The notes below the pieces were generated by a model. That model did no database searches, was not told where the DNA came from, and worked only from the letters and a program-made list of their open reading frames with translations. DNA of 64,000 bases, from the NCBI RefSeq assembly GCF_001029505.1, contig NZ_LEKH01000012.1, positions 1 through 64,000 on the forward strand. Reading direction: 5' to 3'. Positions within the stretch are counted from its first letter, which is position 1, and each line of letters begins with the position of its first letter. Below are positions 1 through 64,000 of this stretch, piece by piece. This DNA comes from Rubrobacter aplysinae. GTDB taxonomy: Bacteria; Actinomycetota; Rubrobacteria; Rubrobacterales; Rubrobacteraceae. The translations under genes were made by a program, and so were the position numbers.

Positions 1-2
1 CT

Positions 3-101
3 CGGCTGGCTGCGAGGGTAGCCTTGCACAACTTCTGTATCTGGCTCAACGACCAACTCGGCCGTCCTCGGCTGAAGTTCGCGGATTTGATGGGATGGTG
101 A
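3..101 (+). pseudogene. C-terminal fragment of an IS transposase
   Basis: Reading from base 3, 32 codons run into a TGA at 99-101. The encoded tail contains the stretches VALHNFCIWLND and GRPRLKFADLMGW, which resemble the C-terminus of IS982-type DDE transposases. The gene enters from outside the window, so whether it is intact cannot be judged. The short stretch after the stop (102-123) would hold the right end of the element, but I could not define an inverted repeat without the left end. Family assignment is from memory of the terminal motif only. Confidence 0.5.
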
Positions 102-123
102 ACTCACGATTCACACCAAACGT

Positions 124-654
124 TTAACTATCCGAGTTGGAGGTGGCGGCGCGTTGCAGAGTCTTGATCCTGCGGGCGCTTAATAGAGCGTCTACTGCCG
201 AGTAGATCCACGTGGCCGCAATTACCGTTAAGATTTCCGTTTCTAGCCAGGGCCAGAGCCCTATCGTTGGCAAAACCACGATAGGGAGCACCGCGAGCAC
301 TGTTCCCTTGATGAACTGCCGGTTGTAGATCTGGCCTGCACCGAAGAATACCAGCAGTGATAGCGCCGTGGCCGAAGGTGCATCCACCTCCACGTCCGGG
401 GTGCTGCGTCTCCTCTCCGCGTGCGAGCTGCGTGCCAGCTCCCAGAGTGTCCGGAGCCAGGTGACCACCAGGGCCGGTACACCGCCTTCCTTTAGCGACT
501 CCTCGCAGAGTTCCCCGAAGTAGCGGACCATCTCCTCGGCGTACTCTTCCCGGAAATCCTCCGGGTAGGCCACGAGCAGCTTGCGGTAGAGCCGGGCTGA
601 GCCCCGTGCGGTCTTCTGATGTCTTTGTGAGAGATGGTCGTCCGGGTAGCTCAT
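124..654 (-). CDS. PadR-partner membrane protein of unknown function
   Basis: This 176-residue protein starts 3 bases after the stop of the PadR gene, so the two are surely co-transcribed. The first 80 residues are soluble and resemble the short helical prefix domain found on proteins encoded beside PadR regulators (LYRKLLVAYPEDFREEYAEE, then a WLRTLWEL helix). Two or three hydrophobic segments follow, at about residues 95-110, 118-135 and 138-160. The family often accompanies transporters or anti-sigma-like membrane regulators. I infer a membrane protein whose amount is set by the PadR repressor. The substrate or signal is unknown. Confidence 0.75.
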   Translation of the reverse strand: MSYPDDHLSQRHQKTARGSARLYRKLLVAYPEDFREEYAEEMVRYFGELCEESLKEGGVPALVVTWLRTLWELARSSHAERRRSTPDVEVDAPSATALSLLVFFGAGQIYNRQFIKGTVLAVLPIVVLPTIGLWPWLETEILTVIAATWIYSAVDALLSARRIKTLQRAATSNSDS

Positions 655-657
655 GTA

Positions 658-1062
658 CTATCCCTCCTCCGGGGTGGGAGCGGTGTTGGGCAGCAGTCCG
701 CGGCTCCGCGCCGTGCTCACGAGGCTCTCTAGCCTCTGCGCCTCCATCGAGGCTGCCTGCCTGCCCGTCCCCGTGATCCGGTAGTAACGGCGGCGCTCTT
801 CGTGCCCGCTCCCCTCGGATCTCCCATCTTCTTGCTCCTCGGCCTCTACGATTAGCCCCTGTGAGATCATGCGCTTTATCGCCCCGTAAAGGGTGCCCGG
901 CCCAAGTTTTACGCCGCCGCCGGTACGACTCTCCACCTCCCTGGCTATCCCGTACCCGTGCCGCTCCTCACCGTCGGACAAGGCGAGCAGGATGTCGAAT
1001 ACGGCCGGCGAGAGAGATGGGGACTCCTGTGGACCGTGTCGGGGGTCGCGCTCCCGGCTCAT
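658..1062 (-). CDS. PadR-family transcriptional regulator
   Basis: This 134-residue winged-helix protein has the typical PadR start: a short tail, then LSPAVFDILLALSDGEERHGYGI. The wing region is KLGPGTLYGAIKRMISQGLI, followed by RRYYRITGTGRQ. The C-terminal dimerisation helix is short (about residues 105-125), as in the small PadR subfamily 1. PadR proteins are usually repressors that bind a palindrome over their own promoter and release it on binding a small ligand. A candidate palindrome lies 22 bases upstream of the ATG. The gene leads a two-gene operon with a membrane protein, and a divergent aldo/keto reductase begins about 160 bases away. Confidence 0.9.
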   Translation of the reverse strand: MSRERDPRHGPQESPSLSPAVFDILLALSDGEERHGYGIAREVESRTGGGVKLGPGTLYGAIKRMISQGLIVEAEEQEDGRSEGSGHEERRRYYRITGTGRQAASMEAQRLESLVSTARSRGLLPNTAPTPEEG

Positions 1063-1083
1063 CTGCTATATGTCCCTACTCGA

Positions 1084-1102
1084 TACATCGTTGCACGATA
1101 TA
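1084..1102. promoter_or_regulatory. Candidate PadR operator palindrome
   Basis: The perfect inverted repeat ATCGT-TGC-ACGAT lies at 1087-1099 and extends with one mismatch per arm to 1084-1102. It sits 22 bases upstream of the padR-type ATG and 124 bases upstream of the divergent reductase start. CGATAT-like inverted repeats are common autoregulatory PadR sites in actinobacteria, so self-repression is a reasonable inference. Confidence 0.45.
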
Positions 1103-1225
1103 CTAATAGAGATTGGCCGGGCCTGCAATGGCGCGGTCGTGGGCGGTGTAGGTGGGTGTGAGCCGGCGTTTACCTGCCTAGCTGTGCGGGTATCCGTGTG
1201 GAGCGAGCGTTTAGAGGAGCAGATT

Positions 1226-2221
1226 TTGAGATACACCCAGTTTGGCGAGACGGACCTCGAGGTCTCGAAGATAGCCTTCGGCACCTGGCAGTTCGGCGGT
1301 GAGTGGGGCTCGACCGACGAGCAGGAGCTAGAAGGTGCGATCCGCAAGGCGCTCAACCTCGGCATAAACTTCTTCGACACCGCACAGGGGTACGGCTTCG
1401 GGGCGGCCGAGCAGGTGCTCGGCAAGGCCCTCGGCCCGGAGCTGAAAGAACGCCGCGAGAGCGTGGCGCTCGCCACCAAAGGCGGGCTCAGGATGGACGA
1501 GAGTGAAGGGCTCGTGCGCGACTCCAGCCCGCAGTGGCTCCGGCAGGGCGTGGAGGACAGCCTGCGGTACCTCGGCACGGATTACATAGATCTGTATCAG
1601 ATCCACTGGCCCGACCCGGATACCCCGTTCTCCGAGACGGCCGGGGCGCTGGAGGAGATGGTCACGGAGGGCAAGATCCGGTACGTCGGCGCTTCCAACT
1701 TCGACGCGGAGCAGATGTCCGAGTTCGAGAGGACGCGCAAGCTCGACGGCCTGCAGCCGCCGTATCACCTCTTCCGGCGCGAGATAGAGCGCGACATCCT
1801 GCCCTACTGCGAGCGGAATGGGGTCGGTGTGCTCGTGTATGGACCGCTGGCGCACGGCCTGCTCTCCGGCAAGATGAGCCAGGATACTCAGCTAGACGAG
1901 GACGACTGGCGCGCGGGCAGCCCGCTCTTTCAGGGCGAGAACTTCCGGCGTAACCTGGAGAAAGTGGACGAGCTCAAGCAGTTCGCCGCAGAGCGCGGCC
2001 TGACCGTCGCCCAGGTCGCCGTGGCCTGGACTCTGGCGAACCCCGCCGTGGACGTCGCTATAGTCGGCGGCAGGAGGCCGGATCACATCGAGGGCACGGC
2101 GCCCGCCGGGGAAGTAGAGCTCTCCGACGAGAACCTGAGCCGTATAGACGAGATCATGCAGGACGCCGTCTCGGTCGGCGGACCGTCGCCCGAGGGCGGT
2201 GTGGAGGCCGGGGAGATCTAG
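1226..2221 (+). CDS. Aldo/keto reductase
   Basis: NADPH-dependent aldo/keto reductase with a TIM-barrel fold. The start is set at TTG 1226 because GAGGAG at 1214-1219 precedes it by six bases and the product then begins RYTQFGETDLEVSKIAFGTW, the usual family N-terminus. The open frame extends upstream to 893, but that stretch is out-of-family. The catalytic tetrad is visible as NFFDTAQGYG (Asp, Tyr), ATKGG (Lys) and QIHWPDPD (His). The length of 331 residues is normal for the COG0667 group. Members reduce a wide range of aldehydes and sugars, so the substrate cannot be told from sequence. It converges almost directly on the next gene (4 bases between stops). Confidence 0.88.
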   Translation: MRYTQFGETDLEVSKIAFGTWQFGGEWGSTDEQELEGAIRKALNLGINFFDTAQGYGFGAAEQVLGKALGPELKERRESVALATKGGLRMDESEGLVRDSSPQWLRQGVEDSLRYLGTDYIDLYQIHWPDPDTPFSETAGALEEMVTEGKIRYVGASNFDAEQMSEFERTRKLDGLQPPYHLFRREIERDILPYCERNGVGVLVYGPLAHGLLSGKMSQDTQLDEDDWRAGSPLFQGENFRRNLEKVDELKQFAAERGLTVAQVAVAWTLANPAVDVAIVGGRRPDHIEGTAPAGEVELSDENLSRIDEIMQDAVSVGGPSPEGGVEAGEI

Positions 2222-2225
2222 GGAC

Positions 2226-2870
2226 CTACCCGGCCTCTGCGCCGCTCTTTCCGGGGTGGGAGGCTCCACGGGTCCTGCGCCTCAAGGAGCCCGCTAGCCC
2301 CGAGGCGGCGACGCTGAAACCCAGCCACATCCAACCCGCCCCAAAGACGGCCCACAGCCCGGACCCTATCGTACCGAGCTCCCACACGAACGCCACGAGC
2401 CCGCATAGCGCCGCCGCCACGAAAGGCAGCGCCCCCCAGGCGGGGAGCGAGCCCCGCAACATCCCGGCAAGCCCCGTGACGAGCGAGCCGCCCGCGAGCA
2501 CCACGAGCCCGGCACGGAACGTATAGTAGGCCGGGGCCAGCACCGTATAGGCCTCGTCCAGTCCCAGCCAGAACTGACCCACGACGCCCGCGACCACCAT
2601 CAAGAGCCCGAGCAGCGTTACGCCCGCACCGGCCCGGGAAGGCCAGCCGGAGCCGAGCGCCCCGATCCATAGCAGGCCGACTACCCCCAGCGCCAGCGCG
2701 AGCGGCGCGGCGGGGAACAGCTTCCAGAACAGGTCGCTGCCTTCCTGCAGCCGGGACTCGGCGAGCACGACCCCGAGGGGAGAGACCGCCCACAGCGCGC
2801 CCCCTGGCAGGCAGGAGAGCGCCGCCAGCCACGAGACACCCTTTACCACTCTCGAAGCGAGACTCCCCAT
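2226..2870 (-). CDS. Multi-pass membrane protein of unknown function
   Basis: A 214-residue hydrophobic protein with about six predicted membrane segments (roughly residues 10-35, 48-72, 80-102, 110-135, 142-165 and 170-192) and a basic C-terminal tail (LRRRTRG). The pattern resembles small DUF998-like or integral membrane proteins of actinobacteria, but I do not recognise a family with certainty. It starts at ATG 2870. It lies downstream of two sulfatase-like genes on the same strand with about 40 bases between, so it may be the last gene of that transcript. Confidence 0.7.
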   Translation of the reverse strand: MGSLASRVVKGVSWLAALSCLPGGALWAVSPLGVVLAESRLQEGSDLFWKLFPAAPLALALGVVGLLWIGALGSGWPSRAGAGVTLLGLLMVVAGVVGQFWLGLDEAYTVLAPAYYTFRAGLVVLAGGSLVTGLAGMLRGSLPAWGALPFVAAALCGLVAFVWELGTIGSGLWAVFGAGWMWLGFSVAASGLAGSLRRRTRGASHPGKSGAEAG

Positions 2871-2912
2871 AGACGCGAACCTTTCCGGTGTGGCCCAGTA
2901 CGCTTAGTAAGC

Positions 2913-4253
2913 CTAGTACAGTGGTGGCGGCTCGCCACCGGCGTCGGCGACGATGTAGTCCTCGTACATGCGGCGCACGATATCCCGGTTACCCGTGGAG
3001 ACGTCGTCGTGCATCTCAGGGTCCTCTCGCAGATCGTAGAGCTTCGCCTCGGAGCCGTCGTTGAGGCAGAACATGGCGTAGTTTTCGTCCCGGCACCAGG
3101 AGTAGTTGTGGTAGCCGAGGCTGAAGTGCGGGCGCTCCATCTCTGGAGGGCCGCCTTCGAGTATCGGGGTGAGGTCCTGGCCGTTCATCTGCCCGGGCCG
3201 CTCGATACCTAGGGCGGAGAGCACCGTGGGGGCGACGTCGTGGGTGGAGGCGTAGAAGCTGCTGGTCCGGCCGGCGCCCTTGCCTTCCGGGTGCCGCACG
3301 TAGTAGACGATGTCCGTGATCTCGGGCCACAGCGCCTCGGGCACCTTGCTGACGTAGCCGTGCTCTCCGACGCCGACGCCGTGGTCGGAGAGCACGATCA
3401 TCAACGTGTCCCGCATGAGCCCGAGGTCTTCCATCCGGTCCACGAGCTTGCCGAACCACTCGTCGGTCATCGTTACCTCCCCGGAGTAGAGGGCGCGCAT
3501 CCTCTCCAGCTCCCGCTCGCTCAGATAATCGCTCCTGCCGGGCTCGGGGAATATCGGCTCGTAGCCCTCGATGGGCTCGCCGTACATGTTCGAGTACCGG
3601 GCGGGCGTATCCCAAGGTTCGTGCGGGTCGAAGTTGTCTATCATCAAATAGAAGGGCCGATCGCTATCCTTGGCCGTCTCCAGATAGTCCATGGCGCGCG
3701 AGAACACCCTCGGGGCGAAGTAGCCGTCCTCGTCGCGGTCCTCGGGGATATTTGCGAGGTACTGCCGGATGCTGTCCCGGGTGCCGGCGGCGTTGCCCGG
3801 CACGGCGTGGTTCTCGACCCGCCTCTCGGGGACTAGCGGCACCTTGTAGGCGTCGACGGCCTGACCGCGGACCTGCTCGAACACGTCGAAGCCCTGCTGG
3901 AAGTTATAGGAGGGCTTGAACTGGTGGAAGGTGTCGGTGATCAGGGCGGTCTCGTAGCCGTTCTCGGACAGTACGTCCGCGAGGGTGGTCTGATCCTCCG
4001 GGATCTTGCGCCATCCCGCCGGGCTGAAGGGCTCGCCCGGCGGCGGGGTCCAGCCTCTGAAAGGCCAGGTGCGCCTCCCGGTGTGGATCGCCCGCCGGGC
4101 GCAGATGGTCGGGATGGACTCGGGATAAGGCCGGGTAAATCGCAGGGAGTCTTCTGCCAGGGCGTCGAGGCTCGGGGTCTTTATCCACTCGTTGCCGTAG
4201 GCCCCGACGTGGTCCCGGCGCAGGCTATCCAGTATCACCACCACGACGTTCAT
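2913..4253 (-). CDS. Sulfatase-fold hydrolase with threonine at the nucleophile position
   Basis: A 446-residue alkaline-phosphatase/sulfatase superfamily protein without a signal peptide. Metal-site residues are visible: Asp9 in VVVILDSLRRDH, SDHGVGVGEHGY in the middle, and NFDPHEPWD. The Cys/Ser-x-Pro-x-Arg signature that generates formylglycine in true sulfatases reads T49-I-C-A-R53, placed by its spacing to the following T-G. Threonine at this site is known in phosphodiesterases and phosphoethanolamine or glycerophosphate transferases of the superfamily. A classical arylsulfatase is therefore unlikely. It is a tandem paralogue of the next gene, with near-identical DNA at both ends. Confidence 0.8.
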   Translation of the reverse strand: MNVVVVILDSLRRDHVGAYGNEWIKTPSLDALAEDSLRFTRPYPESIPTICARRAIHTGRRTWPFRGWTPPPGEPFSPAGWRKIPEDQTTLADVLSENGYETALITDTFHQFKPSYNFQQGFDVFEQVRGQAVDAYKVPLVPERRVENHAVPGNAAGTRDSIRQYLANIPEDRDEDGYFAPRVFSRAMDYLETAKDSDRPFYLMIDNFDPHEPWDTPARYSNMYGEPIEGYEPIFPEPGRSDYLSERELERMRALYSGEVTMTDEWFGKLVDRMEDLGLMRDTLMIVLSDHGVGVGEHGYVSKVPEALWPEITDIVYYVRHPEGKGAGRTSSFYASTHDVAPTVLSALGIERPGQMNGQDLTPILEGGPPEMERPHFSLGYHNYSWCRDENYAMFCLNDGSEAKLYDLREDPEMHDDVSTGNRDIVRRMYEDYIVADAGGEPPPLY

Positions 4254-4350
4254 TCTGGCTCCTCTGGTAGAGCGGCAACATTATAGGTCGGGAACGCCGG
4301 GCCGGCGAGTCCATGCAGTGTCTCGGTGGTTGCGGGGTGCCTCAAAAATC

Positions 4351-5859
4351 TCAATAGATCTCACTAGACTCGTACAGTGGTGGCGGCTCGCCGCCGGCGT
4401 CGGCGACGATGTAGTCCTCGTACATGCGGCGCACGATATCCTGGTTACCCGAGGAAATGTCGTCGTGCATCTCAGGGTCCTCCCGCAGGTCGTAGAGGCG
4501 GGCTTCGGAGCCGTCGTTGCGGACGGCGAGCGCGTGATCCTCGTCTTCCGCCCAGGAGTAGTTGCCGAAGCCGAGGGTGGTGCGGGAGCGGGGATGTTCC
4601 GGCTCGCCACCGGAGAGGATCACGCCGAGATCCTGCCCTTCCGTCTCCTGCTCGCCGCCGGCGACGCCGAGTATGGTCGGCGCGAGGTCCTGCAGGGAGG
4701 CCCGATAGCCGCTGGTCTGGCCCGCGCCCCGGCCCGAGGGGTGGCGGATGTACAGGACGTTTCCGGTAAGCTCCGGCCACAGGGCCTCTGGGACCTTGCC
4801 GGTGTAGCCGTGCTCGCCGAGGGCGACGCCGTGGTCCGAGAAGGCTATTAGCAGCGTCTCGTCCAGCAGGCTCAGCTCGTCCAGCTTGTTCACGAGCTCC
4901 CCGAGCCAGCGGTCGGTCATCGTCACCTCGCCGGCGTAGAGCTCGCGCATCCGGCGCAGCTCGGCCTCTTCCAGGTAGCCGCTCTCGCCGTAGTTCGGCA
5001 CCGCCGGCTCCCGGCGGCCTATCGGATCCCCGTACATGCTTCTGTAGAGCTCCGGCGGGTCCCAGGGCTCGTGCGGGTCGAAGGAGTCCACCATGAGAAA
5101 GAACGGCCCCTCGACCTTGCTAACCTGCTCCAGGTACTCCATCGAGCGCCGGAATACAGTGGGGGTGAAGTGGTCTTCCTCGTCCGCGCGGGTCGCCTTG
5201 TTCGCCGTGTTCGACCTGCTTGCCCTGTTCGCCAGATGCTGGCGCGCCTTGCTCCTGGCGGCCTCGTCGTTGCCGGGGACGGTGAGGCGGTCCACCTCGC
5301 TCTCGGAGACGCTCGTGGTGGAGGCGAGGCGGTCGAGCTCCTGGCCCCGGATGAAGTCGAAGGCGGAGAAGCCCCGGTGGAAGTTCATCGAAGGCTCGAA
5401 CTGCGGGTAGGTGTCGGTTACGAGGGCGGCGGTGTACTCGTTGGCGGTAAGCGTCTCGGTGAAGCTGCTCTGATCTTCTGGTATCCAGTACGAGCCCGCG
5501 GGGCGATTCCCGACCGCTGAGGGCCGCCAGCCCCTGAAGGGCCAGGTGCGGGTGCCGGTGTAGATCGTACGTCGCCCGTCCAAGGTGGGTATGGACTCCG
5601 GGGAAGGCCGGGTAAATCGCAGGGAATCTTCTGCCAGGGCGTCGAGGCTCGGAGTCTTTATCCACTCGTTGCCGTAGGCCCCGACGTGATCCCGGCGCAG
5701 GTTGCCGAGGTTGACCACTACCACGTTCATGCGCGAGCCGCCCTTTGGCAGGTAGGTCGCGTAGGTGGAGCCCGCGACGGCCGCGGAGCCGAGAAAGGCC
5801 AGTCCCGCCGTGCCGCCGGCGGCGGTCTTTATAAAGTCCCTGCGGGTGACGGTGCTCAT
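4351..5859 (-). CDS. Tat-exported sulfatase-fold paralogue lacking one metal ligand
   Basis: A 502-residue protein from ATG 5859. This start is chosen because it puts a twin-arginine signal (RRDFIK, then a hydrophobic run to about residue 33) at the N-terminus; the frame is open further upstream to 5976. From residue 44 it aligns end to end with the neighbouring 446-residue protein. The first metal-binding Asp is replaced: where the paralogue has LDSLRRDH this one has LGNLRRDH (Gly52). The nucleophile position is again threonine (T92-L-D-G-R). The later SDHG and FDPHEPWD motifs are intact. I infer a secreted or cell-surface phosphoester or sulfoester enzyme, or a non-catalytic paralogue. Confidence 0.78.
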   Translation of the reverse strand: MSTVTRRDFIKTAAGGTAGLAFLGSAAVAGSTYATYLPKGGSRMNVVVVNLGNLRRDHVGAYGNEWIKTPSLDALAEDSLRFTRPSPESIPTLDGRRTIYTGTRTWPFRGWRPSAVGNRPAGSYWIPEDQSSFTETLTANEYTAALVTDTYPQFEPSMNFHRGFSAFDFIRGQELDRLASTTSVSESEVDRLTVPGNDEAARSKARQHLANRASRSNTANKATRADEEDHFTPTVFRRSMEYLEQVSKVEGPFFLMVDSFDPHEPWDPPELYRSMYGDPIGRREPAVPNYGESGYLEEAELRRMRELYAGEVTMTDRWLGELVNKLDELSLLDETLLIAFSDHGVALGEHGYTGKVPEALWPELTGNVLYIRHPSGRGAGQTSGYRASLQDLAPTILGVAGGEQETEGQDLGVILSGGEPEHPRSRTTLGFGNYSWAEDEDHALAVRNDGSEARLYDLREDPEMHDDISSGNQDIVRRMYEDYIVADAGGEPPPLYESSEIY

Positions 5860-6110
5860 CTCCGGGGCTCGTATCCCTTTCCGGTCTGTTTTTCTGTTTC
5901 CTTCGGTTTTTCCTATTTCGCGGTGTCGTCGGGCCTCTGGTCCGGTGGATTCTAACCGGGGAACTGCGGCCCTCAAGGGATATAGCAGAGCCTCCGGCCT
6001 ATTACCAGTTGTCCGGGAGGCTCACGGAAGATTTCCCGGGCGCGGATCGGATAAAATGTGGTGGGTGGCCGTTGACGGCCCGCCGGTAGACGCCGAGAGA
6101 GGAGATGCGA

Positions 6111-6500
6111 ATGCGCGAGAGGCTTGAGCGTCTGATACTGCTCCAGATCGGGGCGGCCGCCGCCACCCGGGACCGGATAGACCAGGCGGTCTCCGAGCTC
6201 GTGGAGCAGGGCAGGATAGAGCGTGAGGAGGGCCGGGGCGTGGTCGAGGACGTGATGCGCCGCGCGCGCGAGCGTTCCAGCGGGGCCCGGGGTGTAGTGG
6301 AGACCTCGGTGCAGCAGGGCCTCCGGGGCGCGGGCGTGCCCAACCGCGACGACTACGACGACCTCGTCTTCCGCGTCGAGCAGCTGGAGCACCGGCTGCG
6401 GGTGCTGGAGACCGGGGGCGGGGCGGCGTCGGCTCCGGGGCGCTCGGATGCCCCCGGTAACGGCACGCCGGGCGGAGACCCTCCGGCCCCGGGCCTGTAG
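6111..6500 (+). CDS. Phasin-like coiled-coil protein
   Basis: A small protein (129 residues from ATG 6111, 131 from ATG 6105). AGAGGAG ends directly against the first ATG and lies six bases from the second, so 6111 is preferred. Residues 1-60 form an amphipathic helix (LERLILLQIGAAAATRDRID, then VSELVEQGRI). A second helix, DDLVFRVEQLEHRLRVLE, follows, then a Gly/Pro-rich tail. The pattern resembles phasin/PHA granule-associated proteins, which in actinobacteria are often encoded immediately before an ABC1/UbiB kinase, as here (31 bases). Function is inferred from this pairing only. Confidence 0.65.
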   Translation: MRERLERLILLQIGAAAATRDRIDQAVSELVEQGRIEREEGRGVVEDVMRRARERSSGARGVVETSVQQGLRGAGVPNRDDYDDLVFRVEQLEHRLRVLETGGGAASAPGRSDAPGNGTPGGDPPAPGL

Positions 6501-6531
6501 GGACTGTAAGATCCGCCTCCTGTAGCCCGGC

Positions 6532-8256
6532 TTGGAGACCCCCTCCAACGCCGCCGGAACACCGGAGCGGCTGTACGAGGAGCGCCCCGACCCGTCGGAG
6601 GTGGTCCGCCAGGGAAACGTGCGGCGGTTCTCCCAGATCAGCCGCGTCCTCGTGCGGCACGGCTTCGGCTTCGTGTTCGACGTGCGGCGCGGCCGCCGCC
6701 AGAGCCTCGGGGCGCAGGAGATCCTCGGGCCTAACTTCGGGGTGCGGCTGCGGCGCACGCTCGAAGACCTCGGCCCGACCTTCGTAAAGTTCGGTCAGCT
6801 ACTCTCGAGCCGCTCGGACGTGCTGCCCGAGGGCGTGCTGATCGAGATGGAGCGTCTGCAGGACGCGACCTCGCCGGTCTCGGTGGAGGTGGTGCGGGGC
6901 GTGATCGAGCGCGAGCTCGGCGCGCCGGTGGAGGAGGTCTTCGAGGGCTTCGAGACCGTGGAGCTCGGCTCGGCGAGCATCGGGCAGGTCCACCGGGCGA
7001 CGTTGCGGAGCGGGGGTGAGGTTAGAGAGGTCGCCGTCAAGGTGCAGCGGCCCGAGGCCCGGAGCCGGGTGGAGTCGGACCTTGCGCTGATGCGGGATCT
7101 CGCCTCGTTTATCCACCACCGCTTCGGGGACCGGACCATAGTGGACGTGCGCGGCCTCGTGGCGGAGTTCGAGGTAGTGATCCGGCGCGAGCTCGACTAC
7201 GAGGCCGAGGCCCGCAACGCCCGCCGTTTCGCCGCCAACTTCGCCGACACGCCGGTGGTGATCCCCGGCGTCTACACCGGGTACTCCACGGGCCGGGTAC
7301 TCACGATGGAGTACGTCGCGGGCACCCGGTTTCACGACATAACCCCGCTATCGCTGCCGCCCGCCGAACGGCGCCGCGTCGCCGGGATGGGGGCGGATGC
7401 TATCTTCAAGATGGCCTTCGAGGACGGTTTCTTTCACGGTGACCCGCACGCGGGGAACCTGATCCTGACCCCCGGAGGCAACTTGGCTCTCCTGGACTTC
7501 GGGATGGTGGACTACATGAGCCGCGGCGACATAGACGCCCTGGGCCGGCTCTTCGTCTCCGTCATGCAGCAGGATGCGGAGGCGACCCTGCGCGGCCTCG
7601 AAGAGCTCGGCATCCGCTACTCGGCCCACGTCCGGTCCGCGCTCGTCCAGGATCTGCGGGAGTTTCTCTACAAGTACGCCGGTCTCTCCGTCGGGGAGGT
7701 GACCATAAGCCAGGCCCTGGGCGAACTGATCTCGCTCGCCCGCCGCAACCGGGTCTCCATGCCGCCGGTCTTCTCGCTAATGACCCGGGCCCTGGCGACG
7801 GCGGAGGGTCTGGCCCGCTCCATAGACCCCTCCCTGAACGTGTACGAGGTCGCCCGGCCCTACGCGCGCCGGCTGTTGCGGAGCCGCTACTCCCCCGAAG
7901 CCATCCACGACCGGAGCCGGGAGCGCGCCCTGGAGTACGCCCGCTACGCCGAGGACTATCCGCGTCAGATCCGGCAGGTCCTCGCCGAGCTCTCTGACGG
8001 CGAGATGCAGGTTCGCCTCAAGCACGGCGGCCTGGACGAGCTTACCGGGGAGGTGGACGTGCTCGCCAACCGGCTCGTGTTCGCGCTCATAACCGGGGCC
8101 CTGCTCGTCGGCTCCTCCATGCTCGGGGCGTTCGACCGCGGCGGCCCGCAGGTGCCGGTTCTCGGCGTGCCGCTCGTGGCCTTCGCCGGCTTCTCCATCG
8201 CCCTCGTGCTCGGGGGGATACTCCTTTTGCTCATCCTGCGTGACCGGAGGATATAG
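6532..8256 (+). CDS. ABC1/AarF/UbiB-family atypical kinase
   Basis: A 574-residue UbiB-type protein. The diagnostic KxGQ motif occurs in FVKFGQLLSSRSDVLP, followed by an ATP-binding lysine in VAVKVQRP. The catalytic and metal-binding segments are FHGDPHAGNL and LLDFGMVD. Two C-terminal hydrophobic helices (about residues 510-535 and 545-570) anchor it in the membrane. Family members are ATPases or kinase-like proteins needed for quinone and isoprenoid lipid biosynthesis. The start is uncertain: TTG 6532 has no clear ribosome site, and GTG 6601 is an alternative. Co-directional with the preceding phasin-like gene. Confidence 0.88.
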   Translation: METPSNAAGTPERLYEERPDPSEVVRQGNVRRFSQISRVLVRHGFGFVFDVRRGRRQSLGAQEILGPNFGVRLRRTLEDLGPTFVKFGQLLSSRSDVLPEGVLIEMERLQDATSPVSVEVVRGVIERELGAPVEEVFEGFETVELGSASIGQVHRATLRSGGEVREVAVKVQRPEARSRVESDLALMRDLASFIHHRFGDRTIVDVRGLVAEFEVVIRRELDYEAEARNARRFAANFADTPVVIPGVYTGYSTGRVLTMEYVAGTRFHDITPLSLPPAERRRVAGMGADAIFKMAFEDGFFHGDPHAGNLILTPGGNLALLDFGMVDYMSRGDIDALGRLFVSVMQQDAEATLRGLEELGIRYSAHVRSALVQDLREFLYKYAGLSVGEVTISQALGELISLARRNRVSMPPVFSLMTRALATAEGLARSIDPSLNVYEVARPYARRLLRSRYSPEAIHDRSRERALEYARYAEDYPRQIRQVLAELSDGEMQVRLKHGGLDELTGEVDVLANRLVFALITGALLVGSSMLGAFDRGGPQVPVLGVPLVAFAGFSIALVLGGILLLLILRDRRI

Positions 8257-8353
8257 CCCGTGCACAGCTCTCGTACAGCTCGTGAGTTACCGGGAGGAAC
8301 CGGAGGGCACGCAGGGCAGCCGGAACTTGCCCGAGCGATGCTAGAATCAAGTC

Positions 8354-10672
8354 GTGGAGACGACCAACAAACATGATGTGATCCAGGAACAGCTGGAGGC
8401 GGTTGACGGCAAGGCGCGTCCCGGCAAGGACGCAGGCTCCGAGGTCACCATCTCCTCGCTTATAGAGAAAGTGGCCTCCTACAGCCCGGAGCCAGAAGAG
8501 GAGATGATCGCCCGCGCCTACCGCGTGGCGCACTCCTCGCACCGGGGGCAGCACCGCAAGAGCGGCGAGTCCTTCGTCCATCATCCCCTCTGCGCCGCCG
8601 ACCTGCTCGCCGACCTGCGCCTGGACCCCGTGACCATCTCGGCTGCCCTCTTGCACGACGTGCTCGAGGACACCGAGGTCACCAAGGAAGAGCTCGAACG
8701 GGATTTCGGCACCGAGGTCGCGGACATGGTCGACGGCGTTACCAAGCTAAAGCGGCTGCCGTCGGGAAATCTCGAAGAGGCGCAGGCCGAGAGCCTGCGG
8801 AAGATGATCGTGGCGATGAGCAAGGACGTGCGCGTCATTATCATCAAGCTCGCCGACCGGCTGCACAACATGCGCACCCTGGACTACTTAAAGCGCGAGA
8901 CCCAGCTAAAGAAGGCGACGGAGACGCTGGAGATCTACGCTCCGCTCGCCCACCGTATGGGCATCTACTCCTTGAAGTGGGAGCTAGAGGACCTCTCCTT
9001 CGCGACCCTCCACCCCCGGCGCTACGAGGAGATAAAGCGGCTCGTCGCCGCCCGCCGGGGCGATAGGGAGTCCTTCATAACCGGCGTGGCCGAGGAGCTT
9101 CAGGAGCACCTCGGGGAGGCCGGGGTCGAGGCCGAGGTGCACGGGCGGGTCAAGCACTTCTACTCCATCTACAACAAGATGGTCCGCCGCAACAAGGAGT
9201 TCAACGAGATCTACGACCTCGCCGGCCTCAGGGTCGTGGTGGACTCCGTGCGCGACTGCTACGGGGCGCTGGGCGCTATCCACTCGACCTGGAAGCCCAT
9301 ACCCGGGCGGTTCAAGGACTACATCGCGATGCCCAAGTTCAACATGTACCAGTCGCTGCACACGACGGTAATGTCCAACGAGGGCAAGCTCCTGGAGATC
9401 CAGGTCCGAACCCGCGAGATGGACGTGACCGCCGAGTACGGCATCGCCGCGCACTGGATGTACAAGCACGGCGGCGACGGCGAGGTCGACCGCCTGAAGT
9501 GGCTCAAGAGCATGCTCGAGTGGCAGAAGGAGACCACCGACTCCTCGGAGTTCATGGAGTCCCTGAAGGGCGAGCTGATAGCAGACGAGGTCTTCGTCTT
9601 TACCCCCAAGGGCGACGTGCAGAGCCTGCCCTCCGGGGCGACACCCCTGGACTTCGCCTACCACGTCCACACCGAGATCGGGCACCACTGCGTCGGGGCC
9701 AAGGTGAACGGCCGCATCGTGCCGCTGGACTCCGAGCTAGTCTCGGGCGACCGGGTCGAGATCATAACCAGCAGGTCCTCGGCGGGGCCGAGCCGGGACT
9801 GGCTCACCGTCGTGCAGAGCGGGCGGGCGCGGAACAAGATCCGGCAGTTCTTCAACAAGGCCGACCGCGAGGACAACCTGGCCTCGGGCCGCGAGAAGGT
9901 ACAGACCTACCTCAAGAAGCGTCACGCCCCCAAGGTCTCCCAGAGCGTGTGGAAGGAGGTTTCGGAGAGCGCCGGGTATCCTGGCCCTGACGACATGCTC
10001 GCCGCCGTGGGCGCGGGCGCGGCCTCCGCGGAGGGGGTGGCGAATCGGCTGCTCGACCGGGTGCAGCCGGATAAGGACGGGGGCGGCGAGGAACATTCGG
10101 AGAACGGCAAGCGGCCCGGCTCCGCGCGGGGCGGCGAGAGCCCGGCCAAGACGCCGCTGCCGCTCCGGGACGGCGTGGACGGGGGAGACGGTACCGGCGA
10201 GGAGACCGGCGTGCGGGTGGTGGGGTCGAGCGGCGTCCTCACCCGGCTGGCCCGCTGCTGCAGCCCGATGCCCGGCGACGACATAGTGGGCTACGTCTCG
10301 CTCGGTCGCGGGGTGGTGGTGCACGCCGCGGGCTGCGCCAACGCCCGGGCGCTGGGCCATCGCGACCCCGAAAGATTCGTCGAGGTCGAGTGGGCCTCGG
10401 GGAGCGGCAGGCTGTTTACCGTGGAGCTTCTGGTCGAGGCGCTGGACCGGATGCACCTTCTCAAGGACGTGACGTCCACCATCTCCGACGCGAACGTGAG
10501 CATAATGTCGGCGAGGGTGGATACCATCGAGGATCGCACGGCCTTGAGCCGGTTCGCGTTCAAGGCGGCGAGCCTGACGCACGTGGACGAGATACTCCGC
10601 AAGGTACGCGACATCCCGGACGTCTACGACGCGTACCGCGTCTCCCGAGACGGCACCCCGCTGGAGAATTAG
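8354..10672 (+). CDS. rel: Bifunctional (p)ppGpp synthetase/hydrolase Rel
   Basis: A 772-residue RelA/SpoT homologue that makes and degrades the stringent-response alarmones. Domains in order: HD hydrolase (HRGQHRKSGE, then LLHDVLEDTEVT, an intact HD plus ED), synthetase (RFKDYIAMPKFNMYQSLHTTV, the RxKD form of bifunctional enzymes), TGS (FTPKGDVQSLPSGATPLDFA), and a C-terminal ACT domain (TVELLVEALDRMHLLKDVTS). Both catalytic halves look intact. An unusual low-complexity Asp/Gly/Glu-rich linker of about 50 residues (roughly 570-620) separates the helical region from the conserved cysteine segment ARCCSPMPGD. GTG start without a strong ribosome site. It leads the conserved rel-MBL-hisS arrangement. 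Confidence 0.95.
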   Translation: METTNKHDVIQEQLEAVDGKARPGKDAGSEVTISSLIEKVASYSPEPEEEMIARAYRVAHSSHRGQHRKSGESFVHHPLCAADLLADLRLDPVTISAALLHDVLEDTEVTKEELERDFGTEVADMVDGVTKLKRLPSGNLEEAQAESLRKMIVAMSKDVRVIIIKLADRLHNMRTLDYLKRETQLKKATETLEIYAPLAHRMGIYSLKWELEDLSFATLHPRRYEEIKRLVAARRGDRESFITGVAEELQEHLGEAGVEAEVHGRVKHFYSIYNKMVRRNKEFNEIYDLAGLRVVVDSVRDCYGALGAIHSTWKPIPGRFKDYIAMPKFNMYQSLHTTVMSNEGKLLEIQVRTREMDVTAEYGIAAHWMYKHGGDGEVDRLKWLKSMLEWQKETTDSSEFMESLKGELIADEVFVFTPKGDVQSLPSGATPLDFAYHVHTEIGHHCVGAKVNGRIVPLDSELVSGDRVEIITSRSSAGPSRDWLTVVQSGRARNKIRQFFNKADREDNLASGREKVQTYLKKRHAPKVSQSVWKEVSESAGYPGPDDMLAAVGAGAASAEGVANRLLDRVQPDKDGGGEEHSENGKRPGSARGGESPAKTPLPLRDGVDGGDGTGEETGVRVVGSSGVLTRLARCCSPMPGDDIVGYVSLGRGVVVHAAGCANARALGHRDPERFVEVEWASGSGRLFTVELLVEALDRMHLLKDVTSTISDANVSIMSARVDTIEDRTALSRFAFKAASLTHVDEILRKVRDIPDVYDAYRVSRDGTPLEN

Positions 10673-10688
10673 CCAGAGAACTTTAGAG

Positions 10689-10714
10689 AGCGGGAGCCCG
10701 GGGCGGCTCTCGCT
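10689..10714 (+). terminator. Hairpin downstream of rel
   Basis: AGCGGGAGCC and GGCTCTCGCT form a 10-bp stem with one G-U pair around a 6-base loop, beginning 17 bases after the rel stop codon. There is no T-run, so it may be a Rho-assisted terminator or an mRNA-stabilising structure. Confidence 0.4.
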
Positions 10715-10768
10715 GCACCGAGCGTCGGGTATATCGAGTATTCAGGTCACTAAAACAGGAGGGACCAG

Positions 10769-11356
10769 ATGTCGGAGATACAGCAGGTTGCCCTGGACAT
10801 GGGCGGGTTCGGCGTGAACGCTTACGTCATACACGCGCCCGAGGGCGACATAATAGTGGACGCCGGGGCCGAACCGGAGAGGATCCTGTCCGCCGTCCGC
10901 CAGCCCGTCGCCGCGATCCTCATTACCCACGGGCACGCGGACCACGTCGCCGCGCTCGACGACGTACGCCGCGAGACCCCGGCCCCGGTCTACGCCCACC
11001 CCGACATAGACGCGGAGATCGGCGTGTACGAGCCGCTTTCCGACGATCAGGAGCTAAAGATAGCCGGGCAGACGTTGCGGGTGATCCACACCCCAGGCCA
11101 CGAGCCGGGCTCGGTGACGTTCGTGGTGGAGAACGAGAGCCGGGACCAGCTCGTGGGCGACCTAGTGCTGCCGGGCAGCGTCGGCCGCACGGACCTTCCG
11201 GGCACCTCCTGGTCAGACATCTCGGACTCCGTACGCCGGGTGATGCCGCTGTGGACCGAAAGCACCCGCCTGTACTGCGGCCACGGCGACGTGCTCGTGG
11301 CCCACGACGAGCTAGAGACCAACCCGTACCTGCCGCTCGGGATAGTTCAGGGGTAG
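10769..11356 (+). CDS. MBL-fold metallo-hydrolase (glyoxalase II-like)
   Basis: A 195-residue beta-lactamase-fold hydrolase. The zinc motif is THGHADHVAALDDV (HxHxDH), followed by HTPGHEPGSVTF, a GDLVLPGSVGRTDLPG loop with the bridging Asp, and the final CGHGD His. The start at ATG 10769 has a near-perfect AGGAGGG five bases away. Proteins of this size between rel and hisS are common in Gram-positive genomes and resemble hydroxyacylglutathione hydrolases, but actinobacteria usually lack glutathione. The true thioester substrate is unknown. Only 4 bases separate its stop from hisS. Confidence 0.9.
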   Translation: MSEIQQVALDMGGFGVNAYVIHAPEGDIIVDAGAEPERILSAVRQPVAAILITHGHADHVAALDDVRRETPAPVYAHPDIDAEIGVYEPLSDDQELKIAGQTLRVIHTPGHEPGSVTFVVENESRDQLVGDLVLPGSVGRTDLPGTSWSDISDSVRRVMPLWTESTRLYCGHGDVLVAHDELETNPYLPLGIVQG

Positions 11357-11360
11357 TGTA

Positions 11361-12668
11361 GTGGCCGATTTTCAAAGCTCTCAGAGTTCTCAGAGTTACC
11401 GGGCCCCGAAGGGCACCTACGACGTGGTCCCCGGCGCTGCGGACCGCGACCCGCACCTGCGGCCGGAGATGTGGGCCTGGGTCGAGTCCATCGCCCGCGA
11501 CACCTTCCGGCGCTACAACTACACCGAGGTCCGCATGCCGCTCTTTGAGGAGACGCGCCTCTTCGTGCGCGGCGTGGGGGAATCGTCGGACATAGTGAGC
11601 AAAGAGATGTTTACCTTCACCGACCGCGCCGGGCGGGAGCTATCCCTGCGGCCCGAGGGCACCGCCGGCGTCGTCCGTTCCTACGTCGAGCACTCGCTGG
11701 ACAAGCTCGCCCAGCCTCTCAAGCTGTGGTACGTGGGACCGATGTTTCGCTACGAACGTCAGCAGAAGGGACGCTACCGCCAGCACGTCCAGCTCGGCGC
11801 GGAGGCGCTCGGCTCGGATGACCCGCTGATGGACGTCGAGGTAATGGCGCTCTTGTACGACATCCACCAGGCGGCCGGCGTGCTGGAAGAGGTCATACAC
11901 GTGAACAACCTCGGGGATCTCGCCACGCGCCAGAGCTACGTTCCGGAGCTCAAGGCGTACCTCGACAAGCACCGTTCCGACCTGGACCCGGACTCCGTGG
12001 CCCGGCTGGATACCAACCCCCTGCGTACCTTCGACTCCAAGGATCCGGGCACCCAGGCGCTGCTCGCGGAGGCGCCGTCCATAGAAGACTTCCTCACGAA
12101 AGATGCCTCGGCGCACTTCGCCGCGGTCCGGCAGGGGCTGGACGCCCTCGGCATCCCGTACCGGGTGGACGACCGGCTGGTGCGCGGCTTCGACTACTAC
12201 ACCCTGACCGTCTTCGAGGCCAAGAGCCCGGTGCTCGGCTCCCAGGACGCCGTCGGCGGCGGCGGCCGCTACAACGGACTCGTGGAGGAGATCGGAGGTC
12301 CCGACACGCCCGGTATCGGTTTCGGCAGCGGGGTCGAGCGGGTGCTGATGGCCGCCGGAGGGCCCTCGGACGTACCGGGCGTGGACGTGTACTTCGCCGC
12401 TCTCTCCGAAGACGCCCGGATGCCCGCGCTCTCGCTCGCCGGCGCCCTGCGCCGGGAAGGGGTGGCCTGCGAGCTGGACTACGCCGGACGCAGCGCCAAG
12501 GGCCAGCTAAAGCAGGCCGACCGCTCCGGAGCCTCGTGGACGGTGGTTATGGGAGAAGAGGAGTTAGCCTCCGGTGTCGCAAAGTTGCGAGATATGAGTA
12601 CGGGAGAGGAAGGCAAAATTTTCATCTCCGGCGGACACGAGGATATTCTGCGGGCGGTGTCCGGCTAG
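11361..12668 (+). CDS. hisS: Histidyl-tRNA synthetase
   Basis: A 435-residue class II aminoacyl-tRNA synthetase. Motif 2 is GPMFRYERQQKGRYRQ, the histidine-specific loop is LVRGFDYYT, motif 3 is GIGFGSGVERVL, and GGGGRYNGL is the usual glycine patch. The C-terminal 90 residues are the anticodon-binding domain. It begins at GTG 11361, four bases after the MBL gene. A short Ser/Gln-rich leader (QSSQSSQS) precedes the family start RAPKGTYDVVPG. It is followed after 2 bases by a sirtuin rather than the common aspS. Confidence 0.96.
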   Translation: MADFQSSQSSQSYRAPKGTYDVVPGAADRDPHLRPEMWAWVESIARDTFRRYNYTEVRMPLFEETRLFVRGVGESSDIVSKEMFTFTDRAGRELSLRPEGTAGVVRSYVEHSLDKLAQPLKLWYVGPMFRYERQQKGRYRQHVQLGAEALGSDDPLMDVEVMALLYDIHQAAGVLEEVIHVNNLGDLATRQSYVPELKAYLDKHRSDLDPDSVARLDTNPLRTFDSKDPGTQALLAEAPSIEDFLTKDASAHFAAVRQGLDALGIPYRVDDRLVRGFDYYTLTVFEAKSPVLGSQDAVGGGGRYNGLVEEIGGPDTPGIGFGSGVERVLMAAGGPSDVPGVDVYFAALSEDARMPALSLAGALRREGVACELDYAGRSAKGQLKQADRSGASWTVVMGEEELASGVAKLRDMSTGEEGKIFISGGHEDILRAVSG

Positions 12669-12670
12669 CC

Positions 12671-13414
12671 GTGGCCGCAGAGGTGCCGCAGGTTCTCATC
12701 GAGGCGCTGCGCGAGGCGCGGTCCGTGGCGGTCTTGACCGGGGCCGGAATATCCGCGGAGAGCGGGGTCCCTACCTTCCGCGACGCCCAGACCGGGCTCT
12801 GGGAGCACTACCGGCCAGAGGATCTCGCCACCCCCGAAGCCTTTGACCGAGACCCCGGGCTGGTGTGGCGCTGGTACGCCTGGAGACGAGAGCTGGTCGG
12901 CGGCGTGGAGCCGAACGCCGGGCACCGGGCGCTGGCGGAGCTCGAAAGCCTCGTGCCGCGTTTCACCCTGGCGACCCAGAACGTGGATGGCCTGCACCGC
13001 CGCGCCGGTAGCCACAACGTGCTTGAGTTGCACGGCGACATCTCGCGCACCATCTGCTCGCGGGAGCGTCTTACCAGAGACCCTGAAGGGCTTGAAGGAG
13101 AACCGCCCTCTTGCCCAGAGTGCGGAGCCTACCTGCGCCCGGACGTCGTGTGGTTCGGGGAGGCGCTACCGGTCGAGGCATTCGAGACCGCTCAGGAGGA
13201 AGCCCGCGAGAGCGACTTGTTTCTCTCAGTCGGGACCTCCAGCCTCGTGCAGCCCGCCGCATCCCTGCCGCAGGCCGCACTCTCGGGAGGAGCCACGGTC
13301 GTCGAGGTGAACCCGGAGCCCACGCCGCTCACGCCCCATGCAGACTACACGTTGCGGAGCCCGGCCGGCGAGGCGCTCTCCGCGCTGGTCGCGGCGTATA
13401 AGAACAGCGTATAA
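12671..13414 (+). CDS. Sir2-family NAD-dependent protein deacylase (class III type)
   Basis: A 247-residue sirtuin starting at GTG 12671, two bases after hisS. The frame is open upstream only because it lies over hisS. The NAD site is GAGISAESGVPTFR and TQNVDGLH, the catalytic His is in LELHGDI, and the cofactor loop is VGTSSLVQPAA. WYAWRREL contains the Tyr-x-x-Arg pair that marks class III enzymes preferring succinyl or malonyl lysine. The zinc module is odd: the second pair (CPEC) is present, but the first reads C-S-R-E, so one cysteine is missing. I infer lysine desuccinylation, possibly of the co-transcribed translation enzymes. Confidence 0.9.
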   Translation: MAAEVPQVLIEALREARSVAVLTGAGISAESGVPTFRDAQTGLWEHYRPEDLATPEAFDRDPGLVWRWYAWRRELVGGVEPNAGHRALAELESLVPRFTLATQNVDGLHRRAGSHNVLELHGDISRTICSRERLTRDPEGLEGEPPSCPECGAYLRPDVVWFGEALPVEAFETAQEEARESDLFLSVGTSSLVQPAASLPQAALSGGATVVEVNPEPTPLTPHADYTLRSPAGEALSALVAAYKNSV

Positions 13415-13718
13415 CAGGGCGCGGTGCACTCTAGCCAGCGGGATCGTAAGGTTCTGCAAGCGCAGCCAAGCGCAGCCAAACGCAGCCGGTCCCGATTAGA
13501 AGTACGTCCGGTTATCCTCCAGACCAGTATCCGTCTCCGCACACCCTCAACGCCATCCGACGTGTCTTTCCCCGGGGTTTGATGGGCTGGATGCGTGCGG
13601 TTATACTAGCCCGAAAGTGCATAAAGATGTTGGCACTTACGAGTGTATGAAAAGCTAGATAAGCCCGGACTGACCGGGAGTACCGGCGGAGCCTATTGGT
13701 AGAAAGAAGGTAGCATAA
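13415..13718. other. Intergenic region with short tandem repeats
   Basis: No supported gene. The stretch holds three tandem 10-base units built on AAGCGCAGCC at about 13459-13487. An imperfect inverted motif, GCACT-tac-GAGTGT, lies at about 13633-13646, upstream of the LuxR-type gene. It resembles the GCACTT-type motifs described elsewhere in this window. The downstream gene's ribosome site (GAAGGTAG) lies at its end. Confidence 0.4.
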
Positions 13719-14324
13719 GTGGCGGAGACCGAGTCTGATCCGGGCGGGATCTGGATCCACTCCGGGTATCCGGTTGTTAGCCTCGGGCTGACGGAGGTAC
13801 TCAAGGGGGAGGCGGAGGTGCACCCCGGATACGGCCCTCCAGAGGGCTGGGATCCACACTCCATAATCTATTATTGTTGTGATGCCGAAGAACCGGCGGA
13901 TGAAATTCGCAGCCTGCGTTCCAGGTATCCAGAGGCTTGCTTACTGGCCTTTGGCATGCACGCACAGCTTCCATTAGCCAGAGCCGCGCTCGGTGCCGGG
14001 GCTCACGGATTCATTCACGCCGGTATGCAGCCAAACGAGATAGTCCGGGCCCTCAACGTCGCCCGTAAAGGAGAGGTCGTGGTGCCGCGAGAACTGCTCA
14101 AGGGGTTGGTCGAGGAGAAAGCCCCCGTGGATCTCGCAATACTCACCTCCAGGCAACTGGAGATCCTGAGGCTCGTCTCCGACGGGCTGACAAACTCCCA
14201 GATAGCCCAACACCTTTATCTGTCGGAGTTCACGATAAAGCAGCATCTGCGTTCAGCGTTCAAGACCCTCGGGGTCCGCAATCGTACCGAAGCGGCGATA
14301 CTCTTCCGCAGCAACCCGCTCTAG
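13719..14324 (+). CDS. LuxR/NarL-type regulator with degenerate receiver domain
   Basis: A 201-residue protein. The C-terminal 65 residues are a clear NarL/LuxR helix-turn-helix: LTSRQLEILRLVSDGLTNSQ, then YLSEFTIKQHLRSAFKTLGV. The N-terminal 120 residues have the length and alternating pattern of a response-regulator receiver (GAHGFIHAGMQPNEIVRAL matches its last strand and helix). However, the acidic pocket and the phospho-Asp strand are altered: SIIYYCCDAEEP replaces the usual DLVLLDxxMP. No histidine kinase is nearby. I infer a phosphorylation-independent or atypically phosphorylated regulator, perhaps of the adjacent c-di-GMP and polysaccharide genes. GTG start. Confidence 0.85.
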   Translation: MAETESDPGGIWIHSGYPVVSLGLTEVLKGEAEVHPGYGPPEGWDPHSIIYYCCDAEEPADEIRSLRSRYPEACLLAFGMHAQLPLARAALGAGAHGFIHAGMQPNEIVRALNVARKGEVVVPRELLKGLVEEKAPVDLAILTSRQLEILRLVSDGLTNSQIAQHLYLSEFTIKQHLRSAFKTLGVRNRTEAAILFRSNPL

Positions 14325-14756
14325 AAAAGACACCACGGGGATTTTTGGCCAACATGTCGTGCCTCATGTCCAGGAGGTGACCGCCCGGCACTTTGGTGTT
14401 TGAAGAGCTTCTAGCACCAGGATGCACGTTAGGCTATCTTAAGTGCCTTTTTGAGCCCCCTAGCGCCTTTCCAGATTACACCGCTCTACAACTCGGGTTA
14501 AATCTCAGCGTTAAGATCCTCCCGCCCGCCCCGGCACCGGCGGCCGGCTAGTTGGCGTGCATCGCGGCGTGCAGCGGCCAGCGTACGCTGCGGAAGCGTG
14601 ACTCCGACTCTCGGGGCCAGATAGGGATACTGCTGGAGAGGCTATGCTAAGGAGAGCCGCCCTGCTAGATAGGAGAGACGGCTTGGCGGAAACGAGTCCG
14701 CGGGTAGGAAGAGGCTACATCTCCCTCCGATGGGAGCGGGCTTTGGGTGAGGGGAC
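14325..14756. other. Regulatory intergenic region before the GGDEF-EAL gene
   Basis: A 432-base region without a credible ORF. It contains ACTTTGGTGTT at 14390-14400, one of three near-identical elements in the polysaccharide region, then an AAGTGCC stretch near 14440. I looked for a c-di-GMP riboswitch here because of the downstream gene and found none. Confidence 0.4.
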
Positions 14757-16628
14757 GTGGAACGGATGACGCCCAAAGGCCCAGAGACTCGACGGAGGCG
14801 GGCCGTGATGGCGGCTTTGTTCTTGGGCGGTGTCACGCTCGGATACGGGGCGGGCTCGGTCCACCGGTTTCTCGGTGCGAGGAGCCTGCATTACACGGCG
14901 CAACCAAGGGGCGACGAACCTTTCGCCAGTCTCGCCCTGAGCAAGCCAGGCACGATGTTCGTACTGGATGGCGGTCTCACCGTACGCCATGCCCTGCCCG
15001 CCGTGCAGGAGGTTCTGGGACACAGCCCCGGGCAGATGACCGGTCGCAAGCTTACTGATTACCTGCATCCGGCAGACATTGGTCGCTTTACGAGCGAGAG
15101 AGGAAAGATGACGGCGGAGGTGGTGGACTTTAGAATGCGCCACGCCGACGGTTCCTGGTGCGGATTGCAGGCTACCAGGGTCGTTCCCAGAGACGAGCCG
15201 GCCGGTGACGGAGGAACGTACCGCGTGCGCTTGCCAGAAGACCCCGGAGTACGGAATGCGCCGCCCCGTCCGGTGCTCTGGCGTGATCCACAGGATCCCG
15301 GAGATATTCTGGACGGCCGGGAGATTTTCGTGGACCGCATCGAGAGCGTCCTCGCCCACGATGACCGGCATGCCCGGCACCTCGAGAGCACGACCCTGAT
15401 ACTCCTCGGGATAGATACCTTTGAGGCGGTCGACGACGCTTTGGGGCTCGCCGTAGGCGACCAGATGCTTTACGTGGCCGGTATGCGGCTGCGGTCTTGT
15501 CTCAGGCCGGAAGATACCCTGGCCCGGGTCGGGCGCGGTGAGTTCGGGGTGCTCCCCGGTAAGGGTTTTGAGGTGGGTAGCGCAATCCGCCTCGCGGAGA
15601 GAATCTCGGAGAGCCTGAAAGAGCCTATACTGCTCGGCGGACGAATGCTCCACATCACGGCCAGCGTAGGGATAGTTTCCAGCGAGGCGACGGGTCTGGG
15701 ATCCGGCGAAGACTTTATGGCTGCCGCAGCCTCCGCCGTACGGGGAGCCCGCGAAAACGGCGCCGGCTACGAGATATTCGGCGGGTACGCCTCCGAAGCG
15801 GATCTCGAACGTCTCAAGCTGGAAGGCGACCTGTGGCGGGCGGCCGAGCGCGGCCAGCTTGCACTCAGCTATCAGCCGCAGGTGGACCTGGAGAGCGGGG
15901 AAGTCGTCGGGGTAGAGGCACTGTTGCGCTGGGAGTATCCCCGGCGCGGTACCGTAACCCCGGAGGAGTTCATAGATCTGGTGGAGGACACGGGTCTGAT
16001 CGTACCAATCGGGACCTGGGCCCTGAGAGAGGCTTGCCGGAGCGCGGTACGCTGGAGGCAGAATACCGTGTTCGGCAGGGCGCTTATCAGCGTCAACCTG
16101 TCTGCCAGGCAATTTCAGCAACCCGGTCTGGCCGAGGAAGTATCGTCTATCATGGAAGAGACGGGGATAGAGCCCGAGAGGCTCGTGCTCGAAATCACCG
16201 AGAGCCTGCTGCTCGACGACACGCCATACATCGCGGAGAGCCTGCAGAAGATCAAGGGCCTCGGTGTGAGGCTGGCGCTCGACGATTTTGGCACCGGCTA
16301 CTCCTCGCTCTCTTACCTGCAGAGAATCCCCGTGGACTACCTCAAGATAGATCAGTCTTTCGTCTCCGGGCTAGAAGATGGGGGAGAAGACGCCCCGGTA
16401 TTCCTGTCTGCTATCGTGGAGGTAGCCAGGACCCTTGGTATAAAAACCATAGCCGAAGGCCTGGAGACAGAGGCTCAGGTCGAACGGCTCCGGGAGCTAC
16501 GCTGCGACATGGGCCAGGGATACTATTTCGCAAGGCCCATGCCGGAGGAGGAGGCGTACGGGCTCGTAGGGAGTTCGCTCCACGACCAGGGCCCCGAAAT
16601 ATCCCCCGAGGACTGGAGAACAGAGTGA
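14757..16628 (+). CDS. PAS-GGDEF-EAL protein, probable c-di-GMP phosphodiesterase
   Basis: A 623-residue signalling protein. An N-terminal hydrophobic segment (about residues 17-35) anchors it. A PAS-like domain (about 60-150) precedes a GGDEF domain (about 190-350) and a C-terminal EAL domain (about 360-605). The cyclase signature is degenerate, GRGEF at residues 259-263, so diguanylate cyclase activity is unlikely. The EAL domain is intact: EALLRW (Glu387), SVNLSARQ, EITES, DDFGTGYSSLSYL, KIDQSFV, AEGLETEAQ and GQGYYFARP. I infer hydrolysis of c-di-GMP to pGpG, with the GGDEF possibly acting as a GTP sensor. GTG start with GGTGAGGGG upstream. Confidence 0.9.
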   Translation: MERMTPKGPETRRRRAVMAALFLGGVTLGYGAGSVHRFLGARSLHYTAQPRGDEPFASLALSKPGTMFVLDGGLTVRHALPAVQEVLGHSPGQMTGRKLTDYLHPADIGRFTSERGKMTAEVVDFRMRHADGSWCGLQATRVVPRDEPAGDGGTYRVRLPEDPGVRNAPPRPVLWRDPQDPGDILDGREIFVDRIESVLAHDDRHARHLESTTLILLGIDTFEAVDDALGLAVGDQMLYVAGMRLRSCLRPEDTLARVGRGEFGVLPGKGFEVGSAIRLAERISESLKEPILLGGRMLHITASVGIVSSEATGLGSGEDFMAAAASAVRGARENGAGYEIFGGYASEADLERLKLEGDLWRAAERGQLALSYQPQVDLESGEVVGVEALLRWEYPRRGTVTPEEFIDLVEDTGLIVPIGTWALREACRSAVRWRQNTVFGRALISVNLSARQFQQPGLAEEVSSIMEETGIEPERLVLEITESLLLDDTPYIAESLQKIKGLGVRLALDDFGTGYSSLSYLQRIPVDYLKIDQSFVSGLEDGGEDAPVFLSAIVEVARTLGIKTIAEGLETEAQVERLRELRCDMGQGYYFARPMPEEEAYGLVGSSLHDQGPEISPEDWRTE

Positions 16629-16686
16629 ACGCTGTAGCGGTCCGCGAGTTCTTGCGGGTCACCGGGGCGCAGGCCAGAGGCGCAAC

Positions 16687-17160
16687 TTGACGGAAGAGCC
16701 GGGAACTATCCTGTTTGTCTGTACGGCCAATATCTGCCGGAGTCCGATGGCCGAGACCATATTCGACGTTCTCGCCGGAGAGCGCGAGCTGCCCTACCGC
16801 GCCGAGAGCGCAGGTGTCTCGAACTTTGGCGGTGCACCGATGTCTTCCAACGCCCGCGAGGTGCTCCAGGAAGCCGGTATCCCTGCGAGCGACCATCATT
16901 CCAGAGAGGTTACCGAGGAGATGGTGCGGAAGTCCCGCCTGGTGCTCGTGATGGGCCCCCGTCACGCCACGGAGCTCTCGCGCAGGTTCGGGGACACGGA
17001 GAAGGTCCGACTCTTGCAGGAGTACGCCTCCGGAATAAGGGATGGCCGGGAGCTGCCTGACCCCTACGGCCAGAGTATCCTCACCTACCGGGCATCTATG
17101 CGCCAGATCTTCGAGTGTGTCGAAAGCGTCGTGGACAGGCTGGACCGGGAGCGCCCGTGA
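16687..17160 (+). CDS. Low-molecular-weight protein phosphatase
   Basis: A 157-residue LMW phosphatase. The P-loop is CTANICRS near the N-terminus (C-x5-R-S). The general-acid Asp lies in ELPDPYGQS, close to the C-terminus. Such enzymes dephosphorylate tyrosine (or arginine) residues and are the usual partners of bacterial tyrosine kinases controlling polysaccharide chain length. Such a kinase is encoded at 38.4-39.2 kb here. TTG start after CAGAGGCG. It lies 58 bases after the GGDEF-EAL gene on the same strand. Confidence 0.88.
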   Translation: MTEEPGTILFVCTANICRSPMAETIFDVLAGERELPYRAESAGVSNFGGAPMSSNAREVLQEAGIPASDHHSREVTEEMVRKSRLVLVMGPRHATELSRRFGDTEKVRLLQEYASGIRDGRELPDPYGQSILTYRASMRQIFECVESVVDRLDRERP

Positions 17161-17171
17161 ACAGGTAACCG

Positions 17172-17187
17172 GAGCCCAGCGGGGCTC
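17172..17187. terminator. Hairpin between convergent genes
   Basis: GAGCCC-AGCG-GGGCTC is a perfect 6-bp stem with a 4-base loop. It lies between the phosphatase stop and the stop of the convergent sulfotransferase, overlapping the latter. It could serve both directions but has no T-run. Confidence 0.35.
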
Positions 17188-18016
17188 AGGATGAGGTCAA
17201 ACGTCCGTACACCGCTCTCGCTCTCTCGGCCAGGGGCTTGACCTCCGGACCCTCTAGGGCTTCTCTTAGCTTCGCCTTTCTCTCCTCCTTTGCCCTAGAA
17301 GGCCGGGAGATGCGCTCTTCGGCGACCTTTTCGCGCTTGCGCCGGTGCGCCTCCTCTATGGTGGCGAAGACTTCCTCCACATTCGACTCGTCGTGCTGGA
17401 AAGGGAGAAATCCGGTCCCGTAACGCTCGTTTACCCGCTCTATAACGGCGCCGTAGTCTCCCGTGACCTGTTCAAAGGAGGCGAGCACGAAGCTATCGCG
17501 GTAGTCCTCGGCGGCCTCGTAGAATGATATGTAATGGAGAAAAGCCTTGGAGAGCGAGATCCGGGGTTCGCGTATTACGAGAGACAACGCCGCTTCGGTG
17601 GGTTCCCGGATCAGCACCACACACGGTATCCTCCAGCAGGCGGCCCGTATTACCTGGGCGGGTGCGTGGAGATGGTGGGCCGGGCGTACCTTTTCTCCGC
17701 CACTCTCCCTCTGGGCCTGTTCGAAGGCGTAAACGGCGAAGGTGTTGCCGGATCTTGGAAAGCCTTCTATCACGATCCTGGTCTGCCGGTCCACCAGCAG
17801 CTCTCGGTAGGCTGGACGCGCGCCGTAGAGGCTGAAGAACAACCGGGGATGCTCCCCTACATACCGCCGTAGGCCGTCGCTGACATCTATCACGCCGTCT
17901 CCTTGTAGGGTTTTGCTATATCCTGCCTCGTCAATCTTGCCAGGTCCATTCGCTCGTATGAATCGGGCTCGCCATGATCGAGGGTAGCCGAAACGCTCCA
18001 TACTGGGAGCTATCAT
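17186..18016 (-). CDS. Sulfotransferase-domain protein 1
   Basis: A 276-residue P-loop sulfotransferase-like protein. The 5'-phosphosulfate loop is IEGFPRSGNTFA (about residues 84-95). The 3'-phosphate segment is VVLIREPTEAALSL, with Arg and Ser at the usual positions. The C-terminal third is strongly charged (RRKREKVAEERISRPSRAKE). Such enzymes move a sulfuryl group from PAPS to sugar hydroxyl or amine groups. It is the last of four sulfotransferases in a row. No secretion signal, so sulfation would be on cytoplasmic lipid-linked precursors. Acceptor unknown. Confidence 0.82.
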   Translation of the reverse strand: MIAPSMERFGYPRSWRARFIRANGPGKIDEAGYSKTLQGDGVIDVSDGLRRYVGEHPRLFFSLYGARPAYRELLVDRQTRIVIEGFPRSGNTFAVYAFEQAQRESGGEKVRPAHHLHAPAQVIRAACWRIPCVVLIREPTEAALSLVIREPRISLSKAFLHYISFYEAAEDYRDSFVLASFEQVTGDYGAVIERVNERYGTGFLPFQHDESNVEEVFATIEEAHRRKREKVAEERISRPSRAKEERKAKLREALEGPEVKPLAERARAVYGRLTSS

Positions 18017-18204
18017 CCACTTTACAGTAGCATTCTGAGCTTTCGCCTATCGTGAGCAGAGTGTCACCTCTGAGGACTTGTGACTCTCTTGTGACGAAGA
18101 CCTGGATCTGGATACTGTCTACACCGTCTACGTCTTGCTTCTTAAACCAGGTGGAGAGCGTTGTATCTTGCGAAGACCGATTGCCTAACGGTAGCCGTTC
18201 GGTC

Positions 18205-19152
18205 TCAGTAGCCCCATTCCTCGTCTGGGTAGTATAGGTCCGACACCGGGTGGGTCAACTCGTACACCCGCTCTACCTCTTTTTCGGAGAGGCTTCTTTG
18301 CCACTCCGAGATGTTCGCGACGCTGTTCCGCTTGAGCTGGTGAGCGGTACCCTCCGGGGCGCTGACCGGGTTGGCGCTGCGAGTGTAGCTTTTCACCTTA
18401 CTCTCGACGGCGGCGGTCCACTCTAGCCCCAGCTTCTCGTACAGATCCTTGAGCTGGGGGATCGGATCTCTGGAGAGGTCCTCATGCTTTTTGAGGAGCC
18501 AGCCAGGGTTTTTCTCCAGATAGTGGGAGAGGACCCCATACAGGCAGAGCCAGATGATCCCCGCCTGCTCTACTACATCGTCCGGCGCGCTTGTGAGCTT
18601 TGACCTATACGGCTCCAGGAGGTCGCGCATAAGCATCTCCTGCCCCAGAAAGTGTTCGAAAGGATGGGTCCAACCCAGACGCTTGAGGCTTGCGGCGAAC
18701 GCTGCCGGGTGGCGTATCAGTACGACTAACTCTAGCTCGAAGTTACTCGCGAGCCAGTTACTGGAAAGTGCCGCTATCGGGTCTTTGACGATCAGACGTC
18801 CGTGCCTTAGCGGGGGAAGCCAGTGCTGCGGTTGCCCTTTGAGAAACACCTTCCTGGCGCGGCGATCCAGGACCTTCTCGAAGGCTTTCAGAGCGGCCTG
18901 CTGCGGCAGGGCCGGGGCGTAGGTAAACCACTGCTCCGCCATCCCGTCGAGGGAGTAGGCCCAGGGCTCTATGTTGAAAGGCTCATGGGCAACGAGCGTA
19001 TTGTCAGCGAGCGATAGCATGTTAGCCAGCCACGTGGAGCCCGAGCGATGAGAGCCGGTTACTAGTATTGGGCTTGACTCCTGCGCTAATGGCACGGCTG
19101 TCTCCTCGTTTTCTACGCCCCACTCCAGCGTCGCGAGTGTAACCGAAACCAT
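18205..19152 (-). CDS. Sulfotransferase-domain protein 2
   Basis: A 315-residue sulfotransferase family protein. The PAPS loop is LVTGSHRSGSTWLANML and the 3'-phosphate site is LVVLIRHPAAFAASLKRLGW. It differs enough in its acceptor regions from its three neighbours that it probably has its own acceptor. The 188-base gap to the gene downstream holds no clear terminator. It starts at ATG 19152, 31 bases after the third sulfotransferase, consistent with one transcript. Confidence 0.85.
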   Translation of the reverse strand: MVSVTLATLEWGVENEETAVPLAQESSPILVTGSHRSGSTWLANMLSLADNTLVAHEPFNIEPWAYSLDGMAEQWFTYAPALPQQAALKAFEKVLDRRARKVFLKGQPQHWLPPLRHGRLIVKDPIAALSSNWLASNFELELVVLIRHPAAFAASLKRLGWTHPFEHFLGQEMLMRDLLEPYRSKLTSAPDDVVEQAGIIWLCLYGVLSHYLEKNPGWLLKKHEDLSRDPIPQLKDLYEKLGLEWTAAVESKVKSYTRSANPVSAPEGTAHQLKRNSVANISEWQRSLSEKEVERVYELTHPVSDLYYPDEEWGY

Positions 19153-19183
19153 ATGGAGATACAGAGCTTCTTACAGAATTAGC

Positions 19184-20185
19184 CTACTTGTGCGCGTGGA
19201 CCCGTCTCCATTGGGGGAGCATCCCCAGCTTGCGCCGGAGTATGGCGGGCTCGAGAAGATCGTAGAGGATTCCATAACCGGCTCGACCAAGGTCGGAGCC
19301 CGTACCCTGAGCCGAGGTCTTTACGGAGTCTAGTTCTTCTAGCAGGACATCCAGGTCATATCCCATTACCGCCGCGCGTTCGGGGCCGAGCCATCGCAGG
19401 TACCGGCGGCACCACGCCTTACGAAAAGGGTTGCCGAGGCTCTCTCGCCATCGTTCAAGGGGCTCTCTTACCACCCGGCCATAGCCTCGGGTCCCGGATG
19501 GATCCCCCTTGCGCCCCTTGAGCTCCACGGAGCTGAAGGTCTCCAGCATAGAGCCGTCGAAGGGCAGATCCAGGTAACCGAAGACCTTGTGCCAGGATTC
19601 TTCCGGGGCGGTGACGAGGTCCTCGTAGCGTACGGCGCATACGCGATCACTGTTCGCCTCACAGGCTGCCACGAGGTTCTCCAGGCCGTCGAAGAGATCC
19701 ACCTTGTGCCGGTAAAGGTTCCACCGGCCCCCGGCCCAGGTCTCGATCATGGAGGCCGCCACGGCCAGCGGGTTACGCCACAGAAAGACGAACTTCGCAT
19801 CCGGGAAGGCCGCGAGTATCTCGTCTACGATTAGATGATAGCGTGGTGTCTTGTCGAGGAAGTATCGCGTACCCTCGGGCGAGACGCCCTCGTAGAGCTT
19901 CAAGACCATCTCCCTCAGTCCCGCTACGTACTCCTCGCGTCCACCGGGTAGATAACCGTAGAACTCCTCGACGGCCGACGCAGCGGCGACGTGATCGTAC
20001 TCGGCGTAGGCCCCGCGATACTTCAGCGTGTAGAGTTGCGGCAGCAGTAGCCAGGGCTCAGGCGTGGAGTGTATCTCGGGATGTGCGGCCAGGATACGCT
20101 GGGCCAGCGTAGAGCCCGACCGGGGCAGAGAGAGGAGGAATACGGGTCCTGGCCCCCCGGTCCCCTGAGCCGGACTACCAGTCAA
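19184..20185 (-). CDS. Sulfotransferase-domain protein 3
   Basis: A 333-residue sulfotransferase starting at TTG 20185. The frame is open further upstream over the preceding gene, but GAGGAG lies four bases from this TTG, and the start overlaps the previous gene's end by 11 bases (translational coupling). The PAPS loop is VFLLSLPRSGSTLAQRIL and the 3'-phosphate motif is FVFLWRNPLAVAASM. The spacing and the SLPRSGST form resemble the Stf0/heparan-type group acting on glycolipids and saccharides. The C-terminus is basic (LRRKLGMLPQWRRVHAHK). Confidence 0.87.
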   Translation of the reverse strand: MTGSPAQGTGGPGPVFLLSLPRSGSTLAQRILAAHPEIHSTPEPWLLLPQLYTLKYRGAYAEYDHVAAASAVEEFYGYLPGGREEYVAGLREMVLKLYEGVSPEGTRYFLDKTPRYHLIVDEILAAFPDAKFVFLWRNPLAVAASMIETWAGGRWNLYRHKVDLFDGLENLVAACEANSDRVCAVRYEDLVTAPEESWHKVFGYLDLPFDGSMLETFSSVELKGRKGDPSGTRGYGRVVREPLERWRESLGNPFRKAWCRRYLRWLGPERAAVMGYDLDVLLEELDSVKTSAQGTGSDLGRAGYGILYDLLEPAILRRKLGMLPQWRRVHAHK

Positions 20186-21092
20186 CGTTCTCCTCGTAGC
20201 CGAGCTCGACAAGCAGCGGGCCGGCCACCTCTTTGGCAGCTTCCCGGTGCTCCGGGGCGAAACCGTCTTGCCAGCCCCCGGCCTGACCCTTCCTGAACGT
20301 CCGACCTTTCCCAAAGAGCCCGCCGCATACCTCTTCTAGCCTCTCCTCCCCGAGCTCGATTCCCAGATGTTCTGCGACCCGCTGCGTCGCCCGTCGCTGT
20401 GCCCCCTCATCGCCGCCACCCTCAGGGCCGACGAGCTCCTCGAACTTTACGAGCGCTGCGCCCGCCTGGCGCTCCCAGTCGAGGAACCTACGGTAACGCT
20501 CGTCGAGAGACAGCAGCGGATAATCGCCGAGCCAGCCGCCCCGGATGGAGTACATGAGACGCTCGTGGTCGTCGGCGAGGGCCATGTACTGCTCAAAGGC
20601 CTGGTGCCGGGGCCTCTCCTGCAAGTAGCGCATGTGGGAGAGCGCGGTATCCCGGGGGTCGCGCAGGATGCACACCATCTCCATGTTCTGCTCGCGCAGT
20701 AGCTCCCCGAACCCCGGGCTGTAGACGCAGTGGGCGCTTACCACCGAGCCTCCCGGCACCTGGCCCAGACGGCGGCCGAGCCACCGGCGGCTCGCCTCGC
20801 GCGGAGAGTCCACGCCGAGGGTAACCTTCTCGCGCCCGCTCGTTCTTACTGCCCGGCGCACCAGGGGCACGCGTCCGCCCTCTACCAGATAAGGGCCGAT
20901 GCCGAGGAACTTGCCCGGCTCGCGGGTGCCCAACATCTTCTGAAAGGTCTTGCTAGACCAGAAAGGCCCGGCACCGGATACGGAGGTCGGTTTCAGCCCG
21001 CCAAAGTCCACCAGGTCCAGACCGAGCAGCGTCATCAATCGTAGCAGCAGATGGGTCCCGCTCTTCGGTACGGAGTTCGCGATCACTCTCAT
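20175..21092 (-). CDS. Sulfotransferase-domain protein 4
   Basis: A 305-residue cytosolic-type sulfotransferase (Sulfotransfer_1 pattern). The PAPS loop is right at the N-terminus, NSVPKSGTHLLLRLM. The 3'-phosphate motif is MVCILRDPRDTALSH, and the C-terminal signature is FGKGRTFRKGQAGGW, resembling the RKGxxGDW element that closes the PAPS site. This is the most canonical of the four. ATG 21092 is preceded by AAAGGAGCC. A flippase gene lies 88 bases upstream on the same strand. Confidence 0.9.
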   Translation of the reverse strand: MRVIANSVPKSGTHLLLRLMTLLGLDLVDFGGLKPTSVSGAGPFWSSKTFQKMLGTREPGKFLGIGPYLVEGGRVPLVRRAVRTSGREKVTLGVDSPREASRRWLGRRLGQVPGGSVVSAHCVYSPGFGELLREQNMEMVCILRDPRDTALSHMRYLQERPRHQAFEQYMALADDHERLMYSIRGGWLGDYPLLSLDERYRRFLDWERQAGAALVKFEELVGPEGGGDEGAQRRATQRVAEHLGIELGEERLEEVCGGLFGKGRTFRKGQAGGWQDGFAPEHREAAKEVAGPLLVELGYEENVDW

Positions 21093-21180
21093 CTCCAGGC
21101 TCCTTTACCTCTCTCCAACGTCTGTTTAAAGCCACCAAGTGTTGGTAACTATAAGATCAAGTTTTCTGACTCTGCAAGGG

Positions 21181-22593
21181 TCATCTCCGTTTAAGCACCT
21201 TTAGCACGGGGGCCACCGAGAGGTTGACGTGGGTCCAGATCCCGGTCTTCCACTTGGCGGCTAGCACCATCAGGAGGCTCTGGAAGATCACGGACCCCGC
21301 AGAGACCGATGCAACCCCGGCGGCCCCGTAGGCTTGTACGGCCCAGATCGCCCCGACGAAGAAGAGGACCCCGCTCAGGATGGAGATCCACATGATCAAG
21401 GTCTGATTGCCGGTCATCTGGAGCGTGAGCCCGCACGAGCCGGACACCACGAATGCGAGCTTGCCGAGGCTGAGTAGCGCGAGCACCAGGGCCCCGCCCG
21501 CATAAAACTCTCCGTACACGAGGCCGAGTATCGGGCCGCCAGCGAGGGCGAAGAGCGCGAGCGCGATCACCGACGGTATCCCGGCGAGCGTGGCGAAAGG
21601 CCGTAGCATGCCCTCCAGGCGCCCCCGCTCGCCCTGTGCGTACATCTCCGCTATGACCGGCGGCAGGACGGCGTTGACCACCAGTAGCGGCATGGTGACC
21701 AGCGCAACGAATCGGGAGGCCGCGCCGTAGATCGCAACCTCCTCCCCGGAGCCGAAGGCTCCCACTATCCACAGGTCCGACTGGGTTAGAAAGAAGACGG
21801 TAATGTTGTTTATGAACAGCGGGGCGGAGACCCCCAGCACCTCCCGGACAGACGCCTCGCCTCTACCCGAACGGGTCGAGCCCACAGAGCGCATCCTTAC
21901 CCTGAGCGCCAAGACCGACATGAACGTGGTGACCGAGGCAGAGCCGACCATTACGAGCATTACGGTCGTCAGGTCGGTCTCCCCGCCCGCGAGCCACACC
22001 GTGGCGAGGGCGAAGATCAGCATCACCCGCATTATCAGGCCCGCGCTGTTCCCGCCGGTCGCGACGCCTCCAAAAAGCGTGGCGAGCCGGATGTCGTGAA
22101 AACCCCGGAAGGTCTCGGCAAAGAGTTCCTGCACGGTGGAGAGCGCGATCCAACCCGCAACCAGCCCGGTTACCGCGACCAGCGCCGGAGATCCGAAAAG
22201 CCTCTCGGCGATTAGCGGACCGATTAGCAGATAAGCCCCGCTGCTCACGAGCGCCCCGGCCACCCCGATGCCGATCACCAGCGCCACGATGCGGCGGGCC
22301 CGATCCCGGCGTTCGAGGCCAAGTGCCTCTGCCACGAACCGGACCGCCGACCTGTTCAGCCCGAAGCACCCTACTATCGCGCCGAAGGAGACGATACTCA
22401 GGGCCAGAAAGTATGCTCCAAGCTCCCCGGGTGAGAGCATCCGGGCCAAGATGACGTTCGTCGTGAGCCCAATAACCGACGCCCCGACCTTGCCCCCAAG
22501 GGCCCAGGCGCTGCCGGACAGTAGCCGGTTCCTGAGCGAAGAGATGCCTGGTGGACGTGACTCAGAGCTCACGGTGTACCGCCGTCCGGGCAC
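21181..22593 (-). CDS. Polysaccharide flippase, Wzx/MATE-like
   Basis: A 470-residue integral membrane protein with 12-14 hydrophobic segments and the usual N-terminal pattern of polysaccharide exporters (SLRNRLLSGSAWALGGKVGA, then LARMLSPGELGAYFLALS). It would move lipid-linked repeat units across the membrane before polymerisation. It is divergent from the initiating glycosyltransferase and heads the strand carrying four sulfotransferases. This suggests repeat units are sulfated before export. The start near 22593 is plausible but has no strong ribosome site. Confidence 0.88.
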   Translation of the reverse strand: MPGRRYTVSSESRPPGISSLRNRLLSGSAWALGGKVGASVIGLTTNVILARMLSPGELGAYFLALSIVSFGAIVGCFGLNRSAVRFVAEALGLERRDRARRIVALVIGIGVAGALVSSGAYLLIGPLIAERLFGSPALVAVTGLVAGWIALSTVQELFAETFRGFHDIRLATLFGGVATGGNSAGLIMRVMLIFALATVWLAGGETDLTTVMLVMVGSASVTTFMSVLALRVRMRSVGSTRSGRGEASVREVLGVSAPLFINNITVFFLTQSDLWIVGAFGSGEEVAIYGAASRFVALVTMPLLVVNAVLPPVIAEMYAQGERGRLEGMLRPFATLAGIPSVIALALFALAGGPILGLVYGEFYAGGALVLALLSLGKLAFVVSGSCGLTLQMTGNQTLIMWISILSGVLFFVGAIWAVQAYGAAGVASVSAGSVIFQSLLMVLAAKWKTGIWTHVNLSVAPVLKVLKRR

Positions 22594-22910
22594 ATGCCGG
22601 CCCTGCTATGGCCTTCGTGTCCGAGAGCTTCATAACCCCCAGCATAATAATCCAAACCCATCACCGGGAGCCGGAAGCGGGTCACCGGGGAGTTTGCCGA
22701 ATCTTTACTACTTTGGTGCTACCCAAGCACGCACGTTGGGACGGCACTTTGCACCGTTTAACGTGCATTTAACCGCTTTTACCCCGATAAGCCCTTTAAC
22801 GAGCCCGTCATACAGGATTACATGGCTCTCATAGGTTCTCAGGGAAGAGTATGAGCTGACTCTATTGATTCTCGAGCGCGGGCGCGCCGGTTGTATGCGA
22901 CAGGAGCAAC
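22594..22910. other. Divergent promoter region of the polysaccharide operons
   Basis: A 317-base region between the flippase and the initiating transferase. It holds ACTTTGGTGCT (22710-22720) and a GCACTTTGCACC element (22744-22755), related to motifs at 14.4 and 42.1 kb, plus repeats of TCACCGGG. Both operons probably start here. No ORF supported. Confidence 0.45.
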
Positions 22911-24413
22911 GTGGAACAGCGATTACGCCAGGCTGATGTAACTTTAGTCCCAACGAGGGTAGAGAGGTCGTTTGGTCATCAGACGAACCTCTTTAAGCAG
23001 GCGTGGCGGTGGCGTCTGGCGGTATGTGGCTTGCTCTGTTCGGATCTCGTGCTGGCGTCGCTGATTTGGTGGGCCGCCTACGTTCTGCAAGGGGCTCTGG
23101 GTCAGGGAGAGTTATCCCAGAGCTCCGTGGTAGCCATAGTGCCCTTAACTGCCGTCTGGATCGGCCTCCGCGCCCTGGTGGGGCTGTATCCAGGGTACGG
23201 TCTGGACTCCGTCCACCAGCTAAAGCGTCACACGAACACGGTGCTCGCCTCCGGTGGCACGATAATCGTCTTCGCGACCATGTTCCAGTTCGTGGACACC
23301 CTCTCGCGCCTGATGCTCTTTACGGGCTTGTTCGGGCTCCTGGTGCTTTCTCCCCTAACTCGCCACGCGACGAAGGCGATGCTCCGGCGTCTCGGGGTGT
23401 GGGGCAAGCCGGTGGTGATCATGGGCTCCGGCGACAACGGCGGGCGTACCGCCAAACTTCTGAGAGAGGAATGGGAGCTCGGATACCACCCCGTTGCCCT
23501 GCTCGACTATAGCCTAAAGGAGTATGACGGGCACCTGACGGAAGAGGGTTTTCCCGACGGCGAGAGCACCCTTCTCGACACGGCGGGGCTGGCCCGCAAA
23601 AGCGGCGTGGAGACCGTGCTGTTCGCCATGCCCCACGTGCGCCGGGAGCAGCTCTCCGTGCTCGTTGGCTGGGCCAGCGTCAACTTCCGGCATGTCCTGA
23701 TCATGCCCAACCTCGCCGGCATGACGAACTCCGCCGTGGTTGCCCGGGACCTGGCAGGAAACCTCGCCGTCGAGGTCAGGTACAACCTGCTGGACCCGTG
23801 GGCGCTCCGGCTCAAACGCGCGCTGGATATCTTATTGACCGTGCTCGGCGGGGTAGTGCTCCTGCCGCTGCTGGCACTTTTGGGCCTGCTCGTGTACCTG
23901 GACTCTCGTGGCGGCAAGGTATTCTACAAGGACAAGCGGATGGGGCGGGACAACCGGTTATTCTCGTGCGTGAAGTTCAGGACAATGGTGCCGGACGCGG
24001 AAGACAGGCTACAACGTCTGCTCGACGAAGACCCCGTCGCCCGCGAAGAGTACGAGCTATACCATAAGCTGCGAGATGACCCCCGGATCACCCGCGTCGG
24101 GAATTTCCTACGCAAGACCAGCCTGGATGAGCTTCCACAACTATGGAACGTTCTCCGGGGTGATATGAGCCTCGTCGGTCCCCGGCCGTACCTGCCGCGC
24201 GAGTCCGAGGACATTGGGGGTACGCAGAACGAGATCCTGCGCGTGCCGCCCGGCATAACGGGCCCGTGGCAGGTCTCCGGGCGCTCTAGCACCTCTTTCG
24301 GAGACCGGGTGCGGATGGACGCCTATTACGTCCGCGACTGGTCGGTTTGGCTAGACATTCTGCTGCTCGCCCGCACTGTCGGGAGTGTCCTACTGTCCAA
24401 AGACGCGTACTAA
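22911..24413 (+). CDS. Polyprenyl glycosylphosphotransferase initiating polysaccharide synthesis
   Basis: A 500-residue membrane enzyme of the WbaP/WcaJ type. Four N-terminal membrane helices (about residues 35-165) are followed by a nucleotide-binding-like domain (VVIMGSGDNGGRTAKLLREE). A fifth helix then leads into the catalytic bacterial sugar transferase domain, with KRMGRDNRLFSCVKFRTM, DDPRITRVGNFLRKTSLDEL, PQLWNVLRGDMSLVGPRP and ITGPWQVSGRS. It transfers a sugar-1-phosphate from a nucleotide sugar to undecaprenyl phosphate, the committed step of repeat-unit assembly. GTG start with AGGAG five bases upstream. First gene of a rightward operon. Confidence 0.93.
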   Translation: MEQRLRQADVTLVPTRVERSFGHQTNLFKQAWRWRLAVCGLLCSDLVLASLIWWAAYVLQGALGQGELSQSSVVAIVPLTAVWIGLRALVGLYPGYGLDSVHQLKRHTNTVLASGGTIIVFATMFQFVDTLSRLMLFTGLFGLLVLSPLTRHATKAMLRRLGVWGKPVVIMGSGDNGGRTAKLLREEWELGYHPVALLDYSLKEYDGHLTEEGFPDGESTLLDTAGLARKSGVETVLFAMPHVRREQLSVLVGWASVNFRHVLIMPNLAGMTNSAVVARDLAGNLAVEVRYNLLDPWALRLKRALDILLTVLGGVVLLPLLALLGLLVYLDSRGGKVFYKDKRMGRDNRLFSCVKFRTMVPDAEDRLQRLLDEDPVAREEYELYHKLRDDPRITRVGNFLRKTSLDELPQLWNVLRGDMSLVGPRPYLPRESEDIGGTQNEILRVPPGITGPWQVSGRSSTSFGDRVRMDAYYVRDWSVWLDILLLARTVGSVLLSKDAY

Positions 24414-24517
24414 CGGGCACTAAAGATGATCCGGCTTCCACTATAGCCGTGCGGTCCGCGAAGACATCTAGATCCACTGGCACAGAGAGCCCGGACACCC
24501 CGGACCGTGTAGGATTT

Positions 24518-25717
24518 GTGGGACGCTCCCCGGAGCTAGGCCGCCCGAAGGAGGAGGAGCTGAAAGACAAGCCTCACGAACCAGTCTCCGATACGCTGGG
24601 GCTTGAGGTAAGCCTCGGCGACGGGGGCCGCGCCTACGCCGCTTATCCGAATCTTCGGGGGGCGCGCTGGCTCTTTCCCGCCGGCCGCAAGGAGATTCGC
24701 CGCGCCGGGCTCCGGGAGTTCTTCCACCCTCGGAGCCTCAAGGGACGGGCGTTCCGGGCCGCGGTGGCTAGCGGCGGTTTCCGGGGGCAGCGGGTATCGC
24801 TTGCCGAAGAGCCGTTAGAGAAACTCGAGCACGAGCTCGCCGGCATTCTCGGTGCTGAGGTGGACCTCGGATTCTATGTCGGCTCGCCCGGGGCGTACCG
24901 CAAGAGTACCGCGCTGGTACTCGATGCCACGGGCCGTACGCTGGCCTTTGCCCGAATAGCTACCAACCCCCGCACTCGGGCGAAGCTCGAGGCCGAACGC
25001 CACAATCTGCTCTGGCTCTCCGGCTCCCCGGAGCTTCACGGCCGGGTTCCAAGGGTGCTCGGCCACTTCCACTGCGACGCCAGTGAAGTACTCGTCATCT
25101 CCGGTGGGCCGCCGTGGCCCGGCCCCGACTCCATTACGGGCCCTCACCTGGACTTCTGTCAGGTTCTCTTTGAGTGCTCAGTCCCCGATGAACCCGGCAG
25201 AGTATTTTCGGAGAGTCCGGCGTATACGCGCCTCTTTAGTACCTTGGAGCGCATAGAGTCTGGGCTACCGGAGGAGACCTCCAGCCTGCTGTACAGGGCG
25301 GCGGATCGCCTGGGGCACGGCCTAGGGGAGATCCGGGTCCCGCTCTCCGTGGCCCACGGCGACTTCGCCCCTTGGAACACCCGGATAGGGACGCGAGGGC
25401 TTTTCGTCTTCGATTGGGACTATACCGCAGAGCGCGCCACACCCTTGCATGATCTGTTCTACTTCCATTCCATACAGTCCGCCTTGCTCGGCCGGAGGGA
25501 GCATCTGCCGGGCCGGGACGAGATCGAAAGCCTGCTACGGAGGATATGGCCCGAGGGGCGACGCCATCTCCCATGGCTATATCTGGCCTACCTGCTGGAC
25601 GTTAGCCTCCTCTACGGCGAGGCGAGGGTTATAGAGCCGGACGCGGGCGAAGACAGGGTATGGCGCTGGTTCCTCGATCGAATACAGAGCTTTCTCGACG
25701 ATGGCTCGCCTCTTTAG
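24518..25717 (+). CDS. APH-fold phosphotransferase-like protein
   Basis: A protein of about 400 residues. The C-terminal part has the aminoglycoside phosphotransferase/choline-kinase signature: VAHGDFAPWNT (catalytic loop), FVFDWDYT (metal Asp) and ATPLHDLFYF. The N-terminal 150 residues (YPNLRGARWLFPAG and onward) are not familiar. The start is uncertain: the frame is open from 24347, overlapping the previous gene, and GTG 24518 avoids that overlap. A strong AAGGAGGAGGAG at about 24548-24559 is not followed by a standard start codon. In a polysaccharide operon it may phosphorylate a sugar or lipid acceptor. Substrate unknown. Confidence 0.65.
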   Translation: MGRSPELGRPKEEELKDKPHEPVSDTLGLEVSLGDGGRAYAAYPNLRGARWLFPAGRKEIRRAGLREFFHPRSLKGRAFRAAVASGGFRGQRVSLAEEPLEKLEHELAGILGAEVDLGFYVGSPGAYRKSTALVLDATGRTLAFARIATNPRTRAKLEAERHNLLWLSGSPELHGRVPRVLGHFHCDASEVLVISGGPPWPGPDSITGPHLDFCQVLFECSVPDEPGRVFSESPAYTRLFSTLERIESGLPEETSSLLYRAADRLGHGLGEIRVPLSVAHGDFAPWNTRIGTRGLFVFDWDYTAERATPLHDLFYFHSIQSALLGRREHLPGRDEIESLLRRIWPEGRRHLPWLYLAYLLDVSLLYGEARVIEPDAGEDRVWRWFLDRIQSFLDDGSPL

Positions 25718-25754
25718 CAAACCCCGTGGAAAAGATTGCATTATCCTGTAAACC

Positions 25755-26930
25755 ATGAAGGTGCTTACGGTCCACAACGAGTATCAGCAAGCGGGGGGCG
25801 AGGATCTGGTCTTCGAGGAGGAGGCGGATCTGCTAGAGGCCCGCGGTCACCAAGTGATGCGGTACCGCACGACCAATGACCGGGTGGAGGAGCTTGGCTA
25901 TGCCGCCCTGACCAAAGAGACGCTCTGGAGCTCCGCATCCTACAGGGAACTGCGGGATGTCATGCGTACAGAGCGCCCGGGCGTGGTGCACCTGCATAAC
26001 ACCTTTCCCCTGATCTCACCCTCGGCCTACTATGCGGCCGCCTCCGAGGGCGTGCCGGTCGTGCAGACCCTCCACAACTACCGGCTGCTGTGTCCAAACG
26101 GGCTCTTTTATCGTGACGGTGCTCCCTGCGAGGATTGTCTTGGCAAGGTCGTTCCTTGGCCCGGAGTTCTGCACGCTTGCTACCGGAATAGCCGCGCGGC
26201 CACCGGCCTCGTCGCGGCGATGCTCTCCGCCCATCGGGCCCTTGGAACCTACTCGAGCAAGGTGGACGCCTACGTAGCCCTCACAGAATTCTCCCGGCAA
26301 AAGATGGTGCAGGGCGGGCTCCCCCCGGAGAGGCTACACGTCAAGCCGAACTTCGTTTACTCGGACCCCGGGCCAGGGAACGGGGAGGGGGGCTACGCGC
26401 TCTTCGTCGGCCGGCTCTCAAAGGATAAGGGAATTAGGACCCTGTTAGCGGCCTGGCAGAGGCTGGACAAGGGTGTACCGCTCAAGATCGTCGGCGACGG
26501 GCCACTCGCTGACCTCGTGGCTCGGGCTGCGGAAACCAATCCTCGCGTCGAGTGGCTCGGGCGAAAAACGATGCAAGAGGTGAATGCTCTCATGCGGGGG
26601 GCTCTCACCCTCGTCTTCCCATCAGAGCTTTACGAAACTTTCGGGCGGGTCGCGGCGGAATCTTTCGCCGCCGGTACCCCGGTAGTCGCGGCTAATCATG
26701 GCGCGGTCGCCGAACTCGTCGAGCACGGGCGCACCGGGCTCCGCTTCCGGCCCAGAGACGCAGCGGACCTTGCTTCTCAGGTGGAACGCTTGCTAGGAGA
26801 GCCCGAAGGCCGGGCCAGGATGCGCCGCGCGGCCCGTGCCGAGTTCGAAGAGAAGTACACCGCCGAGGAGAACTACCGACGTCTTATCGGGATCTACGAG
26901 TCGGCCGCCGGGGCGGGGGTGCGTGCTTGA
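25755..26930 (+). CDS. Glycosyltransferase, GT4 family
   Basis: A 391-residue GT-B glycosyltransferase. The N-terminal domain carries VHLHNTFPLISPSAY and a paired-cysteine loop (LLCPNGLFYRDGAPCEDC) found in one GT4 subgroup. The donor-binding domain has FVGRLSKDKGIRTLL and the E-x7-E motif region PSELYETFGRVAAESFAAGTPV. It would add a sugar to the lipid-linked repeat unit. Translation is coupled to the next gene by a 4-base overlap. Confidence 0.92.
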   Translation: MKVLTVHNEYQQAGGEDLVFEEEADLLEARGHQVMRYRTTNDRVEELGYAALTKETLWSSASYRELRDVMRTERPGVVHLHNTFPLISPSAYYAAASEGVPVVQTLHNYRLLCPNGLFYRDGAPCEDCLGKVVPWPGVLHACYRNSRAATGLVAAMLSAHRALGTYSSKVDAYVALTEFSRQKMVQGGLPPERLHVKPNFVYSDPGPGNGEGGYALFVGRLSKDKGIRTLLAAWQRLDKGVPLKIVGDGPLADLVARAAETNPRVEWLGRKTMQEVNALMRGALTLVFPSELYETFGRVAAESFAAGTPVVAANHGAVAELVEHGRTGLRFRPRDAADLASQVERLLGEPEGRARMRRAARAEFEEKYTAEENYRRLIGIYESAAGAGVRA

Positions 26931-27751
26931 ACTCCGGCGGCGCGTCGCCCGGTGGCGCGAGTCTCACATCCAGAGCGGTGGTCGGGATGCGGGTGGACGC
27001 GACATCCTACGATGATGCCTCGGAGCGGATAGTCCGGTGGGCCTCGGAGCGCCGCTCGGCCTACGTATGCGTCGCCAACGTCCACATGGCGATGGAGGCC
27101 GCCGAATCGCCAGAGTTTCTGCGGGTGGTGGGCGGGGCAGACCTCGTGACCCCCGATGGCAGGCCGCTGGTGTGGGCCTTGCGGCTGCTCGGGGTGAAAT
27201 GCGCTTCTCAGGTGCGCGGTACGGATCTTGTGGCGGAGGTGTCCGCCCGCGCCGCTCAGGAAGGCCTCCCAGTCGGGCTCTACGGCAGCAAGCCAGAGGT
27301 GCTCGGAGAGCTAGGGGAGGAGTTGCGGCGACGCTTTCCGGGCCTCGAGGTGGCATGCGGCATCTCGCCACCTTTCCGCGAGATAACCACCGAGGAGGAT
27401 GAGGAGTTTACCCGTCAGGTAGCGGAGTCTGGGGCGCGCATTCTGTTCGTCGGGCTCGGATGTCCCAAGCAGGAGCGGTGGATGGCGGCACATCAGGGGC
27501 GTATACCGGCGGCTATGATCGGGGTCGGGGCCGCGTTCGAGTTCTACACCGGGCGTATCCCGCAGGCCCCGCGCTGGATGCAGTCTGCCGGGCTCGAATG
27601 GGCGTACAGGCTGTACCGGGAGCCCAGGAGGCTCTGGAGGCGCTACGCTCGACACAACCCGAGGTTCGTGGCGCTGCTCGCGCTACAGTTGGTCAGGGAA
27701 TACGGAAGATTCGGGAAAAAGAGAGACGAGAAAGAAGGGTCGCGTGGCTGA
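26927..27751 (+). CDS. WecG/TagA/CpsF-family glycosyltransferase (GT26)
   Basis: A 274-residue protein with the GT26 hallmarks: [64 protein letters not shown] and [12 protein letters not shown]. Members add ManNAc, ManNAcA or a related sugar to a polyprenyl-linked first sugar. It begins at TTG 26927 inside the stop of the preceding gene and overlaps the next gene by 8 bases, so it sits in the middle of a tightly coupled operon. Confidence 0.92.
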
Positions 27752-28802
27752 CGAGAACAAGAAGGCTCTGATCACCGGCATCACCGGCCAGGACGGCTCG
27801 TATCTGACAGAGTTGCTCTTGAGCAAGGGCTACGAGGTACACGGCATAATCCGCCGCGCCTCAGTCTTCAACACCGACCGCATAGATCACCTCTACCGCG
27901 ACCCCCACGACCCCGAAGCCCGCATGCGGCTCCACTACGGAGACTTTACCGACGCCAGTGGTCTCCGCCGGGTTCTCCAAGAGGTGATGCCCGACGAGGT
28001 GTACAACCTCGGGGCCCAGTCGCACGTCAAGATCTCCTTCGAGCAGCCCGAGTACACCGGCAACGTCGACGCCCTCGGCACGCTGCGCTTCCTCGAAGCC
28101 CTCCGGGACGTCCAGAACGAGAGCGGCAAGAAGATAAAGTTCTACCAGGCCGGGACCTCGGAGATGTTCGGGGCCGCGCCGCCGCCACAATCCGACTCTA
28201 CCCCCTTCTATCCCCGCAGCCCCTACGCCGTGGCCAAGGTTTACGCACACTGGATGACGGTAAATTACCGTGAGGCCTACGACCTGTTCGCCGCCAACGG
28301 AATCCTCTTCAATCACGAGTCCGAGCGCCGGGGAGAGACGTTCGTGACGCGCAAGATCACCCGCGCCGCCACCCGCATAAAGCTCCGGCTCCAGGACAAG
28401 CTGTACCTCGGCAACCTCGACGCCAGCCGCGACTGGGGCCACGCCGAAGACTACGTCGAGGCGATGTGGCGCATACTCCAGCAGGACTCCCCGGAAGACT
28501 TCGTCATCGCAACCGGAGAGTCCTACACCGTGCGCGAGTTCGTCGAGCGAGTGTTCGGCTACCTGGAGCTAGACTGGGAGGCCCACGTCGAGATAGACCC
28601 CGGCTACTTCCGTCCAACCGAGGTCGAGGCGCTCGAAGGCGACGCCACCAAAGCTCGCGAGACACTCGGCTGGGAGCCCAGGGTACGCATAGATGAACTC
28701 GTCCGCCGCATGGTCGACTTCGACTTCGAGCTAGCCCGCCAGGAGAAGACGCTCAAAGAGGCTGGACACGCCTTCGTCCCGAGAGGAGTAGCGAGCCAGT
28801 GA
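27744..28802 (+). CDS. gmd: GDP-mannose 4,6-dehydratase
   Basis: A 352-residue short-chain dehydrogenase/reductase enzyme converting GDP-D-mannose to GDP-4-keto-6-deoxy-D-mannose. The NADP site is [12 protein letters not shown], the RR-containing loop is GIIRRAS, and the catalytic Tyr-x3-Lys is in [12 protein letters not shown]. The characteristic [19 protein letters not shown] segment and [17 protein letters not shown] are intact. It begins at GTG 27744 and overlaps the following GDP-fucose synthase gene by 4 bases. Together the two supply GDP-L-fucose, so fucose (or a close 6-deoxyhexose) is a likely polymer component. Confidence 0.96.
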
Positions 28803-29761
28803 GCCCCGCAGACCAGATGGACAGAGACAGCAGGATCTACGTCGCCGGACACCGGGGCCTGGTCGGCGCCGCTATCCTCCGCAGGCTACAAGGCGAAGGC
28901 TATGAAAATCTGATCACGCGCACCAGCGCCGAGCTTGACCTTACCGATGCCAGAGCCGTAGAGGACTTCTTTGCCTCCGAGAAACCGGAGTACGTCTTCT
29001 TGGCGGCGGCGAAGGTCGGCGGCATCATGGCCAATGATACCTACCCGGCGGACTTTATCCGGGACAATCTGACGATACAGCTAAACGTCATAGACGCCGC
29101 ATACCGTCACGATGCAGAGAAGCTCCTGTTCCTGGGAAGCTCCTGCATCTACCCTAGGCTCGCGCCGCAGCCCATGAAAGAGGAGCATCTACTGACCGGC
29201 GAGCTAGAGCCTACCAACGAGCCATACGCCATTGCGAAGATCGCGGGCATAAAGCTTTGCCAGTCCTACAATCGCCAGTACGGAAGCAATTATATAAGCG
29301 TCATGCCCACGAACCTCTACGGCCCCGGAGACAACTTCGACCTACGAAACAGCCATGTCCTGCCCGCGCTGATCCGTAAGTTCCACGAGGCTAAAGAGCG
29401 CGGCGCGGAGAGCGTGGAGGTGTGGGGCAGCGGAACCCCACGCCGGGAGTTTTTGCACGTTGACGATCTGGCCGACGCCTGCGTATATCTTATGCGGATC
29501 TACTCCGGCGACGAGCCCGTGAACGTCGGTGTCGGTCAAGATATAAGCATCGGGGAGCTCGCGGGTCTCGTGCGCGGCGTTGTTGGATTCGAGGGCGGAC
29601 TCGCCTACGATACCTCTAAACCCGACGGCACTCCGCGCAAGCTACTCGACGTTAGCCGCCTGGAGAGTCTCGGCTGGCGGGCGAAGACTCCCCTGCGCAA
29701 CGGCATCGAGCAAACCTACGAGTGGTTCCTGAGAACCTCGTCTGTAAAGAGCGGGGGCTAG
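28799..29761 (+). CDS. fcl: GDP-L-fucose synthase
   Basis: A 320-residue epimerase/reductase that turns GDP-4-keto-6-deoxymannose into GDP-L-fucose. Visible motifs: [17 protein letters not shown] (NADP), [40 protein letters not shown] (Tyr-x3-Lys) and [12 protein letters not shown]. It follows gmd with a GTGA overlap and ends the rightward operon. The next gene converges from the other strand 35 bases away, with no clear hairpin between. Confidence 0.96.
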
Positions 29762-29796
29762 AGTCCATAATTCCCCCGGCTCTACTACGATGTGCT

Positions 29797-31299
29797 CTAC
29801 ATTTTGTGGTTCTTTAGCACCGCCCTTTTTGCGCTGTTGGTGAGGTAGTACGATCCAGAATCTGGTCCACTACGCTTGTATTTGGCGAGCTTCTGGTATC
29901 CGTCCGACCATTTGTAGCGGACGCCGTCTCCCTCTGAGCCCCTCCTACCGGGGTACCAGTAACGGTTGCGGTACCCGCCATTATTCGCTGACTTTCTATA
30001 GATATTGCCGCCTCTCACGGCTTTAAACCATGCAGCGGCCTTGCCGTCTCTCTGGATGACGGTATTTCTATTTAGCCTGACGTTGTTCACGTGATCGTAA
30101 GAACCGCGATCTGCGTTAACCACCACGATGCCATTACGATTGCGCGCGAGCACGTTGCCGATAGCTCTTACATTATATGAAGCTGAAAGGCCGATGCCCG
30201 ATCCAGCGTTTGGATCCCCCCCGTACCTGAGACCATTATTGTAGACTTTGTTGCCCCTGATAAGAACATTCTTGGTGATCTCAACCCGTATACCCTGCCG
30301 GGCGTGGTGATGGACCCGATTACCAACGATCCTCACCCGTTGCCTGCCTTCCTGGATGACGTCCGTCCAAATGCCGAAGTGGCCGTTGTGGTGTACGTTG
30401 TTGCGCACGATACGGGCGTACCGGGCCTGACTTATCTTCATCGCTCCCGCTTCCCAACCTGGGTCGAAACCTTTGATGCTGTTGTAGACTATCCTGTTAT
30501 TGGCTAGGATTACACTCGCCTCGTTCGAGGCGAAGCCCAACTGACCACCGTGGTGTATACGGTTCCCCGCGGCGACCATCCCGGGCCCTTTTGAGAGCGC
30601 GAGATTGACGGTGTGAGCGTAGGAGAGGTTGTTGTTGCGAACCTGCCAGTAGTTCTTGCGATCGTTCTTTATTCCCGCCCCTGTCGAGTGACGCATGGTG
30701 AAGCCCTTTATGGTCACACGGGGAGCTCCACCGAAAATCCACCTGTTGCGCAACGTGACCTCCACGGTCTTGTTACGCGGGTTATTAGCGAGTAGTATGC
30801 GCCGCTGCCCATCGAGGGCAAACTCGCCTGCCTCCGGCCTGTCGTTGGTGAGATCTAGCTTTCTACCGTAGATGTAGACCTGCTCGGGCTTGCGGCAGCT
30901 GTTCGTGCCCGACTTGCAGCGCCAGCGACTCTCGACGCGCTGCCTAGGGTAGCTCTTTTCCGAGCGCCAGAGCCCGCTACTCGTCCTACGCCATCTCTTC
31001 CACAGCTCGCTGCCGCGGATCTCGGTTCCGCGACCCCCCCTGAGAGTAATGGGTTTGTTGATGGTAACCTTCTCGCGAAAGATGCATCTGTCCGGGGTAT
31101 TTACTACGTCTCCTGGAGATGCGGCGTTGACCTTTTTCTGCAAAGAAACCTTGCAATCCGGCTTGAGAGCCTCCGCCCGATCAGGGTAAGCCAACGCCAG
31201 TACAACGGCCGCAATTACGCCGATAGCGCATGATAGTACAAGGCGCGGAGAAGCCCTCTTCAGGCTTCTCGGATAAGCGGGTATCGAACTATTGAACAT
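29797..31299 (-). CDS. Secreted right-handed beta-helix protein under a c-di-GMP riboswitch
   Basis: A 500-residue protein from ATG 31299, chosen because GGAGGGG stands 3 to 4 bases upstream and the N-terminus then forms a normal signal peptide (hydrophobic core IGVIAAVVLALAY). The body is a parallel beta-helix with repeated short turns (IRGNKVYNNG, IVGNRVHHHARQGIRVEIT, IGIGLSASYN-like units), as in pectate lyases, alginate epimerases and phage-type depolymerases. A conserved N-terminal region PGDVVNTPDRCIFREKVTI feeds into the helix. I infer a secreted polysaccharide-modifying or structural protein. It is a paralogue of the gene at 31.5-33.0 kb. Confidence 0.83.
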   Translation of the reverse strand: MFNSSIPAYPRSLKRASPRLVLSCAIGVIAAVVLALAYPDRAEALKPDCKVSLQKKVNAASPGDVVNTPDRCIFREKVTINKPITLRGGRGTEIRGSELWKRWRRTSSGLWRSEKSYPRQRVESRWRCKSGTNSCRKPEQVYIYGRKLDLTNDRPEAGEFALDGQRRILLANNPRNKTVEVTLRNRWIFGGAPRVTIKGFTMRHSTGAGIKNDRKNYWQVRNNNLSYAHTVNLALSKGPGMVAAGNRIHHGGQLGFASNEASVILANNRIVYNSIKGFDPGWEAGAMKISQARYARIVRNNVHHNGHFGIWTDVIQEGRQRVRIVGNRVHHHARQGIRVEITKNVLIRGNKVYNNGLRYGGDPNAGSGIGLSASYNVRAIGNVLARNRNGIVVVNADRGSYDHVNNVRLNRNTVIQRDGKAAAWFKAVRGGNIYRKSANNGGYRNRYWYPGRRGSEGDGVRYKWSDGYQKLAKYKRSGPDSGSYYLTNSAKRAVLKNHKM

Positions 31300-31339
31300 G
31301 CGTCCCCTCCAGACTGTCTGGGTGGCAGGGACGCAAACG
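31300..31339 (-). promoter_or_regulatory. Expression platform sequestering the ribosome site
   Basis: On the minus strand, GCGTCCC (31328-31334) is complementary to GGGACGC (31300-31306). The latter overlaps the GGAGGGG ribosome site (31304-31310) just before ATG 31299. A short hairpin (CCAGAC-A-GTCTGG) lies in the loop. The same upstream segment, as TTTGCGTCCC (31328-31337), is perfectly complementary to GGGACGCAAA of the aptamer (31402-31411). The two pairings exclude each other, giving a readable translational switch. Confidence 0.7.
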
Positions 31340-31352
31340 CGTAAGAAATCTC

Positions 31353-31437
31353 GCGGCAACCAGGCTACCTCGTCTCTGTTAGAGCTTCGAGGTCCTTAGG
31401 CTTTGCGTCCCCGCCTCACGGCGAGTTTGCCTTTATC
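31353..31437 (-). ncRNA. c-di-GMP-I (GEMM-I) riboswitch aptamer
   Basis: Read on the minus strand, the 5' leader of the beta-helix gene contains the conserved GEMM-I elements in order. GGCAAAC comes first. It is followed by a 6-bp stem closed by a GUGA (GNRA) tetraloop (CTCGCC-GTGA-GGCGGG), then GGACGCAAAGCC. A second stem (CCTCG...CGAGG) then leads to GGTAGCC-T-GGTTGCC, and TTGCC closes with the initial GGCAA. These match the class I aptamer for bis-(3'-5')-cyclic di-GMP in sequence and fold. It lies about 50 bases upstream of the start codon. Confidence 0.9.
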
Positions 31438-31534
31438 GCTCTTATAGAATCAATTATCGGTAGGGCGTAGGGGAAACTTTAGCTGAAATCTGTTGATTCA
31501 GAAAAATAACCGAGCTCGGCTCGTAAGAGCTTTT

Positions 31535-33040
31535 TTACCGTTCCCGAGTAATACTATTCTCTTTCAGCACGGCGTCTTTCTCTTTATCCGAGAGTTGGCT
31601 ACCATTATATTCGGCGGGGGTTTCTTCGTAGCCGGAAAGCCTCTCATAGTAGCGTTCCCACTTGTAGCGGCTCTCGCCGCTGGGCGGGTCCGGGTAGTAG
31701 TAGCGATTATCCTGACCTCCGTTGCCCGAGGCTATGTTGAAAATGTCGCCGCTGGGGTACGCTTTCATCCAGGCCACTGCCAGACCCTTCTCCTGTATCA
31801 CGTCGTTTGAGGATAGGACCACGTTGGTTACCGTGTGGAAGCCTTTCTCCCGGTTCGCGTTGACCACCACGATACCGCTGTTGTTGTATGCGAGCGTATT
31901 GTCCGAGACCTGTGAATCGTAGGTGCCGGAAAGGGTGATGCCTGCGCCGCTCGGATCGTCCGGCGGGTAACCCATGCCGTTGTCGTAGACGACATTGCCG
32001 GTAACCTCAGCGTTCTTTGAGATCTCCACCCGGATACCCTGTCTCGGGTTGCCGTGAACCCGGTTGCCACGGATCATTATCTTTTGTGGGCCGGTCGTAG
32101 CCACGTCGGTCCAGATACCGATGTCCTTGTTCCCGAAGACTTCGTTTTTCTCTATGAGCACGTCCGTTGCGGCGCTGATCTTCATTCCCCCGGCTTCCCA
32201 GCCGGTTTTGAAGGAGGCAGTGTTGTTATGGTGGATTCGATTGTCGCGGATTTTTATCTGTGCTTTGTATGATGAAAGGCCCATCTGTCCAGCGTGATGC
32301 AAGTTGTTGTTCTCGATGACCATTCCTGGTCCTTGTGAGAGAGTTACGTTCGTTGTGTGGGCGTAAGAGAGGTCGTTGCCTATAACGCGCCAGTTGGCCT
32401 GGAGGTTGTTCTTGATCCCTGTTCCGGCGCTGTGGCGCATGCTAAAGCCTCGGATGGTTACGTTTTCCGAACGTCCCTCTATCCACTTGTCGCGGACGCT
32501 AACCTCCACGGTCTTTCCCGCCGGATTCTCGCCGAGCAGCACCCTGCGATCCCCATCGAGGGTAAATTCTCCCTCCCCGGGTCCGAGCCGGACCTGCTCC
32601 AGCGGCTCGCCATCGAGATATACCTGCTCCGGCTGCTTGCACCGTTGGCCGGTGCCTTCCTCGCACCGCCAACGGCCCTCGACCCGCAGCTCGGGATAGG
32701 TCTTCTCCGAGCGCCACACGCCGCCGTCAGGCTGCCAGCCCTTCCAGACGTCGGAGCCCCGGATCTCCGCTCCTTCTTCGGCGACCAGCGTTATTGGTTT
32801 GTCTACTACTACCGTTTCCCGATATACCCGGTCTCCGGGCACTCTCACCGTATCCCCGGGCTCTGCCTGATCTATGAGCTGTTTTATTTGTGCTTTGGCG
32901 ACGGAGCTCTCAGGGCCATCGGCGGAATCTTCTGCTCCTATCAGACTCTCGCCCGAGACATCCCCCCATAACCCAAGAACCGTAGCTACGAGGACGAATG
33001 TCAGGAGAAGACCCGCTGGAATCAATATCTTCTTAGGCAT
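31535..33040 (-). CDS. Secreted right-handed beta-helix protein, paralogue
   Basis: A 501-residue protein with an N-terminal signal or anchor (ILIPAGLLLTFVLVATVLGLW) and the same architecture as the gene downstream. It has the PGDTVRVPGDRVYRETVVVDKPITL entry motif (written here in part), then beta-helix turns (IRDNRIHHN, IRGNRVHGNPRQGIRVEIS, VSDNTLAYNNSGIVVVN) and a shared C-terminal YKWxxxYxxL segment. The two are ancient duplicates. Unlike its neighbour I see no c-di-GMP aptamer in its 186-base leader. A role in remodelling extracellular polysaccharide is inferred. Start at ATG 33040 after AGGGTG. Confidence 0.82.
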   Translation of the reverse strand: MPKKILIPAGLLLTFVLVATVLGLWGDVSGESLIGAEDSADGPESSVAKAQIKQLIDQAEPGDTVRVPGDRVYRETVVVDKPITLVAEEGAEIRGSDVWKGWQPDGGVWRSEKTYPELRVEGRWRCEEGTGQRCKQPEQVYLDGEPLEQVRLGPGEGEFTLDGDRRVLLGENPAGKTVEVSVRDKWIEGRSENVTIRGFSMRHSAGTGIKNNLQANWRVIGNDLSYAHTTNVTLSQGPGMVIENNNLHHAGQMGLSSYKAQIKIRDNRIHHNNTASFKTGWEAGGMKISAATDVLIEKNEVFGNKDIGIWTDVATTGPQKIMIRGNRVHGNPRQGIRVEISKNAEVTGNVVYDNGMGYPPDDPSGAGITLSGTYDSQVSDNTLAYNNSGIVVVNANREKGFHTVTNVVLSSNDVIQEKGLAVAWMKAYPSGDIFNIASGNGGQDNRYYYPDPPSGESRYKWERYYERLSGYEETPAEYNGSQLSDKEKDAVLKENSITRER

Positions 33041-33177
33041 CTCTTCACACCCTAATCTACTTCGACGCTCATTTGTGAGCCCCTGGTTCGAGAGCAGCTC
33101 GTGGGAAACCTGTACATCGAGCTGCTGCAGAGCCTAAGAGGGATATCTGGCTCAGACTCCGATGTAACAGAACCGTA

Positions 33178-33217
33178 CGCAAGGACGGCCGGAGCATCCA
33201 CTCCGGCCGTCCTTGCG
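33178..33217 (-). terminator. Strong hairpin terminator after the RTX protein gene
   Basis: A perfect 17-bp inverted repeat (33178-33194 with 33201-33217, core AAGGACGGCCGGAG) with a 6-base loop lies 9 bases after the stop of the 813-residue protein. The T-tract after it on the minus strand is weak, but the stem stability makes a terminator or 3' processing barrier likely. Confidence 0.7.
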
Positions 33218-33226
33218 AGTGGGATG

Positions 33227-35668
33227 TTACTGTCGTTCGTCGTTGTTACCGGGTCCTCCGTTAAGCAGGTCGTTGCCCGACCCGCCTACCAGCAGGTCGT
33301 CCCCGTCTCCGCCATAGAGCTCGTCATTACCTCCGTTACCGTAAAGCTTGTCGTTTCCAGGACCGCCATAGAGTTTGTCTGCTCCGGCTCTGCCCTGGAG
33401 CTCGTCGTTGCCGCCGCGACCATAGATGGTGTCATTTCCGGTGTAGCCACAGATCACGTCGTCACCTGCAGTGCCCTCGATCGTGTCGTCTCCGCTAGTG
33501 CCTATTATCGTACAACCGGCTCCGTTGGAGACGCCATTACCGGAGAGACCGACCTCTACTGCGGGGTTGCTTCCGCTATGGTTCACCACGAGCGTCGCTT
33601 CTTTTGCTCCGACCGACTCCGGGCGGAACTCAACCTGCACGGTGGCCTGCTCGCCGGGGGCGATGGTGCCATCACCAGGCAGCGTAGCCTTGAAGTCTCC
33701 CTTGTCCGCACCCTGGATTGCAATGTCCCCCACGGTTATCGCCGAGTTTCCGGTGTTCTTTAGGGCGAACTCGTCTGTCTTAGAGTTAAACCCAAGGCCC
33801 TTATTACCAAAGTCCAGGGCTTGAGAGTCGGCGACGAGGTTCGCGTCGAGGCTTTTGATGTCTATGTAGTTGATCTTGGTGTTCTGGCCGCCGACGGGGT
33901 CCACGGTCAGGCGCTGATCCGTGACCTCGACCGTTCTGGTGGCGTTAAAGAACCTCTCGTTGTCCGTGGGGGTGGCGCCGTCTATGGTAGCTTCGCCCTC
34001 GACGTTTAGCTGGTAGACAGCGTCCGTGAAGCCTGCGTCTCCGGCGCTTACCGTAACCCTGTACTCGCCGTTTGGCACCAGTATCTCCCAGGCGCCTTCG
34101 TCGCTCTTTTGCATGTGCATCAGGGTGTCGAGGCGCTGGTCGGGGCTAGTGTCCCGGTCGCGGCCGTCGCCTATCAGCGAGATCCGGTTATCTGTCCCGG
34201 GCTCAACCCAGCCGTAGTAGAGTCCCTGTCCCTGGTTCTCACCGTCCCGAGAGCCGAACTTCTCGCCGAAGTCCTTGACGTAGCCCTCGGGGACCGGGGC
34301 CTCCCCGGTCTGGAAGTTGACCTTGACCTCGCCTACGGGCTCGGGGGCCGGAATCGGCTCGGGAGGCTGGTTGACCGTAAACCTGGCGAGGCTCCTCTGC
34401 TCGACGCCGGAGACCGAGTAGAACCTGCCACCCACCCAAGCGTAGTTTCCAGGGGTCTGTATGGTGTGAACCGTGTGCCCGTTCCACTGATCCTGGTTGA
34501 AAAGTTCCATCTTCGGGATCCAGTCACAGTACGGCTGACCGTTCTGCGGATTCAAGGAGATCAGGCCCCTAACAGCCTCACCGCAGTTGGTCTGCGTAAG
34601 CCTGACGGTACCGAAGTGTCCGCCGGCGAACAGCCTGGAGCCATCCTGAGAGAAAGCGAGGGCGTACGGGTCTCCTACGGTATTGAAGGACCAGTCCTGC
34701 GCGGCCTGGTTACCACTGTCGAGCCGGAAGGACTTGACGTAGTTGGAGCCTCTGTCTCCAAAACCCCCGTACAGGCGGTTGGAGGTAGCCAGGAGGACCC
34801 AGCCGGTCTGGGGCTCATCTCCCCGCAGCAAATTCTTCGGGACGTACCAGGGGCTCAACTCTCCGCTGGCAGAGTCAAAGCGCGCCACTACTTTGCGCTC
34901 GCTGAAATTCTCGTCGGTAGAACCTATAACGTTGTCGAAGCTTCCGGTTACGAAGATCGTTTGCGCATCAACGGCAGGCTCCAGAGCCCGTACGACTCCC
35001 CTGGTCCTAGGCTTCCACTGCGGATTGAGATCTCGGCTGGGGAGGTCGAAGGCGGCGAGGTTACTCCTCAGGCTGCCGTCTATCCTCTGGAACTGACCTC
35101 CGGCGTAGAGCTTGCCGTTGCTGACCTCAAGAGCCCGGACGATAACGGTAATGTCGAGGTTCCCATCATCAACCACTGGTGCGAAAGAGGTCAACGAGCC
35201 ATTTATCGCGTTTAGCTCTGCCAAGTTCTGCCTTGGCTGACCATTGACTGATGAGAAGTTGCCGCCAACGAAAACGCTATTGCCCTCTACTGCGAGAGAG
35301 TAGACATGTGCCTCACCACCGCTGGCCTGCGGGTTCCAGCTCTGGATGGCGGCGCCGCTCTGTACATCTATGGCGGCGAGTCCGTTAGCGGCGAAGCTCT
35401 GCCCCCCTGTTCCTGGAGCTTGCTGCCAAACCTTGTTGAAATTGCCCCCGATGTAGAGGGTTTGTCCGTCCTCGGAGAGAGCAGAAGTTTCGACCCGCCC
35501 ACCGGTTACGTGCCAGGTTCCCTCGTCCGGCGTCTCTTCGAGGGCTAGAGCAGTGGAAGGAAAACCGAGGTACAACGCGATTGCGGCGATCAGAGCGGCG
35601 AACGTTATTATGAGACGCCCTACTCTGAATACTCCCCCTGAAACCGAAATACGCAAAACGGTTTCCAT
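33227..35668 (-). CDS. Large secreted protein: propeller repeats, malectin-like, choice-of-anchor and RTX repeats
   Basis: An 813-residue exported protein (signal peptide about 1-43). Residues about 45-425 carry delta-60/beta-propeller type repeats ([20 protein letters not shown], then [19 protein letters not shown]). About 440-610 resemble a malectin-like carbohydrate-binding domain. About 612-715 are an Ig-like choice-of-anchor D/Hydin-type domain ([35 protein letters not shown]). The end is a calcium-binding RTX block with GGxGxD nonapeptides ([20 protein letters not shown], then [18 protein letters not shown]). No catalytic motif is evident. I infer a calcium-stabilised surface or matrix protein that binds the exopolysaccharide. 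RTX repeats are usually linked to type I secretion, which is not visible here. Confidence 0.85.
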
Positions 35669-35984
35669 GTCCGCTCCCCTCTCCTCTATAGTCTGGCGAA
35701 GTCGTACTGTAAGACGGTAAGCGACTCGCTATGTTTCTTAACTTTTAGTCACCAACATTGGTGTAACTTATATAGAGGAGCGTATGAAAATGGAAGTGGA
35801 ATTACACACGACTACACTTTATTAACATCAAAGTATATGAAAATGCTAGCACCATGTCGCACCATAAGACTAGCGCTGTGACTAGACTCCTCGAATTACG
35901 CGCACAAAGCATCTAACGATGTACTCGAGAAACATCGTGCATGGTTTAGGAGGTCTAGCTGTTTCAGAACGACCAGTTCTCCCG
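35669..35984. other. Intergenic region with palindrome, low GC
   Basis: A 316-base stretch, more AT-rich than its surroundings, with no ORF. CACCAA-CA-TTGGTG at 35750-35763 is followed by TAACTTATA. A similar ACCAA-GTG-TTGGT-AACTATA lies upstream of the fourth sulfotransferase (21134-21152). In both cases the motif lies upstream of a leftward gene. Confidence 0.4.
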
Positions 35985-36785
35985 TTACCAGTAGGCTCTC
36001 CGACGTAGCTTGAGCGCCACCCTCATACCTTTGGCGAGAACCTTTTTGGTCCGCTGGCTCCAGGGCGGCTCGTTAGGCAGGTAGCGGGCTCGGATGGCGG
36101 CGTCTTCCTCATCGCTCCGGTCCCGTAGACGCTGATTCTTCTGCTCCGGGTAGAACCGAATCCGCGACCAGCGCCTCGGTACGTGGTGCAGTCCGGTGTG
36201 CTCGGCGAAGCGCGCCCAGAGGTCGGCGTCCATCGCCAGGTTGAAACTCGGGTCCAGGCCGCCGACCTTCTCGTACAGCTCGCGGCGCCAGAAGGTAGAG
36301 GGCTGCGAGAGGTAATTGTAGTCGTACATCCAGATAAAGCGGTTGAAAGGTATCTCTTTCTTGGGTTGGATCGGGTTGTCTTCGCCGTCTATCCACAGGC
36401 TGTCACCGTAGGCGACCTGCCAGTCGGGATTACGGGTAAAGGTCTTTGCGACCTCCTGAAGGGTGTGGGGCTCAAGCAGGTCGTCCGAGCAGAGCCAGCC
36501 CTGGATGTCTCCGGTTGACTTCTCGAAGCCCTTTGCAAGAGCGTCGGTCTGGCCCTCGTCGGGCTGACTCTGCCAGTACGCCAGGTGATCCGAGTATCGC
36601 TCTATTATCTCTGCGCTCCCGTCGTCGGAGCCACCGTCCATGATGATGTACTCCAGGTTTGGATAGCCCTGATCCAGAACGCTCAAAATAGTCTTCTCGA
36701 TGTACTCGGCCTGGTTGAAGGAAGGGGTGACTATGGATATTTTAGGCCACCGCGCCGCGTAGTTTTGCAAAGGTTTACCCTCCAT
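35985..36785 (-). CDS. Glycosyltransferase, GT2 family
   Basis: A 266-residue GT-A glycosyltransferase with an inverting GT2 fold: SIVTPSFNQAEYIEKTILSV, DGGSDDGSAEII, the DxD-like CSDDLLEP, and the acceptor-side GGLDPSFNLAMDADLWARF. It would add a sugar to a repeat unit or side chain. It is the last gene of the leftward chain-length/kinase/polymerase operon, 25 bases after the polymerase gene. Confidence 0.93.
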   Translation of the reverse strand: MEGKPLQNYAARWPKISIVTPSFNQAEYIEKTILSVLDQGYPNLEYIIMDGGSDDGSAEIIERYSDHLAYWQSQPDEGQTDALAKGFEKSTGDIQGWLCSDDLLEPHTLQEVAKTFTRNPDWQVAYGDSLWIDGEDNPIQPKKEIPFNRFIWMYDYNYLSQPSTFWRRELYEKVGGLDPSFNLAMDADLWARFAEHTGLHHVPRRWSRIRFYPEQKNQRLRDRSDEEDAAIRARYLPNEPPWSQRTKKVLAKGMRVALKLRRRAYW

Positions 36786-36810
36786 ACTGCCCTCTAACAG
36801 CTGAACGCGA

Positions 36811-38388
36811 TTATCTCACAGCCGGATGCCGGGAGGCAGGCTCCCGACTCGGGTCCTCTGGAGTTTCTGGACCGGCCTCTTCGTCACCAGGCTCCGCAGG
36901 CGGACTCGCGGCCGAGCGACTCGCCATAAGCCCGAGTAGAGCGAAGACGATGATGAACGGGATCTCCATGTAGTTCTGCATGAGGCTAGTGGAGACGTTC
37001 AAGAAGAGGTAGAAGACCATAAAGAGCAGCAACATCCAACCTAGCGGCTCTCCCCGGCGGCCCCTGTTAGTGGCTAGGAGCATCACGTAGATCCAGAATG
37101 CCATAAAGAGGAGGAACCCGATTACTCCGGTGGAGAGGAACTCTTCGAGAAAGCCGTTGTGGGCGGAGACCACCGGGAAGCCCGCCGCTCCTTCCATGAT
37201 TTGCAGATTTACCGGGTTCCAGAAGGCCGCGAAGCCGTGGCCCAGAAACGGACGCTCCAGGAACTCGGGGATGAGCGCCGCCCAGAGGTCCGTTCTGCCG
37301 GTCAGGGTCAGGGTCTGCTCCACGTCTCCGCGGGCCAGAAACGGGATCAAAAGATCCAGCGCCCCGCGTGAGTAGGAGATGTACGTCGCGAAGGCTACTA
37401 GTAGCAGCAGCCCGGCCTGGAAGGCCCGTTCGTGGGCCCGCGCCCGGTAGAGCAGATAGACGAGGCCGAAGGCGAGCATCGCCCACAGCATGGGACCCCG
37501 GGTCTTGAGGATCAGTATGGGCGCGACGAGGAAGAGGATCCAGAGCCAGTCCCGAGGCCGCCACCTCGTGAGCCCCATAACGGCGCCCATCACGAGCACG
37601 AGCACGGCGGAGAGCACCGGCCGGGAAATGTACTTGGTGAAGTCTCCAGCGACGATCAGACGCTGGCTCGGATCGAGCGGGTTGTACGTCCCCAGATGCA
37701 AAGGTAGGGGCAGTATGATCACGAGAGCCGAGAGCATGCCCGCCAGAAAGATGTGCTTGAGCAGTAGTCTGGCTCCATCCGGCCTCGCACCGTAGAATCC
37801 GGCCCCGAAGCCCAGGCTACCGAGAGAGACCAGGGCAAAGGCCACGAGACCCCGGGTGCTAAGAGGCTCGTAGGTGGTCCAGAAGAGCGTGGAGTATCCC
37901 CAGCCCAGATATACCACCCACAGCCCCAGAGCCCAGCGGAAGGCCCCCTCGAACTTCATCATCGCCGCCGGTAGGAACAGCATCCCGAGCATGCCGAAGG
38001 AGGCTACCATCACCTGGTTCTGCAGCGAACCGGAGGCGGCTGACTGGACCGCCTGGTCCCCGACCTCCCGTTCGGCGACCTCCAGCATTGGTATGACCAT
38101 GATCACCCAGAACAAGAGTAGGTATGCTCCGACCAGCCTTCCGACCCAGACGTGGCTGGCGAACCCTTGTAGCGCACCGCCGGTAAGCCCAACGGTCCAA
38201 TCCCCCTCCGTCTTCATCCTGCTGTCGCGCACCATGAGCCACAAGCCGAGCGCGAAGACCGTGCCGGTGACCAGGAGGGCGAGCAGCGGCGCGTACACGA
38301 ACCCGGCGCCGCCTGCCACGGCGAGTATCATGACCAGCGCCCACACTCTCGCCGAAAGATGGCCGGGCGCGTTACCGGAGATACGCAC
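36811..38388 (-). CDS. O-antigen ligase/polymerase-family membrane protein
   Basis: A 525-residue protein with 10-12 membrane segments and the Wzy_C/WaaL signature loop: GRTDLWAALIPEFLERPFLGHGFAAFW followed by SAHNGFLEEFLSTGVIGFLLF (each quoted only to show the conserved GxG and HNxxLE features). It probably polymerises repeat units on the outer face of the membrane or ligates chains. The C-terminal 40 residues are polar and proline-rich. It is encoded between the tyrosine kinase (35 bases) and the GT2 enzyme (25 bases). Confidence 0.87.
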   Translation of the reverse strand: MRISGNAPGHLSARVWALVMILAVAGGAGFVYAPLLALLVTGTVFALGLWLMVRDSRMKTEGDWTVGLTGGALQGFASHVWVGRLVGAYLLLFWVIMVIPMLEVAEREVGDQAVQSAASGSLQNQVMVASFGMLGMLFLPAAMMKFEGAFRWALGLWVVYLGWGYSTLFWTTYEPLSTRGLVAFALVSLGSLGFGAGFYGARPDGARLLLKHIFLAGMLSALVIILPLPLHLGTYNPLDPSQRLIVAGDFTKYISRPVLSAVLVLVMGAVMGLTRWRPRDWLWILFLVAPILILKTRGPMLWAMLAFGLVYLLYRARAHERAFQAGLLLLVAFATYISYSRGALDLLIPFLARGDVEQTLTLTGRTDLWAALIPEFLERPFLGHGFAAFWNPVNLQIMEGAAGFPVVSAHNGFLEEFLSTGVIGFLLFMAFWIYVMLLATNRGRRGEPLGWMLLLFMVFYLFLNVSTSLMQNYMEIPFIIVFALLGLMASRSAASPPAEPGDEEAGPETPEDPSREPASRHPAVR

Positions 38389-38423
38389 GCTCTACCGGGG
38401 ATACGCCGGGGTCGGGAGACATC

Positions 38424-39155
38424 TCACTTGTAAGCCTGCTTGCCGTAGTATCCGGCGGTGGAGCCGCCGACGTTGCTCATAACGGTGCCGAACACCTTCG
38501 CCCCGACGGCCTCCAGGCTGCGCCTGCTCTGGCGTAGGGCCGCCTTGCGGGTCTTCTGAGCGTCGAGCACTAGCAGTACGCCGTCGCCCTGACTGGCGAG
38601 GATTGAGGGGTCGGAGACCAGCCCGACCGGGGGAGCGTCGAGCAGCACGTAGTCGAACTCCCGGCGTATTGCAGAGAGAAACTCCGAGAACCGTTTGGAG
38701 CCCAGAAGCTCCGTCGGGTTCGGCGGTATAGGGCCGGAGGTTATTACCCGCAGGTTCTCGACCGGCTCCCGCCAGACGCCGGCGGGCTCCCGGCCGCCGG
38801 CGACCACGTCTACCAGGCCCCGCATGTTGCGCAGGCCGAAGATCTGGTGTAGAGAGGGCCGCCTAAGGTCGCAGTCCAGGATCAGGGTGCTCCTCTCTGC
38901 CTGCGCGAGCACGACCCCGAGGTTCGCGCAGACCGTGCTCTTGCCCTCCTGGGGATTGGCGCTGGTTAGCACTATCACCTCTGGGGGCTCGTCCACGAGG
39001 GCGTAGATCAGGTTCGTACGCAGGGTTCGGTACGCCTCGGCGGCGACGCCTTCCGGGTCGAGGAAGGTCACGAGACCGTCGGATACGCCGCTGCCGGAGG
39101 TCTGTTGCTGTTGGTCCTGGGGATCTTCCTGGGGGCGTTGGAAGTCTTCACTCAT
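38424..39155 (-). CDS. CpsD/CapB-type bacterial tyrosine kinase
   Basis: A 243-residue cytoplasmic BY-kinase. Walker A is SANPQEGKSTVCANLG, Walker A' is LILDCDLRRPSLH, and Walker B is DYVLLDAPPVGLVSD. The C-terminus YYGKQAYK is a minimal tyrosine cluster for autophosphorylation. The N-terminal ETYRTLRTN-like element (EAYRTLRTNL) is the oligomerisation segment. It overlaps its membrane activator gene by 4 bases, the usual CpsC/CpsD arrangement. The likely phosphatase partner is the LMW phosphatase at 16.7 kb. Confidence 0.92.
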   Translation of the reverse strand: MSEDFQRPQEDPQDQQQQTSGSGVSDGLVTFLDPEGVAAEAYRTLRTNLIYALVDEPPEVIVLTSANPQEGKSTVCANLGVVLAQAERSTLILDCDLRRPSLHQIFGLRNMRGLVDVVAGGREPAGVWREPVENLRVITSGPIPPNPTELLGSKRFSEFLSAIRREFDYVLLDAPPVGLVSDPSILASQGDGVLLVLDAQKTRKAALRQSRRSLEAVGAKVFGTVMSNVGGSTAGYYGKQAYK

Positions 39156-39970
39156 GAGCCGGACCTCTTAGATACCTTGGACGTCTTCCTGCCGGACGAG
39201 GCGCCGAATTCGGGGATAATGCCGAAGGTGGGCACGCCGGAGATTTCCTCTACCTCCTCCGCGGAGCGCCAGCTGTCGTCCATGAACTCCAGCAATATAG
39301 CGAGTCCCACCCCGAACATCAGCCCGAGACCCAGGGCGAGCAGTCCATTCAGTATAGGGGTCGGGCTCGCCGGGGAGGTTGGCTGCACCGCAGGCTCCCA
39401 GACCTCCGCGGTTATGACACCGCCGCTCACCTCGGAAACTTGGTTGGATGAAACTTGGCCGATGGAGTTCGCCACCTGCTCGGCCCGGGCGGGGTCCGTG
39501 TCCGTGTAAACGACCTCTATGAACTGGGTGTCCGGCACGGCCTCTACGCTGGTGTTTTCCAGTAGGGCCTGCGGCTCCACCTGGAGCCCGAGGTTGTCTA
39601 CCACGGAAGCGGCTATAGGACGGCTCGAAACCGCCTCCACGACCGTCTGCACCAGGCTCTGTACGCCGGCCACGTCGCTCCCCAGGCTCGTGGAGTCTTG
39701 CGAAGGGCTCTGGCTGACCAGTATCGTCGTGGTGGCCTCGTACCGCGGCGTCTGCGTGAGGCTCACGCCCGCCGCCGCCGCGGCGAAGAGCAGCGCAGCC
39801 AGCACTATTATCCACAGCCTTCTCCAGAGTATACGGAGAAAGTCTGTCAGGGAGACGGCATATCCCGGTTCGTTGCCTTTCAAAGGCTCACCAATCCGAA
39901 CACTACTTTCCAGGAGAATTGTATTCCACACTCCTCCACATTCTACGCTTCCTCTATTGTGCGGGATCAT
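39152..39970 (-). CDS. Chain-length determinant/kinase activator (Wzz/CpsC type)
   Basis: A 272-residue membrane protein with a Wzz domain. The first membrane helix (LWIIVLAALLFAAAAAGVSL, about residues 53-72) follows the typical SLTDFLRILWRRL segment. An extracellular loop with TRPYEATTTIL-like start (RYEATTTILVS) follows, and a second helix near residues 205-225 has the proline-rich lead-in PTSPASPTPILNGLLA. The C-terminal tail extends into the cytoplasm to activate the CpsD kinase. The start is uncertain: TTG at about 39889 (before KGNEPGYAVSL) would remove a poorly conserved leader. It heads the leftward operon. Confidence 0.9.
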   Translation of the reverse strand: MIPHNRGSVECGGVWNTILLESSVRIGEPLKGNEPGYAVSLTDFLRILWRRLWIIVLAALLFAAAAAGVSLTQTPRYEATTTILVSQSPSQDSTSLGSDVAGVQSLVQTVVEAVSSRPIAASVVDNLGLQVEPQALLENTSVEAVPDTQFIEVVYTDTDPARAEQVANSIGQVSSNQVSEVSGGVITAEVWEPAVQPTSPASPTPILNGLLALGLGLMFGVGLAILLEFMDDSWRSAEEVEEISGVPTFGIIPEFGASSGRKTSKVSKRSGS

Positions 39971-40074
39971 TCTTACTCTAACTTCTGACTCTAATCAGCC
40001 ACGCTACCGCATTTCTGTGCTTCTACGCGGCCGGAGACGATATACTTGTCGCACATTAAAGTATTCGGGAGAAG

Positions 40075-42018
40075 ATGAAGGCCCTCTCCAGACTGCGAAC
40101 CACTTTCAAAACTCTTACAAACAACCGCCTGGCACCGTCCCTGGCACTCGTAGCGGTCGTCCTGATGGTGACTTGGATGGGAGACTTGGGCGGCGGGTAC
40201 TATGTAGGAGAGTGGGGGGCGGTGGCCTTGATCCTGGCTCTACTACTGCTGCTCCTCTGTGTAACGGGTCTGCTGCGGGAGGCGGGCTCTCCCTGGAGTG
40301 TGGCCGCGCTAGGCCTGTTGACCGCTTACACGGCATGGACCTTTGCCTCCATGCTCTGGTCGCCAAACGGGGGCGCGGCCTGGCTCGGCGCGGGGCAGGC
40401 GCTACTCTACCTCCTCTCATTCTTGGTCGCGGCGGCCTTGATCCGACTCGGAGCCTCAAGACGCTGGGCCCTGGCCTCTTCGGTTGCGGGGCCGGGGATA
40501 GTGGCGGCGCTGACCTTCTCAAGCCTACCCTCACAGGTTGGGATGCTCTTCAAGGATAATAGGCTCGTCGGGACCGTCGGCTATTACAACGGTGAAGCGG
40601 CTTTTCTGCTCGTCCCTTTCTGGGTCGCCGTGTATCTGGCGGGGTCTCGGTCCATAAACCCGGTGCTGCGCGCTGGCGTTCTGATCTGTGCCACCCTCTG
40701 CATCGAGCTGGCCGTTCTTACCCAATCTCGCGGGGCGATGGTCGCGCTTGCGGTGTCTGCGTTGGTCTTCTTCGTCTTCTCCGGCGAGCGTCTGCGCGGG
40801 TTGCTCGCCCTTCTCCCGGTTGCCGTTGCCGTTGCCATAGCCTTCCCCGCGCTCAACGAAGTATACCTGCGTTTTCTGGACGGTGAGAGCCCCGGGGTAA
40901 CGCTCGACCGGGTGATCCTGCTGGCCTGGGCCTCCGCCGCCGGAGCCGGGCTCTACGGCCTGCTCTGGGGGCTGCTGGACCGCCGCTGGACACCGCCTCA
41001 GGCTTTGGTGAGGATGGCGGGTGCGGCCACACTCGTCTGTGCCGCCGTGCTGTGCATCGCGGGACTGGTGGCCGTGGACGAACGCGTCGGGAGCCCGGTC
41101 GCGCTGGCCCAGGACAAGTGGGAGGCTTTCAGAACGAGCGACACCACCGGGCAGGATCAGAGTCGCTTTTTGAGTGCCTCCGGGACGGGCCGCTTCCCGC
41201 TCTGGGAGGTGGCATGGGGGGACTTTACGCAGAACCCCGCGCTAGGCGTCGGGACCCAGAACTACGAGGCCACCTACTACCAAGACCGGGATACGGTGGC
41301 CGGCTACGTGCAACAGCCCCACATGCTACCGTTAGAGATACTGGCCGAGCGCGGCCTCGTCGGCGGGGTATTGTTCGCGGGATTCATGGCCGTGTGCGTC
41401 GCCGCCGGGCTGTGGGAGCGTTTCACGGGACTAAACGCCCAGGGTAAGGCCCAGGTCGGCGCGCTGGTGGCCGCGGTCTCCTACTGGTTCGTCCACGCGA
41501 GCGCGGAGTGGTTCTGGCAGCTCCCGGCGGTAACGATGCCCGCCTTCGTGTACCTGGCCGTGCTAGTGCTGCCCTGGCTGCGGTCCAGGAATATGCCCGC
41601 CGGGTGGCCGCTGCGCGCGGCGGGCCTCGGCATCTCGGTGCTCGCGGTGGCGGCTATCCTGCCGCTATCTCTCTCCGGCTATTACCTGAACCAGAGTACA
41701 AACCCTACCGCGAGCACCGGTGAGGCACTAACGGCTGTCGAGAGGGCCCAGACGTTTAACCCCCTCGATCCCCGTCCGCACCAGCGCGAAGCGGAGCTCG
41801 CGCTACAGGCGGATGACCCCCAGAGAGCGGAGACGGCGTACCTTGAGGCCGCCCGTCTTAACCCCGAGCACTACGCGCCGCTTGAGATCCTCGCCGTCTT
41901 CTACCAGCGTCAGGGCGAGACCGAGAAGGCCCGTGAGATGTACCGGGAGGCCATAGAGCTCAACCCACTGGACCCGGAACTGCAGAAACGGGCAGAAGAG
42001 CTCGGAGCCGCCTCGTAA
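40075..42018 (+). CDS. O-antigen ligase-family protein with C-terminal TPR repeats
   Basis: A 647-residue protein. The first 550 residues hold 10-12 membrane segments and the Wzy_C loop (GTGRFPLWEVAWGDFTQNPA, then LGVGTQNY and QQPHMLPLEILAERGLVGGV). The last 90 residues are tetratricopeptide repeats (AETAYLEAARLNPEHYAPLE, EKAREMYREAIELNPLDPEL). This ligase-TPR fusion is common in Gram-positive and deep-branching bacteria and differs from the plain polymerase at 36.8-38.4 kb. The window therefore has both a polymerase and a second ligase. ATG start after GGGAGAAG, with a TATACT -10-like box at 40041-40046. Confidence 0.88.
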   Translation: MKALSRLRTTFKTLTNNRLAPSLALVAVVLMVTWMGDLGGGYYVGEWGAVALILALLLLLLCVTGLLREAGSPWSVAALGLLTAYTAWTFASMLWSPNGGAAWLGAGQALLYLLSFLVAAALIRLGASRRWALASSVAGPGIVAALTFSSLPSQVGMLFKDNRLVGTVGYYNGEAAFLLVPFWVAVYLAGSRSINPVLRAGVLICATLCIELAVLTQSRGAMVALAVSALVFFVFSGERLRGLLALLPVAVAVAIAFPALNEVYLRFLDGESPGVTLDRVILLAWASAAGAGLYGLLWGLLDRRWTPPQALVRMAGAATLVCAAVLCIAGLVAVDERVGSPVALAQDKWEAFRTSDTTGQDQSRFLSASGTGRFPLWEVAWGDFTQNPALGVGTQNYEATYYQDRDTVAGYVQQPHMLPLEILAERGLVGGVLFAGFMAVCVAAGLWERFTGLNAQGKAQVGALVAAVSYWFVHASAEWFWQLPAVTMPAFVYLAVLVLPWLRSRNMPAGWPLRAAGLGISVLAVAAILPLSLSGYYLNQSTNPTASTGEALTAVERAQTFNPLDPRPHQREAELALQADDPQRAETAYLEAARLNPEHYAPLEILAVFYQRQGETEKAREMYREAIELNPLDPELQKRAEELGAAS

Positions 42019-42075
42019 GGCTGCCTCCTCTATCCTTGCGGCTCCCTGTTCAGAAGACCTATGCTCGAGTTATCT

Positions 42076-42089
42076 AGCACTTAGGTGCT
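42076..42089. promoter_or_regulatory. AGCAC-TTAG-GTGCT palindrome
   Basis: A perfect 5-bp inverted repeat with a 4-base spacer, upstream of the LPDTG protein gene. The core ACTTAGGTGCT differs by one or two bases from ACTTTGGTGTT at 14390-14400 and ACTTTGGTGCT at 22710-22720, both upstream of c-di-GMP or polysaccharide genes. I infer a shared protein-binding site. Confidence 0.4.
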
Positions 42090-42269
42090 GCCGCAGGGTT
42101 AGCATTCTTTGACCCCTTTGCATGCTTAAGGTGCCTTGCGGGTAAAGAGGGGAGGTGAGGCCCTTTTCAGCCCCTGGTAGTCGTGGTTAGCTTATAAAAA
42201 TAGGTGATGAATAACACTACAGGAAAAACGACGTAGATGTTTCCAGCGGCAGCAAACGGAGGAGAACGG

Positions 42270-42653
42270 ATGAGTAGAGAAGGTATCCTGCAGACGAGCC
42301 TTCGTATGATGGTAATCATAGCCGCTACGCTGGCGCTGACGCTGTCCTGGTCTTCGGTAGCGGCGGCGCAACAGGGAGGCCCTCCCGCCGACGAGCAATA
42401 TGGGAATCCGGCAAGCTCGATTGGTCCAAGCGAGAGCGGTTCGGGAGACACTGGTTCCGAAGGCGCCGGTTCCGGAGATGTCGCAAGCGCCTCGGTCGCC
42501 CAGTCTGGTGAGCCGGGAGCCGCCGCGGGATCCGCGAGCCAGGCGGTAAGCGTGCTCCCCGATACGGGCGGACCCGCCCTCCTCCTGAGCCTGGCGGGTC
42601 TAGCGATGCTCGGAGCCGGCATGCTTTTGATCAGGCAGGTAGGACGCCGCTGA
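42270..42653 (+). CDS. Small LPDTG-anchored surface protein
   Basis: A 127-residue protein from ATG 42270, chosen for GGAGGAG five bases upstream. A signal peptide (about 1-33, ending SSVAAAQ) is followed by a low-complexity Ser/Gly/Glu/Ala spacer (residues about 34-92). At the end comes a complete sortase sorting signal: LPDTGG, a hydrophobic helix (LLLSLAGLAMLGAGMLLI) and a basic tail RQVGRR. It would be cleaved by a sortase between Thr and Gly and joined to peptidoglycan. No sortase gene lies in the window. It has no recognisable ligand-binding domain, so it may be a stalk or wall spacer. Confidence 0.82.
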   Translation: MSREGILQTSLRMMVIIAATLALTLSWSSVAAAQQGGPPADEQYGNPASSIGPSESGSGDTGSEGAGSGDVASASVAQSGEPGAAAGSASQAVSVLPDTGGPALLLSLAGLAMLGAGMLLIRQVGRR

Positions 42654-42999
42654 ACCCGTATAGTCGCCTATTACACGACGTTACTCGGTGCGTTGTGTAC
42701 GTTCGGTAACTGGGCAGAATCGCGTACCGGCTCCAGGAATGATGGGGTAAGGAGATGGGGCGCCCGAACTGCCCTCGGGTGTCTTGCCCGGTGAAAGAGT
42801 ACGGGAGTGCCTCGAACAAGAAGAAAGAGTATTAACCTCGGGGCGCGACGGGGCACCGGTTACGAGAGCTATGGGAGGGTTGAGAGGATCGCGAGGCTCT
42901 AGAACGGCAGTCCTCTGTGTTCTGCCATGCATCTCGGAAGAGAGGCTCTGCGTGGCCTGTTAGATAAGTAGGCTTGCGTGAGAATAACCTGGGGGGCCG
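42654..42999. other. Intergenic region before the DUF7452-like gene
   Basis: A 346-base stretch without a supported gene. It contains several short potential stems (for example CCCGA-N7-TCGGG at about 42763-42779) and two direct GAGGCTCT copies about 50 bases apart (about 42892 and 42942). I could not match it to a known riboswitch class. Confidence 0.35.
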
Positions 43000-43452
43000 A
43001 TGAGAATCAGGTCTGTCGTAAAGCTGTCGCTGGTCTTGATCCTCATTCTGGTACTTACTACAGAGGGATACTACCTCTACTCGTACTACGCGAACCTCCC
43101 CTCGGGTCTCCCGGACTCCGGCTCTGTGGACTCTGGCTCCACTTCCGCGGTAGAGGATTCGGCGGGCCTCCCGGGAGAGTCTACCGTGTTCGTCCACCGC
43201 GTAACACCAGAGAACAATTCAGCCAATAGCACCTACCTGGACAACCCTTTAACCAACGGTAACCCTGCGGTCGTCGTAGTCGTTACGCAGAGCTGGAACC
43301 CGGGAGGCCAGGGCGGAACCTACAATGACCATTCCGTGGGAGTATGGTACGACGCCAGCAGGGACAGATGGGCCATCTTCAACCAGGATAGAGAGCCCAT
43401 GCCAGATGATGCGGCCTTCAACGTCCTTGTCTTTCCGGACTCTACGGGATAG
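43000..43452 (+). CDS. Exported protein with DUF7452-like domain
   Basis: A 150-residue protein. One N-terminal membrane helix or signal (LSLVLILILVLTTEGYYLY) is followed by a Ser/Asp-rich spacer. From residue 63 comes a compact domain (VFVHRVTPENNSANSTYLDN, then TQSWNPGGQGGTYNDHSVGV and ending WAIFNQDREPMP). This matches a conserved domain found in many secreted proteins of unknown role, which I recall as DUF7452. ATG start preceded by a GGGGGG run. It stands alone downstream of the surface protein gene. Confidence 0.72.
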   Translation: MRIRSVVKLSLVLILILVLTTEGYYLYSYYANLPSGLPDSGSVDSGSTSAVEDSAGLPGESTVFVHRVTPENNSANSTYLDNPLTNGNPAVVVVVTQSWNPGGQGGTYNDHSVGVWYDASRDRWAIFNQDREPMPDDAAFNVLVFPDSTG

Positions 43453-43509
43453 AGCGTGTCACGAGCGATGCAATCTCGCTGCGGTCCTGGCCCGTCGAGG
43501 CGCAGGAGA

Positions 43510-45162
43510 CTATACCCACGACCCGGCTGTATCCGGGGACTGGTACGTTTTTATCCTCTCTGATCTCCCGGAACCGTCCGAGTTGCCCATCGGGGGCCGC
43601 TCCGCCGTCTGCACCCGGACGACGTCGAAGCCTTCTGGCCCCTCCGTGCCCACACCGGGCACGATCAGGGGAGCCGGGGAGGGGATGGTATGCCCCGGGA
43701 CTCTGGAGAGAAAGGCGGAGATCATCGCGTGGGACTCCTCGACGGCTGCGGGGGAGCGGTCCGGCTGCGGCGGGATTGCGGCCTGGGCCGTGGCGTGTAT
43801 CCCGTGCAGGGATACCGCATCGAGCAGCAGCGAGGCGTCCACTCCGGGGCCGACGGGGAAGGGGAGCGAGCGCAGCAGCGGGCGGCGGGCGGCTACGAAG
43901 TGTGACAGGGGCTCGGTGAACCCGGCTAGCTCGGGGTGGTGGAGGTTGATCATGGGCACTCCCACCAGCCTGGATAGCTCGGAGCCGGCACCCGGCGAAT
44001 ACCCCTTGACCATGTGCAGGCTGCGGCGTTCGAGCAGTGGGGCGAGCAGAGCCGGGACCGCTGCCAGAGACCCTGGATGCGGGTCCGGCAGCAGGACGAC
44101 GAGTTCCCCGTCCGCTTCAGATAGTCCCCGCCACAGCGCGTCGCCCCTGCCCATTACCAGGCCCAACTCCTCCGTTAGAGGCGCGCCGCCGCCTCGTACC
44201 GGGACCGGTATCAGGGTTGGCTCCGCGTCTGTGAACTCCGTGAGCCCTGTCAGAACCCTCAGATCCTGCATTTCCAGGGGACCGGGGGTCTCATCGTGCG
44301 TGGGCGCTATTATGCTGACCGTGACGCGCCCGCCGGTCACCAGGTTCTCCGGTGGCTCGGGGTAGGTATTGTTCTTTAGCCAGGAGGCCAGGGAGAGGTC
44401 CCGTGCGAGCCCCCGGCTCGCACGCCCGACGAGCCGGGGCGAGGTCGAGACCCGCACGTCTAGCGGGCGCTGTATCGGTACGTTGCAACGCTCCAGTGCG
44501 CTCTCCAGTTGCTCGTCTTCCAGGGCGGCCCGGGGCTCCAGGCCGCCGACCTCCTGGTACGCCTCGGCGGTCAGGGACATCGAGGCGCCCGAGAACTGCC
44601 AGTGTTCTGCCCGGGAGTCGGAGCCTGGATCGTCCCGCCGCCCGAGGATATCCTGATGACGTGCCTCGCCCCGGCGCTCGCGCCAGGATCGTACCTCGTC
44701 TGATAGTCCGTCTTCGTCCAAGAGCTCTATCCGGCCCCCGATCGCCCTCGCTCCTCTTTCCGCGGCCCGGAGCTGCCGGCAGACCCAGTCCGGGGCGACG
44801 ACAGTATCTGCGTCGGTGGAGGCTATGAGAGCGTCCGGGAGCCCGAGGGAGATCAGCCGCCCACAGGCCGCTTCCATGCCCGCCCGCCGAGCGTGGCCCG
44901 CCCCGAGACCGGGACCTTCAAGCAGGGCAAGCCTTAACTCCGGGTAACCGGAGGCCGCCTCCAGAGCCCGGTCCGCGGTGGCGTCTGAGCAGCCGTCTAG
45001 CACCAGGATCACCTCGTACTCCTCGGGCTTTACCCCACTCTGCACGGCCAGCGAGCGTATGCAGCGCCCGATGAGATCCTCTTCATCTTTTGCCGGTACC
45101 ACGACCGAGACCTTGAGGCTCGGCTCGGGAGGCCCGAGAGGTGGAAGCTCTACGCCGCTCAT
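43510..45162 (-). CDS. GT2-family glycosyltransferase, extended
   Basis: A 550-residue cytoplasmic protein. Residues about 15-250 form a complete GT-A domain: VSVVVPAKDEEDLIGRCIRS, LVLDGCSDAT, STDADTVVAPDW (DxD) and GGLEPRAALEDEQLESAL. Residues about 290-500 (PTLIPVPVRGGGAPLTEELG onwards) look like a second, degenerate transferase-type domain related to glucosyl-3-phosphoglycerate synthases, with LPDPHPG in place of a clear DxD. It is the last gene of the five-gene overlapping operon and begins inside the stop of the flavoprotein gene. Likely it forms the glycosidic bond of the operon's unknown product. Confidence 0.85.
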   Translation of the reverse strand: MSGVELPPLGPPEPSLKVSVVVPAKDEEDLIGRCIRSLAVQSGVKPEEYEVILVLDGCSDATADRALEAASGYPELRLALLEGPGLGAGHARRAGMEAACGRLISLGLPDALIASTDADTVVAPDWVCRQLRAAERGARAIGGRIELLDEDGLSDEVRSWRERRGEARHQDILGRRDDPGSDSRAEHWQFSGASMSLTAEAYQEVGGLEPRAALEDEQLESALERCNVPIQRPLDVRVSTSPRLVGRASRGLARDLSLASWLKNNTYPEPPENLVTGGRVTVSIIAPTHDETPGPLEMQDLRVLTGLTEFTDAEPTLIPVPVRGGGAPLTEELGLVMGRGDALWRGLSEADGELVVLLPDPHPGSLAAVPALLAPLLERRSLHMVKGYSPGAGSELSRLVGVPMINLHHPELAGFTEPLSHFVAARRPLLRSLPFPVGPGVDASLLLDAVSLHGIHATAQAAIPPQPDRSPAAVEESHAMISAFLSRVPGHTIPSPAPLIVPGVGTEGPEGFDVVRVQTAERPPMGNSDGSGRSERIKTYQSPDTAGSWV

Positions 45163-46361
45163 ACGGGCATGGGCGCCCCGGACTCCACCAGCTGCCGGCC
45201 CTCTTCGTAGTCCTTATCGAAGTTATGTGTCAACACACCCACACAAATATCTTCGCGTCCGTACCACACGGTAAAGGACTCCTCCGAGCCGTCGTGGGGG
45301 ACGAACTTCGCCTCGTCCGAGCCGTCCCCCCAAGCGGTGTACTTGATCGTGCGTCCCCCGATGGTGGACCAGAAGCCGGGGGCGGTGTCCCACCGCGCCT
45401 CGCCGCCGGCCATGACCGTGCCCGCCACACTGCCCATGCTCAGCGCCTCCCCCCAGTGCTCGACGTGCAGCCTGCGGCCTGCGGAGGGGTTGTATGCGTA
45501 GGAGATATCGCCGACGGCGTACACGCCGGGCGCCTCCGTGCGCATCGCGGCGTCGGCCAGGATGCCGCCGGGTTCGACGGTAAGGCCGGCGTTCTGGGCT
45601 ATCTCCAGCCGGGGCCTCGCGCCCGTCCCGAGCAAGACCGCGCCAGACGCGAGCGGCTCGCCGCCGCCAAGCGCGACCTCGAAGCCCTTTTCGGAGCGGC
45701 TTATCTTCTCGACCTCCGCACCGAGCCGGAGCCGGACGCCGTATTCTTCCAGCCAGTGCCGGATGCGCCCGCCGGCCTCCTCGCCGAGCAGGGCCCCCTG
45801 CGGCAGCTCGTCCAGGCTGACCACCGTGACCTCGGCGCCGCGCATCGCCAGGGAGGCGGCGGCCTCGCAGCCGATAAAGCCGGAGCCCACGACGATTACG
45901 CTGTTACCATTTGCGGCCAGCCAGGAGAGGCTGGTGGAGTCCTCGACGGTGCGCATGGTGAGGACCTCCGGGTCCTCCGCGCCGGGGATGGGTGGCCGGA
46001 TCGGCTCGGAGCCGGTGGCCAGCACGCAGGCGTCGTAGGGGATCTCGTCCCCGCCCTCCACACCCACGACGCCGCGCCCGGCATCCAGGTAGGAGGCCGG
46101 AGTCGCCGGCCTGAGCTCCACGCCGTTCTCCTGGAACCAGGTCGCGGGCTGCATCGGGAGCTCGTCTCTCTCCAGCTCGCCACGCAGGTACTCTTTCGTC
46201 AGCGGCGGCCGCCGGTAGGGCGGGTGTTGCTCCCCGGCCAGGAGGGTCACGTGCCCGGTGCCGCCGGTGTCCCGGTAGGCTCTAGCCGCCGATATACCGC
46301 CCGGGCCGCCGCCTACGATCACCACGCGCTCTTGCTGGTTCTGACGGGCTTGCTGGGTCAT
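45159..46361 (-). CDS. FAD-dependent NAD(P)H oxidoreductase, ferredoxin-reductase type
   Basis: A 400-residue flavoprotein with two dinucleotide folds: FAD site VVIVGGGPGGISAARAYR, NADH site VIVVGSGFIGCEAAASLA, and FAD pyrophosphate motif TEAPGVYAVGDIS. The PPYRRPPLTKEYLRG segment and overall length match ferredoxin/rubredoxin reductases of oxygenase systems (BphA4/ThcD type). No ferredoxin or oxygenase is adjacent. In this operon its natural electron acceptor may be the acyl-CoA-dehydrogenase-like protein or an unlinked ferredoxin. 4-base overlaps on both sides. Confidence 0.88.
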   Translation of the reverse strand: MTQQARQNQQERVVIVGGGPGGISAARAYRDTGGTGHVTLLAGEQHPPYRRPPLTKEYLRGELERDELPMQPATWFQENGVELRPATPASYLDAGRGVVGVEGGDEIPYDACVLATGSEPIRPPIPGAEDPEVLTMRTVEDSTSLSWLAANGNSVIVVGSGFIGCEAAASLAMRGAEVTVVSLDELPQGALLGEEAGGRIRHWLEEYGVRLRLGAEVEKISRSEKGFEVALGGGEPLASGAVLLGTGARPRLEIAQNAGLTVEPGGILADAAMRTEAPGVYAVGDISYAYNPSAGRRLHVEHWGEALSMGSVAGTVMAGGEARWDTAPGFWSTIGGRTIKYTAWGDGSDEAKFVPHDGSEESFTVWYGREDICVGVLTHNFDKDYEEGRQLVESGAPMPV

Positions 46362-46954
46362 TCGGTGTCTCCGTTCCGGTCGTCCTCGTACAGCTCTAGC
46401 CGGTAGTCCGGCGTCGCCCGCTGGATCCGCGGGGAGAGCATGGTGCTGGCCCGGATAGCCTCGTGTACCTCGTCGCCCCCTAGCGGGTACGTCCGCGTCT
46501 GGTGCCGCCAGTGGACGGCGAGCAGCGTGCCGCCGGGGGCGAGCGCCGATTCTAGACCACGCAGCGCGGCGAGCATCGTCTCCCGGTCGAAGTAGTAGAG
46601 GACCTCTGAGGCCACGATCAGGTCAAACGGGCCTTCCGGCGTCTCCTCGGGCATCGTGCGACGCTCGACCCGGACGTTCGGTACGGAGGCTAGCCGCTCG
46701 CGGGCCAGGGCAACGGCCTTCTCCGAGGCGTCCACGGCGAGCAGGCTGTCGCAGTACGGGACCAGCATCGCGGTGAACACCCCGATGGAGCACCCGATCT
46801 CCAGCGCCCGCCCGAAGTGCCGACCACCGAGCGCGGACAGGGTATCCTCGTACTTCTTCCGCTCGTAGTCACTGGTAGAGAAGTTCCACGGGTCGTCGGA
46901 GGCTCTGTACAGTCCCTCGAAGTATTCGCGATCCAGCCGTCCGGCGCGGCTCAC
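46358..46954 (-). CDS. NodS-like SAM-dependent methyltransferase
   Basis: A 198-residue class I methyltransferase starting at GTG 46954, which overlaps the previous stop (GTGA); the longer frame to 47134 merely lies over the upstream gene. The N-terminus LDREYFEGLYRASDDPWNFS and KKYEDTLSAL is typical of the NodS group (N-methylation of the sugar amine in Nod factors). The SAM site is ALEIGCSIGVFTAML, followed by LLAVDASEKAVALA and DLIVASEVLYYF. It lies downstream of a NodB-like deacetylase gene in the same operon, so a deacetylated amino sugar is a plausible substrate. Confidence 0.87.
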   Translation of the reverse strand: MSRAGRLDREYFEGLYRASDDPWNFSTSDYERKKYEDTLSALGGRHFGRALEIGCSIGVFTAMLVPYCDSLLAVDASEKAVALARERLASVPNVRVERRTMPEETPEGPFDLIVASEVLYYFDRETMLAALRGLESALAPGGTLLAVHWRHQTRTYPLGGDEVHEAIRASTMLSPRIQRATPDYRLELYEDDRNGDTE

Positions 46955-48129
46955 CGCTCGTCCGCTCCCCTGGAGTCCAGGATCGCCTCCCGGCCGGCGC
47001 GGGCGAGGGCCGGTTCGAGGCGATGCTGGAGCAGAAACAGCTCTAGGTCGCGCCGGGCGCGGTCCAGCGGGCCGGAGACGGCGAACGGGCGCGAGCCGCA
47101 GGCCCGGGCCGCCTCGTCGAGCATCCTGCGGCACGAGTCGGCGATCGTCGAGCGGAGCCGGATCGAGAGCCCGGCGAACGACGCCTCCGCGTCCGCGTCG
47201 GCGACGGTGGCGGCGTGCTCGATCCAGCGGTCCATCGTGCCCCGCTCGGCCAGCATCCTGCCGGCGGCGAGCGAGACTATGTCGTCGGGATCTCCGCCCG
47301 TCTTCTCCGCCAGCGTCGCCAGGGCCGAGTCCACGGCGCGGTCGGCGATGCCCGCCCAGGAGACGGCGGTTCGGACCGCGTCGCGGCCAAAATATGGGTC
47401 GCGGGAGATCTCACCCGGACCACCGAGCACGGCGAGCACCGGAGCGTCCCGGAAAACGACTCGGTGGCTCTCCGAGGAGCGCATGCCCGCGCTCCTGTAC
47501 CAGCCCCGGTCTATCTCGTGGCGTTCGGGCGCTCCCGAGAGGTCCACGTACGCCAGATACGGTGGTCCTGGCGGAGAGCCCTCCGGCCCTCGGGCCAGCA
47601 CCAGGGCCCGGTCCACGCCGCCCGCGCCGGAGCAGAAGGTCTTGACGCCGTGCAGGGTAGTCTTATCTCCGGCCCCGGCTAGCCGCGCGGGCTCGCCCTC
47701 GCCGGGGACCGGGTCCGCGCCCCAGAGCCCGAGCAGTAGCCCACCGCCGGCGACCCTCTCCAATTCCAGGCTGCGTAGCGGCTCGGGGGCCGCGATGGAG
47801 AGCCGCTCGACGGCGTTGAGGTGGCCGTCGTAGATCCGTCCGACGGAGCCGTCGGCATCGGCTACCGCTCTGAGCGCGGACCACTCCTTCCTGAACGTTG
47901 CCCGGCGTCCGGGGCCCGATACCGGCTCCGGTACGGGCAGGGCGAGCGCCCCCGCCCGTGCGAGCAACTCGAAAGGGAGGTGGGGGAAAGCCGGGGATTC
48001 GTCACGCCCGGCCGCGCCGCGCCGTATTTCGGCGAGGGCGTCGTCCAGGACGGCGTGATCCAGACCCGGAAGCGGGGTGCTCTCATCCAGCCTACTGGTC
48101 TCGCGGGTATCGCCGGTCGTAGATCTCAT
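46951..48129 (-). CDS. Acyl-CoA/acyl-ACP dehydrogenase-like protein
   Basis: A 392-residue protein with the acyl-CoA dehydrogenase layout: N-terminal helical domain (residues about 25-125), beta domain (about 130-225, GLWGADPVPGEGEPARLAGA, then KTFCSGAGGVDRALVLA), and C-terminal four-helix domain (about 235-385). The general-base glutamate and the usual FAD loops are poorly preserved, so this is a divergent group. It is joined by 4-base overlaps to the deacetylase upstream and the methyltransferase downstream. Proteins of this kind recur beside NodS-type methyltransferases and glycosyltransferases in actinobacteria. The reaction is not known to me. Confidence 0.8.
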   Translation of the reverse strand: MRSTTGDTRETSRLDESTPLPGLDHAVLDDALAEIRRGAAGRDESPAFPHLPFELLARAGALALPVPEPVSGPGRRATFRKEWSALRAVADADGSVGRIYDGHLNAVERLSIAAPEPLRSLELERVAGGGLLLGLWGADPVPGEGEPARLAGAGDKTTLHGVKTFCSGAGGVDRALVLARGPEGSPPGPPYLAYVDLSGAPERHEIDRGWYRSAGMRSSESHRVVFRDAPVLAVLGGPGEISRDPYFGRDAVRTAVSWAGIADRAVDSALATLAEKTGGDPDDIVSLAAGRMLAERGTMDRWIEHAATVADADAEASFAGLSIRLRSTIADSCRRMLDEAARACGSRPFAVSGPLDRARRDLELFLLQHRLEPALARAGREAILDSRGADER

Positions 48130-48842
48130 TTCCCCTCCAGAGAGTCCGCGCCGCCGGTCACGTCGGTCACGTGGGGTATGGGGGACATGGGCCGTGGCTC
48201 GCAGCCGAGCTCGCGGATACGCCGGGACAGCTTCCCGACCAGCGCGACGGTCTGCTCGCAGCCCTTACGACGGGCTCCGGGGCCGAGGCCGTCGTGCATC
48301 AGCACCACGGAGCCGGGACCGATATCGTCGCCGATGCCGTCCAGCATCTCGCCTGCGGCGTCTCCGCGCCAGTCGTGGGTGTCCTCGGTCCAGAAGGCCA
48401 GGCCGAGACCCATATCGGCGGCCACCTCCTGCGTCCACGGGGCACAGACGCCCCACGGCGGACGCCAGAGCGTGGGGCTCGCGCAGGCCTCCGCGAGGTC
48501 TCGCAGCCCGGCGCGGGCATCTTGCTCGACCTCGTCCCTGGTCATCTCTGTGTGGCGTACGTGCCGGCTACAGTGAAGCTCCACCCGGTGCCCGTTCCCG
48601 AGAGCAGAGCGGATCAAACCCGGATAACGTCGGGCCAGCGGCGCCACGGCGAAGAACGTGGCCCTGGCCTCCGCCTCTTCCAGCGCCCGCAGCACGAGCG
48701 GGGTCCAGATCGGGTCTGGCCCATCGTCGAAGGTCATCGCCACCCCGGGAGCCGCCTCTCGGGGCTCCTCCACGCTACTGCTCTGACGTGGCGGCTCTAG
48801 TACGGTCTCCGGTATGATCCTGTTTGTGGCGGGGCCTGACAA
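48126..48842 (-). CDS. NodB-type polysaccharide deacetylase
   Basis: A 238-residue carbohydrate esterase 4 domain protein without a signal peptide, hence cytoplasmic. Motif 1 is TFDDGPDP (catalytic base and metal Asp), motif 2 is the HxxxH of ELHCSRHVRH, motif 3 is WRPPWG, motif 4 is TEDTHDWRG, and motif 5 is LMHDGLG. All catalytic residues look present, so metal-dependent N- or O-deacetylation of a sugar is expected. The start is unusual: TTG 48842 has no good ribosome site, while a strong one serves an out-of-frame ATG 19 bases upstream. First gene of the five-gene operon. Confidence 0.88.
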   Translation of the reverse strand: MSGPATNRIIPETVLEPPRQSSSVEEPREAAPGVAMTFDDGPDPIWTPLVLRALEEAEARATFFAVAPLARRYPGLIRSALGNGHRVELHCSRHVRHTEMTRDEVEQDARAGLRDLAEACASPTLWRPPWGVCAPWTQEVAADMGLGLAFWTEDTHDWRGDAAGEMLDGIGDDIGPGSVVLMHDGLGPGARRKGCEQTVALVGKLSRRIRELGCEPRPMSPIPHVTDVTGGADSLEGK

Positions 48843-48861
48843 TGCCGCCAGATACTAGCAT
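48775..48861 (-). CDS. Possible 28-codon leader ORF overlapping the deacetylase start
   Basis: ATG 48861 is preceded two bases away by a perfect AGGAGG and opens 28 codons ending at TAG 48775-48777, in a different frame from the deacetylase. It could be a translated leader that feeds ribosomes to the TTG start, or the sign of a frameshift in the deacetylase N-terminus. The peptide (beginning MLVSGGIVRPRHKQD) has no recognisable similarity. Confidence 0.35.
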   Translation of the reverse strand: MLVSGGIVRPRHKQDHTGDRTRAATSEQ

Positions 48862-49196
48862 AACCTCCTAACTTAGCCCCCGGCTACCGGATAGGCTCCA
48901 ATCACGCGGCTCTTGGTGTAGCCCGACGCGCCCACCCACGGAGCGGAGGCCGACGTCTCCTATGCGGTGGTACGTGTGGTTCACGAAGCGGTCTACGCGG
49001 CGAGCCCCGTCTACGGCTGGTGAGAGGCGGCTACGTCTGACAACTCCGTGCCTCCCTGCCGGAACCCCACGTCGTCTCGTGCTCCGTAGGGGACCGGCCG
49101 GGTACCGGACCGGGAGCGTGGGCTTATAGAGGCGGACGTGGAGCCAGCAAACGCCTCAAGGCTCGCGTCCGCCAAACCTCCTATGGGGGCCGGACT
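48843..49196. other. Intergenic region with coding-like remnant and terminator
   Basis: A 354-base region. Bases 48922-49023 form a 33-codon open stretch after a TAG and ending in TGA. It has no start codon of note and G/C at 27 of 33 third positions. It may be a gene remnant, but I cannot identify it. The right part holds the hairpin at 49131-49173. Confidence 0.35.
49131..49173 (-). terminator. Hairpin terminator of the creatininase operon
   Basis: GGCGGACG (49131-49138) pairs with CGTCCGCC (49166-49173), and inside it GAGCC pairs with GGCTC, giving a long stem with a small internal bulge. It begins 24 bases after the creatininase stop on the minus strand and is followed by TCTATAAG. Likely terminator for the leftward transport/catabolic operon. 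Confidence 0.55.
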
Positions 49197-49991
49197 CTAC
49201 ACTCCCGGCGCCTTGTCCTTGGCGGGAGATACCTCCGTGGCGACGGCCGAGCGGAACTGCGCTACTATCTCCTCCCAGGCCACCTTACCCTGCCGGTCAC
49301 TGGCCTGGGTCGCCTTCCACAACGTGCCGGACTCCGGTACGAAGTCGTCGGGGACGGGGAGCACGTCGTACCAGGGGTGGCGCTCGGAGGCGTCGTCCAC
49401 CGCCCGGTCGAAAATGACGAGCTCGGGCCGGAGGTGGAGCATGAGCGAGGTCTCCATGCCGGCGGCGTGCTCCACGTCCCAGCCCGCGAAGCCGCTCGGG
49501 AAGAGCACGTCGAGGGTTTCCTGGGATAGCTCGGCGAAGGGATGCTCTGCGAGGACTATGCGGGCACCACTATCGGGGTGACGCTCCAGCGCCAGGTAGG
49601 CCGCCTCGTAGATGAAGTTCTGGTTCTCGAAGTGCCAGTTGACCAGCGCCAGGCGCTTGAAGCCCTGATCCACCAGCGCCCCGACCACGTCCTCCACCAG
49701 TGACATCAGCGTCCGGGCGTTTAGAGACGTGGTGCCGACGAACCCCTGGCCGCCGCCGCTCAACGGACGCGAGCGGTAGCCGTACTCGATGGGCGGTGCG
49801 ACGAGGAAATCCAGCTCGTCGGCGACCGCGTACGATAGCTCGGTGGCGAGGATGGTGTCCGTCGCCAGTGGCAGGTGGTAGCCGTGCTGCTCGGTCGCCC
49901 CGATGGGTATGAACACCCCGGCGTCGCGCCCGATGGCCTCCTCGACCTCGGGCCACGTCATCTCAGATAGCGTCCTGGTTCTCTGTGCCAC
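49197..49991 (-). CDS. Creatininase (creatinine amidohydrolase)
   Basis: A 264-residue metal-dependent cyclic amidohydrolase interconverting creatinine and creatine. The metal residues fall at the same positions as in the Pseudomonas putida enzyme as I recall it: Glu34 and His36 (GATEQHGYHLP), Asp45, and His120/Glu122 (NWHFEN). The SGGGQGFVGTTSL loop and GWDVEHAAGMETSLML are also conserved. Creatinase is encoded two genes upstream, which strongly favours true creatininase over related mycofactocin-type amidases. GTG start after GGAGAG. Last gene of the leftward operon. Confidence 0.92.
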   Translation of the reverse strand: MAQRTRTLSEMTWPEVEEAIGRDAGVFIPIGATEQHGYHLPLATDTILATELSYAVADELDFLVAPPIEYGYRSRPLSGGGQGFVGTTSLNARTLMSLVEDVVGALVDQGFKRLALVNWHFENQNFIYEAAYLALERHPDSGARIVLAEHPFAELSQETLDVLFPSGFAGWDVEHAAGMETSLMLHLRPELVIFDRAVDDASERHPWYDVLPVPDDFVPESGTLWKATQASDRQGKVAWEEIVAQFRSAVATEVSPAKDKAPGV

Positions 49992-50097
49992 TTTCTCTCC
50001 TATCTAGCTATCCAGGCGTTGGCTTACCGCGGAGGAGACCGGGAGACATACTCCACCCGGGCTCCTCGATGCGTCGCGGCTGTTGGGCTCGGTACCG

Positions 50098-51441
50098 CTA
50101 CTCCCGTACGGGTTCCTCCTCGTGCTCGGCGCGCGGCTCGGCGTTGCGGGGTTCGGGCTGACGGACGACGGACTCCGGCGTCGCGCCGGCCTTCTCGGCG
50201 ATCTTGTTGAGGATCAGATAGATCACGACACCGGCTATGAGGCCGTTTACCGGCGGCACGCCGGGCGAGAACTGCGCCACGAGGCAGGCCGCGAAGTAGG
50301 TGACGATGCCGACCCAGTTGAACGCCGGAAGTCGGACCGAGTCCAGATCCGGGACGTTGGCCCGCCACTTGATGAAGTAGTCGGCGGCTATCACGGCGCC
50401 GACCGGCGGGATGAACGTGCCGAGGAGGATCAGGTAGCTCTCCAGGAAGTTGTAGAAGCCGCTGATGGCGAGCACGATGCCGATGAGCGCGCCGCCGATG
50501 ACGATCCCCCGGCGCTTCTCGGTGCGGAAGAAGTTCGCCCCGGCTACGGAGAAGGCGTAGGCGGTCCGGTCGGCGGTGGTCCAGACGTTGAGTAGCATCA
50601 GGAGGAGCCCGGCGGCCAGTAGGCCCTGTATGCCGAGCACGCGGGTCAGGTCCGCCTCCTGATACACCAGCGCGCCCATCGCTCCGGCGAAGATAAAGAG
50701 GCCGTTGCCGAGGGTGAAGGCGACGAATCCAGCAAGGATGGCGCCTTTTGTGGTGGAGCAGAAGCGGGTCCAGTTGGTGATCTGGGTGCCACCGCTTACG
50801 AAGGTGCCGATGATCAGGGTCAACGCCAGCGCGATGCCGACCTCGGAGGTCGCGCCGATGCCGGTGAGGTCCGAGAGGCCGCCGGCGTCACCGGTGGCCA
50901 GCCACAGGCTTATGCCTATCAGAATCAGCATCGTGGGTACCGACACGCGGCTCAGTATGGCGAGCGCGGAGATGCCGATGTACGCCGTCCAGGTAAAGGC
51001 CAGGGTGAACAGGATGACCAGCGGTATGAACCACCCCGGGCCTATAATGTCGGCCAGGATCACGCCGGGCAGGGCTATCGCCCAGGCGTACCAGCCGATC
51101 TGGGTAAAGCCGAGCAGGCTGTCCACAATCTTGCTGCCCTTCTCGCCGAAGCTAAAACGGGCCAGCAGCACCGTGTTCAGGCCGCTGCGCTGGGCGGCGA
51201 CGCTGAGGACGCAGACGTACGCGCCGAGCATCGCGCTCCCCAGCATCACGACGCCGACCATATTCCAGAAAGAGAAGCCGGGACCGACCTGGCCCCCGGC
51301 GTACATCGAGCCCACCCAGAAGGTAAACCCGAGCAGGATCAGGGCTATCGTCCAGTCCGACCTCCGCGCGCCCTGTGGCACCGCCTGCAGCGGGTAGTCT
51401 TGCTTGCTCTCTTCCTGTCTTGCCGCCTGACTCTGGCTCAT
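50098..51441 (-). CDS. NCS1-family permease (CodB-like)
   Basis: A 447-residue transporter with about 12 membrane helices. The start is ATG 51441 (AAAGGAGC upstream, product beginning MSQSQAARQ); the frame is open further to 51516. NCS1 features include FTFWVGSMYAGGQVGPG in helix 1, GWYAWAIALPGV in helix 3 and NWTRFCSTTKGA in the middle. Characterised relatives take up cytosine, allantoin or hydantoins by proton or sodium symport. Lying between creatininase and creatinase it probably imports creatinine, possibly also cytosine, since a CodA-like deaminase is nearby. Confidence 0.88.
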   Translation of the reverse strand: MSQSQAARQEESKQDYPLQAVPQGARRSDWTIALILLGFTFWVGSMYAGGQVGPGFSFWNMVGVVMLGSAMLGAYVCVLSVAAQRSGLNTVLLARFSFGEKGSKIVDSLLGFTQIGWYAWAIALPGVILADIIGPGWFIPLVILFTLAFTWTAYIGISALAILSRVSVPTMLILIGISLWLATGDAGGLSDLTGIGATSEVGIALALTLIIGTFVSGGTQITNWTRFCSTTKGAILAGFVAFTLGNGLFIFAGAMGALVYQEADLTRVLGIQGLLAAGLLLMLLNVWTTADRTAYAFSVAGANFFRTEKRRGIVIGGALIGIVLAISGFYNFLESYLILLGTFIPPVGAVIAADYFIKWRANVPDLDSVRLPAFNWVGIVTYFAACLVAQFSPGVPPVNGLIAGVVIYLILNKIAEKAGATPESVVRQPEPRNAEPRAEHEEEPVRE

Positions 51442-51672
51442 CTTGCGCTCCTTTCCCTGCTTTGTCCTGATTTCTTGGCCGCTCTCACGTCCCTCGGGCC
51501 CAGGTTTGCTCCACAACCGCCGTGGGTTTCTCCCGCTGGCGGGAGGGGGATCCGGCCCCGACCCCGCCGGCTTTTACCCTGGTCTCGAAGAATGGGCGTG
51601 TCTCCCTCGTTTATCCTCGGAGCGCGGCCCGGTCCCCACCAGTTCCGCCACGCTCCGAGGCTTTATACTTGG

Positions 51673-52905
51673 CTAGCTTCCAATGACGTTGTGCTCCGGG
51701 CCGAACGGGAAGCCGGTTATGTTCTCCGCGCCGTCTTCCCCGACGACGAGGATGTCGTGCTCTCGGTAGCCGCCGGCGCCGGGCTCGCCCTCTGGGACCA
51801 TGATCATCGGCTCCATGGAGACGACCATGCCCGGCTCCAGCACCGTTTCGATGTCCTCCCGCAGCTCGAGCCCGGCCTCGCGGCCGTAGTAATGGCCGAG
51901 TACGCCGAAGGAGTGGCCGTAGCCGAAGGTGCGGCTCGAGAGCAGGCCGTGCTCGCGGAAGATCTCGTTCAGCTCGCCCGCGATGTCCATGCAGCGCACG
52001 CCGGGCCTTATCAGCTCCAGGCCGCGCCGGTGAACCTGGCAGTTGACCTCCCACAGCTCCAGTGCCTTCTCCGAGGCCTCGCCGAAGAACAGCGTCCTTT
52101 CGAGTGCGGTGTAGTACCCGGCTATCATGGGAAAGCAGTTCAGGCTCAGGATGTCGCCGTGCTGGACCTCGCGGGAGGTCGGCCAGTTGTGGGCGCCGTC
52201 GGTGTTTATCCCCGACTGGAACCACACCCAGGTGTCGCGCAGCTCGGCGTGGGGGTAGGTGCGGGCGATCTCACGCACCATCGCCTGTGTGCCGGCCAGG
52301 GCGACCTCGTACTCGGGCACGCCCTCGTGTATCGCCTCCACGACCGCTGCGCCGCCGATGTCCGCGACGCGGGCGCCGTTCTTTATGAGGTCTATCTCCT
52401 CGGGGGATTTGATCATACGCTGGGCCATCGTCGCCTGCGAGATGTCCACGAGCTCGGCCTCGGGCAGGGCGTCCTGCACCTTGCGCCTCGTCTCCAGGGT
52501 CATGTCGTCATCCTCGACGCCGAGGCGCAGCCGTGTGAGACCGGCCTCCTCCAGAACCTGCCGCACGGCGTAGAAGAAGTTGTCCCGGTGCCAGTCGGTG
52601 TATACGAGGTTCTCGCCGAAGCTGCGGCGCCAGGGCATGCCGGCGTCTATGTTGGCCGAGAGGGTGATGCTCTCCTCCTGGGTTACCACCAGCCCGTAGC
52701 TGCGGCCAAACTGGGTGTACAGGAAATCGCTGTAGTAGTTGATGTTGTGGTAGGAGGTGAACAGCACTGCCTCTATGCCCTGATCAGCCATGTGCCGCCG
52801 GAGCCTGGCGTTGCGGCGCTCCATCTCCTCGTTCGAGAAGGTGGGCGTCGCCTTCTCTCCGTTGTGGATCAGCTTCGTCTTCGGCAGGTCGCTTATCTGC
52901 TGCAT
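51673..52905 (-). CDS. Creatinase (creatine amidinohydrolase)
   Basis: A 410-residue pita-bread-fold enzyme hydrolysing creatine to sarcosine and urea. Similarity to the Pseudomonas putida enzyme as I remember it is very high across the whole length: FTSYHNINYYSDFLY, the catalytic His in SGINTDGAHN, GDILSLNCFPMIAGYYTALE, RTFGYGHSFGVL and YYGREAGLELREDI. As in true creatinase, the M24 aminopeptidase metal ligands are not all kept, consistent with metal-independent catalysis. ATG 52905 follows AAGGAGAG. 231 bases separate it from the permease. Confidence 0.95.
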   Translation of the reverse strand: MQQISDLPKTKLIHNGEKATPTFSNEEMERRNARLRRHMADQGIEAVLFTSYHNINYYSDFLYTQFGRSYGLVVTQEESITLSANIDAGMPWRRSFGENLVYTDWHRDNFFYAVRQVLEEAGLTRLRLGVEDDDMTLETRRKVQDALPEAELVDISQATMAQRMIKSPEEIDLIKNGARVADIGGAAVVEAIHEGVPEYEVALAGTQAMVREIARTYPHAELRDTWVWFQSGINTDGAHNWPTSREVQHGDILSLNCFPMIAGYYTALERTLFFGEASEKALELWEVNCQVHRRGLELIRPGVRCMDIAGELNEIFREHGLLSSRTFGYGHSFGVLGHYYGREAGLELREDIETVLEPGMVVSMEPMIMVPEGEPGAGGYREHDILVVGEDGAENITGFPFGPEHNVIGS

Positions 52906-53012
52906 GTCGCTCTCCTTCTCTTCTGGGGTTTGAAATACACTCCGCGCCGGACCCTCCGGCCTACGTCATGCCGTATCCTTGCTCAAGATGTCTCTGCTTG
53001 AGGGGGCGTCTC

Positions 53013-53957
53013 TCATCCTCCGGCGTAACCCTGCGTGAAGTGCTCTGAGATGTACTTCTCGCCCTCGTCACAGAGCAGGGTGACTATGTTTTCGAGCTCC
53101 GGGTGCTCTCGGCGCACCCGCCGCGCCGCCACCAGGTTCGCCCCGCTCGAAGGACCGACGAACAGCCCGTAGGTGCGCGCCAGGTGGCGCATCTCGGAGA
53201 CGGCTTCCTCGGAGCTCACGGGCAGCACCCCGTCCACCATACTCCGGTGACGCTCGTAGATGCCGGGCACGAACCCGTCGGAGATTCCTTCCACGAGGTG
53301 CTGGCCGATCTCGCCGCACAGAATGGTGCATGACTCGTCGGGCTCCATCGCAAAGAGCTTCGCCGACGGGTTGACCTCCCTGAAAGCCTGTCCGACGCCC
53401 ACCAGCGTGCCCCCGGTCCCGACGCCCATCACCAGGGCGTCCGGCACGACACCTTCCGGCAAGCCGGCGAGTATCTCCGGGCCGAGCCAGGTCCGGTTCT
53501 CCTCGACGTTGTGCTCGCTCTCGAACTGGGCGGGGCAGAAGTATCCGTCCTGCTGGCCGAGCTCACGAGCCTTTGCCAGCGCCTCGTCAACGTGGAAGTG
53601 GCCGACCTCCAGGACCTCGGCCCCCAGCGCCCGGCTGATTGCGACCCGTTCGCCGGAGAGGCCGGTCGGCATGACGACGAGCATGTTGTAGCCCTTTACC
53701 GCGGCGACCATCGAGAGCGCATTGCCGGTATTTCCACTCGTGGCCTCGACGATGGTGTCTCCGGGCTTTATGCGGCCTTCCTCCTCGGCTTTTTCGATCA
53801 TGTACCGGGCAATCCGGGCCTTTACGGAGCCCGAAGGGTTCAGGTACTCCAGCTTGACGTAGAAGCCCTCAAGCTCTACCAGCGGGGTATTACCTATAGA
53901 GTCCAGCACGTTGTGCGTGACCCCCGGTACGGTGGTCCTGGTCGTGGATGCCGTCAT
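53013..53957 (-). CDS. PLP-dependent cysteine synthase-like enzyme
   Basis: A 314-residue fold-type II PLP enzyme. Lys in KLEYLNPSGSVKARIA forms the Schiff base, SGNTGNALS is the substrate loop, and GVGTGGTLVGVG binds the phosphate. The family includes O-acetylserine sulfhydrylase, cystathionine beta-synthase and several lyases. The active-site loop reads EATSGNTGNA, as in cysteine synthase. Its place between creatinase and the transporter is unexpected for plain cysteine synthesis. It may act on an amino acid derived from the pathway or on glycine/serine metabolism. AGGAGG precedes ATG 53957. 29 bases after the transporter gene. Confidence 0.83.
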   Translation of the reverse strand: MTASTTRTTVPGVTHNVLDSIGNTPLVELEGFYVKLEYLNPSGSVKARIARYMIEKAEEEGRIKPGDTIVEATSGNTGNALSMVAAVKGYNMLVVMPTGLSGERVAISRALGAEVLEVGHFHVDEALAKARELGQQDGYFCPAQFESEHNVEENRTWLGPEILAGLPEGVVPDALVMGVGTGGTLVGVGQAFREVNPSAKLFAMEPDESCTILCGEIGQHLVEGISDGFVPGIYERHRSMVDGVLPVSSEEAVSEMRHLARTYGLFVGPSSGANLVAARRVRREHPELENIVTLLCDEGEKYISEHFTQGYAGG

Positions 53958-53986
53958 CCTTTTACCTCCTTCTCTGTCCTGCGGAC

Positions 53987-55396
53987 CTATAGAGTCTTGT
54001 CCGGTGTGTTATCCACCCTGGTCGCTCTGGCCTCCGGCATGAGGTCCGGTTCTGGCCGGGGGGCGGTATCTGCTGCGGGGCTCTCGTCCTGCTCCTGTTG
54101 CAGGGGCTGCCAGGCCGTCTCTCGTGTCATCAGCATCGCCACCAGGGCTATTATGGCCGCCGCTATCAGGTAGAAGCCGGGGGCGAAGTCGTTGCCGGTC
54201 TGGGCGATGAGGAAGGTGGCGATGAAAGGGGCGGTGCCGCCGAAGATCGCATTTCCGAGGTTGAACGAGAGCGCGAAGCTGCTGTAGCGCACGGTCGTCG
54301 GGAACATCTCGGTGAGGAAGGTGGCGAGCACGCCGTCGTTGCCCGCGAGCATCGCGCCGAGCAGTATCTGGGCGAGTATGGCGAATCCTATGCCCCCGAG
54401 CGACATCAATCCGAACGCCGGGATGGTGAACAACACGAACAGCACGCACGCGCTGATGAGCACGGGCTTCCTGCCGATCCGGTCGCTCAACGATCCCACT
54501 ATCGGCAGCATGATCACGTAGGCGGCAAGCGAGATTATCGTGGTAAGAATCGAGGCGACGGGGTCGAAGCCGAGCTCCTCGGACAGGTAGGTCGGCATGT
54601 AGCTCAGGATCATGTAGAAGCCTACGGCGTTCAGGCACACGATGCCGAATGCGACGAGGATCTGCTTGTAGTTGCGGCGTAGACCCGCGATCAGGGGCGC
54701 CTGTACGGTCTCCCGGCTGCGCTCGAGCTCCTGAAAGAGCGGAGTGTCTTCCAGCTTCAGGCGGATGTAAAGGCCGACTAGCCCGAGCGGACCCGCCGCG
54801 AGAAACGGGAGCCGCCAGCCCCAGCCCTGCAGCGCGGCCTCCCCCAGGTTGAACTGGAGCAGCGAGGCGACGCCGGCTCCCAGTACCAGACCGGCCGCCG
54901 TGCTCGCCGGGACCATGCTCACCAGAAACCCCCGGCGTCCCTCCGGTGCGTACTCCGCTATGAAAGAGCCCGCCCCGGCATACTCGCCGGCGGCTGAGAA
55001 CCCCTGTACCAGCCTGGCGACGAGCAACAGCGCCGGCGCGGCCAGCCCTATCGTGGCGTAGCTGGGTATCAGACCGATAGAGAAGGTCGAGGCGGACATG
55101 ATGATGATCGTTAGCGCCAGGATCCGCTTGCGGCCCAGCTTATCCCCGAAATGACCCCAGAACAGACCGCCTATCGGGCGCACCACGAACGAGACCGCGA
55201 AGACGGCGAAAGCTCCCAGAAGTGCGGCCGTCTCGTTGCCCGAGGCGAAAAATACCGCCCCGATCGTGGCCGCCAGATACCCGTAAGAAGCGTAGTCGAA
55301 CCACTCGATCAGGTTCCCAACCGCCGCGCCCGTAACGGCCCGTCTGACGGCGGAAGCCCGAGCCTCCGGCGCCGCTGCGTCTCCTCGAACCGACAA
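53987..55396 (-). CDS. MFS transporter, metabolite:H+ symporter (MHS) type
   Basis: A 12-helix transporter of 469 residues from TTG 55396. This start is chosen because GGGAGG lies six bases upstream, whereas GTG 55420 would sit almost against the promoter motif. MHS features: GNLIEWFDYASYGYLA in helix 1, GHFGDKLGRKRIL in loop 2-3, VRLVQGFSAAGEY-like segment, and DRIGRKPVL in loop 8-9. ProP-like relatives import zwitterions such as glycine betaine and proline. Creatine or sarcosine are therefore good candidates here. It is the first gene of the leftward catabolic operon. Confidence 0.87.
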   Translation of the reverse strand: MSVRGDAAAPEARASAVRRAVTGAAVGNLIEWFDYASYGYLAATIGAVFFASGNETAALLGAFAVFAVSFVVRPIGGLFWGHFGDKLGRKRILALTIIIMSASTFSIGLIPSYATIGLAAPALLLVARLVQGFSAAGEYAGAGSFIAEYAPEGRRGFLVSMVPASTAAGLVLGAGVASLLQFNLGEAALQGWGWRLPFLAAGPLGLVGLYIRLKLEDTPLFQELERSRETVQAPLIAGLRRNYKQILVAFGIVCLNAVGFYMILSYMPTYLSEELGFDPVASILTTIISLAAYVIMLPIVGSLSDRIGRKPVLISACVLFVLFTIPAFGLMSLGGIGFAILAQILLGAMLAGNDGVLATFLTEMFPTTVRYSSFALSFNLGNAIFGGTAPFIATFLIAQTGNDFAPGFYLIAAAIIALVAMLMTRETAWQPLQQEQDESPAADTAPRPEPDLMPEARATRVDNTPDKTL

Positions 55397-55786
55397 ATCG
55401 TACCTCCCGGCCTTTCCCACAAATACAGTTGCATTTATAGCAACGGTGTTGTGAACAAGGTAAACGCTGGTAATAGGGCTGTCAACGATTCAGGGTAAGT
55501 TTTCACAATTTTTTTGGGACGAGCGCAGATTTGACGGTGTCTGGAATGAGACTCACGCCATGATCCTGGGTAGTCGCGTGTCAGGATCGGCAGTTATCGG
55601 CCATGCGGCTGAGGAAGCTTTTGGAGCTCTTGGATATCTTGGAGGACGCGGAGCGTACCGGATGTATCGCGAGTGGGGAGAGTGGCGTTGGTCCGCGTGG
55701 TGGGGTCTCCCGTGCGGGCGAGTCGGGTTCTGCGTTCGCCGGGATATGCTCACCTTTTGGGAGAGGGTTACATGAGTCGGGCCTAC
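55397..55786. other. Region between transporter and IclR gene
   Basis: It carries the transporter promoter and operator at its left end, a second GTTTTCACAA half-site at 55499-55508, and a T7 run. Short open frames at 55.56-55.84 kb lack ribosome sites and recognisable similarity, and I do not call them genes. Confidence 0.4.
55428..55455 (-). promoter_or_regulatory. Candidate IclR operator and promoter of the catabolic operon
   Basis: Read on the minus strand the site is TTCACAACA-N2-GTTG-N8-GCAAC, with the AT-rich core TATAAA as a likely -10. It contains a 17-base inverted repeat, GTTGC-N7-GCAAC. The same 28-base arrangement (20 of 28 identical) occurs before the GcvT-like gene at 59051-59078. 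It lies 32 bases upstream of the transporter's TTG start. Binding here would block RNA polymerase. Confidence 0.6.
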
Positions 55787-56629
55787 TCAGCTTCCGGGAG
55801 CGTCGGCCTCCGGAGCGTCTACGTGGCTGCCCAGGCTGATCGAGATCCGCTCTGCGGTTTGCCTGACCATCTTTCCCAGGTCGTGGGTGCGGTCTGCGGG
55901 TACGCGGTAACGCGGGGCGGTCAGCAGTACGGCGGCTATTACCCGGTCCCGATTGTCGCGGACGGGGGCAGAGATGCCGGTCTCCTCGAGAGAGGTTTCA
56001 CCGTCGTTGATCGCGTAGCCTCTCTGGAGGATACGGCGTAGGTCCTCGAAAAAGGCGTCGGGGTCCACGGTGGTGCGCTCGGTGAGCCTTTCGAGGCCAC
56101 GTTCGGCGAACTTCTGGGCCTCCTCCGGATCTTCGGCGAGAAAGACCCGCACCGAAGAGCTGGCGGCCTCCGGGTAGCGGGTGCCCACGGGGGAGGTGTG
56201 TTTGACCTTGCGGGGACTTGCGGCCTGCTCGACGCTCACCGTCTCCCGGACACTCCACACGGTGAGCACGGCCGTCTCGCCCGTCTCGCGTGATAGGTCT
56301 TCCAGAAACGGCCGCGCCACGCGCCGCACGTCCATGTTCGCCAGCATCGGGCCTGCGAGTGCGATGACCCCGATGCCGAGCCGGAAACGGCCGCTCGCGG
56401 GGTCCCGCTCGACGAGGCTGGTCTCTTCCAGGGTGGCGAGTATCCGGGATACGGTGCTCTTGTGCAGCTGGAGGCGGCGGGAGATCTCGTTCACCCCGAG
56501 CACCGGCTCCTCCCGGCTAAACGCCTGGAGGACGTATATGCCGTTGCGCAGGGCGGAGGTGCCCGTCTTGGAAGACGCCCCGTTCTCCTCCTGCCGCTCT
56601 ACCGCGTCTCCCGTCGAGCCACGCCCCAT
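55787..56629 (-). CDS. IclR-family transcriptional regulator
   Basis: A 280-residue regulator from ATG 56629, supported by AAGGAG six bases upstream; the frame is open to 56701. The N-terminal winged helix is typical (LQAFSREEPVLGVNEISRRL, LHKSTVSRILATLEETSLVE), followed by the IclR effector domain with DLSRETGETAVLTVW, GYAINDGETSLEETGISAPV and VLLTAPRYRVP. IclR proteins sense small acids or amino compounds and regulate neighbouring catabolic genes. It lies at the end of the glyA-metF strand and near two promoters sharing a CAAC/GTTG motif. It is the obvious regulator of the creatinine/sarcosine genes. Confidence 0.91.
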   Translation of the reverse strand: MGRGSTGDAVERQEENGASSKTGTSALRNGIYVLQAFSREEPVLGVNEISRRLQLHKSTVSRILATLEETSLVERDPASGRFRLGIGVIALAGPMLANMDVRRVARPFLEDLSRETGETAVLTVWSVRETVSVEQAASPRKVKHTSPVGTRYPEAASSSVRVFLAEDPEEAQKFAERGLERLTERTTVDPDAFFEDLRRILQRGYAINDGETSLEETGISAPVRDNRDRVIAAVLLTAPRYRVPADRTHDLGKMVRQTAERISISLGSHVDAPEADAPGS

Positions 56630-56777
56630 ACCAAGCTCCTTACGAATCAGAGTGTCGCGCACCGGGACGCTGACCGTCCAGCGCCCGCCTTCTACCACCA
56701 CCTCGTCATTGTACGGGTGCTCCGCCGATTCTGGGAGAGGCTGTACGGTTTATCTACGTCCCTGCGGACTCCTCCGG

Positions 56778-57656
56778 CTATCCGGCGGGCTGGAATAGTC
56801 CACGCTTCCTGAGCCAGGCTTGCGTGGCGGACACTTGATTGAATGTGTTGATGTGGAACCCGGCGAGGCCGTAGCGAGTATCGCCCATGTAGGGTAGTAG
56901 CGCGTCTATCAGCTCATCCGGACGGTAAGCCCCGGCACCAAACAAGCGTCCGGCGAGCCCGCGCTGTTTGGTCAGGTAGCGCAGAGAGTCTCCGAGCCCG
57001 ATCTTCATCGAGATGCGGAGTAGCCGGGCTTTGCCGACCACGCCGGGTATACCGACGTAGACCGGCAGATCGAACCCGCGCTCGCGGGCCCACTCTATCC
57101 AGCGGAGCACGGCACCGGGGTCGAAGCAGATCTGGGTAACCGCGTAAGAGGCGAACCGCTGCTTCTCCAGCAGAGCCCCGAAAAGGGCCTCCTCCTCTAT
57201 GAGCGGGTGGGGCTCCGGGTAGGCCGGGACCCCGATCCTTTCGAGGCCGTGATCCAACCCGGCCAACGCCCCGAGCAACTCCGCCCCGCTAGAGAAGGAG
57301 CCTGCGGGCTCCTCGGAGTCTCCGCCGATGACGAAGACTTCCCGGATACCCGTTGCCTCCAGCCGCCGCACGACGTCCTCCAGGTGTTCCTCGCTCTCGA
57401 TTAGCCGGGCCGAGAGGTGTGGGATGACCTCCAGCCCCCTCGCGGCCAGCCGCTCCGCGAGCCCCAGCGAGGCGTCCAGCCCGAAAGAGGGGGAGCAGGT
57501 GACGCTCACCCTGGTGCCCGGTGGGAGGGAGTTTGCCTCCCCCGCTGCCCCTTCGGTGGGGATGAGCTCGTAGCGCAGCTCGGGTTGTACAGCGGGAGAA
57601 GCCCGTTTGGAGGCCCGCTGCTCTTTGGCAGTCTTCAGCGATGGTCCGAGTCTCAC
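56778..57656 (-). CDS. Methylenetetrahydrofolate reductase-like protein
   Basis: A 292-residue TIM-barrel flavoprotein of the MTHFR superfamily. Conserved pieces are VSVTCSPSFGLDASLGLAER, VFVIGGDSEEP, GVPAYPEPHP, SYAVTQICFDPGAVLRWIEW and VYVGIPGVVGKARL. Compared with classical MetF the N-terminal E-F-x-P-P motif is missing, so it belongs to a divergent group found with sarcosine or glycine-betaine demethylation genes. It would convert methylene-THF or otherwise dispose of the one-carbon unit released from sarcosine. GTG start, 8 bases after glyA. Confidence 0.78.
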   Translation of the reverse strand: MRLGPSLKTAKEQRASKRASPAVQPELRYELIPTEGAAGEANSLPPGTRVSVTCSPSFGLDASLGLAERLAARGLEVIPHLSARLIESEEHLEDVVRRLEATGIREVFVIGGDSEEPAGSFSSGAELLGALAGLDHGLERIGVPAYPEPHPLIEEEALFGALLEKQRFASYAVTQICFDPGAVLRWIEWARERGFDLPVYVGIPGVVGKARLLRISMKIGLGDSLRYLTKQRGLAGRLFGAGAYRPDELIDALLPYMGDTRYGLAGFHINTFNQVSATQAWLRKRGLFQPAG

Positions 57657-57664
57657 ACTTTCCC

Positions 57665-58966
57665 TTACAGTCCCGGGTATAGCGGGTGACGGTGCATAAG
57701 GGCGCGGCTGCGGTCTAGCAGGGCTGCCCGCTCGGGCTCGAAGTCCTCGCCCAGGGCGGCGGCTATGATGCGCCCGATCTCCCGCATGTCGTCCTCTCCG
57801 AACCCGCGGGTGGTGAGCGCAGAGGTCCCGATCCGCAGACCCGACGGGTTCATGGGGGGCCGCTCGTCGAACGGTATGGCGTTGCGGTTTACCGTGATGC
57901 CGACCTCATCCAGCCGGTCCTCGGCGGTCTTTCCGTCGAGCCCGGTGGAGCCGAGATCCACCAGCACCTGATGCACGTCCGTGCCGCCGGTCAGGATGTT
58001 TATGCCGTTCTCCAGGAGCTCTTCGCCCAGCGCCCGGGCGTTCGCCACCGTCCGGCGCTGGCGCTCCTTGAAACCGTCGCTCGCCGCTATGCGCATGGCG
58101 ACCGCCTTCGCCGCTATGACGTGCATCAGCGGCCCGCCCTGCTGGCCCGGGAATATGGAGCTGTTTATCTTCTTGGCGTACTCTTCACGGCACAGGATCA
58201 TGCCGCTCCGCGGTCCGCCGAGCGTTTTGTGTACCGTGGTGGTCACGACGTCGGCGTGCGGCACCGGGTTCGGGTACTCACCGGCGGCGACCAGCCCGGA
58301 GAAGTGGGCCATATCCACCATGAGCTTCGCCCCGACCTCGTCGGCTATGCGTTTGAAGACAGAGAAGTCCAGGTAGCGCGGGTAGGCCGACCACCCGGCG
58401 ACTATCAGGGACGGCTTGTGCTCGTGGGCGAGGCGCTCGACCTCGTCCATGTCCACCAGACCGCTCTCCCGGTCCACGTGGTAGGCGACGGGGTTGTAGA
58501 GCTTGCCGGAGACGTTCAGCTTCATCCCGTGTGAGAGGTGGCCGCCGTGGTCCAGCGCCAGCCCCAGGAACGTGTCGCCGGGCTCCATGAGCGCCATGTA
58601 CACCGCGTTGTTCGCCTGGGCCCCGGAGTGGGGCTGTACGTTTACGTGCTCGGCCCCGAACACCTCCTTGGCGCGGTCTATGGCGAGCTGCTCCGCCACG
58701 TCAACCTCCTCGCAGCCACCGTAGTAACGCCGGCCCGGATAGCCCTCGGCGTACTTGTTGGTGAGGACCGAGCCCACGGCCTCAAGCACGGCGCGGGGGA
58801 CGAAGTTCTCCGAGGCGATCATCTCCAGCGTGTCACGCTGACGCTCCAGCTCGCGTCCCAGAACCTCGTCTATCTCCGGATCCAGCTCCGAAAGCGGTGC
58901 CATCATGAACTCCCCCGGCAGGTCCGCCGTACCGTTACTCTTCTCGGACGATAGTGGCCAGCTCAT
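57665..58966 (-). CDS. glyA: Serine hydroxymethyltransferase
   Basis: A 433-residue PLP enzyme interconverting glycine plus methylene-THF and serine. Motifs: [51 protein letters not shown], the Schiff-base Lys in [15 protein letters not shown], and [19 protein letters not shown]. The leader of about 20 residues before [15 protein letters not shown] is longer than usual, but GAGGAGGAG lies just before ATG 58966. In this island it would consume the glycine and one-carbon unit from sarcosine to give serine. It is divergent from the GcvT-like gene and shares the operator region with it. Confidence 0.95.
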
Positions 58967-59050
58967 CTCTCCTCCTCGTTTCTCTCCGCCCGCCCCAAGA
59001 TATTAGGGCGGACCTTCTTGACAACGTGGTTACTAACTTCTAACATAGTT

Positions 59051-59078
59051 TTCACAACAGTGTTGAGTATATTGCAAC
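59051..59078 (+). promoter_or_regulatory. Candidate IclR operator and promoter of the sarcosine operon
   Basis: TTCACAACA-N2-GTTG-N8-GCAAC, with a TATATT box at 59068-59073 as a likely -10. It includes the perfect inverted repeat CAACA-G-TGTTG at 59055-59065. The site matches 20 of 28 positions of the transporter promoter site in the same orientation relative to the gene. It lies in the 140-base divergent region between glyA and the GcvT-like gene and may control both. Confidence 0.6.
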
Positions 59079-59106
59079 GCAAGAGAGCTGGTCAAGGAGG
59101 CAGGAG

Positions 59107-60414
59107 ATGCTGGAGAAGAGGACGCCGCTGTACGACTTTCACCTGCGGGCGGCGCGGGATCTCGTAAAGGGCGGCGGCGACTACATGTTCCCGACCTCCT
59201 ACACCTCGCCGGTGGAGGAGCACCTCAACGTCCGCCGTCACGCCGGCCTGCAGGACCTCTCGACGATGGGCGAGGTAGACATCAAGGGGCCGGGCTCGGA
59301 GCGTCTGGTACGGCGGCTCCTGGTGAACGAGGTACAGGACATGGAGCCCGGCCAGCTCCGGTACACGACCATGTGCAACGAAGAGGGCGGCATCGTAGAC
59401 GACGTTACCGTGTACAAGTTCGACGACGAGCACTTCATGATCGTGGTCAGCTCCGGGCCGCGGGCCAAGAGCTACCGTTGGATCCGGGACCACGCCGAAG
59501 GCTCAAGCGCCTACGTGACCGACGTAACCGCCTCGCTCGCCCTGCTCTCCGTACAGGGTCCTCTCTCGCGCATGTATCTAAAGAGCGTGGTGGAGGGCGT
59601 GGATCTCGACACCCTCCGGTTCTTCCGGTTCGCCCCGGCCACCATCGGCGGGGTAGAGATACTCGTGTCGCGCTCGGGATACACCGGCGAGCTCGGGTAC
59701 GAGCTGTACGTGCCAAGCGATCAGGCCGGGCCGGTCTGGGAGTACATCCTCTCCACGGGCCGGGAGTTTGACCTCAGACCCTACGGCTTGGAGGCGATGC
59801 AGTCTCTACGCATCGAGAAGGCGCTGCCGCTGTACGGGCCGGACATCAGCGAGGACTACACCCCGTTCCACCTCGGGCTCGACGGGTGGATCAAGTTCAA
59901 AAAGCGGGACTTCATCGGGCGCGAGGCGCTACTCAGGGCTCAGGAGCAGGGGCTGGACAAGCGCTGGGTCGGGCTCACACTGGACAGCGAGATACCGGCA
60001 ACCAAGGACGACGCGATCTACGCCATCGGCGACGTATCCACCTTCCGCGAGCTCGTCGAGAACGGCGCAGAGGCCGGGGATTACGAGGACGAGTTCCTCG
60101 CCGGAGACCGGAAGGTCGGCTACGTAACCTCAAGCACCTACGGGCCGTCCGTGAACAAGATGCTCGCGCTCGCCTACGTGGACACCGCCCACGCCTGGCC
60201 CGGCGGTAACTTGCTAGTGGAGATCGGCGGCCGCCCCGTGCCCGCGAAGGTCACGCAGACTCCATTCTTCGACGCGGAGTTCGCCCGGCCTCGCTCAAAG
60301 CCCGAGGACGATCTGGGCCGCTCCAAGCCCTCGCCCTCGCCGGTGCCGGCCCTGTACAACCGGCCGGGCATGGATTTCCGTACGCCCGCCCATTCCGGTA
60401 ACGGGAGGTCGTGA
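59107..60414 (+). CDS. GcvT-like folate-dependent aminomethyltransferase
   Basis: A 435-residue protein of the GcvT/dimethylglycine-oxidase C-domain family. Motifs: EEHLNVRRHAGLQDLSTMGEV, NEEGGIVDDVTVYKF (folate site), GYTGELGYELYV, GLEAMQSLRIEKALPLYG and GREALLRAQEQGLDKRWVGL. The C-terminal 40 residues are a polar Pro/Ser-rich tail. GcvT itself is usually about 360-370 residues. It is translationally coupled to monomeric sarcosine oxidase, so it probably transfers the methyl-derived carbon of sarcosine to tetrahydrofolate, as the GcvT-like domain does within heterotetrameric sarcosine oxidase. AAGGAGG precedes ATG 59107. Confidence 0.88.
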   Translation: MLEKRTPLYDFHLRAARDLVKGGGDYMFPTSYTSPVEEHLNVRRHAGLQDLSTMGEVDIKGPGSERLVRRLLVNEVQDMEPGQLRYTTMCNEEGGIVDDVTVYKFDDEHFMIVVSSGPRAKSYRWIRDHAEGSSAYVTDVTASLALLSVQGPLSRMYLKSVVEGVDLDTLRFFRFAPATIGGVEILVSRSGYTGELGYELYVPSDQAGPVWEYILSTGREFDLRPYGLEAMQSLRIEKALPLYGPDISEDYTPFHLGLDGWIKFKKRDFIGREALLRAQEQGLDKRWVGLTLDSEIPATKDDAIYAIGDVSTFRELVENGAEAGDYEDEFLAGDRKVGYVTSSTYGPSVNKMLALAYVDTAHAWPGGNLLVEIGGRPVPAKVTQTPFFDAEFARPRSKPEDDLGRSKPSPSPVPALYNRPGMDFRTPAHSGNGRS

Positions 60415-61748
60415 TGGCTGGCGTGGACTACTCCGGGCACTACGACGCGATAGTCGTCGGTGCCGGGGCGATGGGCAGCGCCGCCGCCTACGAGCTCGCC
60501 CGGCGCGGCAAAAGGGTACTCGTCCTGGAGCGCTTCGGGATACCCCACGACATGGGCTCCTCGCACGGGCAGACCAGGATCATCCGCCTCGCCTACTACG
60601 AGGACCCCTCCTACGTGCAGCTCATGCGCCGCGCCTACGAGCTCTGGCACGACGTACAGCACAAGGTCGGCGAGCGGCTGCTGTACAAGACCGGCTCCAT
60701 AGACGCCGGACCCGAGGACTCGTGGGTCTTCAAGGGCTCCTGGGACTCGTGCCGGATGCACGACCTGCCCCACGAGGTCCTGACCGGGTCCGAGCTACAC
60801 CGCCGCTACCCCGGCTACCATCTCCCCAAGGACCACCTCGCGCTCTTGCAGCCCGACGGCGGCTTCCTCACCCCCGAGCGCTGCATCGTCTCCTACGTGC
60901 AGGCGGCCCAGGCCGAAGGCGCCGAGGTCCACGGCCACGAGACTGTGCTGGACTGGGAGCCGCTCGAAAGCGGCGTGCGGGTCCGCACCGACCGGGGCTC
61001 CTACGACGCCGAGAAGCTTGTCGTGACCGCCGGAGCGTGGAACGCACACCTGCTCGGCGTGCTCGACGGTCTCGCCGTGCCCGAGCGTCAGGTGCTCGCC
61101 TGGCTGCAGCCCACCGCCCCCGAGCGTTTCCAGCCGGGCAGCTTCCCCGTGTTCAATTTGCTGGCCGAGGAGGGCCGGTTCTACGGCTTCCCGGTATTTG
61201 GAGTGCCGGGCTTCAAGTTCGGCAAGTACCACCACCTGGAGGAGGTCGTGGACCCGAACGAGATGGAGCGGGAGGCCCGCGGCGACGACGAGGCTCTGCT
61301 AAGGCAGTTCGCCGAACGGTACTTCCCAGAGGGCTGCGGCCCGACGATGAGCCTGCACTCGTGCATGTTCACCAACACCCCGGACAAGCACTTCGTCATA
61401 GACACCCATCCCGCTTATCCGCAGGTGTCGTTCGCCTCGCCATGCTCGGGGCACGGGTTCAAGTTCGCCAGTGTGGTAGGTGAGATCATGGCGGATCTCG
61501 CCGAGACGGGGATGACCCGCCACGACATAAGCCTGTTCCGCCTGGACCGTTTCCGCTCGACCGTCGGTGCGGCCGGTCGCGGGGTGCACCGGCAAGCTCC
61601 CGCCGCCAGCGGCCCCCGGCCTCAACCCGCGCCGAGCGCGGCGAACGGCTCCAACGGGCATGTGGATGCGGGCCAGAACGGCTCCGCCCAGAAAAACGGC
61701 CGGCTCCGGGCCTTCCCACAAAGAGGCGAGGTCAGGACGTTCTGGTAA
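60414..61748 (+). CDS. Monomeric sarcosine oxidase-type flavoenzyme
   Basis: A 444-residue FAD enzyme oxidising sarcosine (N-methylglycine). The FAD fold is AIVVGAGAMGSAAAYELARR, then SSHGQTRIIRLAYYEDPSYV as in MSOX. Cys317 in SLHSCMFTNTPDKHFVID is the expected covalent flavin attachment site, and SGHGFKFASVVGE closes the FAD pocket. A C-terminal tail of about 60 residues rich in Pro/Ala/Asn/Gly is extra to the family. The start is taken as ATG 60414, overlapping the preceding TGA (GTG 60411 is also possible). Confidence 0.92.
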   Translation: MAGVDYSGHYDAIVVGAGAMGSAAAYELARRGKRVLVLERFGIPHDMGSSHGQTRIIRLAYYEDPSYVQLMRRAYELWHDVQHKVGERLLYKTGSIDAGPEDSWVFKGSWDSCRMHDLPHEVLTGSELHRRYPGYHLPKDHLALLQPDGGFLTPERCIVSYVQAAQAEGAEVHGHETVLDWEPLESGVRVRTDRGSYDAEKLVVTAGAWNAHLLGVLDGLAVPERQVLAWLQPTAPERFQPGSFPVFNLLAEEGRFYGFPVFGVPGFKFGKYHHLEEVVDPNEMEREARGDDEALLRQFAERYFPEGCGPTMSLHSCMFTNTPDKHFVIDTHPAYPQVSFASPCSGHGFKFASVVGEIMADLAETGMTRHDISLFRLDRFRSTVGAAGRGVHRQAPAASGPRPQPAPSAANGSNGHVDAGQNGSAQKNGRLRAFPQRGEVRTFW

Positions 61749-61776
61749 GCGCCCGGGTTACGTCGCTTACGTTGCG

Positions 61777-61803
61777 GCCCGGGCGGCATCCTCGTCCGGG
61801 CCG
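61777..61803 (+). terminator. Hairpin downstream of the sarcosine oxidase gene
   Basis: GGCCCGG (61777-61783) pairs with CCGGGCC (61797-61803) across a 13-base loop, 29 bases after the stop codon. It overlaps an alternative pairing, GCCCGGG/CCCGGGC. No T-run follows, so partial termination or mRNA stabilisation is as likely as full termination. Confidence 0.3.
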
Positions 61804-61869
61804 GGAGGTGGGTTACAGTGCAAGACCGGTGACGATAGCAGCAGGGAAGCGGCAAGGGAGGTAAAGGGC

Positions 61870-62547
61870 GTGCATACGACGCAGGATCTCACCGAATCGT
61901 CGTTCACGATCACCGTCGACGGACGGAGGGCCGGCATCCAGGATGTGTTCCCGGAGTTCGACGAGCGCGACCGGCTCGGGATGATCTCACGCTCCCCCTG
62001 TGGGGTGGTCGGCGCGAGCGCGCTCATCCTGGCGACCGTGACGGCCTTCTACGAGCTGCAGAGGCGGCGGTCGGACGACTTCTTCGTCTACCCGGACTAC
62101 TTCGTGTTCCACGCCGGAGGCCCGGTAGGCGACCATAAAATGTTCGACATCTTCCCCGCCCACAAGGAGGTGGTGGTCGAGGACGATCCAGAGGAGATAC
62201 TGCGGGCGATCAACGACCGGGCCGTGACCCGGCTACTGATCGAGGATGGGCCTCCGGCCGATCCCGAGTTCGGCCGCCCCACGCTCGCCAGTGTCGGTGT
62301 CCGCACGGCCGTCGCTTACTCGCCCGGTGGCCGGGTGGAGGGGGCGGACCTCAGCGTTACCGGGAACGAAGCGACCGAGGAGTACGTCGGAAACGTGCTC
62401 GACGGTTCGGAGGCCTTGGACGCCGGTGCGGGAGAGGGCGTGCGCGCCGGGCGCGCAACCCTGATGGAGGACGACAGGCCCTTGGAGACCTACCGGCGTC
62501 TTGCGGTGGATGAAGCTCTCGCACGGCTCTCGCGCCCGCAGCGGTAG
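61870..62547 (+). CDS. Unknown conserved-looking protein of the sarcosine/cytosine operon
   Basis: I do not recognise this 225-residue protein. It starts at GTG 61870, with GGGAGG about eight bases upstream; the frame is open upstream over the oxidase gene. It has no signal peptide or membrane segment apart from a short hydrophobic patch (VVGASALILATVTAFYELQR). The N-terminus VDGRRAGIQDVFPEFDERDR and a mixed alpha/beta body with DDFFVYPDYFVFHAG suggest a soluble enzyme or binding protein. It lies between sarcosine oxidase and the deaminase, so a role in the same pathway is likely. Possible roles include processing N-methylhydantoin or guanidino compounds. Confidence 0.7.
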   Translation: MHTTQDLTESSFTITVDGRRAGIQDVFPEFDERDRLGMISRSPCGVVGASALILATVTAFYELQRRRSDDFFVYPDYFVFHAGGPVGDHKMFDIFPAHKEVVVEDDPEEILRAINDRAVTRLLIEDGPPADPEFGRPTLASVGVRTAVAYSPGGRVEGADLSVTGNEATEEYVGNVLDGSEALDAGAGEGVRAGRATLMEDDRPLETYRRLAVDEALARLSRPQR

Positions 62548-62625
62548 ATCCGCGGAGCCTCGGAGCGGCCCGAGCGTCGCACGCGCTGGTAATATTCCGG
62601 TCTCCAGGGACTCAGGGAGGAGGCA

Positions 62626-63900
62626 ATGTATCAACTTCTAATACGCGGCGCGCGGGTGGACGGGGATCTGGTGGACGTCGCCGTGGCCGACGGCCGGATA
62701 GCGGAGATCGGACCGGGTATAGCAGGCGCGGCGGAGAGAGAGGTACAGGCCGGAGGCAGACTGCTATCCCCGCCGTTCGTCGAGCCCCACATACACCTCG
62801 ACAGCACGCTCACGGCGGGAGACCCCCGCCCGAACCGATCCGGGACGCTGTTCGAGGGCATCGAGATCTGGTCCGAGCGCAAGCGGCGGCTGACCCGCGA
62901 GGACGTGATCTCCCGCGCGGAGGAGCTCCTGCGCTGGCAGGCGGCGCAGGGCGTGCTGCACGTCCGCACCCACGTAGACGTTACCGATCCCGAGCTGCTC
63001 GCCCTGGAGGCTCTGCTGGAGCTAAAGGAGTCGGTCGGCGACTGGATGGACCTGCAGATAGTGGCGTTTCCCCAGGAGGGCGTGAGCTCTTATCCCGGGG
63101 GAGCGGAGCTACTCGAAGAGGCCCTGCGGCTCGGGGCGGACGTCGTCGGCGGGATACCCCACTACGAGCACACCCGCGAGATGGGCGTCGCCTCGGTGGA
63201 AGAGTGCTTCCGAATCGCCGAGAAGTACGACCGGCCTGTGGACCTGCACTGCGACGAGACCGACGACCCGGGCTCCAGATTCCTGGAGGTCATGGCTTCG
63301 GAGGCCCTGCGAAGAGACTGGGGACCGCGCGTAACGGCCAGCCACACCACCGCATTCGGCAGCTACGACGACGCCTACGCCGCGAAGCTCATGGGGCTGC
63401 TCACCCGGAGCCGGATCCACTTCGTCGCCAACCCCCTGATCAACATTACCCTGCAGGGCCGCTTCGACTCCTACCCCAAGCGGCGCGGCATTACGCGGGT
63501 CAAGGAGCTGTGGCAGAACGGGCTGAACGTCGCGCTGGGCTCGGACAACGTCATGGACCCCTGGTATCCACTGGGTACGGGAAACATGCTCCAGCCCGCC
63601 CACATGGCCGTCCACGCCTGCCACATGACCTCTCGGGAAGAGGTGGAAGCCTGCTTCTCCATGGTGACCCGGGGAGCCGCAGATGCCCTGGGCCTGCAGG
63701 ATTACGGTATCGTCGAGGGGGGCTCCGCGGACTTCGTGCTCGTGGACGCTCCGGACGAGTGGGAGGCTATACGACGCCTGGCTACGACCACACTCGTGGT
63801 GAAGAGCGGCCGGGTGATAGCCGAGACCAGCCCCGCCCGGACGAGCCTCTTCGGCGAGAGCATCGAGCCCGCCCCCGGCGGCGCGGGTAGCGGCGGGTGA
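62626..63900 (+). CDS. Cytosine deaminase-like amidohydrolase (CodA family)
   Basis: A 424-residue TIM-barrel amidohydrolase strongly resembling E. coli CodA: FVEPHIHLDST (metal His pair), VLHVRTHVDVTDPELLALEA, LQIVAFPQEG, VDLHCDETDDPGSRF (metal His and catalytic Glu), ASHTTAFGSYDDAY, and LQGRFDSYPKRRGITRVKEL. One active-site difference stands out: E. coli has His-Asp-Asp (D313, D314) where this reads GSD307-N308-VMDPW, so the second aspartate is Asn. CodA-type enzymes can also deaminate creatinine to N-methylhydantoin, so both substrates are possible here. GGGAGGAGG precedes ATG 62626. Confidence 0.9.
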   Translation: MYQLLIRGARVDGDLVDVAVADGRIAEIGPGIAGAAEREVQAGGRLLSPPFVEPHIHLDSTLTAGDPRPNRSGTLFEGIEIWSERKRRLTREDVISRAEELLRWQAAQGVLHVRTHVDVTDPELLALEALLELKESVGDWMDLQIVAFPQEGVSSYPGGAELLEEALRLGADVVGGIPHYEHTREMGVASVEECFRIAEKYDRPVDLHCDETDDPGSRFLEVMASEALRRDWGPRVTASHTTAFGSYDDAYAAKLMGLLTRSRIHFVANPLINITLQGRFDSYPKRRGITRVKELWQNGLNVALGSDNVMDPWYPLGTGNMLQPAHMAVHACHMTSREEVEACFSMVTRGAADALGLQDYGIVEGGSADFVLVDAPDEWEAIRRLATTTLVVKSGRVIAETSPARTSLFGESIEPAPGGAGSGG

Positions 63901-64000
63901 GGCCGAGGCAGACGATATCGATCAGACCGGACGCTCGGGACGGTGTACAGGTCTGCGCGTCGGCGTCTCTGCCGGACTGGCGTTCTCGAAGCCTGGTCGC

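Follow-up and report, generated by a model that had tools for sequence, protein, structure and literature searches.

A WhiG-type promoter and a c-di-GMP-I riboswitch before a beta-helix protein gene of Rubrobacter aplysinae: a candidate two-stage c-di-GMP gate

Results

The beta-helix gene, its leader and its neighbors

The window (the whole 64,000-nucleotide stretch of Rubrobacter aplysinae DNA analyzed here) carries on its minus strand a gene for a beta-helix protein, preceded by a WhiG-type promoter, a c-di-GMP-I aptamer, and an expression platform consisting of the 51 bases between the aptamer and the start codon. The features needed below are:

14757-16628 (+): protein with PAS, degenerate GGDEF (GRGEF) and intact EAL domains, by domain and motif reading; not physically linked to the riboswitch
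29797-31299 (-): regulated gene, encoding a 500-aa right-handed beta-helix protein with an N-terminal hydrophobic segment (PF13229, E 3.2e-23; AlphaFold model)
31299-31310 (-): ribosome site GGAGGGGACGC with the first base of the start codon; computed opening costs indicate that UGCGUCCC hides them when the aptamer is bound
31309-31321 (-): small inner hairpin CCAGA-CAG-UCUGG, predicted for the free and the bound state alike and covering the first two bases of GGAGG (folded structures)
31324-31337 (-): anti-P2 strand UUUGCGUCCCUGCC (pairing and folding), part of which, UGCGUCCC (31335-31328), doubles as the anti-ribosome-site strand
31351-31440 (-): c-di-GMP-I riboswitch aptamer (RF03167, RF01051, ligand-position census)
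31402-31415 (-): P2 3' strand and joining segment of the aptamer, GGCGGGGACGCAAA, the target of the anti-P2 strand (14/14 complement to the linker)
31441-31449 (-): zone in which transcription is predicted to start, a few bases ahead of the aptamer, placed by the usual -10-to-start spacing
31454-31481 (-): WhiG/sigma-28-type promoter TAAAGTTTCCCCTACGCCCTACCGATAA, an exact match to TAAAG-N16-CCGATAA
31505-31523 (-): terminator-like hairpin ending the transcript of the upstream paralog (terminator scan)
31535-33040 (-): upstream beta-helix paralog, 47-49% identical

The product of 29797-31299 had been called a beta-helix protein in a sequence-only reading of this DNA, and PF13229 and the AlphaFold model (pLDDT 83) both give it the right-handed beta-helix fold of polysaccharide lyases and C5-epimerases. 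Structures matching the model include the xylosidase XylC, mannuronan C5-epimerases, polysaccharide lyases and, lower in the ranking, the Vibrio cholerae matrix lyase RbmB; these matches come from many different enzyme families, with 8-17% identity, and sequence profiles hit mannuronan C5-epimerases weakly (E 6e-4 to 0.01). The gene lies in an exopolysaccharide locus with a priming sugar transferase, glycosyltransferases, a WecG-type transferase and Wzy-like proteins. The earlier idea of a matrix enzyme is supported by both the resemblance to polysaccharide enzymes and this setting; judging from the modeled fold, the product is probably a secreted beta-helix polysaccharide enzyme, and it could plausibly trim or remodel the cell's own exopolysaccharide, the substrate we infer. 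The upstream paralog has neither an aptamer nor a WhiG-type promoter in the 300 bases before it, where both were sought. Adjoining the beta-helix genes is a gene (33227-35668, minus strand) for a large protein with beta-propeller-like DUF5122, Ig-like and RTX calcium-binding repeats. The gene at 14757-16628, previously suggested to degrade c-di-GMP, retains its EAL motifs beside the degenerate GGDEF, and its product is a probable c-di-GMP phosphodiesterase.

The aptamer and its ligand

Among Rfam covariance models, c-di-GMP-I-GGC (RF03167) is the best for the window aptamer (63.8 bits, E 9.6e-13, cut-off 59) and the sole RNA family scoring above cut-off across the window; the c-di-GMP-I model (RF01051) gives 61.0 bits, against a cut-off of 35, at 31440-31351 (-). 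The sequence-only reading had assigned the leader to the GEMM-I class and proposed a covariance search with that model; all the elements it quoted are present, the scores are far over cut-off, and the span it gave, 31300-31437, takes in aptamer and platform together. The ligand-contacting bases are intact (G20 = 31431, A47 = 31404, C92 = 31356, numbered by alignment to V. cholerae Vc2), and a census of 114 aligned aptamers of the class finds A47 in 113, G20 in 112 and C92 in 110. A47 is presumably the base stacked between the two guanines of the ligand in the V. cholerae aptamer. It is here that the window sequence, GGGACGC-A-AAG, differs from the RF03167 consensus, GGGACGC-G-AAG (GGGACGCGAAG), whose G at this position we take to be the source of the family name and is seen in none of the 114 class aptamers. 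The Weinberg papers of 2017 are said to have named the c-di-GMP-I variants.

It might be argued that the ligand is another cyclic dinucleotide, either that of the c-di-GMP-I-GGC variant or 3',3'-cGAMP, since c-di-GMP-I-GGC is the top Rfam model and the window aptamer shares its overall fold and sequence and exceeds its gathering cut-off. We give this very little credence: the aptamer has the canonical A where the model consensus has G47, its position 20 is G rather than the A expected for a 3',3'-cGAMP (GEMM-Ib) riboswitch, and both bases are nearly invariant in the class census. Both ligands were rejected for the window aptamer on A47 and G20, and because A47, G20 and C92 are all canonical we treat the window aptamer as an ordinary c-di-GMP-I aptamer rather than a GGC variant. 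RF03167 outscores the c-di-GMP-I model on many canonical A47 aptamers of the class, and automatic annotation by best score will therefore mislabel them. Two class aptamers, L019 (G027:C10:845-921) and L020 (G028:C4:35295-35371), both upstream of a GH26-like TAT-secreted protein, read AAAGAGC and so have A at position 20, as is characteristic of cGAMP riboswitches, unlike the aptamer of the homologous GH26-like gene in G026 and G001, which keeps G20; together these form a natural test pair for ligand specificity.

A WhiG-type promoter before the aptamer

The sequence-only reading overlooked the WhiG-type promoter, and with this promoter the locus takes on a different meaning. Its -35 element is TAAA (31481-31478) and its -10 element ACCGATAA (31461-31454), matching 11 of 12 consensus bases at spacing 16 (TAAA-N15-17-GCCGATAA); the consensus for WhiG of Rubrobacter radiotolerans is -35 TAAA, -10 GCCGATAA (PMC8325347). 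A sigma-70 promoter for the gene was rejected, as a scan of 31250-31620 for sigma-70-type promoters was empty.

TAAAG-N16-CCGATAA occurs in 5 exact copies in the 3.19 Mb genome, the reversed-pattern control in none. Two of the five lie 13 and ~29 bases before the only two c-di-GMP-I aptamers of the genome; the other three precede a pseudopilin gene pair, a golvesin-C/NlpC-P60 secreted protein, and a 1563-aa PAS-GGDEF-EAL protein. The last of these (L201, G000:C3:161246 onward) is a multi-PAS protein with intact GGDEF and EALLR motifs, and if WhiG-driven it might feed back on the c-di-GMP signal. The second aptamer with a WhiG-type promoter (L110, G000:C8:56603-56676) stands before a secreted subtilase and has U instead of C at position 92; this may alter its specificity, and its ligand is therefore less certain.

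The coupling extends across the class. Outside genus g10, a WhiG-type promoter lies within 70 bases of 38 of the 54 class aptamers (0.36 expected from shuffles), control stretches 120 bases further upstream have it in 0 of 52 cases, and the spacing is 16 in 35 of 39 cases. The promoter as a chance match is rejected by these shuffles and control stretches together with the genome counts. Genes linked to riboswitches in the class, as grouped by sequence clustering and Pfam, include 19 subtilases, 12 GGDEF-EAL or related signaling proteins and 10 GH16 proteins, as well as proteins of the GH26-like and beta-helix types; g10 adds a cluster that resembles sigma factors, as judged from sequence. The targets of aptamer leaders appear to be mostly secreted hydrolases. 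A beta-helix relative in G026 (L169, G026:C9:233-1847) has a 12/12 WhiG-type promoter and no aptamer, a natural one-lock version. In another family of the phylum, a type IV pilin gene is preceded by a WhiG-type promoter and a c-di-GMP-I aptamer (L193, G115; 61.5 bits), and a further lineage outside the class (L192) likewise has a WhiG-type promoter followed by a c-di-GMP-I aptamer; the coupling is therefore not confined to Rubrobacteria.

Genus g10 (G017-G025) has up to 18 c-di-GMP-I riboswitches per genome, whose upstream sequences resemble TATAAT or GTTT-N-GGGTA promoters and whose targets include GGDEF-EAL and sigma-factor-like proteins. A WhiG-type promoter is found at 1 of 59 g10 aptamers, exact WhiG-type promoters being almost absent from these genomes, and the two controls are therefore separable. 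A covariance-model search found no c-di-GMP-I matches in the well-assembled genomes of genera g7 and g8. If R. radiotolerans and Rubrobacter xylanophilus belong to g7/g8, this would explain why the link went unnoticed; the word riboswitch is absent from the R. radiotolerans study (PMC8325347).

WhiG and RsiG

One protein of the genome (G000:C10) scores above the FliA/WhiG family cut-off, and its best PDB match is chain A of 7lq4, labeled WhiG. A motif search (E-AEV-S-YR-R-RVL-Q-GRI-D) found RsiG as a 128-aa protein at G000:C19:41136-41519, which hits the RsiG chains in PDB entries 7lq2, 7lq3 and 7lq4 with E ~1e-14; 7lq4 thus holds both the WhiG chain and the RsiG chain matched here. RsiG is found in 34 of the 40 class genomes. 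In R. radiotolerans, c-di-GMP-dependent RsiG-WhiG has been demonstrated, and the WhiG targets are pilus and DGC/PDE genes (PMC8325347). The rsiG gene of R. radiotolerans has also been expressed in Streptomyces venezuelae.

A simpler account would make this an ordinary c-di-GMP-I riboswitch gene with a single c-di-GMP input, its promoter being read by another sigma factor or escaping c-di-GMP control. Promoter use is here predicted from sequence, and the riboswitch genes of g10 do without a WhiG-type promoter; against this, the genome has its one FliA/WhiG-family protein over the cut-off and an RsiG with intact motif, and the three exact sites away from aptamers include gene types mapped for WhiG in R. 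radiotolerans. We regard a single input as improbable, and favor control of the promoter by WhiG and RsiG.

Expression platform and folding

Two alternative pairings of the linker had been noted before, 10/10 with the aptamer and 7/7 with the ribosome site, and both were right but understated. i) UUUGCGUCCCUGCC (31337-31324) pairs with GGCGGGGACGCAAA (31415-31402) at 14 of 14 positions, one of them G-U; among 500 dinucleotide-shuffled linkers there was no helix as stable as this anti-P2 helix (-28.4 kcal/mol, RNAduplex), and 5000 linker shuffles gave no run of 14 contiguous pairs. ii) UGCGUCCC (31335-31328) pairs with GGGACGCA (31306-31299) at 8 of 8 positions plus one U-G pair, a helix of 8-9 bp that takes in the ribosome site's final base and the first base of the start codon; this codon, ATG, is at 31299-31297 and GGAGG at 31310-31306.

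When the bound state is represented by holding the aptamer, the computed cost of opening the ribosome site in the full leader rises from 4.8 kcal/mol free to 9.5 bound for GGAGG, and from 3.3 to 10.9 for AGGGG, which favors the OFF direction proposed by the sequence-only reading. In an elongation series the aptamer fold costs ~2-5 kcal/mol up to 108 bases past the aptamer 5' end and ~15 kcal/mol at base 117, when the invading strand has emerged. The unliganded full-length fold favors the anti-P2 helix by ~12 kcal/mol, and by up to 16 during elongation, so that switching would need ligand to be bound within ~20 nt of transcription. The leader sequence and a terminator scan reveal no U-run terminator 3' of the ribosome-site hairpin, and control is therefore likely to be translational and termination unlikely; transcription termination as the switch mode was rejected for want of a U-run and because the terminator that was found belongs to the upstream gene. 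The window leader is probably a kinetic translational OFF switch, in the direction to which computed folding points.

Conservation of the two pairings in relatives, which had been proposed as a test, is uneven. The beta-helix ortholog in G027 and G028 (~36-40% identical) keeps both the aptamer and a WhiG-type promoter (10/12); its linker forms only 7 bp with P2 (p ~0.1) and its ribosome-site opening energy is 9.1 in both states, with no predicted access switch, so that the pairings are weak or absent there. They do recur before another gene, in G001:C33: there UGCGUUCCUCC covers the ribosome site by pairing with GGAGGAACGCA and can also form 9 bp with the aptamer, and a C-to-U change in the linker has its G-to-A counterpart in the ribosome-site strand. 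A weaker form of the design is seen in G027:C10 and G029:2228270, which have long anti-P2 complements and computed opening energies that are not raised in the bound state. In 48 of 111 class leaders the ribosome site directly follows P1, an arrangement whose direction is not readable by folding; as folding is indecisive for these direct-type leaders, we claim no one switch direction for the whole class.

These P1-adjacent leaders, which could act in either direction, bear on the possibility that the promoter is as described and the riboswitch an ON switch, so that expression would need both active WhiG (low c-di-GMP) and an occupied aptamer. The result would be a band-pass, firing only at intermediate c-di-GMP or transiently. 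Several P1-adjacent leaders fold slightly more open when bound, and the GGDEF-EAL protein that WhiG would also drive is a possible source of intermediate c-di-GMP; in the window leader, however, all opening energies are higher when bound, and the 14-bp anti-P2 helix would have no other evident purpose. We consider an ON switch unlikely, and keep to the OFF switch in what follows.

Discussion

We think it reasonably likely that the leader is a two-stage c-di-GMP gate, with RsiG-WhiG acting at initiation and a c-di-GMP-I OFF riboswitch at translation. The parts of the gate (aptamer, promoter, WhiG, RsiG and pairings) are read from sequence, and promoter use in vivo, ligand binding and the direction of the switch, like the substrate of the enzyme, are what we infer. 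In the first stage WhiG would read the promoter, and at high c-di-GMP would be held by the anti-sigma factor RsiG. In the second, the RNA would begin at the edge of the aptamer; if c-di-GMP were bound before the anti-P2 strand emerged, P2 would be kept and the anti-P2 strand would cover the ribosome site and start codon, turning translation off, whereas without ligand the anti-P2 strand would invade P2 over 14 bp, leaving the ribosome site open for the beta-helix enzyme to be made. Both stages would act in the same direction and the secreted matrix enzyme would therefore be made only at low c-di-GMP; as c-di-GMP rose, leaky transcripts would be silenced at translation. If the OFF model is true, mutation of UUUGCGUCCC should give constant expression and compensatory changes should bring control back. 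If the aptamer binds much more tightly than RsiG-WhiG, the two gates would open at different c-di-GMP levels.

Whether secreted hydrolases of the WhiG regulon (subtilases, GH16, GH26-like and beta-helix) are under such a double c-di-GMP lock throughout the class, with a WhiG-driven GGDEF-EAL protein as reset, is a proposal on which we are evenly divided; if true, a drop in c-di-GMP would produce a sharp, self-limiting burst of pili and matrix enzymes.

Three known systems invite comparison. i) The R. radiotolerans RsiG-(c-di-GMP)-WhiG system (PMC8325347) shares with ours the sigma factor, the motif of the anti-sigma factor, the promoter consensus and the kinds of target (pili, DGC/PDE); what differs is that, in this genome and in related genera, a c-di-GMP-I aptamer and a gene for a secreted hydrolase stand downstream of many WhiG-type promoters. 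ii) The V. cholerae Vc2 riboswitch before tfoY has the aptamer class and ligand positions in common with ours, and according to PMC7371385, and to the title of Inuzuka 2018 among its references, the ligand-bound aptamer masks the ribosome site and lowers translation. tfoY is also controlled by c-di-GMP at transcription, through VpsR promoters that yield transcripts without the riboswitch and whose transcription c-di-GMP raises (PMC7371385); here, in contrast, the sequence suggests one transcript passing both gates, both acting in the same direction. iii) Cd1, before the flgB-sigD operon of Clostridioides difficile (PMC5386303), is likewise a c-di-GMP-I OFF riboswitch tied to a sigma-28-family regulon, but there the RNA is made from a sigma-A promoter and, by termination, sets how much sigma factor is produced, whereas here the sigma factor is proposed to make the riboswitch RNA.

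Each layer is already known; their coupling on one transcript appears to be new, and a literature search found no report of an RsiG-WhiG promoter and a c-di-GMP-I riboswitch on one transcript. Placing more than one receptor for a single second messenger on one gene is termed "sustained sensing" by ref. 43 of PMC7371385, and why bacteria stack receptors in this way is an open question. V. cholerae tfoY is the one stacked case we found, its layers being on different transcripts and partly opposing (PMC7371385). In the R. aplysinae leader, two sensors, each characterized independently, lie within ~190 bases on a single transcription unit and seem to act in concert. Dozens of natural variants of this arrangement exist, some of them in genomes that lack one layer, so that the value of each layer is testable. 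With it, secreted hydrolases would join pili in the WhiG regulon of Rubrobacter, and it offers a hint of what is under c-di-GMP control in these bacteria, which have no flagella.

Follow-up and report, generated by a model that had tools for sequence, protein, structure and literature searches.

A conserved five-gene operon of Rubrobacter aplysinae as a candidate NodB-type version of a wider de-N-acetylase module

Two kinds of described system are close to the operon reported here. In the Nod-factor systems of Rhizobium and Azorhizobium, the deacetylase NodB and then the N-methyltransferase NodS act on an amino sugar, and both superfamilies are common to the operon. However, Nod-factor systems also use NodA and NodC, neither of which lies within the five genes, and the operon adds flavoproteins. 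In mycothiol and bacillithiol synthesis (MshA/MshB and BshA/BshB), a glycosyltransferase is followed by PIG-L de-N-acetylation of a small glycoside, as in the wider module described below. The glycosyltransferase there belongs to GT4 rather than GT2, and where those pathways have the thiol ligase MshC or BshC, of which none was seen in the gene set, the set has an N-methyltransferase and an acyl-CoA-dehydrogenase-like (ACAD-like) flavoenzyme. The PIG-L fold is unrelated to the NodB fold; both families take N-acetyl groups off amino sugars.

The window, a 64,000-nucleotide stretch of R. aplysinae contig NZ_LEKH01000012.1, carries the operon on its minus strand at 43510-48842. An earlier note on this DNA had described five genes with a 4-base overlap at every junction, and a check of the ORFs found all five together with all four overlaps (Table 1). 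The same note took this strict coupling to suggest a stoichiometric pathway, which does not follow, because the junctions drift between species and the overlap type is common: the ORF list of the window holds at least five more (5973-5976, 26927-26930, 28799-28802, 39152-39155, and 60411-60414). The overlaps are thus evidence of co-transcription or coupling, with no special stoichiometry. The NodB/ACAD-like overlap is retained in 15 of 24 Rubrobacteraceae loci by script (16 loci with the window's own, which was scored by direct reading) and in 12 of 16 from Thermoleophilia. The corresponding counts are 19/24 and 13/15 for ACAD-like/NodS-like, 19/22 and 8/10 for NodS-like/reductase, and 20/20 and 4/10 for reductase/GT2. 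The NodB/ACAD distances in genomes G020, G023, and G027 are unreliable because their ACAD fragments look frame-shifted.

Table 1. Features of the operon in window coordinates
Feature	Position	Strand	Length	Evidence or sequence
NodB-like (CE4) de-N-acetylase	48126..48842	minus	238 aa	Polysacc_deac_1 3e-20
ACAD-fold flavoprotein	46951..48129	minus	392 aa	Acyl-CoA_dh_1/M marginal, under gathering cut-off
NodS-like SAM-dependent N-methyltransferase (predicted)	46358..46954	minus	198 aa	PF05401 1.7e-25
Ferredoxin-NAD reductase-like (FdR) FAD/NAD flavoprotein, BphA4/putidaredoxin-reductase type	45159..46361	minus	400 aa	Pyr_redox_2 2e-56
GT2 catalytic domain	44380..45162	minus	residues ~1-260	Glycos_transf_2 2e-19; invariant DAD and ED motifs
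Second domain of GT2 gene, GpgS/MpgS-like	43510..44379	minus	residues ~261-550	DxD lost
NodB stop/ACAD-like start overlap	48126..48129	minus		ATGA
ACAD-like stop/NodS-like start overlap	46951..46954	minus		GTGA
NodS-like stop/FdR start overlap	46358..46361	minus		ATGA
FdR stop/GT2 start overlap	45159..45162	minus		ATGA

Evidence beyond chance that the genes form a unit comes from their conservation in other genomes, not from the overlaps. The order NodB, ACAD-like, NodS-like, FdR, GT2 is kept in about two thirds of the sampled Rubrobacteraceae and recurs in 16 Thermoleophilia loci, while the flanking genes vary; in Rubrobacter indicoceani, a copy of the set lies on a plasmid. In the contig scan an alignment query gave matches, a single-protein query none. 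The ACAD-like and NodS-like genes are present or absent together in all 27 sampled Rubrobacteraceae (20 with both, seven with neither), an outcome that label shuffling, which ignores kinship, places at 1 in 888,030. The shared order across the two groups bears out the proposal of a real functional unit, and the rare co-occurrence that the earlier note had named as telling against it was looked for and not seen. An additional NodB-NodS pair without an ACAD gene in genome G003 is in line with successive action of the two enzymes.

The NodB-like protein belongs to the CE4/NodB-homology family (72.7 bits against PF01522, gathering cut-off 23.1), and its five CE4 motifs are invariant among 21 homologues: TFDDGP (D39, D40), HCxxH (H90, H94), RxPWG (R127, P129, W130), DW (D157, W158), and LxHD (L181, H183, D184). 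It scores 110.1 bits against the NodB equivalog TIGR04243, below the cut-off of 240. Its N terminus shows neither an obvious signal peptide nor an obvious membrane segment. Its TTG start at 48842 is uncertain, as the nearest AGGAGG lies about 21 nucleotides upstream and the first 30 or so residues are unconserved. The NodS-like protein is similarly a clear member of its family (90.5 bits against PF05401, cut-off 24), scores 89.9 bits against the NodS equivalog NF041650 (cut-off 300), conserves a DPW motif and the ExGxS SAM motif, and has 4isc and NodS itself (3ofj) as its nearest solved chains. That it would methylate nitrogen is assumed from this family resemblance.

In the glycosyltransferase, D56, T116-D117-A118-D119, and L214-E215-D216-E217 of the GT2 domain are invariant among 17 homologues. 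Its second domain is homologous over its length to glucosyl- or mannosyl-3-phosphoglycerate synthase (GpgS/MpgS), the profile region 247-516 matching GpgS 7p5l at E=1.5e-38 and also MpgS 3f1y. Whereas those enzymes carry DxD, the GpgS DSD reads P-D-P in the window, and DxD occurs in none of eight long homologues. The domain is therefore probably no active synthase, and its sequence suggests a non-catalytic role. It is missing in about half of the loci and is encoded by a stand-alone gene in two (L110 and L160).

The ACAD-like protein had been labeled acyl-CoA-dehydrogenase-like. This label holds for the fold, which is present in the predicted model (pLDDT 85), but not for the sequence and the active-site residues, which resemble those of flavin monooxygenases. 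The catalytic glutamate is missing at both the MCAD-type and IVD-type positions (H369 and V252 in the window protein), and no operon-type row of the alignment has a glutamate at either; in the alignment of the NodB and PIG-L versions, the ACAD 'YEGT' is replaced by a common DL-x-x-Y/F-x-x-Q tail. A canonical acyl-CoA dehydrogenase is ruled out by these catalytic residues, with the Pfam domains below their gathering cut-offs. The best PDB profile matches include DszC, nitrososynthase 3mxl, and KijD3, a ranking that favors DszC and the nitrososynthases, while in the fold search monooxygenases and dehydrogenases tie (Z 32-34 for both), with the carrier-tethered ACAD-fold dehydrogenase ColB1 (7xp7) among the matches. 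KijD3, DnmZ, EvdC/ORF36, and DszC likewise have the ACAD fold without the catalytic glutamate. Identity to nitrososynthases and group D flavin monooxygenases is about 20%, and the C-terminal motif is Q/H as against the HTLHD of the DszC type. We predict from these features a flavin-dependent monooxygenase rather than a dehydrogenase. In a tree with only seven outgroup rows, the ACAD-like proteins of the NodB and PIG-L versions form one group (99/97) that excludes canonical ACADs and DszC-like enzymes, and those of the NodB version form one group within the same tree (100/100). A match in Paucimonas (L115) proved to be a DszC/SfnB-like enzyme surrounded by sulfur/ABC-transport genes, outside the module.

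Reductases of the FdR type normally reduce ferredoxin or rubredoxin, not free flavin, and no ferredoxin was seen within the operon. FdR had no match in four Thermoleophilia loci (L097, L102, L105, and L113) and is displaced and oppositely oriented in L110. As several relatives lack it or carry it elsewhere, the core consists of four genes and FdR is an optional member.

A core of ACAD-like, PIG-L, NodS-like, and GT2 genes occurs in other Actinomycetota, Deinococcus, and Alpha-, Beta-, and Gammaproteobacteria, on chromosomes and plasmids and in at least three phyla (for example Comamonas L163, Acinetobacter johnsonii L165, Novosphingobium L166, and the Streptomyces-like L152). The PIG-L relatives that the earlier note had placed in other actinobacteria do exist, and they are not confined to that group. 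These loci share with the window operon the same ACAD-like group, the NodS-like and GT2 families side by side, and frequent 4-base overlaps; they differ in having PIG-L where the window has NodB, in lacking FdR in the loci examined, and in a GT2 without the GpgS-like domain. Of 12 NodS-like loci from other Actinomycetota, 10 have the PIG-L motif (Pfam confirms four); no NodB-type locus has it, and among the loci examined the two deacetylases were never found together. With NodB replacing PIG-L, the window operon is a variant of the wider module, and the swap indicates de-N-acetylation, pinning down one step and making the pathway testable. Searches of an open-access library listed no paper that assigns a pathway to it, and the wider set is apparently undescribed. 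Its retention across phyla with no product in searchable literature points to a missed metabolite.

We consider it an even call that the operon encodes one small-molecule pathway, a NodB-type version of the module, leading in five steps to a stress metabolite. The N-terminal GT2 domain would use a nucleotide sugar as donor to attach an N-acetylated amino sugar to a small acceptor, with the GpgS-like domain as a non-catalytic partner; the NodB-like enzyme, presumably cytoplasmic, would take off the acetyl group, and the NodS-like enzyme would N-methylate the freed amine. The ACAD-like monooxygenase may then oxygenate the product, possibly at nitrogen, using reducing equivalents from FdR, for which host reductases could substitute.

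Other readings fit parts of these data. Since peptidoglycan or polysaccharide is often the substrate of CE4 deacetylases, and some sphingomonads have extra GT4/GT2 genes upstream of the module, the set might make or decorate a glycolipid or a polymer of the cell surface, with the ACAD-like protein desaturating or oxidizing a lipid chain and NodB, NodS, and GT2 modifying surface amino sugars. We think this rather unlikely: the NodB-like N terminus shows no apparent signal peptide or membrane segment, the conserved set has no flippase, polymerase, or acyltransferase, the catalytic positions of the ACAD-like protein lack glutamate, and the PIG-L enzymes of bacterial thiols (MshB, BshB) work on small cytoplasmic amino-sugar conjugates. 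The ACAD-like protein could also be a dehydrogenase of, for example, an amine or carrier-bound substrate, with FdR accepting the electrons, as its equal structural nearness to dehydrogenases and the ColB1 match would allow; the lack of glutamate at both base positions, the profile order, and the absence of FdR from the PIG-L versions examined make this similarly improbable.

NodB- and NodS-like enzymes beside a GT2 recall a lipochito-oligosaccharide (Nod-factor-like) pathway, which we rejected as highly improbable because both proteins fall far under the curated cut-offs (110 against 240 and 90 against 300 bits). NCBIfam gives no NodC hit for the GT2, the deacetylase of the wider set is PIG-L, and NodA matched nowhere in the genome, though the control also matched nowhere. 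A promoter shared without a shared pathway would suit the many 4-base overlaps of the window, yet it too is very improbable given an order kept over two classes while flanks change, joint presence or absence in 27 genomes, and the plasmid-borne copy in R. indicoceani.

The proposal of a stress-related product for the five-step pathway draws on the neighborhoods of the PIG-L versions, where catalase, trehalose synthesis, Ku/LigD, ferritin-like, and CsbD genes occur. Stress genes make up 14 of 87 features there, compared with two of 243 where control stretches were taken from the same seven plasmids; by locus the association is 6/7 against 2/7 (P=0.10), resting on few, non-independent genes, all from PIG-L versions. 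For the NodB versions no such context is clear. One paper (PMC9948694) lists LmbE, a glycosyl transferase, and a SAM methyltransferase among the STRING gene neighbors of the Acinetobacter baumannii light sensor BlsA, with katE and otsB induced by light, which fits the stress context while testing nothing. The enrichment of catalase, trehalose, and Ku/LigD genes suggests a stress metabolite. More tentatively, and somewhat against our expectation, a widespread undescribed pathway may lead to an N-methylated, N-oxygenated amino-sugar stress metabolite, with Rubrobacteria and Thermoleophilia having swapped PIG-L for the NodB fold and gained the reductase. Deinococcus, Acinetobacter, and Rubrobacter are known for surviving desiccation or oxidative stress, and the stress-gene neighbors suggest that the product may play a role in such survival.

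The earlier note had described a five-gene operon with a 4-base overlap at every junction, and all four overlaps were confirmed by direct reading of the sequence. Domain searches identified the products, in operon order, as a NodB-homology (CE4) deacetylase, an acyl-CoA-dehydrogenase-fold (ACAD-like) protein scoring below the Pfam gathering cut-off, a NodS-family methyltransferase, a ferredoxin-reductase-like protein (FdR) and a family 2 glycosyltransferase (GT2) of 550 aa. The TTG start of the NodB-like gene is uncertain. Such overlaps are not rare, with at least five others in the same 64-kb window. A separate run of four genes has 4- and 8-base overlaps, and a DUF7452 gene converges with the operon just beyond its 3′ end. 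The creatininase gene directly upstream encodes a true creatininase (TIGR04448, 337 bits versus a cut-off of 235) and adjoins a cytosine-permease-type transporter, a pair that probably serves creatinine use unrelated to the operon.

Coordinates of the operon, its gene junctions and other features, in the window unless a contig is named
Feature	Position	Strand	Basis
Five-gene operon	48842-43510	-	
ATGA overlap, NodB-like/ACAD-like	48126-48129	-	read in sequence
GTGA overlap, ACAD-like/NodS-like	46951-46954	-	read in sequence
ATGA overlap, NodS-like/FdR	46358-46361	-	read in sequence
ATGA overlap, FdR/GT2	45159-45162	-	read in sequence
Creatininase and transporter	49197-51516	-	
DUF7452 gene	43000-43452	+	
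Separate four-gene run	25755-29761	+	
Second NodB-NodS pair, locus L160 (G003:C22)	7192-8543 and 9889-10899		

The 3.19-Mb genome of the window (G000:C12) has its relatives among the Rubrobacteraceae. Of 36 genomes of this family, 24 hold a strong match to the ACAD-like protein, with the same neighbours in the same order wherever the contig was long enough. Among the 27 Rubrobacteraceae drawn from a phylum-wide sample, the ACAD-like and NodS-like genes were both present in 20 and both absent in seven. The operon recurs in Thermoleophilia (Solirubrobacterales, Conexibacter and Paraconexibacter), where it was detected by searching genome contigs. Many relatives, not all, retain the 4-base overlaps: scored by script in operon order, they were kept at 15/24 (the script did not score the first junction of the window itself, which reads ATGA in the sequence), 19/24, 19/22 and 20/20 junctions in Rubrobacteraceae, and at 12/16, 13/15, 8/10 and 4/10 in Thermoleophilia. 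The flanks vary: in most relatives an AspS-like gene precedes the operon and Sir2-like and HisS-like genes follow it (all recognized by eye), whereas the operon of the window adjoins the creatininase. Rubrobacter indicoceani carries the operon on a plasmid of 169,605 bp (L161), with arsM/arsR and PRC/DUF2382 genes a few kb away. At L048 (G027), L049 (G023), L050 (G020) and L096, the reading frame of the ACAD-like gene is broken, by a split between frames or an interruption, reflecting either sequencing errors or decaying genes; L096 is Rubrobacter marinus NZ_CP045121, a complete chromosome.

FdR is absent from the operon at four loci (L097, L102, L105 and L113) and lies nearby on the opposite strand at L110. 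GT2 occurs in forms of about 260 and 550 aa; the extra half of the long form is GpgS/MpgS-like (profile 247-516 versus 7p5l, E = 1.5e-38; also versus 3f1y). Its DxD motif is lost in 8/8 long homologues, and it is therefore probably a non-catalytic domain. This part is a separate gene at L110 and L160. Two relatives (L036 and L037) have a Nudix-hydrolase-like gene inserted between the ACAD-like and NodS-like genes.

The earlier note had also mentioned related actinobacterial sets with a PIG-L deacetylase, and these were found: PIG-L adjoins the NodS-like gene in 10 of 12 other Actinomycetota genomes by motif, Pfam agreeing for four, and an ACAD-like gene and GT2 mostly adjoin too. All junctions of the Streptomyces-like locus L152 are short overlaps. 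Plasmid records from Kitasatospora, Comamonas, Acinetobacter, Novosphingobium, Pandoraea, Sphingobium, Bradyrhizobium, Deinococcus and Komagataeibacter hold the ACAD-like, PIG-L and NodS-like genes, mostly with a glycosyltransferase; none is annotated beside them in the Roseomonas and Pandoraea records. PIG-L lies a few kb from the rest in Cupriavidus, the genes are dispersed in D. radiodurans, and Methylobacterium (L176) has the ACAD-like gene only. No NodB-type locus examined contained a PIG-L motif. In a tree with a small outgroup (seven rows), the ACAD-like proteins of both versions formed one group (99/97) apart from canonical ACADs and DszC-like proteins, those of the NodB versions being a single group within the tree (100/100). 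NodB and PIG-L have unrelated folds and share the removal of N-acetyl groups from amino sugars. Since the motif accompanies NodS-like genes elsewhere and was seen in no NodB-type locus, and the ACAD-like proteins group together, NodB occupies the place that PIG-L takes in the other sets, and this exchange is the strongest evidence for a single chemical step. Among solved structures the NodS-like protein is closest to PDB 4isc (E = 3e-38; chain named only "methyltransferase"), which may belong to a PIG-L version of the module.

Aligned with canonical ACADs, the ACAD-like family has His369 at the catalytic-Glu site of MCAD-type enzymes ("YEGT" becoming "QHRL") and Val, Ile or Leu at the IVD-type position. 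PIG-L-version proteins likewise lack Glu at both positions, and both versions share a DL-x-x-Y/F-x-x-Q tail. The best solved matches in a profile search include DszC, a nitrososynthase and KijD3. The structure model (pLDDT 85) matches monooxygenases and dehydrogenases equally, so that our reading of the enzyme as a putative monooxygenase draws on its residues and the ranking of profile matches and takes nothing from the fold.

We mostly infer the mechanism as a whole. GT2 would form an N-acetylamino-sugar glycoside, the NodB-like enzyme would remove its acetyl group and the NodS-like enzyme would methylate the freed amine; the ACAD-like enzyme would then carry out an oxygenation, putatively an N-oxygenation, with electrons supplied by FdR. 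Genome G003 carries, besides a full operon, a second NodB-NodS pair without ACAD-like or FdR genes and near a stand-alone GpgS-like gene (L160), in line with NodB and NodS acting in succession. The parts of the operon are known families, but searches of open-licence papers turned up no pathway assigned to the set; its gene combination, the exchange of deacetylases and the addition of FdR seem not to have been described before. We file the set as a putative variant among amino-sugar tailoring pathways.

The neighbourhoods hint weakly at a stress-related role. Around PIG-L versions on seven plasmids, 14/87 neighbours were stress-type features versus 2/243 in control stretches of 40 kb taken from those plasmids (Fisher P = 2.5e-7); genes within one locus are not independent, and per locus the count was 6/7 versus 2/7 (P = 0.10). 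The keywords (catalase, trehalose/maltosyltransferase, Ku, LigD, ferritin-like, CsbD, general stress and DUF421) were set with the module loci already in view, but ahead of retrieving the control stretches. The NodB-type neighbourhoods examined were mixed, with a ferritin-like gene at L097, a GH15 trehalase-like gene and topoisomerase IB at L104, DUF72 at L101, and for the rest transport and respiration genes.
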